A stretch of DNA of 32,217 nucleotides from Pseudobdellovibrionaceae bacterium (lineage in GTDB: Bacteria; Bdellovibrionota; Bdellovibrionia; Bdellovibrionales; Bdellovibrionaceae). Shown here piece by piece: positions 1 through 32,217 of this stretch. Where the stretch lies: contig JAKFYD010000013.1 in assembly GCA_021731025.1 (NCBI GenBank), positions 1-32,217 of the forward strand, read 5' to 3'. The notes under the pieces are model-generated. The model saw only the letters and a program-made list of their open reading frames with translations. It was not told where the DNA came from and made no database searches. A program made the position numbers and the translations under genes. Each line of letters starts with the position of its first letter. The first letter of the stretch is position 1.

Positions 1-47
1 GATCGAAAAACATAGGGAATGTAAATATTGTTGCCCTTGGCATCCAT
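1..47 (-). CDS. Start of an unidentified gene, truncated by the window edge
   Basis: Reading leftwards, an ATG at 47 opens a frame that stays open to the window edge (first residues MDAKGNNIYIPYVFR). It is preceded by AAAGGAGC, with an 8-base gap between AGGAG and the ATG, which is a strong ribosome-binding site and the main reason for the call. A second ATG at 43 is in another frame and has a less suitable distance. Only 15 residues are visible, so no function can be given. A competing reading is the tail of a plus-strand gene ending with the TGA at 51-53, which would fit the weak plus-strand terminator at 102-125. I prefer the minus reading because of the ribosome-binding site and the more ordinary codons. 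Confidence 0.45.
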   Translation of the reverse strand, partial: MDAKGNNIYIPYVFR

Positions 48-101
48 GCCTGAAGCTCCTTTGTTTGAGTTTTCGTCGCACAAAAATCAAACCAGAACTT
101 C

Positions 102-125
102 AGCCGGTTGTCCGGGGCTTTTTTA
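102..125 (+). terminator. Weak candidate intrinsic terminator, plus strand
   Basis: AGCC at 102-105 can pair with GGCT at 116-119 around a GG/CC step and a TTGT loop, with a two-base bulge, followed by a run of T at 119-124. The stem is short, so this is a weak terminator. It would serve a plus-strand transcript arriving from the left of the window, for which there is no other firm evidence. Confidence 0.35.
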
Positions 126-204
126 TTGTTGGTCTAGCTTACTTATCCACATCTTTCCCACTGAATTTAGAAAGATCCAATGAGACAAGCCAAACAACCG
201 CAAT

Positions 205-238
205 AAAAAAAAGCCAGTCGTTTCTGACTGGCTTTTTT
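205..238. terminator. Strong bidirectional intrinsic terminator
   Basis: GCCAGTC at 213-219 and GACTGGC at 226-232 pair perfectly around the loop GTTTCT. The stem is flanked by an A run (205-212) on the left and a T run (233-238) on the right, so it extends to about 12 base pairs and works as an intrinsic terminator in both directions. It lies 26 bases beyond the stop codon of the minus-strand DsbA-like gene, which is its most likely client. Confidence 0.9.
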
Positions 239-263
239 ATTAAACTGAGCTGAAATTTTAAGC

Positions 264-1052
264 TTACTTCATGCTGCTCAAATGGCGATCGATGATTTTT
301 TTGAACTCAGGAGCAGGGTAGGCTCCACGTAAGCTCACGCCGTTAATTAAGAATCCAGGAGTTCCGGTGAAACCATATTTTTGAGCTTCAGCCATATCAG
401 CATTGATTCGCGCCATTAAAGATTCGTCTTTCAAATCTTTTTCGACTTTCTTCATATCCGCGCCAACTTTTTTAGCGGCATCTTTCAAGTAAGCTTCACC
501 TTTAGCCGTGAACTCTTTTTGATTTTCGAAAACCATGTCGTGAAATTGGGCGGCTTTTTCGGGGCTTTGTCGGCCAATAGCCTCAAAGTATTTCGCTGCT
601 GGCATTGCTTGAGGATGGAAGTCCAATGGTAAATGCTTGAAGACAACACGCACTTTGTCTTTGTACTCGCTCATAACTTCTTTCACGGTTTTGTAACCGC
701 GAGAGCAATAAGGACATTCGAAATCAGAGTATTCAACGATTGTGATGGGAGCTGATTTATTCCCAAAGATCACGCGGCTTTCATCAATTTCTGGTTTAAC
801 AGGGTTTGCGAATTCGTCTTCGCGTTTTTTAGTTTCATCACCAGCTTGTTTTTCTTGAGAGCGTCGTTGAGCATCTTGAGCCGCTTTATTTGCAACTTCA
901 AAAAACTTTTCAGGATCTTTTTCGATCGCCACAAAGACGATGGAAGGATCTTTTTCGATGGCTTGTTTCAATTGGCTTGCGGTCGGCGCACAGTTAACGA
1001 GAGTGAGCGAGATTAATAATAACCCAGCTTTAAAAATGTTAAAATTTTTCAA
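264..1052 (-). CDS. DsbA-family thioredoxin-fold lipoprotein (thiol-disulfide oxidoreductase)
   Basis: An exported thiol oxidoreductase of the DsbA/DsbC-like thioredoxin group, expected to make or shuffle disulfide bonds in periplasmic proteins. The start is the TTG at 1052, because GGAGG lies 5 bases upstream. The frame stays open four codons further up, but that extension would swallow the ribosome-binding site. The 262-residue protein opens with a lipoprotein signal ending LVNC (Cys21), then a charged helical linker in which IEKDP occurs twice (near residues 32 and 43), then the thioredoxin fold with the active site FECPYC (Cys113, Cys116). Near the C terminus is the TGTPGF segment carrying the usual cis-proline. 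The position just before the lipidated Cys is Asn, not the usual Gly, Ala or Ser. The gene is transcribed alone towards the terminator at 205-238. The family is clear; the substrate is unknown. Confidence 0.88.
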   Translation of the reverse strand: MKNFNIFKAGLLLISLTLVNCAPTASQLKQAIEKDPSIVFVAIEKDPEKFFEVANKAAQDAQRRSQEKQAGDETKKREDEFANPVKPEIDESRVIFGNKSAPITIVEYSDFECPYCSRGYKTVKEVMSEYKDKVRVVFKHLPLDFHPQAMPAAKYFEAIGRQSPEKAAQFHDMVFENQKEFTAKGEAYLKDAAKKVGADMKKVEKDLKDESLMARINADMAEAQKYGFTGTPGFLINGVSLRGAYPAPEFKKIIDRHLSSMK

Positions 1053-1136
1053 ATGATCCTCCAAGAAAAGACTTATGATTGTTGGAAATTTTTAATCTCT
1101 CTATTTTTGACATAATTCCAGGCAAGGGGAAGGGAA

Positions 1137-1200
1137 TTCGCAGAAATTAAATGCTGCGTCGTTTGACGCGAGCTTACGGTCTAAAGGCGAGTTCTGCGGA
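1137..1200. other. Inverted-repeat element, possible structured RNA or operator, in the 1053-1253 intergenic region
   Basis: TTCGCAGAA at 1137-1145 pairs with TTCTGCGGA at 1192-1200, giving nine pairs including one G-T wobble. The enclosed stretch holds a second hairpin, GCGTC (1156-1160) with GACGC (1165-1169) around GTTT. A short third helix, GCTT with AGGC near 1172-1189, is possible. The result resembles a three-way junction lying between the divergent genes at 1052 and 1254. No T run follows it, so it is not a terminator. Its function is unknown and it may be expressed from either strand or not at all. Confidence 0.35.
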
Positions 1201-1215
1201 AGCTACACTCTCAGT

Positions 1216-1244
1216 TTGGTTTAGCGGCCAACTTTGTTTATGAT
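1216..1244 (+). promoter_or_regulatory. Candidate housekeeping promoter immediately upstream of the gene at 1254
   Basis: A -35-like TTGGTT (1216-1221) and a -10-like TATGAT (1239-1244, five of six consensus bases) are separated by exactly 17 bases. The -10 box ends only 9 bases before the ATG at 1254, so a normal start site would fall at or next to the initiation codon. This fits the absence of any Shine-Dalgarno sequence there. Confidence 0.45.
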
Positions 1245-1253
1245 AAATGCACT

Positions 1254-1952
1254 ATGAAAAACATATCATCACTCTTTTTTTCCGCTCTGATATTTTTAAC
1301 TTTTGAATTCGCTCATGCTGGACTGTTGATGACTTATCATCAATTGGCGCTGAAGGACCTGGACGAAATGAACGAGCTTGTGACTTCAAAAATTAAAGAG
1401 GCTAAAAAAGCGCGATCTGGAAAAATCGTTCCTCTGAAGGAAGCTTTACAGGCTGTTTTTTCTCGGCCTAACGAAGATGGGATGGTGGGCAAAGTTTATA
1501 GTCCTCTTGTCACCGAGCTCGATCGTCTAGACTCCTTAGAAAAAGTTTATCGGGATCTGACCGAAGAAGCCTTGAATGCTCTTAAAAATACAAAAAATTT
1601 CAAACCCGATGTTCAAGTGACTTACTCGATTTTTTTAGAGAACTTAGTCGCTGAATTTAAACCTTCCGCCGCCGAAGAAGGTCTCGAAAAAAGAATCATC
1701 GAGAAAATAGCTCAGGCTTCCGTCGAATTGACCAAAGATGCCTTGAAAGAGCGCAAACGCCGACTGATGAAAGAAGGGGAGTCTCCTTCCGTTTTGGCGG
1801 AACATGCTTTGAAGGCGGCCGCCGAAAAGAAAGCTCTGCAAAAAACCACCGTCGATATCAGTCCAAAGGTGGAAGCTAAATCAGATAAACCTGTCACCGA
1901 TCCTTCTGTTAAACCCGGAAAAGAATTTGAAACGGATGAAAATTCAAAATGA
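1254..1952 (+). CDS. Exported protein of unknown function, charged and helical
   Basis: I do not recognise this 232-residue protein. It begins with a clear signal peptide (MKNISSLFFSALIFLTFEFAHA, probable cleavage after residue 22), so it is expected in the periplasm or beyond. The mature part is rich in Lys, Glu and Ala with a helical pattern and contains no Cys. The C terminus from about residue 175 becomes a low-complexity charged tail (AAAEKKALQ, then repeated Lys-Pro and Asp). There is no ribosome-binding site in front of the ATG, and a promoter-like sequence sits directly upstream (1216-1244), suggesting leaderless translation. Its stop overlaps the next start (ATGA at 1949-1952), so it should be co-translated with the DoxX-family protein. 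The reading frame is solid; the function is open. Confidence 0.8.
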   Translation: MKNISSLFFSALIFLTFEFAHAGLLMTYHQLALKDLDEMNELVTSKIKEAKKARSGKIVPLKEALQAVFSRPNEDGMVGKVYSPLVTELDRLDSLEKVYRDLTEEALNALKNTKNFKPDVQVTYSIFLENLVAEFKPSAAEEGLEKRIIEKIAQASVELTKDALKERKRRLMKEGESPSVLAEHALKAAAEKKALQKTTVDISPKVEAKSDKPVTDPSVKPGKEFETDENSK

Positions 1953-2395
1953 GTTTGCATGACCTTTTTCTTTTCACAAATTCGCAGATGATGGATTTAG
2001 GTCTCTTAATTTTGCGTTTGTTTATTGGAATTTGTTTTGTTGTTCATGGCCTTGGTAAGTTGGGAATTGTCGGCACCGGGAACATGTCAGCTTTTGTGGG
2101 CTGGTTAAAAAGCCTGCGAGTCCCTTTCCCTGAAATTCAAGCGCGCATCGCCATGCTTATGGAACTCGTCGGCGGTACTTTGATCGCCTGCGGGTTGTTC
2201 ACGCGGGTTGGATGTTTGATGTGCCTTTCAACGATGCTCGTCGCCGCGACCATTGGTCATAAAGGGGGAGGCTATCTCATTACCAATAATCCTCCCGGGA
2301 ATGAATACACAGTTAATCTTGCAGCTATAAGTCTTGCTCTTCTGCTCTTAGGTCCGGGATCTTATTCTCTGGACGTCCTACTTTTCTCAATTTGA
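1949..2395 (+). CDS. DoxX-family integral membrane protein
   Basis: A 148-residue membrane protein with the hallmarks of the DoxX family: about four hydrophobic segments, the early motif LRLFIGICFVVHGLGKL, and the middle segment MLMELVGGTLIACGLFTRVG that is typical of the group. DoxX proteins are small inner-membrane proteins linked to thiol redox balance or quinone-linked electron transfer in different bacteria, with no single agreed activity. It begins inside the stop codon of the preceding exported protein (4-base overlap), so the two are likely made together. The closest other thiol-related gene is the divergent DsbA-like lipoprotein, which may be coincidence. The family call is confident; the role is not. 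Confidence 0.85.
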   Translation: MSLHDLFLFTNSQMMDLGLLILRLFIGICFVVHGLGKLGIVGTGNMSAFVGWLKSLRVPFPEIQARIAMLMELVGGTLIACGLFTRVGCLMCLSTMLVAATIGHKGGGYLITNNPPGNEYTVNLAAISLALLLLGPGSYSLDVLLFSI

Positions 2396-2414
2396 CTCAA
2401 GTTTTTTCCGATCA

Positions 2415-2456
2415 CTCCGAAGAGTTTCGTAACAATTCGAAATGGACTTCGGAGGG
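2415..2456 (+). promoter_or_regulatory. Hairpin that buries the ribosome-binding site of the gene at 2460
   Basis: CTCCGAA (2415-2421) pairs perfectly with TTCGGAG (2448-2454), and nested inside it TTTCG (2425-2429) pairs with CGAAA (2438-2442) around an 8-base loop. The right arm contains the GGAG core of the Shine-Dalgarno sequence for the ATG at 2460. In RNA this would close the site, as in RNA thermometers or ligand- and protein-controlled translation switches. No T run follows, so it is not a terminator. The pairing is directly visible; the regulatory role is inferred. Confidence 0.5.
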
Positions 2457-2459
2457 AAC

Positions 2460-2738
2460 ATGTTTTTACAAGGCGATTTACAAGCAATGTTTGATGCACT
2501 TTACGTCGTTGGTGCAATTGATCCTGTTCTAAAAATGGACTGGGAAAAAGTAACCAAAGAGATGCACAGTCAGGCCATCGTGGTTCACCAAGCTTTTCAA
2601 GATTTAAATCAATGTTCAGGTGATCGCGGCCAGTTGATCAAAAAATTATCTTTAATGGATACAAAAATTGTTAGTTACGTTGCATTGGAGGTGGCTCGTG
2701 AATTCTGTGAATTTCAAGATCGCCGCTCGTTACACTAA
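2460..2738 (+). CDS. Small cytoplasmic protein of unknown function
   Basis: A 92-residue protein I do not recognise. The frame is open from an ATG at 2442, but the ATG at 2460 is preceded by CGGAGGG and is the better start; the upstream ATG has no ribosome-binding site and lies inside the hairpin at 2415-2456. The protein has no signal peptide or membrane segment, looks entirely helical, and has two Cys (in NQCSGD and EFCEF). Its last 41 bases overlap the following gene in another frame, and that gene's ribosome-binding site (GGAGG near 2688) lies inside this coding region, so the two are probably translationally coupled. It could be a small adaptor or regulator, but nothing visible shows this. 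Confidence 0.7.
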   Translation: MFLQGDLQAMFDALYVVGAIDPVLKMDWEKVTKEMHSQAIVVHQAFQDLNQCSGDRGQLIKKLSLMDTKIVSYVALEVAREFCEFQDRRSLH

Positions 2739-3207
2739 ACTGAGTTTTGTTTTTATATCTTTGCTTTTAGCTGCTAACACGCAGGCATGGGAAATTGATT
2801 TTTCGCGACGGCAGTTGGATTTTCAAAAAGTTGAAGATCAAAATCGTTTGCCAGCTTCGACGACGGTCAAAGAAGAAAGCAGCTTGTTATCACAAGTTTT
2901 CGATAGCACCGAGCCTGCGCAAGAAATCGTGATAACAAATACTGAAAAAGGTTTCGTACCCAGTAAGCTTCGCTTACGAAAAGGGGGGAACTACAAAATT
3001 CATATTGTGAACATCAACAATAAAGAAAAAAACGTCAGCTTTGTGATGGATGCATTTTCTGAAAGTCACAACACTGTGTACGGTGCCATGAGAACTTTTA
3101 CTATCACTCCTAAACAGACGGGTACTTTTTCCTACCTTTGCCCAGAGACTGCTGAGCAAGGACAGTTAGTTATTTACGCTGACGAAAGAAAACCCGCTGG
3201 CGAATAA
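2698..3207 (+). CDS. Exported cupredoxin-fold protein
   Basis: The start chosen is the GTG at 2698, which has GGAGG six bases upstream and gives a proper signal peptide (MNSVNFKIAARYTKLSFVFISLLLAANTQA) followed by WEIDF. The longer frame from 2668 lacks both. From about residue 75 to the end, the sequence has the alternating pattern of a small beta-sandwich (EIVITNTEKGFVPSKLRLRKG, then TFTITPKQTGTFSYLCPET), resembling the cupredoxin-like domain of EfeO and related periplasmic copper proteins. A Cys sits at the usual late position (LCPET), but the His and Met expected just after it are missing, so copper binding is doubtful. It overlaps the preceding gene by 41 bases and ends 15 bases before the CpaF-type ATPase. 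Confidence 0.75.
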   Translation: MNSVNFKIAARYTKLSFVFISLLLAANTQAWEIDFSRRQLDFQKVEDQNRLPASTTVKEESSLLSQVFDSTEPAQEIVITNTEKGFVPSKLRLRKGGNYKIHIVNINNKEKNVSFVMDAFSESHNTVYGAMRTFTITPKQTGTFSYLCPETAEQGQLVIYADERKPAGE

Positions 3208-3222
3208 GCCTTGAAGGTCACT

Positions 3223-4338
3223 ATGCAAGCGTCCAATGTTTTTAAAGAGACTATTCAGCAAAACCTAGGGCCGGTGGTGCGCTTTTTGGATGATCCTACG
3301 GTCAGTGAAATTTTGATCAATGGTCCCAAAGAAATTTTTGTTGAACGAAAAGGGAAGCTTGAAAAAGTCAGCGCTGAATTTCCCGATGAAGATGCCTTAC
3401 GTGCCGCCGTCAATAGCATTGCTCAAAGTGTTGGTCGTCGAGTCACCGATGATGAACCTCGGTTAGATGCTCGACTTCCAGATGGTTCCCGAATCGCTGT
3501 AGTCATTCCGCCTTGTTCACGAAAAGGAACAACGGTGAGCATTCGTAAATTTACCAACAACAAAATTTCTTTTGGAGATTACATTAAGCTTGGCGCCGTC
3601 ACCGAAGATGGAGCTCGCTTTCTGGATATCTGCATGTTTCTTGGAAAAAATATTTTAGTCAGTGGTGGAACCGGCTCCGGAAAAACCACTTTGCTCAGTT
3701 TGCTTTGCACTCGAATTCCCAAAGGCCAAAGAATTATCGTTATTGAAGACTCTTCAGAGCTTCAAGTGGATTACGAACACGTGGTGATGTTTGAAACACG
3801 CATGGCCAATAGCGCGGGCAAAGGCGAAGTGACAATTAAAGATCTGCTTAAATCCTCATTGAGACTTCGACCGGATCGCATCATTGTCGGAGAAGTTCGT
3901 TCCAGCGAAGCTTTAGAATTAATCAATGCAATGAACACCGGTCACAAAGGATGTATGGGGACTGTCCACGCGAATACTCCCGAAGATGCCATTGTTCGAC
4001 TTGAAGCTTTGGCTCAAGGAGGAGATGCAAAAATTTCCGAAAAGGCTTTGCGATCGCAAGTCTCGTCAGCTATTGAGGTGATTGTTCAGGTCAGCCGCTT
4101 TGCTGACGGCTCAAGAAAAATTTCTCATATTAGTGAGGTTTTGGGATTTAATCCCGACGGCAGCTACCAATTAGCACCCTTGTTTGTTATTCCTAAAATG
4201 ACTCGAAAAGCCGATGGCACTCTAGAGGGGCGATTAGAGCCAACTGGGCAAATTCCTTCGTTTATGAATGAAATTATCGATAACAATCTGCCCTTTCCCC
4301 AGAGCAAGTTTCTGAAAACAAGCACACCCGCTGCGTAG
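3223..4338 (+). CDS. CpaF/TadA-type secretion ATPase, stand-alone copy
   Basis: A hexameric traffic ATPase of the type II/IV secretion superfamily, in the CpaF/TadA branch that powers Tad pili and related export systems from the cytoplasmic side of the inner membrane. Visible motifs in the 371-residue protein: an N-terminal segment with SEILINGP, the RLDARLPDGSRIAVVIPP stretch typical of CpaF, Walker A GGTGSGKTT (about 148-156), the Asp box near VIEDSSELQ, the Walker B region RIIVGEVR with its Glu at about 224, and the His box GTVHANT. The start is ATG 3223, with GAAGG five bases upstream; a TTG at 3211 is also in frame. It is shorter than many CpaF proteins, mainly at the N terminus. No pilin, TadB/TadC, secretin or prepilin peptidase gene lies nearby, so its partners must be elsewhere. 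Confidence 0.88.
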   Translation: MQASNVFKETIQQNLGPVVRFLDDPTVSEILINGPKEIFVERKGKLEKVSAEFPDEDALRAAVNSIAQSVGRRVTDDEPRLDARLPDGSRIAVVIPPCSRKGTTVSIRKFTNNKISFGDYIKLGAVTEDGARFLDICMFLGKNILVSGGTGSGKTTLLSLLCTRIPKGQRIIVIEDSSELQVDYEHVVMFETRMANSAGKGEVTIKDLLKSSLRLRPDRIIVGEVRSSEALELINAMNTGHKGCMGTVHANTPEDAIVRLEALAQGGDAKISEKALRSQVSSAIEVIVQVSRFADGSRKISHISEVLGFNPDGSYQLAPLFVIPKMTRKADGTLEGRLEPTGQIPSFMNEIIDNNLPFPQSKFLKTSTPAA

Positions 4339-4402
4339 CATCATATCCCTAGAGACTCATGATGTACTGGCAAGCCCTGCTAATTTACGATAAGTCTTTT
4401 TC

Positions 4403-5449
4403 GTGCATTTTAGCTGTAAAATAACCAATGCAGTTTTAACTTATTTAGAGGATCAAGGCGAAGATCTAACGGCTTTGTATGAAATCGCTCCTATTCCAAT
4501 GGAGCTCCTCCGCGATACTTCCTATTGGTTAAGTGCTCCCTCCATGGAAAATTTCTTAGAAACAATTTCGCACCTCCCATTAAATTCGCATGGAAAAGAT
4601 TTTTTAAAGCACATTGGTCACCAGGCTCCGCAAATTTTGGCTTGGGGAGTTTTAGATAGCGTTCTCCGAATGATGCCGCGACCTCAAGAAATTTTTAATC
4701 AGCCGGCGCGATTCCTTTCTTACTTTATTTCTCCAGATCCACCGATTGAAAATTTGGTTCGGAATGAAAGCTCAATGTCCTTCGATTTGCCTTTACCGGC
4801 TGAACAGTACCCTTTGGTGAGCTGTTATCTGAAGGCCGCATTCGAATCACTGCCTGTTTATGTCGGTTCCGAACTAGCAGTTTGTGAATGGAGTGATATT
4901 CACTTGAGCATTCATTGGCAGGTGAATCAGTCGGCCCTCTTTGAAAAAGAGCATCGCACCCAAATCAGCCCCAGTTTAGTCCAAAGCATCGTTGATGAAT
5001 TGCAAAAGAGCCAAAAAGAGCTCGAAGAAAAAAATCGCGAGTTGATGATACGAAATGAAGAGCTGTTGCAAATCCAAAAAGAAAGCCCTTCCCAAGGAAA
5101 AATGGATCGCCTGTTAACGGCGGAACAACTTTTTGAAAGTATGAGCTTCGACAATCCTTCGGTTCCTCAAGGGCCTCTGTCCGAAGTTTCACAAAATTTA
5201 GCCCGCTTGCATGACTACATGGTTCGAGCTCAGCAGCTGATTACATTGTTGCTGTCCCAATCAAAACCCAGCGCGGGCGTTAAAGACGTTCTGAAAAAAA
5301 TCGATTGGGACCATGTTAAGACTCAATATCCACGCACTATTTCTGAAAGCGTGGAAGCCTTAAGAACTTTACAAAATCAAACTCGATTTCACTCGCCAAA
5401 ATCCAAAGAAGAACTGATCACAAGAAAAGAGGATTCACTTCATGTCTGA
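4403..5449 (+). CDS. Unknown protein with globular N-terminal domain and central coiled coil
   Basis: A 348-residue protein I cannot assign. It appears to start at a GTG (4403) without a clear ribosome-binding site; a TACGAT -10-like box lies 11 bases upstream. Residues 1-170 look like one folded domain ([14 protein letters not shown], then [16 protein letters not shown]), loosely reminiscent of N-terminal sensory domains in deltaproteobacterial signalling proteins, but this is only an impression. Residues about 191-226 form a strongly charged coiled coil ([17 protein letters not shown]), followed by a linker and another helical region to about residue 300. There is no histidine kinase, cyclase or DNA-binding motif. 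The stop lies 8 bases inside eno, which indicates co-translation with enolase. A scaffold or dimeric regulator is possible. Confidence 0.65.
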
Positions 5450-6710
5450 AATTATTCGTGTCCATGCCCGAGAGATTCTTGATAGTCGCGGTAACCCCAC
5501 CATCGAAGTCGATGTTGAAACCATTGAAGGTTTTTTAGGAAGAGCCGCTGTTCCTTCGGGAGCATCAACTGGGGCCCATGAAGCTTACGAACTTCGCGAC
5601 AACGATAAAAAAAGATATTTAGGAAAAGGCGTTACCCAAGCAATTAAGAATGTCATAGAAAAACTGGCCCCCGAGTTAGTGGGCGAGGAAGTGACCGATC
5701 AAGTTTTTATTGATCAACTGTTACGTGATGTTGATGGAAGTGAAAATAAATCCAAATTAGGTGCGAACGCCATTCTTGGGGTTTCCTTGGCTGTTGCGAA
5801 GGCCGCGGCTCAAGAAGTTAATCTCCCCCTTTACCGTTATGTGGGAGGTTCACAAGCTTGTCGTTTGCCTGTTCCCCTGATGAATGTTTTGAATGGTGGA
5901 GCTCACGCAAATAATGGCTTGGACATTCAAGAGTTTATGGTTGTTCCCACGGTTAACAATTCTTTTAGCGAATCTCTGCGCGCCGGCGCCGAAATTTTTC
6001 ATACACTCAAAAAAATTCTAGCCCAGAAAAAACTGTCTACGGCGGTCGGTGACGAAGGTGGTTTCGCTCCGGTTCTTGGTTCCAACAGAGAAGCCATGGA
6101 TCTGTTGATGGAAGCCATTCAGCAAGCGGGTTACGAGCCTGGGCAAAATGTTTTCTTAGCATTAGATGTTGCTGCCACAGAAATGTATGAAGGTGGGCAG
6201 TATCGTTGGGAAAATAAAAAAATCGCCGCGGAAGAACTGCAGGCTGTTTATAAAAGTTGGTGTGATAAATATCCATTGATCAGCATTGAAGATGGTTTCG
6301 CTGAAGATGATTGGGATTCGTGGATTCGTTCGACTCAGGAATTGGGAAAACAAACTCAGTTGGTCGGTGATGACTTGTTCGTGACGAATCCTAAACGCTT
6401 GCGCACAGGCATCGAGAAAAAAGCGGCGAACGCCTTATTGGTTAAAGTAAATCAAATCGGAACTTTGTCAGAAACTTTCGACGCCGTGAACCTGGCGCAA
6501 AGAAATGGTTACAAGACCGTCATGTCTCATCGAAGTGGTGAAACCGAAGATGTGACTATCGCTGATCTTGCTGTTGCGTTGAATTGTCATCAAATTAAGA
6601 CGGGAAGTCTATGTCGTTCCGAGCGAACTGCGAAGTACAACCAGCTGTTACGTATCGAAGAGGAATTGGGTGGAATGGCGCAGTTCTGGGATAAGGCTGC
6701 ATTTCGATAG
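5442..6710 (+). CDS. eno: Enolase (phosphopyruvate hydratase)
   Basis: Glycolytic enzyme that converts 2-phosphoglycerate to phosphoenolpyruvate with Mg2+. The 422-residue sequence is full length for bacterial enolases and shows the family landmarks: N-terminal [22 protein letters not shown], the GASTGAHEA loop, [12 protein letters not shown], the metal-binding region [14 protein letters not shown] and VGDDLFVTN, the signature [15 protein letters not shown] containing the catalytic Lys, and SHRSGETED. The ATG at 5442 has AGAGGA upstream within the preceding gene, whose stop overlaps it by 8 bases. The FtsB/DivIC-like gene follows after 77 bases, an order also common in other proteobacteria. 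Expected to be highly expressed and cytoplasmic. Confidence 0.98.
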
Positions 6711-6717
6711 AGCTCTA

Positions 6718-6743
6718 AGACTTGGTCTGTAGTCTAGACTTGG
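6718..6743. repeat. Short direct and inverted repeats downstream of eno
   Basis: AGACTTGG occurs at 6718-6725 and again at 6736-6743, 18 bases apart. Between and over them AGAC/GTCT units form a small hairpin (AGAC 6718-6721 with GTCT 6725-6728) and a perfect palindrome GTCTAGAC (6732-6739). The following G-rich stretch near 6755-6773 ends in a short T run but forms only a four-pair stem, so it is a poor terminator. The block may be a regulatory site between eno and the division gene; the spacing is suggestive only. Confidence 0.3.
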
Positions 6744-6787
6744 CGATTTTTGCAGCCGGGGGCGGGGGCTTTTAGTAAAATAGTTCC

Positions 6788-7093
6788 ATGCGAATTAGAA
6801 GAATGGCCACTTGGGTCCGTCATAATCTGGAACGACCACGTCTTGTCTTTGTCACCTGTATAGCGCTGCTGTTCACCAGTTTGCTTTTAAACGGAAGCTT
6901 TTGGCGTCTTTGGAATCTTCACCGGGACAAAGAACGAAAAGATCGGGAAATCTTGACCACGATCCGTGAGACTCAAAGCTTAAAAATGCAACTTTTACAG
7001 GCCAAAGATCCAGATTATATGGAACATCAAGCAAAGGATAGGCTTGATTTTGCTGGGGAAAATGATTTGGTCTTCGTTTTTCCCGCTCAATGA
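6788..7093 (+). CDS. FtsB/DivIC-family cell division protein
   Basis: A 101-residue single-pass membrane protein with the architecture of the septum-formation initiator family: a short basic cytoplasmic N terminus, one transmembrane helix (about residues 18-38, LVFVTCIALLFTSLLLNGSFW), a coiled coil (about 42-72), and a short C-terminal region (DPDYMEHQAKDRLDFAGENDLVFVFP) matching the conserved tail in which these proteins contact FtsL and FtsQ/DivIB. FtsB links the divisome scaffold to septal peptidoglycan synthesis. Its position after eno is the classic location of ftsB, which supports the call. There is no ribosome-binding site; a -10-like TAAAAT (6776-6781) ends six bases before the ATG, so translation may be leaderless or depend on eno read-through. 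Confidence 0.85.
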   Translation: MRIRRMATWVRHNLERPRLVFVTCIALLFTSLLLNGSFWRLWNLHRDKERKDREILTTIRETQSLKMQLLQAKDPDYMEHQAKDRLDFAGENDLVFVFPAQ

Positions 7094-7162
7094 GCTCGCC
7101 CATTTCGCTAAATAAATAAAATCCACTTTATTCCCTACGCCGTTGGAGTAAAATAAATCGTT

Positions 7163-7486
7163 ATGAGTACCGAGAAAAAGAAACCAGACAGTTTAATTTG
7201 GAACAAAGAAACCGTAAGAGTTTTACGCCGCCGGTTGGGATGGAGCAAATCCGACTTGGCTCGTCGTCTCCGATGTCCTTCCGATTTTATTGAAAATATT
7301 GAAGCAGGGCTTTCCGAACCCAGTTCAGAATACTGTCAAATCTTAGAATTGATTTCGCACCAGGCTGAAGAGTGCTGTGATCAGGTGCAAAATACGGCGC
7401 GGGCCGAAATAATCTTAGATCAAGATACACTTGGGCAGATTCATAGTGATAGTCTGCCCAGCGATGAAAAAGATATTCTTAGTTGA
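7163..7486 (+). CDS. Small Cro/CI (XRE)-type helix-turn-helix protein
   Basis: A 107-residue protein whose first 65 residues form an XRE-type DNA-binding domain: KETVRVLRRRLGWSKSDLARRLRCPSDFIENIEAGLSEPSSEYCQIL has the expected helix 2, turn and recognition helix pattern followed by the fourth helix. The remaining 40 residues are acidic and lack a recognisable domain. The stop codon lies 23 bases inside polA in another frame, so the two genes are probably co-transcribed and translationally linked, and a role in controlling polA or its own operon is reasonable but unproven. Only a distant GGAG lies upstream (13 bases away), while a -10-like TAAAAT (7149-7154) ends eight bases before the ATG. 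Confidence 0.8.
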   Translation: MSTEKKKPDSLIWNKETVRVLRRRLGWSKSDLARRLRCPSDFIENIEAGLSEPSSEYCQILELISHQAEECCDQVQNTARAEIILDQDTLGQIHSDSLPSDEKDILS

Positions 7487-10028
7487 TGTTAGTTCGCTGT
7501 TCTTCCGAGCATTTTATGCTATTCGCCCTTTAAGTTCGCCATCGGGTTTGCCGGTCAATGCGATCTACGGTTTTCTTTCGATGTTGATAAAAATTCTGAA
7601 GGATGAAAAACCCGAATACATTGTTTTTTGCTACGACCGCAAAGAACCTTCTTTCCGGAAAGCATTGTACGCTGATTACAAAGCCAATCGCACCGAGATG
7701 CCGGAAGATTTAGCTCAGCAAATTCCTTACATTAAAAAATTAGCTGATCTTTTGGGGATTCCTTCATTTGAAGTTCCTGATTACGAAGCCGACGACTTGA
7801 TTGGAACTCTGTCAGAAATAGCTTTAAAAAATCAATTTGAAGTTATCGTTGTCAGTGGAGACAAAGATTTTGGTCAAATCGTAAAACCCCACGTGATTTT
7901 GTGGGACACGATGAAAGACACACGGATTGACGTTCTTGGTGTTAAAGAAAAGTGGGGAATTCAGCCTAAACAGTTTATTGATTACCTTGCTTTGGTCGGT
8001 GATAGCTCCGACCATATTCCCGGCGTTCAAGGAATCGGTCCCAAAGGAGCGCAAAAGCTTTTGGATCAATTCCAATCCATAGAAGACCTTTACGAACGCA
8101 TTGATGAAATTGAAAATCCTAAACTCAAAGAAAAATTGCTGAACTCGAAAGACATGGCTTTTTTGTCTAAGAAGCTGGTGACCATTTGCATGGAGGTTCC
8201 ACTTCCATCAGATATGGCGGAATATCGTCGTCGACCTATTAAAGAAGCTGAACTGCAAACTCTTTTGAGGGAATTGAATTTCAAAACTTTTGAAAAAACT
8301 CTCTTAGCGACTTCGGAAGAGCAAAGTCCCGCGACTGTGACCAGTGTAAAAACAGGAGCAGTTCAAGAAACTACGCCTGTTCCTGAATCTAAGGCTTCTC
8401 AGGGAGCTTATAAAATTTTATCCGGCGAACTTTCTGAAATGCTATCCAAGGTCAATGTTGAAAATCCCGTGTGGTCGCATCTGAGTTCTCAGGGGGTTTA
8501 CTTTTCTCAGGATGATTGGATCTTTCATTGCTCCCAAGTTGAAGAAAAAAGTTTTCACGACAAAAAATTTCAACAATTACAATGGTCCGGTTTTGATTTG
8601 AAAAAGATTTGGTGTCAGTTGGGTTCTCCTGTTGATTGGAATGGAAAAGTCCACTGGGATTCAATGTTAGCTGCGTACATTATTAAAGCCGGTGATAGTT
8701 CAGATTTCGAAGACGTTGTTCTGTCTCATTTGCAACGGCAAATTTCTGATCTTTCACAAATTACCGAAATTTTTGATATTCATAAAGATCTTTATCAAGC
8801 TTTGAAAGAAAAAATTCAATGGCCTGAAGGTTTAAAAATTCTTCAGGAGATGGATTTTCCTTTAGTCTCGGTTTTGTACAAAATGGAGCGCAAAGGTGTG
8901 CGCCTGGATTTGGATTACCTTCGAGAATTTTCAGTTGAGCTTGAAAAAGAGATTCGCACTCTGGAAAAAGAAATTCACGAACTGGCCGGAGAAGTTTTTA
9001 ACATCGCAAGTCCGAAGCAACTGGGTTTGATTCTTTTCCAAAAGCTAGGATTAGAAGCAATTAAAAAAACGAAGACAGGCTTTTCAACCGATACAGATGT
9101 CCTTGCAAAGTTGAATCATCCCATCGCGGGATTAATTCTGAAATACCGAGAATTTGCGAAATTGAAATCCACCTATGTCGATTCTCTTCCCGCATTGGTG
9201 AGTCCAAGAACTCAGAGGGTGCACACTCACTTTAACCAGGCTCTAACAACGACCGGTCGTCTTTCCAGTACAAATCCAAACTTGCAAAATATCCCGATTA
9301 GAACGGAACAGGGTCAGCGAGTTCGTAAGGCCTTCATTGCTGAAAAAGGACAGACGCTACTGTCAGTGGACTATTCTCAAATTGAGTTAAGATTATTGGC
9401 TCACATTTCTGACGACACCAATATGAAGCGGGCCTTTATAGATGATCTGGATATTCATACGGCTACAGCCGCAGAAATTTATTCTTTGCCATTAAAGGAA
9501 GTCACCAGCGAGCTGCGCAGAGCTGCAAAAGCCGTTAACTTTGGTATTGCCTATGGGCAGGGGGCATTTGGCTTAGCCGAAAATTTAAGAATTTCGCGTT
9601 CAGAGTCGCAGGAAATTATTAAACGTTACTTTCAAAAGTTCCCCCGAATTAAAGAGTACATGGATTCCGTCGTTAAATTCGGTTACGAAAAAGGCTATGT
9701 TGAAACTCTTTTAGGTCGGCGACGATATCTTCCGGAACTTCAGTCTAAAAATGGGGCAATGAAAAAATTTGGTGAGCGCGCTGCGATCAATGCTCCTATA
9801 CAAGGCACGGCCAGTGATTTGGTGAAGGAAGCGATGATTCAAATAGATCAACAGGTGAAAGTTCCAATGCTTCTACAAGTGCATGATGAGCTTATCTTTG
9901 AAGCTTCACTGGAAGAGATCGAAGCTGAAATTCCGTTGATCAAAAAAATAATGGAAACCGTCGTGAAGTTGACGGTTCCCTTGAAAGTGAATGCAGCTTT
10001 TGGGCCTAATTGGGACGAAGCCCACTAG
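7464..10028 (+). CDS. polA: DNA polymerase I
   Basis: Repair and Okazaki-fragment polymerase of 854 residues. The start is ATG 7464 (MKKIFLVDVSSLFFRAFYA), which matches the conserved beginning of the family; the frame extends 11 codons further with no support. Residues 1 to about 290 are the 5'-nuclease, intact with YEADDLIGT, VVSGDKDFGQIV and LVGDSSDHIPGVQGIGPKGA. The polymerase fills the C-terminal half: motif A VDYSQIELR (Asp about 636), motif B RRAAKAVNFGIAYG (about 688-699) and motif C QVHDELIFE (about 806). The middle region has the size of the 3'-5' proofreading domain, but the DxE motif is absent (VWSHLSSQG where the Asp-Thr-Glu-Thr motif is expected) and GQNLKYD is replaced by GFDLKKI, so proofreading is probably lost. 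It overlaps the HTH gene by 23 bases and ends 2 bases from a convergent lipoprotein gene. Confidence 0.97.
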   Translation: MKKIFLVDVSSLFFRAFYAIRPLSSPSGLPVNAIYGFLSMLIKILKDEKPEYIVFCYDRKEPSFRKALYADYKANRTEMPEDLAQQIPYIKKLADLLGIPSFEVPDYEADDLIGTLSEIALKNQFEVIVVSGDKDFGQIVKPHVILWDTMKDTRIDVLGVKEKWGIQPKQFIDYLALVGDSSDHIPGVQGIGPKGAQKLLDQFQSIEDLYERIDEIENPKLKEKLLNSKDMAFLSKKLVTICMEVPLPSDMAEYRRRPIKEAELQTLLRELNFKTFEKTLLATSEEQSPATVTSVKTGAVQETTPVPESKASQGAYKILSGELSEMLSKVNVENPVWSHLSSQGVYFSQDDWIFHCSQVEEKSFHDKKFQQLQWSGFDLKKIWCQLGSPVDWNGKVHWDSMLAAYIIKAGDSSDFEDVVLSHLQRQISDLSQITEIFDIHKDLYQALKEKIQWPEGLKILQEMDFPLVSVLYKMERKGVRLDLDYLREFSVELEKEIRTLEKEIHELAGEVFNIASPKQLGLILFQKLGLEAIKKTKTGFSTDTDVLAKLNHPIAGLILKYREFAKLKSTYVDSLPALVSPRTQRVHTHFNQALTTTGRLSSTNPNLQNIPIRTEQGQRVRKAFIAEKGQTLLSVDYSQIELRLLAHISDDTNMKRAFIDDLDIHTATAAEIYSLPLKEVTSELRRAAKAVNFGIAYGQGAFGLAENLRISRSESQEIIKRYFQKFPRIKEYMDSVVKFGYEKGYVETLLGRRRYLPELQSKNGAMKKFGERAAINAPIQGTASDLVKEAMIQIDQQVKVPMLLQVHDELIFEASLEEIEAEIPLIKKIMETVVKLTVPLKVNAAFGPNWDEAH

Positions 10029-10030
10029 GA

Positions 10031-10708
10031 TTACATGGCAATAGTATCGACTAAGGCAACAACGATGCGTGCCGATTTGATAACGGGGCGGAATAAACAT
10101 TTTTGTGGATTAGAAATAATTTGTTTTTCGGGATCGATCGAAAGTTGAAGAGAATAAATTTCTCCAGCTTTTAAGCTGATCTCGCTATCCAAATGAACTT
10201 TAATTCCAGCGGTCTGACCACTTGGAGTTTTCAGGTCATGGGCCAAATTTTCAATGTCCAAAACTTTATTTCCATCATCTTTCAGAACCATAAAGATATG
10301 CTTCAATTTAGCAATATCCTTAGTCGCGCGAATGGTGATATGAAGTTTATTCATTGAAATTGAAGCGTTTTCTTCCTCAAGTGCAATACCATCTGCCGAG
10401 TTAGCATGAACGGATTCAACCTGTAATAGAAGGTCAGCAATTTTTATATTACTGCAGCTACCTGCGGATTTTCCTTCGTTGGACTGTTCTTTATCATCCG
10501 ACTTTTTCTTATCATCTGAAGTTACGATATCGCCATCGTCAGCATCATTGTTAACTCCATCGGGATTAACAACCATGGTATCGGAACTGGACTTGGCTAA
10601 AGAGGGTCCACCTTCGAGAGCTACTTCTCCCTGTTGGCCGCAGTTTTGGAATGCTAAAATCATCACTGCAGAAATTGAAAACATAAGTGCCACTTTACAA
10701 TTATTCAT
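10031..10708 (-). CDS. Lipoprotein of unknown function with FQNC lipobox
   Basis: A 225-residue exported protein with no recognised domain. The start has a strong ribosome-binding site (GGAGGGG two bases before ATG). The N terminus is a lipoprotein signal, with hydrophobic residues 6-20 ending AFQNCG (Cys23). The residue before Cys is Asn, as in the DsbA-like lipoprotein. A low-complexity linker follows, rich in Asp, Ser and Lys (about residues 38-80), and then a domain with beta-strand alternation (LHITIRATKDIAKLKHIFMVLKDDG, then AGEIYSLQLSIDPEKQ) that could be an immunoglobulin-like sandwich. Single Cys residues at about 83 and 204 could form a disulfide. It converges on polA with stops only 2 bases apart. 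Confidence 0.75.
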   Translation of the reverse strand: MNNCKVALMFSISAVMILAFQNCGQQGEVALEGGPSLAKSSSDTMVVNPDGVNNDADDGDIVTSDDKKKSDDKEQSNEGKSAGSCSNIKIADLLLQVESVHANSADGIALEEENASISMNKLHITIRATKDIAKLKHIFMVLKDDGNKVLDIENLAHDLKTPSGQTAGIKVHLDSEISLKAGEIYSLQLSIDPEKQIISNPQKCLFRPVIKSARIVVALVDTIAM

Positions 10709-10844
10709 ATCCCCTCCGGTACATTCGTTGTTACCTTAAGGATAAGGCAGATGCGACTAAAGTCCTAACATTACAGAAGAACTTCTCAAAATGAGTCGTA
10801 ATCTCAAATTATTCCAGCGAAGTTTTAGACAGTGTGATCAAAGT

Positions 10845-11423
10845 TTATTCAGTTTCCCAACCGACAACACGGCCACCCTCAAAATAGACGTAGCGCTTTT
10901 CTTGTTTAAAGCCCTGAGACGTAGAAACATGTCGCATGTACTTCCAACGCTCATTTTTGAAAACAGGATTTCCCGAATTTTCAATTAACTGAGGTTCACC
11001 CCAAGCTTTTCGTACAAAATCCATCGGCATACCGATAGCGATGTCTTGCGATTCAATAAGTTCTTTGTATTCTTGAGTCGGCAATTGGGCCCGCTGCCAA
11101 ATCTTCTTTTGACTGATCCACTGCTGACGGTTTTCGACTCCGTTAAGACTAAGGAATTCAATTTTTTCATCTTCAGATTTGAGCCAAGGTAAAATCTTAG
11201 CGTACTGTTCCCGCTCTATTTTAGAGTCTAATTTTCTCTCGAGATCTCGAAGACGACTGGGCGAGCTATAGCTTGTTTGTTCATGGCTGTAGCGTTCCCC
11301 CACTTTGTAAACTCTCCGGGAAGATCCGTCAGAATCGTGGTAACCGCTTTTGGTAGAGCGGTGTAAAGATGAACAAGAACTCAAAAATAAGACAGCTAAA
11401 AAGGGTAGTAAGAACTGGTGCAT
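10845..11423 (-). CDS. Lipoprotein with BamE/SmpA-like C-terminal region
   Basis: A 192-residue lipoprotein. Signal MHQFLLPFLAVLFLSSC gives Cys17, a canonical lipobox. AGGAG lies five bases before the ATG. Residues 18-75 are Ser, Arg and Tyr rich and probably disordered; 55-110 are charged and helical. The C terminus (about 130-192) has the pattern of the SmpA/OmlA/BamE fold: an IAIGMPMDFVRKAWGEP segment, where a short helix follows Gly-Met, then WKYM and strands YVYFEGGRVVGWE. BamE proteins are small outer-membrane lipoproteins that help the barrel-assembly machine, but this fold also occurs in unrelated envelope proteins, so the fold is a better supported call than the BAM role. It is divergent from the FliL-like gene at 11525. 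Confidence 0.7.
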   Translation of the reverse strand: MHQFLLPFLAVLFLSSCSSLHRSTKSGYHDSDGSSRRVYKVGERYSHEQTSYSSPSRLRDLERKLDSKIEREQYAKILPWLKSEDEKIEFLSLNGVENRQQWISQKKIWQRAQLPTQEYKELIESQDIAIGMPMDFVRKAWGEPQLIENSGNPVFKNERWKYMRHVSTSQGFKQEKRYVYFEGGRVVGWETE

Positions 11424-11470
11424 GGGATCTCCTCAGTGAATAGAGTACCAGGACCTGCGGCGCTTTTAAA

Positions 11471-11506
11471 TTATTCTTGCGACTTACTGAATAACATTCT
11501 TACAAT
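11471..11506 (+). promoter_or_regulatory. Candidate promoter with overlapping dyad upstream of the FliL-like gene
   Basis: TTGCGA (11477-11482) and TACAAT (11501-11506) lie 18 bases apart, a reasonable -35/-10 pair, and predict a transcript starting just before the AGGAGA ribosome-binding site (11514-11519). An inverted repeat TTATTC (11471-11476) and GAATAA (11489-11494), with a 12-base spacer, overlaps the -35 box and could be an operator. It lies in the divergent region shared with the lipoprotein gene at 11423. Confidence 0.4.
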
Positions 11507-11524
11507 GGTCTGTAGGAGAATGAT

Positions 11525-12457
11525 TTGGCCGACGAAAGTTCACCTCAGACAAAAGTCGATAAGCTCGAGAATTCCGACGAAGAAGCCGGTACGGAAGAAA
11601 ATTTAATTTCCGCGGAAGAGCTTGATAAAATTATTCAAGAGAGTGACCCCGAATTTAGCCAAAGTTTAGCCCAGGTTATAGCTGTTTCTCCGGCGCAAGG
11701 GCAAAATATAGATCCCTTGGACATCGATAACATCTTAAAGGAGGAAGCTTCGTCCTTTTTCAGCATTAAAGCTTTGCGACGAAAAACCCGTTCTTTTTTT
11801 CTACAGATTTTTTCCAGCGTGAAATTTTTTTTCCAAGGTGGGTACAAAGAGACTATACCCATACTGTTTAATCGAGGACGTCAGTCAGTTGCACGGATGA
11901 TGGGTAGAATCTCTGAAGCTCAGAGCACATTTAGATATTTAAGCCTTAAGAAAAAATTAATGATGCTGAGCTTGGTTCTATTATCTGTTTTTCTATTGAT
12001 GTTTCTGTATCGCTCGTGGACCGTTGGCGTGATTCCGCAGAATTCTCATCTGTTTGTGAATTCCATGGAAGAATGGGCCGCCCATGTTTACACTTTTCCA
12101 GCGGACGAAGCCCAGGATAATTTTTATACTTCTTCCCGAGTTAAACAAAATATCATGGCTCTGCGACGAGCCGTTGTGAACTTAAAACCTTCGGCCACTT
12201 CGGGTCCTAATCCCATGGCTTTCTTTGAATTTTTTGTTGAAGGGAACTCGGCCGATGTTGTTGTTGAGCTCAAAGATCGTGAGTACGAAGTGATTGATCT
12301 GGTTCAACGGATCATGGAAGATTTTACTTTTAATGAAATCGATACACCCGAAGGGAAGCAATTGCTTCTGGAAAAGATCAGAAAAGAGGTGAACTCTCTT
12401 CTGACCAAAGGAAAAATTAGAAAGCTTTATATCAAGCAGGCTATTGTTAAGCCTTAA
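11525..12457 (+). CDS. FliL-like single-pass membrane protein with a long cytoplasmic N-terminal extension
   Basis: A 310-residue protein starting at TTG 11525, with AGGAGA five bases upstream. Residues 1-140 are acidic and then basic and would lie in the cytoplasm. Residues about 145-163 form one transmembrane helix, and 165-310 are periplasmic. The C-terminal 80 residues match the FliL pattern: FFEFFVEGNSADVVVELKDREYEVIDLVQRIMEDFTF, then DTPEGKQLLLEKIRKEVNSLL and a final strand KIRKLYIKQAIV. FliL proteins ring the stator units of flagellar motors and affect torque. Typical FliL is about half this size with the helix near its N terminus, so this is an unusual version, and no flagellar gene is nearby. 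It could serve a flagellar stator or a MotA/TolQ-like gliding motor. Its 3' end overlaps the convergent activator gene by 11 bases. Confidence 0.68.
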   Translation: MADESSPQTKVDKLENSDEEAGTEENLISAEELDKIIQESDPEFSQSLAQVIAVSPAQGQNIDPLDIDNILKEEASSFFSIKALRRKTRSFFLQIFSSVKFFFQGGYKETIPILFNRGRQSVARMMGRISEAQSTFRYLSLKKKLMMLSLVLLSVFLLMFLYRSWTVGVIPQNSHLFVNSMEEWAAHVYTFPADEAQDNFYTSSRVKQNIMALRRAVVNLKPSATSGPNPMAFFEFFVEGNSADVVVELKDREYEVIDLVQRIMEDFTFNEIDTPEGKQLLLEKIRKEVNSLLTKGKIRKLYIKQAIVKP

Positions 12458-13697
12458 AAGTTTCGACCTCGATATTATAATCTTTAAGCCGATCATGAAG
12501 AGTGCTCTTTGGCATTCCCAAATCCATGGCTGTTCGTCGTTGATTGCCTCGGTTTGCAGCTAGGCGTTTGATGATCATTTGTCGTTCGATCTCTTTGATC
12601 ACTGGCAAAGTCGAAGTGCTTTCTTCGGCCACGGGGGGAGCCATGCCACTGCTAAGATCTTCAATCATGGTTTTATCAATCAAGTTTTCGACTTTATGCT
12701 CGTCCACAGACTCTTTAGAAAAAAGGGCAGAAGCGCGAGCCACTAAATTTTTGAGCTCACGGATGTTTCCTGGCCAAGTGTGATTTTTCAATCTCTGAAT
12801 GGCGTTATGAGAAAATCGAACACGATACTGCCGTGCGAATTGATAAAAGAGATCATCAAAGTCTTCCATGCGATCTTTCAATGCTGGGGGTGTTACCGTC
12901 ACCACATTCAATCTGAAATACAAATCGGCGCGAAATTGATTGCGTTGAATTTTTTCGCAAAGGTTTTGATGAGTGGCCGCAATAATACGCACATCTGTTT
13001 TAACAACTCGGTCACTGCCGACAGGACGAATTTCATTGTTTTCTAAAGCTCGTAAGAGTTTTGCTTGTAAGCCATAAGTTAAATCACCAATCTCATCCAG
13101 GAAAAGTGTTCCTCCGCGAGCGGCTTCAAAGGCACCTTTACGATCATTAATTGCACCCGTAAAACTGCCTTTGATATGACCGAACAATTCGCTCTCGACG
13201 AGTGTTTCGGTAAGAGCACTGCAGTTCACGCTAATCAGTGGGCCGGATTTTCTTTGCGAGCATTCATGCAGTTTTTGAGCAATAACATCTTTGCCCGTTC
13301 CCGAAGGGCCTAACAATAGAATAGGAAAGTCGGTGTGGGCCACTTTAACAAGTCTTTGGAGAGTTTCATTCCAAGCTTCATTTCGACTCTGCAGATCGAA
13401 TTTCTTTTCATTTTCGTTTTCCAGGCAGAAGTAAAGTTCTTGATGGCCAAGCCGAATCAGGTCGCCATCCTGCAGTTCGGCCTCGGTCACTTTATGGTCA
13501 TTGATGAAAGACCCCTGAAGGCTGCGCAGATCTTTCAAAAAATACTTTTCCTCCCTTTTTTCGATACGGGCGTGACGATCCGAAACAGAATCATCGGAAA
13601 GGGGAATTTGACATTCCGAGTCTCTCCCGATGTTCATAAAGTCGCCAACAGGAAAGTTCAGGCCTGGGGTCTGGACAGATTTGAGCAAAGCTTTCAT
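12447..13697 (-). CDS. FHA-domain sigma54-dependent transcriptional activator
   Basis: A 416-residue enhancer-binding protein. Domains in order: FHA (about 15-92), with IGRDSECQI (Arg25), SVSDRHARI (Ser39, Arg41, His42) and SFIND intact for phosphothreonine binding; AAA+ sigma54-interaction domain (about 105-335) with Walker A GPSGTGKD (130-137), the sigma54 loop GSFTGA (177-182), Walker B LFLDEIGD and the WPGNIREL segment; Fis-type HTH at the C terminus (about 385-412). FHA in place of a receiver domain points to control by a Ser/Thr kinase, as in myxobacterial relatives. The sigma54 loop has Ser where Ala is usual (GAFTGA). The start has AGGAG seven bases upstream. It is convergent with the FliL-like gene. 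Target promoters are not apparent in the window. Confidence 0.93.
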   Translation of the reverse strand: MKALLKSVQTPGLNFPVGDFMNIGRDSECQIPLSDDSVSDRHARIEKREEKYFLKDLRSLQGSFINDHKVTEAELQDGDLIRLGHQELYFCLENENEKKFDLQSRNEAWNETLQRLVKVAHTDFPILLLGPSGTGKDVIAQKLHECSQRKSGPLISVNCSALTETLVESELFGHIKGSFTGAINDRKGAFEAARGGTLFLDEIGDLTYGLQAKLLRALENNEIRPVGSDRVVKTDVRIIAATHQNLCEKIQRNQFRADLYFRLNVVTVTPPALKDRMEDFDDLFYQFARQYRVRFSHNAIQRLKNHTWPGNIRELKNLVARASALFSKESVDEHKVENLIDKTMIEDLSSGMAPPVAEESTSTLPVIKEIERQMIIKRLAANRGNQRRTAMDLGMPKSTLHDRLKDYNIEVETFKA

Positions 13698-13780
13698 TGA
13701 TTTTCTCCTAAAGTGAGGGTGTTGAAGGAACCGGCTTGCGGTTAATTCAATTTCACGACCTTATTTTGATGAGTTTGAAA

Positions 13781-13817
13781 GTCCTCTAAATGAGGACAAA
13801 GCTGGGGCCACTCCCAG
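13781..13817. promoter_or_regulatory. Two adjacent dyads in the divergent region before engB
   Basis: GTCCTC (13781-13786) and GAGGAC (13792-13797) form a perfect 6-base inverted repeat with a TAAAT spacer. Directly after it CTGGG (13802-13806) and CCCAG (13813-13817) form another. They lie between the minus-strand activator start (13697) and engB (13874). The first has the size and spacing of a dimeric operator; either could instead be an RNA hairpin in the engB leader. No convincing -10 box was found. Confidence 0.35.
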
Positions 13818-13873
13818 AATAAAGATTTTGATCCAAGATTTGAGAATGCGGCTTTTTTGGGGTAGCCTTGGCC

Positions 13874-14509
13874 ATGGCTGAATCAGTACGTTACCTTAAA
13901 AGCGCTGTCGTCCCTGGGGATTTTCCACAAACGGCATTACCGGAGATCGCGGTGGCCGGTCGAAGCAATGCTGGGAAATCATCATTTATCAATGCATGGA
14001 CAGGGTCAAAGATCGCTTTGGTCAGTCAAACTCCCGGAAAAACTCGCTTGCTGAATTTTTTCAACGTCGCCAATAAATACCTGATGGTGGATACTCCCGG
14101 CTATGGCTTTGCTTCCCGTTCGGGGGATGAAGTTCGAACTTGGCACAAGATGATCGAAAATTATTTTCTCTACCGAAAAAATTTAAAGGGCCTAGTTCTG
14201 GTGATGGATGTGCGCCGCGAATGGAGTAAAGACGAAGAACTGCTCAAAGAATTTTGTTTGAATCAAGATATCGTCGTTTATTTGGTTCTGACGAAAGTTG
14301 ATAAAATTTCTCGGAATGAACAGCAAAAATTTCTTAAGGAAAAGCAGCGTGATTCAGGTTTAGCTTATGTTCGGCTTTGCTCAGCTTTGAAAAAAATTGG
14401 CATTGAAGAAATTGAAGAAGAAATTTTTGATCTGTGCTTGAAAGAATTTGTTCCCAAAACTTTGGCCCAACGGGAAAAAATCGATAAAAAAGAGAGAGGG
14501 AAAAAGTAA
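13874..14509 (+). CDS. engB: Ribosome-biogenesis GTP-binding protein EngB (YihA/YsxC)
   Basis: An essential small GTPase that assists late assembly of the 50S ribosomal subunit. The 211-residue sequence has the family start (KSAVVPGDFPQTALPEIAVAGRSNAGKSSFINAW), with G1 GRSNAGKS at about residues 29-36, the G2 Thr in TPGKTR, G3 DTPGYGFA, G4 TKVDK (Thr replaces Asn, which is usual for EngB), and G5 SALKK. Length is normal. I chose ATG 13874; a TTG two codons upstream (13868) is also in frame and follows GGGG, so the exact start is uncertain. kdsB begins two bases after its stop codon, so ribosome assembly and LPS-precursor genes share a transcript. Confidence 0.95.
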   Translation: MAESVRYLKSAVVPGDFPQTALPEIAVAGRSNAGKSSFINAWTGSKIALVSQTPGKTRLLNFFNVANKYLMVDTPGYGFASRSGDEVRTWHKMIENYFLYRKNLKGLVLVMDVRREWSKDEELLKEFCLNQDIVVYLVLTKVDKISRNEQQKFLKEKQRDSGLAYVRLCSALKKIGIEEIEEEIFDLCLKEFVPKTLAQREKIDKKERGKK

Positions 14510-14511
14510 AG

Positions 14512-15264
14512 ATGACTCGGCAAAAAATCATCGGGATTATTCCCGCCCGCAAAGGGGCTGTGCGCTTTCCAAATAAACCACTAGCCCTGATCCAGGGTAA
14601 ACCCATGATCCAGTGGGTGATCGAAGGCTCGTTAAAAGCAAAATCCCTTGATGAGCTTTATGTGGCTACCGATGATAAGGAAATTTTTTCGATCAGTGAA
14701 AAGGCTGGCGCAAAGGCCATCATGACTCCCTCGGAATTAGCTTCGGGAACTGATCGGCTTTACTTTGCGACAAAGAGTTTAAGCTATGATGTGGCCATCA
14801 ATATTCAAGGGGATGAGCCTTTGATTCAGGCTGAAGACATTGATGCTTTAGCAGGCGTTTATCTTCAGGGAGAGAAACCGGAAATGGCGACATTAGCTCA
14901 TCCAATTTCCCAGAGCGACCTGGCTTCGATGAATGCTGTTAAAGTCATCATCAATGCTCGGGGCGAGGCCATTTATTTTAGCCGATTCCCTATTCCTCAC
15001 TCTCGACATGACGCGAAATTATTTCCAGATGGACCTATTTGTCTCAAGCATGTCGGACTTTACGCTTATACTAAAAATTTTTTGAAAAGCTTTTGTGAGG
15101 CCGAGCCAGCCTTGATAGAAAAAGCAGAAGGCTTAGAGCAATTACGGGCTCTGCATTTAGGGGCGCGAATTCGGGTGCTGCAAATAAAAAATCAGACTTG
15201 GGGAATCGACACGCCGGAAGATTTGAATCGGTTAGAAGAGTGGTTAGTAAGGAATAAGAAATGA
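14512..15264 (+). CDS. kdsB: 3-deoxy-manno-octulosonate cytidylyltransferase (CMP-KDO synthetase)
   Basis: Activates KDO with CTP to give CMP-KDO for lipid A-core assembly, in the cytoplasm. The 250-residue sequence is full length for KdsB. The nucleotide-binding start [32 protein letters not shown] is characteristic, followed by [19 protein letters not shown] and the Mg2+/sugar motif [10 protein letters not shown]. Later segments ([25 protein letters not shown], and WGIDTPEDL near the end) are also typical. A GAGAGAGGG stretch lies upstream of the ATG inside engB. Its stop overlaps the pyrG start (ATGA at 15261-15264), which fits the biochemistry because PyrG makes its CTP substrate. Confidence 0.96.
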
Positions 15265-17000
15265 AAAAATCAGCACGAAAAATTTCAACACAGAAGTCAG
15301 TAAAACAAGCCATGAAACAAAAATTTATTTTTGTTACCGGCGGAGTTGTTTCTTCAATTGGTAAGGGTCTAACGGCTGCAAGCCTTGGTGCCTTGCTTGA
15401 AGCTCGGGGAATCAACGTCACGATCATGAAGTTCGATCCCTACTTAAATGTCGATCCCGGAACGATGTCACCTTTTCAACACGGTGAAGTTTATGTCACT
15501 GAAGATGGTGCTGAAACTGATTTGGATTTAGGTCACTACGAAAGATTCACTTCGGCAAGGATGACCCGCTCGAACAGCGTTTCGACGGGGCAGATTTACG
15601 ACATGGTGATTGGTCGTGAACGTAAAGGAGATTATCTGGGGGGCACGGTGCAAGTGATTCCCCATATCACCGATGAAATTAAAGCCCGTACGTTCGAAGC
15701 CGCGCAGGGTAGTGAAGTTATTATTGTCGAAATTGGTGGAACTGTTGGGGATATCGAGGGGCAGCCTTTCCTCGAAGCCATCCGTCAGATGCGGAATGAA
15801 GTTGGATTGGAAAATTCAGTCTTAGTTCATGTGACTTACGTCCCCTACATCGCAGCCGCGGGCGAATTGAAGAGCAAACCGACCCAGCATTCCGTTAAAG
15901 AATTGCGCATGATTGGTTTGCAACCTGATTTTCTTGTTTGCCGAAGTGAAAAGTTCATTGATGAATCCTTGAAGAAAAAAATTGCTTTATTTTGTTCGGT
16001 AAAACCCGAACACGTGGTTGGAGCTCAAGACTCGGGAACCATTTACGAGGTTCCTTTAGCACTTCATAAAGAAGGTTTAGATCAGCTGATTGTGGATCGG
16101 CTTGATATTACGGGCGATAATACCGACCTTCGTGGTTGGACGAAAATTGTTAAAACATTGAAGAATCCTGGCCGAAGTTTACGAATTGGCGTTGTGGGTA
16201 AATATGTTGATTTAAAAGAATCTTATAAATCTTTGCATGAAGCTATCGTTCACGGCGGGATTGCCAATGACTGTAAAGTAGAAATTGTTTATGTCGATTC
16301 CGAAAAATTAAATGACAAAGTTATTTCCCAAGCCTTGGGCGAAGTTCACGGGATACTAGTTCCCGGAGGTTTTGGCAGTCGGGGAGTCGAGGGAAAAATC
16401 GCAGCGATCAAATACGCTCGCGAAAAGCAGGTGCCTTTCTTTGGAATTTGTTTTGGAATGCAATTAGCGGCCATTGAATTTGCCCGCAACGTCTGCGGAA
16501 TTAAAGATGCCACCTCGCGAGAGTTTGTCGGTGAGAATGCTCGCGGCAATTTGGTTATTGATTTTATGGTCGAGCAAAGAGCCCAATCCCAGAAAGGCGG
16601 AACAATGCGCCTGGGAGCTTTTGCTTGCGACATTAAACCGGGAACTAAAACTCACCAAATCTACCGTGAAAATCGTATCCAGGAACGTCATCGCCACCGC
16701 TACGAATTCAATAATAAATATAAGGATCTTTTTCAGAAGAAGGGCTTAGTTGCGGCGGGCCTTTGCAAGGAAAGAAATTTAGTTGAGATCATTGAACTGC
16801 CTGATCATCCTTGGTTCATCGGGGTGCAATTTCACCCTGAATTTAAATCGAAGCCTTTGGCTCCGCACCCACTGTTCACCCAGTTTGTGAAAGCTTCATT
16901 GCAACGAAAAAGTGTTTTCGAACCCGCGATGAAAACGAAGGTCATTAAACTTTCTCGTGATTCTGGAAAAAAAGAATCGCGCAAGTCTGCGTTGGTTTAA
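15261..17000 (+). CDS. pyrG: CTP synthase
   Basis: Makes CTP from UTP, ATP and glutamine. The 579-residue protein has the synthetase domain from about residue 18 ([26 protein letters not shown], then [21 protein letters not shown] and the [17 protein letters not shown] motif) and a class I glutaminase domain with GICFGMQLA (nucleophile Cys) and the His-Glu pair in [10 protein letters not shown]. There is a 17-residue basic extension before the usual first Met. I keep the longer start because AAGGA lies seven bases before ATG 15261, while the internal ATG at 15312 has no ribosome-binding site. A short basic tail of about 20 residues follows the glutaminase. It overlaps kdsB by four bases, and kdsD follows 3 bases after its stop. 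Confidence 0.97.
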
Positions 17001-17003
17001 AAG

Positions 17004-17987
17004 ATGAGCCAAAGAATTTTAGAACAAGCTCAATTGGTTTTAGATGTTGAAGCCCAAGCGGTTTTGTCACTGAAAAGTAAAATCGGCGATACTTTCATCC
17101 AAGCGGTGAATGTGATTAAAAATTTAAAAGGGAAATTAGTTATTACCGGTATTGGCAAATCAGGACAAATTGCGCGAAAGTTAGCGAGCACTTTTTCTTC
17201 AACGGGAACTCCAGCTGTGTACTTGCATCCCTCGGAAAGCGCGCACGGTGATTTGGGAATCCTTGGCGTTGATGATGTGGTTCTTGCCATTTCCTACGGC
17301 GGAGAAGCCTCAGAGTTATTACATATTATTAGTTTTTCGGCTCGACGGAATATTCCGTTGATTGCCATCACTGGAAATTTAAAGAGCTCATTGGCAAAAG
17401 CGACATCAATGGTCTTGGATGTGAATGTTCCGAAAGAAGCTTGCCCTTTGGGTTTAGCACCAACAGCAAGCACAACAGCAACATTGGCCATGGGCGACGC
17501 TTTAGCGATGACGGTGTCGGGGGAAAAAGGTTTCAGCACTGAAGATTTTGCAGAATTCCATCCCGGAGGAAGTTTGGGCTTTCGCTTGCTCACGCGAGTG
17601 AAAGACATCATGCACACTGGGGAGGCCATGCCGTTGGTTAAGCCATCAACTCCAGTGAAAGAAGTGTTTTCGATCATGACCCACAAAGATGTGCGGGGTT
17701 CTGCTGGGGTCATTAATGACAATGGTGAATTGGTTGGGGTCATCACTGATGGTGATATTCGTCGTCGCTTGGAAAAAAATCTGAATCCTTTGGAAGGTGC
17801 AGCTCAAGATTTAATGAACGCTCATCCACGCACCATCGATTGCAATGAACTGGCCGAGAAAGCTCTTTTCATGATGGAACAATTTCGAATTCAAATGTTG
17901 TTTGTCTTAGACAAATCAGCAGACGTGCCGAAAAGGCCCGTCGGAATTTTGATCTTCCAGGACCTTATCAAAGCACGAGTGAAGTAG
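17004..17987 (+). CDS. kdsD: Arabinose-5-phosphate isomerase (KpsF/GutQ family)
   Basis: First step of KDO synthesis: ribulose 5-phosphate to arabinose 5-phosphate. The 327-residue protein has an N-terminal SIS domain (TGIGKSGQIARKLASTFSSTGTPAVYLHPSES, AHGDLGIL, and SYGGEASELL) and two C-terminal CBS domains (from about residue 205: VKDIMHTGEAMPLV; and DLMNAHPRTIDCNELAEKAL), the full architecture and length of KdsD. It follows pyrG after 3 bases with no clear Shine-Dalgarno sequence, so translation is probably coupled. In many Gram-negative bacteria kdsC comes next. Here it is 4.7 kb away, beyond an oppositely oriented four-gene cassette. Its stop is 2 bases from the convergent lipoprotein gene. 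Confidence 0.95.
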   Translation: MSQRILEQAQLVLDVEAQAVLSLKSKIGDTFIQAVNVIKNLKGKLVITGIGKSGQIARKLASTFSSTGTPAVYLHPSESAHGDLGILGVDDVVLAISYGGEASELLHIISFSARRNIPLIAITGNLKSSLAKATSMVLDVNVPKEACPLGLAPTASTTATLAMGDALAMTVSGEKGFSTEDFAEFHPGGSLGFRLLTRVKDIMHTGEAMPLVKPSTPVKEVFSIMTHKDVRGSAGVINDNGELVGVITDGDIRRRLEKNLNPLEGAAQDLMNAHPRTIDCNELAEKALFMMEQFRIQMLFVLDKSADVPKRPVGILIFQDLIKARVK

Positions 17988-17989
17988 GC

Positions 17990-19012
17990 TTATTTAGACC
18001 AGTTGGTTTTTTTAGCTTTGTCAGTCATATCGGTAAAAGTGAATTTAACACCTTCACCCAAAAGCGCACTCGTAAAAGTGCAGTCAAAATTATAATCTTT
18101 ATCTAGGAAATAAAACTTTTTGCACGACAGAGTAACAGTATTTTGTGTCGGCGAGGTCATCGCTTGTAAGGTAGTACTTCCAGTTAAGCTCCCGCTCACA
18201 TCATTCCAAATAATAATAGGAAAGCTGACCATCAGGACTCCTACTGCATTCATACTGGCGATTAAATGAATCTCTCTGTGAGGTTTTAGGATAAATAGCA
18301 CTTCGTCATATCGAGTGCGTACAGGTTGTTGCACATTCAAACGTACTGATAAATTTTCTAATTCTCTTGTTCTTGGATTTCGAGCAAGGCCGGTGCCTGT
18401 GTATATTTTTTGTATAGGATCACGCTCTGAAATAACGTCAGGTTTTCGATTCATTGCAAGGTCTTCTAGAGAACTATTGTCTTGATTCAGAGTAAATCTT
18501 CCGCCCTCATATATACCACTGGCGCTTGCCGCGTACATTCTTCCTTCGAGGATTCCGCCAGCAATATTGCCTTCAATCATAATTATTTCTTTAGCTTCTC
18601 TTCCGAGCTCATTGGTAAAAGGAATTTCAATTTCCGTATGAAAGTGACCAGTATTAGGTTCGTAAACGCTGATGTTTGGTGTTTCTCCAATCGAAGCTGC
18701 ATAAGTGCCGTAATATTTAACGTTGGCTAAAAGAATAGGTTGGGCTGAAGCCCGTGACCCATCGTTGTTGTTTACCGTTTGTGTAGTTGCAATCAAAGAA
18801 ATTGTTACTGCACCAAGGTTAGTTTTCTCTTGTCCAGGTCTATTAGAAGTTAAATACCCTGAGTAAGAGCCTTCGATAGCTTTATACTCAGCTAAGTCAG
18901 TTTGAAGTTTTTCGTTTTTGTAATCATCCAGATCTTTGTCTTTGCTGCAAGAACTGATGATGAGCAATCCGCCAAACAATAGAACAAATAAATTTAAAAG
19001 TCTGTAGTTCAT
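17990..19012 (-). CDS. Lipoprotein of unknown function, last gene of the TolC cassette
   Basis: A 340-residue protein I do not recognise. The start is ATG 19012, with GAGGGG six bases upstream; the frame continues a few codons further without support. The signal MNYRLLNLFVLLFGGLLIISSC gives a canonical lipobox with Cys22. The mature part alternates short beta segments with polar loops (YSGYLTSNRPGQ, VTISLIATTQTV, NISVYEPNTGHFHTEIEI) and has a possible disulfide pair near the end (LSCKKFYF and FDCTFTS). The overall look is of a beta-rich envelope protein, perhaps peripheral to an outer-membrane complex. It is the fourth gene of a minus-strand series with two TolC-type proteins and a barrel-like protein, with an 11-base gap to the previous stop. 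Confidence 0.7.
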   Translation of the reverse strand: MNYRLLNLFVLLFGGLLIISSCSKDKDLDDYKNEKLQTDLAEYKAIEGSYSGYLTSNRPGQEKTNLGAVTISLIATTQTVNNNDGSRASAQPILLANVKYYGTYAASIGETPNISVYEPNTGHFHTEIEIPFTNELGREAKEIIMIEGNIAGGILEGRMYAASASGIYEGGRFTLNQDNSSLEDLAMNRKPDVISERDPIQKIYTGTGLARNPRTRELENLSVRLNVQQPVRTRYDEVLFILKPHREIHLIASMNAVGVLMVSFPIIIWNDVSGSLTGSTTLQAMTSPTQNTVTLSCKKFYFLDKDYNFDCTFTSALLGEGVKFTFTDMTDKAKKTNWSK

Positions 19013-19022
19013 AAAATTCCCC

Positions 19023-19733
19023 TCAGTTCCAGCCAATTCGCGTACCTAAAGCTATTCCAGTTCCGCTTATGGATGCCCCATTTAGATTTTGCGTTTTTTC
19101 AATTGATACGTTTATAGCCATTTCATCGACACCTAGCCACTGGTTCAACGGCCACACATTGATGAGCGCGCCAGCAGAAAAATAAAGAGGCCATTCGACA
19201 GCGTTAATACCACCATTAAATTCCGATTTTTGGCTTTGAATCCAGGTCGGTTGAATTGCCAAATTCGCATAGGGTCGTAAGGTTGAAAGATACTCGCGGT
19301 TTGTTTTCCATTCTGAGCCAATGAGAGCTTGGTATAAATTGGTTTTTTGGCTGACAGCATAGTTACTTGATTCAATAGTAAGTTGCCCTTCTCGTTCAAG
19401 TTGTAAATATGAAAACCCCAATTTTGTCGAAAGTCGACCAATGCTTGTATCGGCTCCAGCTGAAATGTAATTAAATGTCAGCTTGGGAGTGCTTGATTTT
19501 GAAAATTCAGTCGTCATTGGCAACCGGCTCTCTTGTTGGAGTTGATCAGGTTTCCAGCTGGAAAATTCAAAGCCAATGAAATGGGGAGCGATTGTTTTTT
19601 TAGGGTCTATTGTAGGTAGACTCAATTCCCCTTGTGGAATTTCAAAAGTAATATCTTCAGATTTGCGAGGGACCTCTGCTAGGGCTGAATTTAAAATAAA
19701 AAAAGAAATGAAGATAAAAATTATATGTCTCAT
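19023..19733 (-). CDS. Probable outer-membrane beta-barrel protein of unknown function
   Basis: A 236-residue exported protein. Signal peptide MRHIIFIFISFFILNSALA with likely cleavage after residue 19. The mature sequence from about residue 60 shows alternating hydrophobic and polar residues in strands of 9-11 (LSTKLGFSYLQLEREGQLTI, LRPYANLAIQPTWIQ, WPLYFSAGALINVWP, GTGIALGTRIGWN), the pattern of a small barrel. The last residue is Asn, although the final strand is otherwise typical. No family is recognisable. It starts inside the stop of the upstream TolC-type gene (4-base overlap, 19730-19733) and is followed 11 bases later by the lipoprotein gene, so all three are coupled. Confidence 0.65.
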   Translation of the reverse strand: MRHIIFIFISFFILNSALAEVPRKSEDITFEIPQGELSLPTIDPKKTIAPHFIGFEFSSWKPDQLQQESRLPMTTEFSKSSTPKLTFNYISAGADTSIGRLSTKLGFSYLQLEREGQLTIESSNYAVSQKTNLYQALIGSEWKTNREYLSTLRPYANLAIQPTWIQSQKSEFNGGINAVEWPLYFSAGALINVWPLNQWLGVDEMAINVSIEKTQNLNGASISGTGIALGTRIGWN

Positions 19734-21055
19734 TGTTTATCACTTTCCAAGATGGCCGTTAGTTTATTTAAATCTTGCCCTGAAGAAATGAAGTAATTTG
19801 TTACGGCTTGGATGTAATTGTATTTTTCATCGTTTAATGTTTGTTCAGCTTGGGCATAGGCTTGCTGGACAGTTAAAAGCTGAAGCAAATCAATAGTCGC
19901 GTAACGATAATTTTTCTTTGCTTCTTCGTTAGAAGAAGTCGCTAATTTTAGCGCCTCATCGCCAGAGAGAATTGAATTGTGTGCAGTCTCTAAATTTTTT
20001 CGCCCACTGATTTGCTGAAAATTGAAGTTGCTAATACTGTTCTTTTGCAAAAACTCCAACTGCAATCGTTGAGATGAGTACTGACTTTGCTCATACATTG
20101 ACGAGAAGCCTGAGAATAGAGGAATAGTCAACTGCAGGCCAAGATACCAGCTGTTTGAAAGAGGATTATAGAGTTCTTCTTTTTTATAATTTGCAAAATT
20201 ATAGCTGCCAATCAGTGAGAGCGACGGAAGATGTTTCCCCAGAGCAACTTGCTTCTTATCACCAATTTGCGAAAGCTCTAGCTCAATTCTTTCTAGCTCG
20301 GGAATTTTATACTCTTTGAGATTAATTGCTCGGTCTATCTCGGTAATGCCGGGTATTGCGAGGTCTGATTTAATTCTAAAGCTTTGCTCTATATTTTCTC
20401 CCATAAGAAAAGCTAAATTTGCTGCGGCAATTTGCTGCTGATTTTTTGCAGCGGCGATTTTTGCCTCCTGGAGGGCGAGCTGGGTTCGGATTTGCAAGAC
20501 ATCTAATCTTCGTCCACGTCCAATGCGCATGTGTTGTTCAGCTACTTTTTGTGATTCTTTAACAAGGCGTTGTTGATACATTAATGTTTCAACGCTGCGG
20601 GTGCTAAAAACAATTCGATAATAACTGAGTATTACGGCCTTGATTAAATCTCGCTCAGTGATTTCAGAATCTAATTTTCCAACCTCCATGTCTTTTTTGA
20701 CTGAATTAATAGCGGAAAAAGTTCCAACCCTGAACAGAGGCTGAATAAGTTTAACTTCTGTAGAGTAAGTGTTGTAACTGTGTCCATCCATAACAGCAGT
20801 GCCATTGGCAACAGAATCTTTTTTTTGTAAAGCTGAAACAGTAGCTTCAACATTTGGATACAAGCTTCCTCTGACTGTTGAAGTTGTAAGGTCTAATTGA
20901 TGGATTTTTTCCCGAGCAGCTTTTAAAGAAGGATTATTTGCTAATACAGTATCGATTGCAGATTTCAATGTCATTAACTTTTGCGGTGAAGGCTTTTGGG
21001 CTTCAACTTGAAAAGTGAGAAGTATAAGTAGAGTTAAAATATATAAGTGTTTCAT
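19730..21055 (-). CDS. TolC-family outer-membrane channel protein
   Basis: A 441-residue protein with signal peptide MKHLYILTLLILLTFQVEA and the double helical-hairpin layout of outer-membrane efflux proteins. The first half opens with LKSAIDTVLANNPSLKAAREKIHQLDL and GSLYPNVEATVSAL; the second repeats the pattern with LELSQIGDKKQVALGKHLPSLSLIGSYNF, then a long coiled helix and a late segment ATIDLLQLLTVQQAYAQAEQTLNDEKYNY that is typical of the family. TolC proteins trimerise to form the outer-membrane exit duct for RND, ABC or MFS pumps. No membrane-fusion or pump gene is nearby. It lies 5 bases after a second TolC-type gene, and it overlaps the downstream gene by four bases. Confidence 0.9.
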   Translation of the reverse strand: MKHLYILTLLILLTFQVEAQKPSPQKLMTLKSAIDTVLANNPSLKAAREKIHQLDLTTSTVRGSLYPNVEATVSALQKKDSVANGTAVMDGHSYNTYSTEVKLIQPLFRVGTFSAINSVKKDMEVGKLDSEITERDLIKAVILSYYRIVFSTRSVETLMYQQRLVKESQKVAEQHMRIGRGRRLDVLQIRTQLALQEAKIAAAKNQQQIAAANLAFLMGENIEQSFRIKSDLAIPGITEIDRAINLKEYKIPELERIELELSQIGDKKQVALGKHLPSLSLIGSYNFANYKKEELYNPLSNSWYLGLQLTIPLFSGFSSMYEQSQYSSQRLQLEFLQKNSISNFNFQQISGRKNLETAHNSILSGDEALKLATSSNEEAKKNYRYATIDLLQLLTVQQAYAQAEQTLNDEKYNYIQAVTNYFISSGQDLNKLTAILESDKQ

Positions 21056-21060
21056 AAAAT

Positions 21061-22455
21061 TTACTTCTTACCGTTTGGTCCTTTACACTGTTGATCAACT
21101 GTTTTCTGAGCTTGTTGGCTACTAAAGAAGTTTTTAATTTCTTTCCAAACACTGTTTTTAACTTGTTTAGCCTGACAGGGTTGAATTTTTTGGAATTCAT
21201 CCATAAGAACCGCGCGGTGTAAATTTATACGCAAGTTATTCAGGTCCATTTGACTGCGCACGCGGGCCGTGGATGCTTGAACTACGGCGTTTTGCGTATC
21301 AAGAATATGCAGTAGATCTGTTAAGCCCAAAGCGTAATTTGAAGTCTGTTGTTCCAGAACTTTCTTTAGGCCTTCTTCCGCTTCAGTGGCTTGAGCCAAC
21401 TGTAGCTTTGCATGGGTGATCATTCCTAAACTTGATTCGATAATTTGCGTTTGTTCAGTTTGAATTTCTCTGCGTCTTAACTCGAGTCGGTCAGTGATCA
21501 AGTTCGTTAATGCCAATGCCGGAAAATAACTGAAACTAAAATTAAATTGAGCTTCTGCTCTCATGTTCTTAAAAGCGATAGAATTGTTCTCATTCGCACC
21601 AACACTCAATGCGCCGTTACTGATAAACGCAAAAGCTTTGCTCCACTTACCGGCTTTGCTGGCAGTTATCAAATTTCCGATTTGACTAAATTCAGGAGAA
21701 ACCTGGAGTGCGTAGTCGAGAGTTTCGCGAGGAGTTTTTTCTTCAAAGGGGGAGGGGGGCACCGTGAAGTCTTTAAACTCAATCGAGTCTTCAAGACGCA
21801 AAGCTAGCATTTGACGAATTAATGGGGTTTCCTTTGCTAGCAATTTATCCATTTCAGAAACTTGAGAACCAGCTAACTTTGTTTCAGCCATAGATTGTTC
21901 GTAGTCTGTTTCGCTGATTATACCCAAGAGCCATCGTGTTCGATTAATCTCCTGAATCTTCAATAAATTTTGGTACTGCTGATTAAGAACTTCTCGCAGC
22001 TCTCGATCCCCCTTAATGGTTACAAGAAGAGTGTAGGCAGAAGCGTAGAGATTTAACTCTAAGAGGTAATAAGAAAATTTTTCGGCTTCAAAGATGTATT
22101 TGCTTTCTTCATAATTAAACCAGTTGCTTGGCACTAAGAATGGCAAAAGGAAAGAAACTGTGCTTATAAAAAAACCGCTGCCGGCTTCATTGAGGGCCAC
22201 TCCTAAGTTCAGTGACGGCAAGAGTTGAGTGCGAGCGTAATTGATTCCCTGTTTAGCTTGATAAACGTCGTTCAGAGCTTGCATGATCGCAAGATTATTG
22301 CCTAGCAAATGCTGTCTTAAATTTTCTGGTGTAAGTACCAAGACTTTTGGCGGTGGCGGAGGTGGTGCTGACTTTTTCGAAGGAGCTTTTGTCGGAGCCG
22401 CGATAAGGTTTAAAGAAAAGCAAAATAACGTCAGAAACCCAATGTATTTTTTCAT
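21061..22455 (-). CDS. Second TolC-like outer-membrane protein, proline-rich N terminus
   Basis: A 464-residue protein, first gene of the minus cassette. After the signal peptide (MKKYIGFLTLFCFSLNLIAA) comes a short basic and proline stretch with six consecutive Pro (about residues 31-36), then a TolC-type helical protein: LTPENLRQHLLGNNLAIMQALNDVYQAKQGINYARTQLLPSLNLGVAL, two long helical hairpins, and LQQTSNYALGLTDLLHILDTQNAVVQA-like closing helices. It is more divergent than its neighbour, and a hydrophobic insertion (GFFISTVSFLLPFLVP) sits in the first half. The C terminus has two Cys (PCQAK and QQCKG). AAGGG lies eight bases before the start. A different partner or a mixed trimer with the neighbouring TolC protein is possible. 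Confidence 0.85.
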   Translation of the reverse strand: MKKYIGFLTLFCFSLNLIAAPTKAPSKKSAPPPPPPKVLVLTPENLRQHLLGNNLAIMQALNDVYQAKQGINYARTQLLPSLNLGVALNEAGSGFFISTVSFLLPFLVPSNWFNYEESKYIFEAEKFSYYLLELNLYASAYTLLVTIKGDRELREVLNQQYQNLLKIQEINRTRWLLGIISETDYEQSMAETKLAGSQVSEMDKLLAKETPLIRQMLALRLEDSIEFKDFTVPPSPFEEKTPRETLDYALQVSPEFSQIGNLITASKAGKWSKAFAFISNGALSVGANENNSIAFKNMRAEAQFNFSFSYFPALALTNLITDRLELRRREIQTEQTQIIESSLGMITHAKLQLAQATEAEEGLKKVLEQQTSNYALGLTDLLHILDTQNAVVQASTARVRSQMDLNNLRINLHRAVLMDEFQKIQPCQAKQVKNSVWKEIKNFFSSQQAQKTVDQQCKGPNGKK

Positions 22456-22505
22456 TCAACTTACCCTTAATTTGTATGTGTCATATCTACTCCAAGCCTC
22501 TCGAG

Positions 22506-22563
22506 AAATCTAAGATTTAGTGCGATTTTTTTGCTCACGATAGATGAATTGTTTTAAATTCAT
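22506..22563. promoter_or_regulatory. Two palindromes in the region between the TolC cassette and kdsC
   Basis: AAATCT-A-AGATTT (22506-22518) is a perfect 13-base palindrome, and ATGAATT (22544-22550) with AATTCAT (22557-22563) is a 7-base inverted repeat with a GTTTTA spacer. They lie 50-110 bases before the first TolC-type start (22455), where an operator for the minus cassette would be expected. No convincing -35/-10 pair was found, and the rest of the 284-base gap up to kdsC (22456-22739) shows nothing else I can name. Confidence 0.35.
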
Positions 22564-22739
22564 TAACGCTGTGCGACGCAAGTCACGGATCACAAGTAAA
22601 CCCTGAAATTTCTTCCTGTTTTATAATTCAAAAAAAGAAACATGACTTAAGACCAGATCCTAAGCCGAACCCTAATTAAGCATAGTCCTTTGTCTTGCCC
22701 TTGCTTGCCGATGACATTTTTATTTTCCACAATGATTCA

Positions 22740-23255
22740 GTGACATTAGATATACAAAGATTAAAGAACGTAAAGATGCTGGTGCTTGACGTTGATGGCG
22801 TGCTCACGGACTGCCGTTTATGGATGGACTCCAATGGTGAATGGAAAAGAATTTATTCCGTTCGCGATGGCGTTGGTATCAAAAGACTCCTCGAGCACGG
22901 ATACAAATTGGCTGTCATTACGGGTGCCACAGCAACAGACGTGCGTGCCCGAGTGAAGATGTTAGGGATTAACTTTCTCTATGAAGGTGCCCAAGATAAA
23001 ATCCCACCTTTTCAGCAGTTACAAAAAGACTCTGGGTTTGCTCCTCACGAAATGGCCTACATTGGGGATGATATCTTCGACATTCCACTGATTGAATCAG
23101 TCGCCCTGGGAGTCACTGTTCCTGAAGCCGTTGATGAAGTTAAACAAGTTGCTCACTACATCACGGCACGACCAGGTGGTAACGGAGCGGTACGGGAAAT
23201 CTGCGATTACATTTTTAAATTCGGCGCGCACTCGGGAAGGAATTCGGGGTCATGA
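22740..23255 (+). CDS. kdsC: 3-deoxy-D-manno-octulosonate 8-phosphate phosphatase
   Basis: HAD-superfamily phosphatase that converts KDO 8-phosphate to KDO. The catalytic motif LVLDVDGVLTD (Asp17 and Asp19 in this numbering) is followed by the KdsC-specific YSVRDGVGIKRLL, VITGATATDVRARVKMLGI, and the IGDDIFDIPLI and PGGNGAVREICDYI segments, all characteristic of the tetrameric KdsC group, which has no cap domain. I chose GTG 22740, which gives about 171 residues; a TTG at 22695 is also in frame. Neither has a good ribosome-binding site. The stop overlaps the first Glt-like gene (ATGA at 23252-23255). kdsC is separated from its pathway partners kdsB and kdsD by the TolC cassette. Confidence 0.92.
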   Translation: MTLDIQRLKNVKMLVLDVDGVLTDCRLWMDSNGEWKRIYSVRDGVGIKRLLEHGYKLAVITGATATDVRARVKMLGINFLYEGAQDKIPPFQQLQKDSGFAPHEMAYIGDDIFDIPLIESVALGVTVPEAVDEVKQVAHYITARPGGNGAVREICDYIFKFGAHSGRNSGS

Positions 23256-23974
23256 AAAAGCGTTTGGTCTTTGCAATGTTTGTTATTCATATTTTGGGAT
23301 TTTCTTTAGCTCGAGCTGCTGATCTTATTGAGCTTCCTACGGAAGAATTGGCAAAAGAATCAGTGACACCGATCTTCGATAAAAATCTTTCAACGAAAAA
23401 CCGAAATATTATAACGGAAAATAAATTCGACGTGAATGGCTTTTATGGTTGGGCTTTGACTGAGCCAATTGCAAGCGTCAGCAAATTAGGATTGTCCCTT
23501 TACTATAATACCAGTGAACATCATGCTTGGGGCCTGATGTTTGCGAAAACAATTTCGGGACTTTCTGAGTACGCTAAACAGTTGAAAAAACAATACGGTC
23601 TTGATTTTTCTCGTGCACCAGCGCCGGATACCACTCTTATGTTGGATTATAATCTGAAAGCTTTTTATGGGAAAATGAGTCTGACGAAAAAAAGTGTTTT
23701 GAATATGCATATGATCTTTTCGGCGATGGGTGGAGTTGTTAAATACGAACATAAAACTTACCCAGCCGGTGCTTTTGGTGTTGGACAAAAATTTTATTTC
23801 AGTAAGGACTGGGGTTTGCGATTAGATCTTAGAGTTTTTGCGCACAGTGCTCCGATTCCCTTTTTAGGTAACAACAAATTGAAAGAGCCAACGCCGGTTC
23901 CTGATTTTACTGAGTTTAAAGAACGAATGACCTTAACGTCAGTGCTGGATATCGGTCTGTCTTATTTATTTTGA
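23252..23974 (+). CDS. Outer-membrane beta-barrel protein, GltA/GltB-like by position
   Basis: A 240-residue exported protein: signal peptide MKKRLVFAMFVIHILGFSLARA, a short acidic stretch (IELPTEELAKE), then about eight amphipathic strands (LGLSLYYNTSEHHAWGLMFAKTI, VLNMHMIFSAMGGVVKYEH, WGLRLDLRVFAHS) ending DIGLSYLF, where the terminal Phe is the usual outer-membrane barrel signature. The role is inferred from context: two barrels, then TPR proteins, a TPR lipoprotein and an FHA-TonB-like protein correspond to the Myxococcus Glt machine, whose GltA and GltB are outer-membrane barrels. Which of the two it matches cannot be told from reading. It begins within the kdsC stop codon, an unusual coupling. 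Confidence 0.75.
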   Translation: MKKRLVFAMFVIHILGFSLARAADLIELPTEELAKESVTPIFDKNLSTKNRNIITENKFDVNGFYGWALTEPIASVSKLGLSLYYNTSEHHAWGLMFAKTISGLSEYAKQLKKQYGLDFSRAPAPDTTLMLDYNLKAFYGKMSLTKKSVLNMHMIFSAMGGVVKYEHKTYPAGAFGVGQKFYFSKDWGLRLDLRVFAHSAPIPFLGNNKLKEPTPVPDFTEFKERMTLTSVLDIGLSYLF

Positions 23975-23982
23975 GGTATGGT

Positions 23983-24771
23983 GTGAAACGAAGTTTATTA
24001 AAAGTTCTTTTAGGTCTTTCGGTTTTGGGAGTGAGTCCTGTTTATGCTCAGGACACAGACACCCAAGAATTGAATGTGATCGAACTTGAATTAGAAAAAA
24101 ATACGGTGGCACCACCTGAAGAGACAGCTCCCAGCAGCGCTCCTGCGACGAAATCCGAAGTTAACTCCAGTGGTGAATTTTCTGAGCTCGGGGGACTAGC
24201 TCCTTTTACTGAGGTCTCTGTCATTCAGAAAAAATATATGCCTAAAACGGGGCGGTTTCAGCTTTTTGGTGGTCTGGCGCTAACGACCAATGATCCTTTC
24301 TATAACACCACTGGATTTACCCTCAAGGGCAGTTACTTTTTAACAGAGACTTGGGGCTTAGAAGTCAGTTACTTCTCGATGTCTTCAACCGAAGCTAAAG
24401 CCACCAAAGAGCTGCTCGAGATCCAAAATATTGGTACGGACAGCTTAGCTTATACAAAAAATTATTTAGGGATCGCGATTTTGTATGTGCCTATTTACGG
24501 AAAGATGACACTTTTTAACGAAAAAATTGTTCCTTTCGATTTTTATTTTGGTTTAGGAACAGGCAATACAAAAACTCAAGTTAAAGACAGCACAAGCACT
24601 CTGCATTTTTCAACGGGACAGATTTTTGCCGTTAATAAAAGTTTTGCTTTGCGCTGGGACTTCAGTTGGAACTTTTTCAGTGCCAAAGCCGTTAATGAAG
24701 AAGGAACAATCAATAATCTCTTTCTGTCTTTAGGTGCTAGTTTCTTCTTTCCGGAGGCCAAGTACCGATGA
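23983..24771 (+). CDS. Second outer-membrane beta-barrel protein, GltA/GltB-like by position
   Basis: A 262-residue exported protein. The start is GTG 23983, with GAGG about six bases upstream, giving the signal peptide MKRSLLKVLLGLSVLGVSPVYA. A Pro, Ala and Ser rich stretch (about residues 38-55) leads to a barrel-like region with strands FQLFGGLALTTNDPFYN, WGLEVSYFSMSS, YLGIAILYVPIYG, PFDFYFGLGTG, FALRWDFSWNFF and LFLSLGASFFF, ending PEAKYR without the terminal aromatic residue. It resembles the preceding gene in size and layout and may be its barrel partner. It starts 8 bases after the upstream stop and overlaps the next gene by four bases (ATGA at 24768-24771). Confidence 0.75.
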   Translation: MKRSLLKVLLGLSVLGVSPVYAQDTDTQELNVIELELEKNTVAPPEETAPSSAPATKSEVNSSGEFSELGGLAPFTEVSVIQKKYMPKTGRFQLFGGLALTTNDPFYNTTGFTLKGSYFLTETWGLEVSYFSMSSTEAKATKELLEIQNIGTDSLAYTKNYLGIAILYVPIYGKMTLFNEKIVPFDFYFGLGTGNTKTQVKDSTSTLHFSTGQIFAVNKSFALRWDFSWNFFSAKAVNEEGTINNLFLSLGASFFFPEAKYR

Positions 24772-26366
24772 GGAATTTCATGAATTCAAAATTGAAACGA
24801 AAGAAAAATTGGATCTTGTTGGCTTTAGTGACTCCAGCCTTTATTTTTTCTGCAGCACAAGCTAAAGGCCCTACATCTTCGAAACCAAAAATGATTTCGG
24901 GCGCTGGAAGTTCAAGAAATGCTTCTTTAAGACAGCAACTTTCCCAGGCTTTATCCTTAGCAAAAGCTGGACAGTATCAACCCGCAGCAACTTCTTTGTT
25001 TAACTTGGCTCGTCGCCCCGAGCTCGAGTCGGATAAAGCACAGATCAAATATATTTTGGGATTGATGCTCATGGAGCTGCAACTGAATCAAGTGGCTGCT
25101 TTTCAATTTGTCGATGTCATTCGTTTAGGAAATGCAAAGTACACCAAATTAGCTATCGAAAAATTATCAACGGTCGCTGATAACTTGGGAGATGACACCT
25201 TATTGAATTACGCAATTTCTCGGATTGATGTGAATGATGTACCGGCGAACGGGAAAGACATGGTCTTATTCCGTATTGGTGAAATTAAGCTCAAGAATAA
25301 AAAATTTGAAGAAGCCGTACAGAATTTTTCTAAAGTTCAGTCGGGAAGCAGTTATTACAATCAGGCTCTCTTCAATCGAGGACTAGCTGAATTAGAAATG
25401 AACCGTGCCGAAGCCGCCATAAAAAGTTTTCAGCAATTGCTCAATTTAAGAAGCAAAGCTGGCGTCACTGACACGAATCGGGTTGCTGCACAGCTGGCTT
25501 TGGCGAGAGCTCATTACCAAAAACAAGATTGGGAAGTTTCCGTCGAAGCTTATTCACAAATTCCGCGAGATCATTTTTTATGGCACCAAGCTTTGTTTGA
25601 GCAATCATGGGCCATGCTGCGCGCTGCTCGCTTTCGTTCAACGCTAAGTAACTTTCAATCTTTGCATTCGGCCTATTATGAAGACTTTTATATTCCTGAA
25701 TCATTGCTTTTGCGTTCGATCGTCTATTTATACATTTGTAAGTATGACGAGATGGAAAAAGTTCTTTCACTTTTTGAAAAGTCTTATTCGCCCGTCAGAA
25801 ACAAAATTAACACCTTCCTTACTCATACTGATCCCATGGTTTATTACAGCGAAATTGAAAAGGCTCAGGCCTTGAAAAAAGGGGAAGAGCTGAAAACGGC
25901 ATCGCGATTGCCCTACTTGGTCGTCAGAAATATTTCGGAAGAGGGTGATGTTCGCCGGGCTGCCAGTTACTTGAAAAGACTCGCTGATGAAAAACAGATG
26001 ATTGAATCGCAATCTCAGCTAAGAACATCAGGAATTGGCCAATATGCTTTGAAAGTCATCGCAACCCGAGCTCGCAATACAAAATTGGCGATGGGGGATA
26101 TGGTTAAAGCCCATCTTCAGAATATGCGTCTTGAATTAAAAGATCTTTTTGAGCAGGCCTCTTTCATTCGTTACGAAATGATCAACGGTAAAAAAGAAAG
26201 TTTGAAAAAAAGAATTTCTGGGAAAAATCTTCCAGTACCTATCGATGAAAAAATCGATCGCGATTTTTATATTGAGAATGGCTACGAGTACTACACCTTC
26301 CAGGGTGAATACTGGCTTGATGAGATTGGAAATTTTCATTACTTGGGTCAACAAAGTTGTGAGTAG
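24768..26366 (+). CDS. Exported TPR-repeat protein, GltC-like
   Basis: A 532-residue periplasmic protein with a signal peptide ending SAAQA (about residue 32). The middle (about 50-330) is built of TPR-like helical pairs: LSLAKAGQYQPAATSLFNLA, IGEIKLKNKKFEEAVQNFSKV, LFNRGLAELEMNRAEAAIKSFQQLL and ALARAHYQKQDWEVSVEAYSQI. The last part (about 390-532) is helical and then ends in a short strand-rich tail (FYIENGYEYYTFQGEYWLDEIG). In Myxococcus the periplasmic TPR protein GltC follows the two barrels and forms a complex with them, and the same order occurs here. I keep ATG 24768 (GGAGG ten bases upstream); ATG 24780 with AGGA five bases upstream is an equally possible start. Confidence 0.8.
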   Translation: MRNFMNSKLKRKKNWILLALVTPAFIFSAAQAKGPTSSKPKMISGAGSSRNASLRQQLSQALSLAKAGQYQPAATSLFNLARRPELESDKAQIKYILGLMLMELQLNQVAAFQFVDVIRLGNAKYTKLAIEKLSTVADNLGDDTLLNYAISRIDVNDVPANGKDMVLFRIGEIKLKNKKFEEAVQNFSKVQSGSSYYNQALFNRGLAELEMNRAEAAIKSFQQLLNLRSKAGVTDTNRVAAQLALARAHYQKQDWEVSVEAYSQIPRDHFLWHQALFEQSWAMLRAARFRSTLSNFQSLHSAYYEDFYIPESLLLRSIVYLYICKYDEMEKVLSLFEKSYSPVRNKINTFLTHTDPMVYYSEIEKAQALKKGEELKTASRLPYLVVRNISEEGDVRRAASYLKRLADEKQMIESQSQLRTSGIGQYALKVIATRARNTKLAMGDMVKAHLQNMRLELKDLFEQASFIRYEMINGKKESLKKRISGKNLPVPIDEKIDRDFYIENGYEYYTFQGEYWLDEIGNFHYLGQQSCE

Positions 26367-26388
26367 GGACTCTCAGAGGAAATTGTAA

Positions 26389-29300
26389 ATGCAACAGGAT
26401 CATCGTTCGCAGGTAAAAATAAAAAATAAGACAATGACTTTCACCGTGACAGCCCTGGTGACGAGCATTTGCTTAATTCTGACGACTCCGTTAGCCGAAG
26501 CGAAGAAAAAAAACAACACGACGAAGAAGTCGACTAAAAAAACGGTAGGGGAACTTCTTTCACAGGTTTCCAAGGCCGATCGCGGCAGCAATCTTAAAAC
26601 AGAAAAACTTCGCACGGCTATCCCAGGTTCTGAACTGAATTTTAAAAAACCTCCCAGCAATTATAATTTAGAACAAGTAAAGCCTCCGCACACTTCCGAA
26701 ATTTTAGTAACTTCGGAACAGCCGCAAGAAGGTTTGGCCGAGTACGAAAAAATTCTTGATCAGCAAATTGCTGAGCTGTTTAAACTGACGAAAAAATTTA
26801 AAGACAGCCCAAATCGGGGAGAATACTGGCTACGACTTGCAGAGTTGTACGTTGAAAAATCAATGTTGATCGATGGCCGTCAACAAGAGGAATTCGATCG
26901 TAAATTAAAAGCCTACAATGAGGGCAAAACCAAGAAAAAACCTATTTTAAATACAACCGATGCCAAAGCCTATAATAAGAAGGCCTTGCAGCTTTATGAA
27001 TGGTTTCAGAAAGATTTCCCTACTGATCCTAAAATGGCTCAGGCGCTTTATTTTTTGGGCTATAACAATTTTGAATTGGGTAACGAAAAAAAAGGCGCTG
27101 AATTTTACCAACGCCTTAATAAAAGTTATCCGGGCAGCCCATTTATTGGAGAATCAAAATTTGCTTTGGGCGAATACTATTTTGATAATGAAAAGTGGAG
27201 CATTGCTTACGAAGAGTATTCGACTTTGATTAAGGACAAAAGACATCAACTGCATCCTTTTGCGACTTACAAAGGCGCTTGGTGTTTGTACCGCCTTGGA
27301 AAATTTAAAGATGCATTGAAGTACATGGAGTACATGATCAGAAGCGGTCGTGGTGAAAACGCGGCCACGGGTGAAGGACGTCGAGTTGTTAATCGAAATA
27401 AACTCGAAGCCGAAGCTATGCGCGATATTGTCGTCTTCTATGCGGCGGCGGGCGATCCACAAAAAGCACCGGATTATTTCCGAGATCTCATCGGGAAAGA
27501 TGAATGGGTATACGTCGAGAAATTAGCTTATTACAGTGTTGATAAAGGCAGCAAGGAAAGCACCCAAGAGCTTTTCAAATTATTAATTAATCGCGAGCCA
27601 ATGGGGCCAAAGGCTTTTGAGTATCAGTATCAAATTGTACAAAGCAATTTTTATTCTAAGAACTCACCGCGTTTCCGTGAAGAACTAACACGTTGGATTC
27701 GGGATTACGGAGTTAGCAGTCAGTGGGCCGCAAGCAATCAAGCCAATCAAGAATTGTTAAATAATGCCTATAAATTGCGTGAGCAAACTTTAAGAAACTG
27801 GATTTTGCAGCAGCATCAGACCGCTCAAAATTCACGAACGAAGACGTCTCAGCAGTCAGCCAATGAAGGATATAAACTTTACTTGCAAGAATTTCCAACT
27901 TCGCCAACCATCGCGGACATGCATTTTTATCATGGAGAACTGTTGTACGATATGGGTCTCTATGATGAAGCCGGCTTAGAGTACAAGTGGGTTGTTGATA
28001 ATGCGGCCCAAAGCAAATTTGCGGATAAAGCTGCGCAAAATCTTTTGCATTCCGTTGAGCGCAGTCTGCCTAAGGACGAAGAGATGCTCAAGAGGGTCGG
28101 GAAAAATACGGACCCAATTCCTCTTGATCCCAAGTCCGAGCGTTTTATTGTCTCTGCCCAAAGTTATTTGGAAAAGTTTCCACACTCGAACAAAGCTCAA
28201 GAGATTAGATTTCGTATGGGACGATTGTACTATCAGCACAATCAATTCACGGAAGCTAAAAAAATATTTCAGGAAATCATCAAGAAGGGGCCAAAATCCA
28301 AGTTTACCGATTATTCGGCAAATTTAATTTTGGACATCTACAATTTACAAAAAGACTACATCGGTTTAGAAAAAGCGGGCGCCGAAATTCTTGCAAGTCC
28401 AACGATAGCAGGAACAAAAGCGGGTGATGAAATACGTTCCGTCATCGAAAAATCGAATTTCAAAAAAGCTCAAACTTTAGAAAATGATAAAAAGTACGCC
28501 GAGAGCGCAGTTCAGTATGACTTGTTTGCGGCTCAAAATCCCAATTCGGAATTAGCTGTGATGGCCTTATTTAATGCGGGGATCAATTACGAGCGCGCCA
28601 GTCAAAATGATAAAGCCGTGGCTGTGTACCAAAAAGTTGTTAGGTCTAAAGATAAAGACTTGCGCGATAAAACAAAACGACTGTTAGCTAAACTTTATCA
28701 AGACGCTGGTTTGTTTGAAGAGTCGGCACGGCTTTACAAAGAATCCGCAGAAGACTCTCCGAAGGATCCTTTGGCCGCCAACTTTATTTTTAATGCAGCG
28801 GTGATGTATGAAGCTCTTGGAAAGAATCAAGAGGCTTTGAATAATTACAAATTGTTCTTAGAAAAATCCAAACGCAACAGTGATAAAAAAGAAGTTCACT
28901 TTACGATGGCGCAAATTTATCGCAAGATGAACCAAAGATCGAACGCCATTGAAAAATATCAAGAGTACCTCGAGTCTTATCCTGCAGATGAAGAAAATAT
29001 TGTTGAAGCTCATTATCATTTGTCGCAATTGAATCGAAAATCAGATGAAGTGAAAGAATGGAAAGAAAAAACCATTCGTGTTCAAAGACGTTTGGCTCAA
29101 AAACGAAAAGGGGCGGGGGCTCACTATGCGGCTTTGTTGCGTTTAGAGCAGGCTCAAGAAAGTTTTAAAAATTTTCGGAGCGCAAATATTTCTACGGATC
29201 CTAAAAGACAAAAGCAAACCCTGGATCACAAATTAGGTTTGTTAACTCAGCTGAATAAAGATCTCAGTGAAGTGGTCAAATTAGATAGCGCTGAAGAGAT

Positions 29301-29616
29301 GGTCAGTTCATTGAGTCTCATTGGTGAAGCGAATCTTCACATGGCTCACTCTATCCTGAATGCTCCAGTGCCCAAAGGGCTTACTCCCGATGAAGAAAAG
29401 CAATACCGCGAAGGAATTACTAAATTCGCTGAGCCTTTCAATGCGAAGGCGAAAGAGAGTTTTAAGTTGGCCGTCGATCGTGGTTTCGAACTTGAAGTTT
29501 ACAATACTGCTTTCCGCTCTGCTTACGATTATATGGCGAAGTACGATCCTAAAACTTATTATTCTTACGGTGAGTATGGCCAAGATGTGCGCTTTGTGAA
29601 TTGGATAGGTCAGTGA
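26389..29616 (+). CDS. Very large TPR-repeat protein, GltD-like
   Basis: A 1075-residue exported protein, by far the largest in the window. N-terminal region with a membrane or signal segment (FTVTALVTSICLILTTPLAEA, about residues 18-38) followed by a Lys-rich stretch. From about residue 120 to 940 it consists of many TPR units, including ALYFLGYNNFELGNEKKGAEFYQRL, KFALGEYYFDNEKWSIAYEEYSTL, RFRMGRLYYQHNQFTEAKKIFQEI and FTMAQIYRKMNQRSNAIEKYQEYL. The C-terminal 130 residues are helical without clear repeats. Size, TPR content and place between a TPR protein and a TPR lipoprotein fit GltD of the Myxococcus machine. AGGA precedes the ATG by eight bases. Its stop overlaps the next start (TGATG). 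Confidence 0.85.
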   Translation: MQQDHRSQVKIKNKTMTFTVTALVTSICLILTTPLAEAKKKNNTTKKSTKKTVGELLSQVSKADRGSNLKTEKLRTAIPGSELNFKKPPSNYNLEQVKPPHTSEILVTSEQPQEGLAEYEKILDQQIAELFKLTKKFKDSPNRGEYWLRLAELYVEKSMLIDGRQQEEFDRKLKAYNEGKTKKKPILNTTDAKAYNKKALQLYEWFQKDFPTDPKMAQALYFLGYNNFELGNEKKGAEFYQRLNKSYPGSPFIGESKFALGEYYFDNEKWSIAYEEYSTLIKDKRHQLHPFATYKGAWCLYRLGKFKDALKYMEYMIRSGRGENAATGEGRRVVNRNKLEAEAMRDIVVFYAAAGDPQKAPDYFRDLIGKDEWVYVEKLAYYSVDKGSKESTQELFKLLINREPMGPKAFEYQYQIVQSNFYSKNSPRFREELTRWIRDYGVSSQWAASNQANQELLNNAYKLREQTLRNWILQQHQTAQNSRTKTSQQSANEGYKLYLQEFPTSPTIADMHFYHGELLYDMGLYDEAGLEYKWVVDNAAQSKFADKAAQNLLHSVERSLPKDEEMLKRVGKNTDPIPLDPKSERFIVSAQSYLEKFPHSNKAQEIRFRMGRLYYQHNQFTEAKKIFQEIIKKGPKSKFTDYSANLILDIYNLQKDYIGLEKAGAEILASPTIAGTKAGDEIRSVIEKSNFKKAQTLENDKKYAESAVQYDLFAAQNPNSELAVMALFNAGINYERASQNDKAVAVYQKVVRSKDKDLRDKTKRLLAKLYQDAGLFEESARLYKESAEDSPKDPLAANFIFNAAVMYEALGKNQEALNNYKLFLEKSKRNSDKKEVHFTMAQIYRKMNQRSNAIEKYQEYLESYPADEENIVEAHYHLSQLNRKSDEVKEWKEKTIRVQRRLAQKRKGAGAHYAALLRLEQAQESFKNFRSANISTDPKRQKQTLDHKLGLLTQLNKDLSEVVKLDSAEEMVSSLSLIGEANLHMAHSILNAPVPKGLTPDEEKQYREGITKFAEPFNAKAKESFKLAVDRGFELEVYNTAFRSAYDYMAKYDPKTYYSYGEYGQDVRFVNWIGQ

Positions 29617-30518
29617 TGCAACATAATACTTTTTTTATGAAATTAATACTGTGGGGATTTTGTTTGGCAGCGATGGTGGGATGTTCTTCGAAGGAAAAGA
29701 AGGACAACGATGCGACCATGAATGAAGCTCTTCGAAGCGGTGTTAACTCGGTGATGGATTTTAATGATTCCCTCACTGAAACTGGGCAAGTTAAACCAAG
29801 TCCACGCCAAGAAACGCCTTTAAGCATTGCGGGATCTAAAGCTCCCAGCAGTTCGATTTACTGGAACTTGAACGAGGCCATCAAGATTCAAAACGATGAA
29901 ATGATTGTGAAAGAATCGACGCAAATTCTGCTCAAAAATCCTGGAGACTTGCGCGCCCTGAATGCTATGGCTGTTTCTTCCTACCGCAAAGGACGTTATA
30001 ATTTAGCTCGTTACCTTTTAAACAAAGCGAAGCAAGCGCATCCAAATTCTTCCGAAGTTTATTCGAACTTAGGCGTGGTCGATCTGGCTGTCGATGATAA
30101 AAGAAGCGCCATCCAAAATTTTAAGAAAGCCCTTCAGCTTAATTCTGAGGATGCTGTTGCTGCCGCAAATGTTGGATCATTGTATGTCAGAGAAAAAGAT
30201 TACGCCAAAGCTCGGGTAGCCCTCGAGGTCGCTTATCGAAAAGGCTTTCGCGATCCTAAAACGCTCAACAATTATGCAGTCGCTTTAGCCGCGAATGGAA
30301 AGTATGATAAAGCCAACGATATTTATGAAGAGGTGTTGAAACAACAGCCTTCCAACAAGGAAGCCCTTTTCAATTCGTCTGTTTTATTGATCGAACATTT
30401 GAAAAAATACAACGAAGGTCTAGATCGACTCCAAAAGTTGAAGTTCAGTGGTGGGCCAGCTGATTCCAAAAACAAAATTATTGCGTTGGAAAATAAGGCT
30501 AAAGCTGGTTTAAAATAA
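29616..30518 (+). CDS. TPR lipoprotein, GltE (AglT)-like
   Basis: A 300-residue lipoprotein. ATG 29616 shares its A with the stop codon of the preceding gene (TGATG), and the signal ending AAMVGCSS places the lipidated Cys at 23. A polar linker (about 24-85) is followed by TPR repeats from about residue 88 to 270: LLKNPGDLRALNAMAVSSYRKGRYNLARYLLNKA, VYSNLGVVDLAVDDKRSAIQNFKKAL, AAANVGSLYVREKDYAKARVALEVAY and LNNYAVALAANGKYDKANDIYEEVL. In Myxococcus, GltE (AglT) is a TPR lipoprotein encoded next to gltD and needed for gliding. The order here is identical, so this is one of the better supported members of the block. Confidence 0.85.
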   Translation: MQHNTFFMKLILWGFCLAAMVGCSSKEKKDNDATMNEALRSGVNSVMDFNDSLTETGQVKPSPRQETPLSIAGSKAPSSSIYWNLNEAIKIQNDEMIVKESTQILLKNPGDLRALNAMAVSSYRKGRYNLARYLLNKAKQAHPNSSEVYSNLGVVDLAVDDKRSAIQNFKKALQLNSEDAVAAANVGSLYVREKDYAKARVALEVAYRKGFRDPKTLNNYAVALAANGKYDKANDIYEEVLKQQPSNKEALFNSSVLLIEHLKKYNEGLDRLQKLKFSGGPADSKNKIIALENKAKAGLK

Positions 30519-30539
30519 GTGATAGGATTTAGGTAAATA

Positions 30540-30854
30540 ATGCGTTCACACTTTGTTCGAAAATTTATATTCATGGTTTTTTTCGGCACCTTAATGGTGA
30601 CGGAATCCTATGCTCAAAATCAAGATGCCTTTTTTACCAAAGCTGCGACTAAGACTGCAAAACCTAAAGAAACAAAAGCAACTTTAAATTTCGAGGACGA
30701 GTTGGTCGAGGGAAATACGCAGAAGCCGGAACTTTTTTATCTTTTCCAGAAGAAAAATTTTAATTACAAGCGGCTTATTAAATTAAGAGAAAACTTTTTG
30801 CCCGAAATGAGAAAAACAACTGAGGATATTCAACGAGTGCGGAGTGGGAATTGA
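30540..30854 (+). CDS. Small exported protein, GltF-like by position
   Basis: A 104-residue protein with a signal peptide (MRSHFVRKFIFMVFFGTLMVTESYAQ, cleavage likely after residue 25) followed by a short charged helical protein that lacks Cys and has no recognisable domain (KPKETKATLNFEDELVEG, then LFYLFQKKNFNYKRLIKLRENFLPEM). TTAGG lies upstream of the ATG. It ends four bases into the following gene. In the Myxococcus set a small protein (GltF) sits between the TPR lipoprotein and the FHA protein, so position is the main argument. The reading frame is convincing through its coupling and signal peptide. Confidence 0.65.
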   Translation: MRSHFVRKFIFMVFFGTLMVTESYAQNQDAFFTKAATKTAKPKETKATLNFEDELVEGNTQKPELFYLFQKKNFNYKRLIKLRENFLPEMRKTTEDIQRVRSGN

Positions 30855-32217
30855 AAACGCCTGTTATATTGCGTGTTTTTAAAGGCAATCAGCTGAAAGA
30901 GGTCAAACAATTTGACCTGGATCAAATTGTTATTGGTCATGAGGCCGAAGTTCAATTGGATTTGGATGATGAAGCGGTTTCACCGATTCACTGTCTGATC
31001 GAAATGCGCGATAGCGGTTATTACATTTGTGATCTTGGTTCAAAATCGGGAACTTTCAAAAATGGCCAGCAAGTCCTCGACGAAACATTGCAGTCGGGTG
31101 ACGAAGTCGGCGTTGGACCTTTTAAGCTTTCCTTCTTCGTTGGAGTTCCTAAGCCTCGCGCCAATCCCGTGAGCAATGGCATTGATGAAAAAACTCAGTT
31201 GATCGTTGCGGCTCCGGAAACGGTATCTCAACCAGTTCCTGAAAAAGCTCCAGAAATTCCGCAGTCAGTTCCAGTTCAGGTTAAGATCCCGGAATCGGTG
31301 CCTCAGGAAATCATTGAAAAACCGTCTATTAAAAAAATCGAAGAGCCCAAGGCAGCACCTAAAAAAGCCGTGACCCCAAAACCGGAAATTCGATCTCAGC
31401 CAAAAATTGCCGTCAGTGGAAAAAAGAAGAAACGCGTTTCTTTTGCTCCCGCCAGTGAAGTGGTCGATCTTAAGGATGTCTTGCGTCCTACAAAAGGAAA
31501 TGTTCTCGAAGTGATCGTGGCTTGGCGTGAACGCATTTTAAATACCTATCACTTCAAATACAAAGGTGCGATTCGCATTGGCGATACTAAGAATGAACAG
31601 ATTTCAATTCCAACAAAAAATATTCCGCGAGGTTGGCCGCTGATTGAGATCGGCACCTCTGTTAAGATCAATGTTCATTCGGAAATGAAACCTGAACTTT
31701 ACAACAGTTCGGGAACTCAAAATATTGAAGCTTTAACGGCCACTGGAAAATGCACCAGTGGTGCGAATGGACGACAAATCCGTCTCGATCAAAGTGAATT
31801 GCTAAAACTTTCTTTAGGTGATGGGAATATCAATATCTTTTTTCGCTTTGTTCCCCAAGCGCCTACCGTGCCTGTATCTCCGTTCTTCTTTTCAAGTTCT
31901 GAATTAGCGGGAGTTGTCCTTTCCGTGATCATTGCGGGAGTCCTGGCGTTTTATGTTTCTATTATGAAGCCGCCGGAAGATATGCCTGAACCGGTCGAAG
32001 TGAATCGCACGGCTGAAGTCATTTTCACAAAGCCTCTGCAAAATGTAACCAAGGTTCCTCCACCTCCGCCACCACCTCCTCAGGAGAAGGTGCCGCCGCC
32101 TCCACCAAAGGTTCCTGAAAAAGCGAAGGTTGAAGATAAAAGTCGTGAGCGACAGGTGAAGGGTGCACCAACCAACCAGCCAAAAGCACAACAAGCTTCC
32201 CAAGCGGCTCGTGCCAA
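30851..32217 (+). CDS. FHA-transmembrane-proline-rich (TonB-like) protein, GltG-like, truncated at window end
   Basis: An open frame from TTG 30851 (GGAG six bases upstream, four-base overlap with the previous gene) to the window edge, at least 455 residues with no stop. Domains in order: FHA (about 20-95) with IGHEAEVQLDL, AVSPIHCLIE, YYICDLGSKSGTFKNG; a Pro, Lys and Val rich linker (about 100-215); a folded middle domain (about 218-342, LEVIVAWRERILNTYHFKYKGAIRIGD, GWPLIEIGTSVKINV); one transmembrane helix (about 350-372); and a periplasmic proline-rich segment with runs of 9 and 5 Pro (about 400-422). This is the cytoplasm-to-periplasm layout of GltG, which couples the motor to the envelope. 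The FHA Arg is replaced by His30, while Ser44, His47 and Asn71 remain, so phosphothreonine binding may be weakened. Confidence 0.85.
   Translation, partial: MKTPVILRVFKGNQLKEVKQFDLDQIVIGHEAEVQLDLDDEAVSPIHCLIEMRDSGYYICDLGSKSGTFKNGQQVLDETLQSGDEVGVGPFKLSFFVGVPKPRANPVSNGIDEKTQLIVAAPETVSQPVPEKAPEIPQSVPVQVKIPESVPQEIIEKPSIKKIEEPKAAPKKAVTPKPEIRSQPKIAVSGKKKKRVSFAPASEVVDLKDVLRPTKGNVLEVIVAWRERILNTYHFKYKGAIRIGDTKNEQISIPTKNIPRGWPLIEIGTSVKINVHSEMKPELYNSSGTQNIEALTATGKCTSGANGRQIRLDQSELLKLSLGDGNINIFFRFVPQAPTVPVSPFFFSSSELAGVVLSVIIAGVLAFYVSIMKPPEDMPEPVEVNRTAEVIFTKPLQNVTKVPPPPPPPPQEKVPPPPPKVPEKAKVEDKSRERQVKGAPTNQPKAQQASQAARA

Follow-up and report, generated by a model that had tools for sequence, protein, structure and literature searches.

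A glt-agl operon conserved within the KDO/LPS-export locus of the Bdellovibrionales

The DNA analysed here (the window: 32,217 bases, the entire contig C42 of a 3.49 Mb Pseudobdellovibrionaceae genome in 81 contigs) closes with an operon of glt genes. As judged from sequence comparison, this is the order-wide Bdellovibrionales copy of the system published in Bdellovibrio bacteriovorus as the Bd0828-Bd0838 'tonB/agl' cluster. It lies inside a locus for KDO synthesis and LPS export, and this nesting is conserved across the order and was not seen outside it. We are fairly confident that the operon encodes an Agl-Glt machine that is driven by protons, spans the envelope and is orthologous to Bd0828-Bd0838; it would serve gliding and, in predators, prey attachment.

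Gene content of the operon

Seven co-directional genes occupy positions 23252-32217 of the plus strand, with gaps of -4, -4, +22, -16, +21 and -4 bases between them. The initial annotation had described a Glt-like co-linear operon of two barrels followed by C to G; its open reading frames, order and strand were all confirmed, and its gene names agree with profile matches to the TIGR04565, GltC, GltE, CglF and GltG models. The start that it gave, 22740, falls within kdsC, the putative head of the transcription unit. A scan for promoters and terminators gave no excess over shuffled sequences. The genes are as follows:

22695..23255 (+): kdsC, KDO-8-phosphate phosphatase; TIGR01670, 152 bits (cut-off 107); 4-base overlap with the first barrel gene
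23252..23974 (+): OMPa, outer-membrane beta-barrel of GltA/GltB type; signal peptide; TIGR04565 OMP_myx_plus, 91 bits (cut-off 60)
23971..24771 (+): OMPb, outer-membrane beta-barrel of GltB/GltA type; signal peptide and long periplasmic N-terminus; TIGR04565, 112 bits (cut-off 60)
24768..26366 (+): GltC, periplasmic TPR superhelix; NF033756, 172 bits (below the equivalog cut-off of 450)
26389..29616 (+): GltD-like periplasmic TPR protein of 1075 residues; TPR families
29601..30518 (+): GltE-like TPR lipoprotein; lipobox ...MVGC; NF033758, 51 bits (below the equivalog cut-off of 225), and position
30540..30854 (+): GltF/CglF, small exported protein; NF033764, 45.7 bits, E 5e-12 (below the equivalog cut-off of 90)
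30851..32217 (+): N-terminal two thirds of GltG, cut by the contig end; FHA domain (PF00498), one TM helix and a proline-rich region; NF033760, 120 bits (below the equivalog cut-off of 650)

By these scores, GltC, GltE and GltF/CglF are homologous to the Myxococcus families but are not certified equivalogs. The GltE match is weak because TPR repeats are common to other models. OMPa gave no phmmer match to Myxococcus GltA/B, so its name derives from family and position; OMPb matched both Myxococcus barrels, with 52 and 29 bits. In the AlphaFold model of OMPb the barrel starts at residue 95 (pLDDT mostly 70-95 in the barrel, mean 71.5 over the whole chain), and the best PDB matches of the model are OprG, OmpW and OmpA. 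The GltC model is a TPR-like superhelix over residues 47-483, for which the PDB search returned generic TPR superhelices only; in the alignment a C-terminal motif, YWLDEIGN..C, is conserved. For the GltD-like protein there was no specific NCBIfam model, and phmmer gave 242 bits to the protein at the nfs position of Myxococcus and 217 bits to the protein at the GltD position of Anaeromyxobacter.

In the FHA domain of GltG (window 30851-31150), a His replaces the usual phosphothreonine-contacting Arg, and the residue at this site varies among related genomes (R, H, N, S or A). Phosphopeptide binding by this domain is therefore doubtful. An FHA-sigma54 activator is encoded elsewhere in the window, at 12447-13697.

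The motor genes beyond the contig end

The end of the window and the start of another contig, C34, share about 127 identical bases (32091-32217 against C34 1-155). The first ~27 bases of C34, which are proline-rich codons, disagree with the window, and for this reason we infer the join between C42 and C34 rather than read it; the mismatch may reflect a difference between strains, a repeat or faulty assembly. The remainder of GltG follows:

G000:C34:1-924: GltG remainder, AgmX/PglI-TonB-like C-terminus; NF033768, 85.5 bits

Across the join, GltG has about 711 residues, compared with 713 in a genome of the same genus, and its architecture reads FHA domain, one TM helix, proline-rich region and AgmX/PglI-TonB-like C-terminus. 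Behind it, C34 carries in order AglR (TolQ-type), AglQ and AglS (ExbD-type), an LptC-LptA fusion, LptB and RpoN. The motor subunits match PF01618 (TolQ/ExbB) with 96.5 bits and PF02472 with 60 and 40 bits for the two ExbD-type proteins, in both of which the transmembrane Asp is conserved. A single 316-residue protein (C34 2704-3654) combines the LptC and LptA domains; proteins of similar length are encoded by most of the order genomes examined and also occur in other parts of the phylum.

Reading past position 32217 thus brought to light the agl motor genes that had been anticipated there, aglRQS directly after gltG, in the place of the unrelated TonB or secretion system that could have followed; GltJ was not found. 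A TolQ/ExbD-type motor together with a TonB-like GltG C-terminus could also belong to a TonB/Tol-type system for uptake or envelope maintenance, with GltG as the transducer for import or secretion, and Lambert 2010 indeed called such operons 'tonB-like/agl' (PMC2797640). This explanation is highly improbable: no TonB-dependent receptor or plug domain was found among the operon proteins, the barrel as modelled is small and resembles OmpW/OmpA, and GltC, GltF and GltG show specific similarity to Glt families.

Conservation across the order and the KDO/LPS-export locus

Conservation was assessed in 42 genomes of the order, including the one studied here. The genes OMPa-OMPb-C-D appear in the same order in 42/42, as the initial annotation had proposed to examine by comparing synteny across Bdellovibrionota; since they are conserved in 42 genomes, chance is excluded. 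The run through aglS was found wherever the contig was long enough, and the gltE model missed gltE in some genomes. Upstream, kdsC adjoins the barrels in 29 of the 42 genomes; downstream, 35 of 40 genomes have lptCA and lptB next. The exceptions to the latter are two reduced genomes that keep only rpoN or lptB-rpoN, two with lpt genes elsewhere and one ambiguous case. The layout of the locus is thus kdsC-[glt-agl]-lptCA-lptB-rpoN. One genome of the order with no kdsC at this position has a gene for an FHA-type protein close to the barrel genes (L063:2083-3360).

Further KDO genes lie just upstream of kdsC in the window (14512-17987), with four reversed genes between:

14512..15264 (+): kdsB, CMP-KDO synthetase; TIGR00466, 186 bits (cut-off 155)
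15261..17000 (+): pyrG, CTP synthase; TIGR00337, 796 bits
17004..17987 (+): kdsD, arabinose-5-phosphate isomerase; TIGR00393, 306 bits (cut-off 204)

The four reversed genes that split kdsD from kdsC span 17990-22455, and two of them encode TolC-like outer-membrane efflux proteins. In several relatives kdsD stands immediately before kdsC.

At phylum level, GltC was detected in 127 of 192 genomes sampled (E <= 1e-25). The genome of Geobacter sp. AOG1 yielded no GltC. All 13 of the loci opened outside the order have a block of barrel, C, D, F and/or E, and G, without OMPa. At the same 13 loci no adjacent kdsC or lptCA was present, and the motor was either reversed or not seen at all. Other orders have lptCA-lptB-rpoN as an unbroken run that contains no glt genes, in one genome with kdsA-kdsD before it. 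The most economical interpretation is that the ancestor of the order came to carry the glt-agl operon between its KDO genes and lptCA. No description of this nesting was found in the literature covered, from which most subscription journals were absent.

Identity with Bd0828-Bd0838

G036, one of the 42 genomes, has a 3,782,950-bp chromosome and is taken on the strength of this length to be B. bacteriovorus HD100; it carries the corresponding copy, the best match to the window operon in B. bacteriovorus, at 776.5-791.8 kb. It consists of 11 genes from kdsC to aglS, which fits the 11 numbers Bd0828-Bd0838, with the lpt genes behind. The gene order kdsC-OMPa-OMPb-C-D-E-F-G-R-Q-S, then lptCA-lptB-rpoN, is shared with the window operon, and the GltC proteins of the two are 61% identical. 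The same chromosome also has a mini-cluster, OMPb-C-F-OMPa, in which D, E, G and the motor are missing and GltC is full length (L078:7755-11076; G036, 3.49 Mb).

Luciano et al. 2011 had described the Bdellovibrio locus as one cluster of A-G plus aglRQS and named it the best gliding candidate (PMC3169522). A mutant of aglS, which is Bd0838, is defective in attachment to prey, killing and rounding (PMC6561027). This implicates the ortholog in prey attachment, one of the two roles that the initial annotation had suggested. Since lptCA-lptB come immediately after aglS, the attachment defect might alternatively result from polarity on LPS export.

Other glt/agl clusters in the genome

The genome contains four glt/agl clusters (the window operon, C34:5964-14672, and one each on C26 and C13), the same number as reported for B. 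bacteriovorus (PMC3169522, PMC2797640). Like the window operon, the other three have homologues of the barrel, R, Q, S, C, D and G; in the tree they are strongly diverged from the window operon. The cluster on C34, with the order barrel-R-Q-S-C-D-F-G, follows directly after rpoN; at this site it is also present in G006 and G035, and absent in HD100, G002, G003 and G007. It is followed by genes for a GYF/PilZ protein, apt and hpf, and a PDB search of the GYF/PilZ protein for likeness to GltJ returned nothing.

VWA/MIDAS-type lipoproteins are encoded in the clusters on C26 and C13 and are lacking in the window operon, for which any adhesin must come from elsewhere. The VWA lipoproteins of these two clusters (L024:1664-2761 and L025:13586-14707) weakly resemble the Bdellovibrio MIDAS adhesin and CglD. 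The genome also encodes an MglA polarity GTPase (C16:42006-42587; 65% identity over 194 residues).

Comparison with the Glt and Nfs systems

The Agl-Glt system of M. xanthus (clusters G1, G2 and M1) has homologues of GltA/B, C, D, E, F, G and AglR, Q and S in common with the window operon. It is spread over three loci, whereas the window operon forms one block and is embedded in the KDO/LPS locus. GltH, GltI, GltJ and GltK are all essential in Myxococcus. The GltJ model NF033761 found no full-length match in the genome studied here, mainly the shared C-terminal domain, and in Myxococcus it gave 561 and 351 bits on two contigs; GltH, GltI and GltK have been reported absent from Bdellovibrio (PMC3169522). 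With gltG also cut at 32217, the earlier description of a complete machine does not hold.

The single block had further been taken as a sign of an ancestral or streamlined version. As evidence for this the block is rejected, because such a block is also found in nfs, in the glt genes of Anaeromyxobacter, which have the same gene order, and in other orders of the phylum; moreover, the Bdellovibrio arrangement has been known since 2011. The window operon is neither a new kind of system nor evidence for an ancestral state.

Phylogenetic analysis placed the window GltC in an order-wide clade with the HD100 copy (support 100/99). In topology tests, grouping of this protein with Glt (AU p 0.26) and with Nfs (AU p 0.433) were both compatible with the data, and a Glt+Nfs grouping had support 65/52. 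Sequence information therefore does not discriminate between Glt (gliding) and Nfs (surface-glycan transport). In the AglR tree, a window clade of 10 genomes (100/100) is sister to the Myxococcus protein Mx_C55 and a Sorangium protein (92/91, not starred); Mx_C55 has 245 residues, which is the published length of AglR. Since one Myxococcus motor serves Glt and Nfs alike (PMC3858216), this placement does not settle function.

An Nfs-like transporter of surface glycan, which would move or organise LPS, capsule or bdelloplast material and whose loss would impair attachment only secondarily, through a disturbed surface, has to be weighed at this point. We regard it as rather unlikely, though likelier than the TonB/Tol-type explanation. 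A grouping with Nfs fits GltC equally well (AU p 0.43), and the nfs locus of M. xanthus has the same single-block order, barrel-barrel-C-D-E-F-G, with the same motor type powering both. Agl-Nfs transports spore-coat glycan (PMC3858216), and in most genomes of the order the operon is flanked by KDO-synthesis genes on one side and LPS-export genes on the other. No motor genes were seen alongside nfs, the genomic context of which differs from that of the window operon. Bdellovibrio relatives are not known to make myxospores. The AglR-clade motor does not discriminate between the two functions, but the known phenotype of the ortholog is prey attachment, and Bdellovibrio glides.

Proposed mechanism

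What the analysis itself shows is which genes are present and in what order, their homology, the phylogeny of the motor, and the conservation in the KDO/LPS-export locus throughout the order. A force path for the Agl-Glt machine, co-transcription with the lpt genes and a function in this species are inferred. In relatives, AglRQS is established as a motor powered by protons; it binds GltG and drives Glt or Nfs complexes along the envelope (PMC3169522, PMC3858216). In the window operon, AglR, Q and S (a TolQ-type and two ExbD-type subunits) would draw on the proton motive force at the inner membrane. GltG, held in that membrane by a single helix, with its FHA domain in the cytoplasm and a proline-rich, TonB-like arm in the periplasm, would carry the force outwards. 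The TPR scaffolds GltC, D and E, together with GltF, may then transmit it across the periplasm to the GltA/B barrels of the outer membrane; there it would move or tension surface contacts in gliding and, in predators, in prey attachment.

The family matches, the motor and GltG C-terminus, the transmembrane Asp, the AglR tree, the gene order in G036, the aglS phenotype, the proposal of Luciano 2011 and the presence of MglA all argue for this Agl-Glt reading. Against it stand the equivalog scores below cut-off, the absence of GltJ and the reported absence of H, I and K, and the failure of GltC to group with Glt rather than Nfs. Moreover, it is clusters other than Bd0828-Bd0838 that are stage-specific: Bd0411-0421 is induced in the early bdelloplast, Bd2368-2377 at exit and bd1480 on surfaces (PMC12546842, PMC9140294). 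A 2026 review also still calls the gliding machinery of Bdellovibrio unidentified (PMC13104615).

Significance for the Bdellovibrionales

Apart from the nesting among KDO and LPS-export genes, the results bear out in a new genome what was already known. Among the four paralogous clusters, the type found in the window keeps a fixed gene order throughout the Bdellovibrionales, and it was the motor gene of this cluster, aglS, that scored in prey attachment. One speculative proposal, which we put forward as improbable, is that the Agl-Glt system of Bdellovibrionales is expressed and functionally coupled with LPS synthesis and export. It would then be the housekeeping copy of the four clusters, moving, anchoring or spreading new LPS or gripping via LPS, with gliding and attachment built on that activity. 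The position within the KDO/LPS-export locus provides a concrete and testable reason to ask whether the cargo or the track of this machine is LPS.
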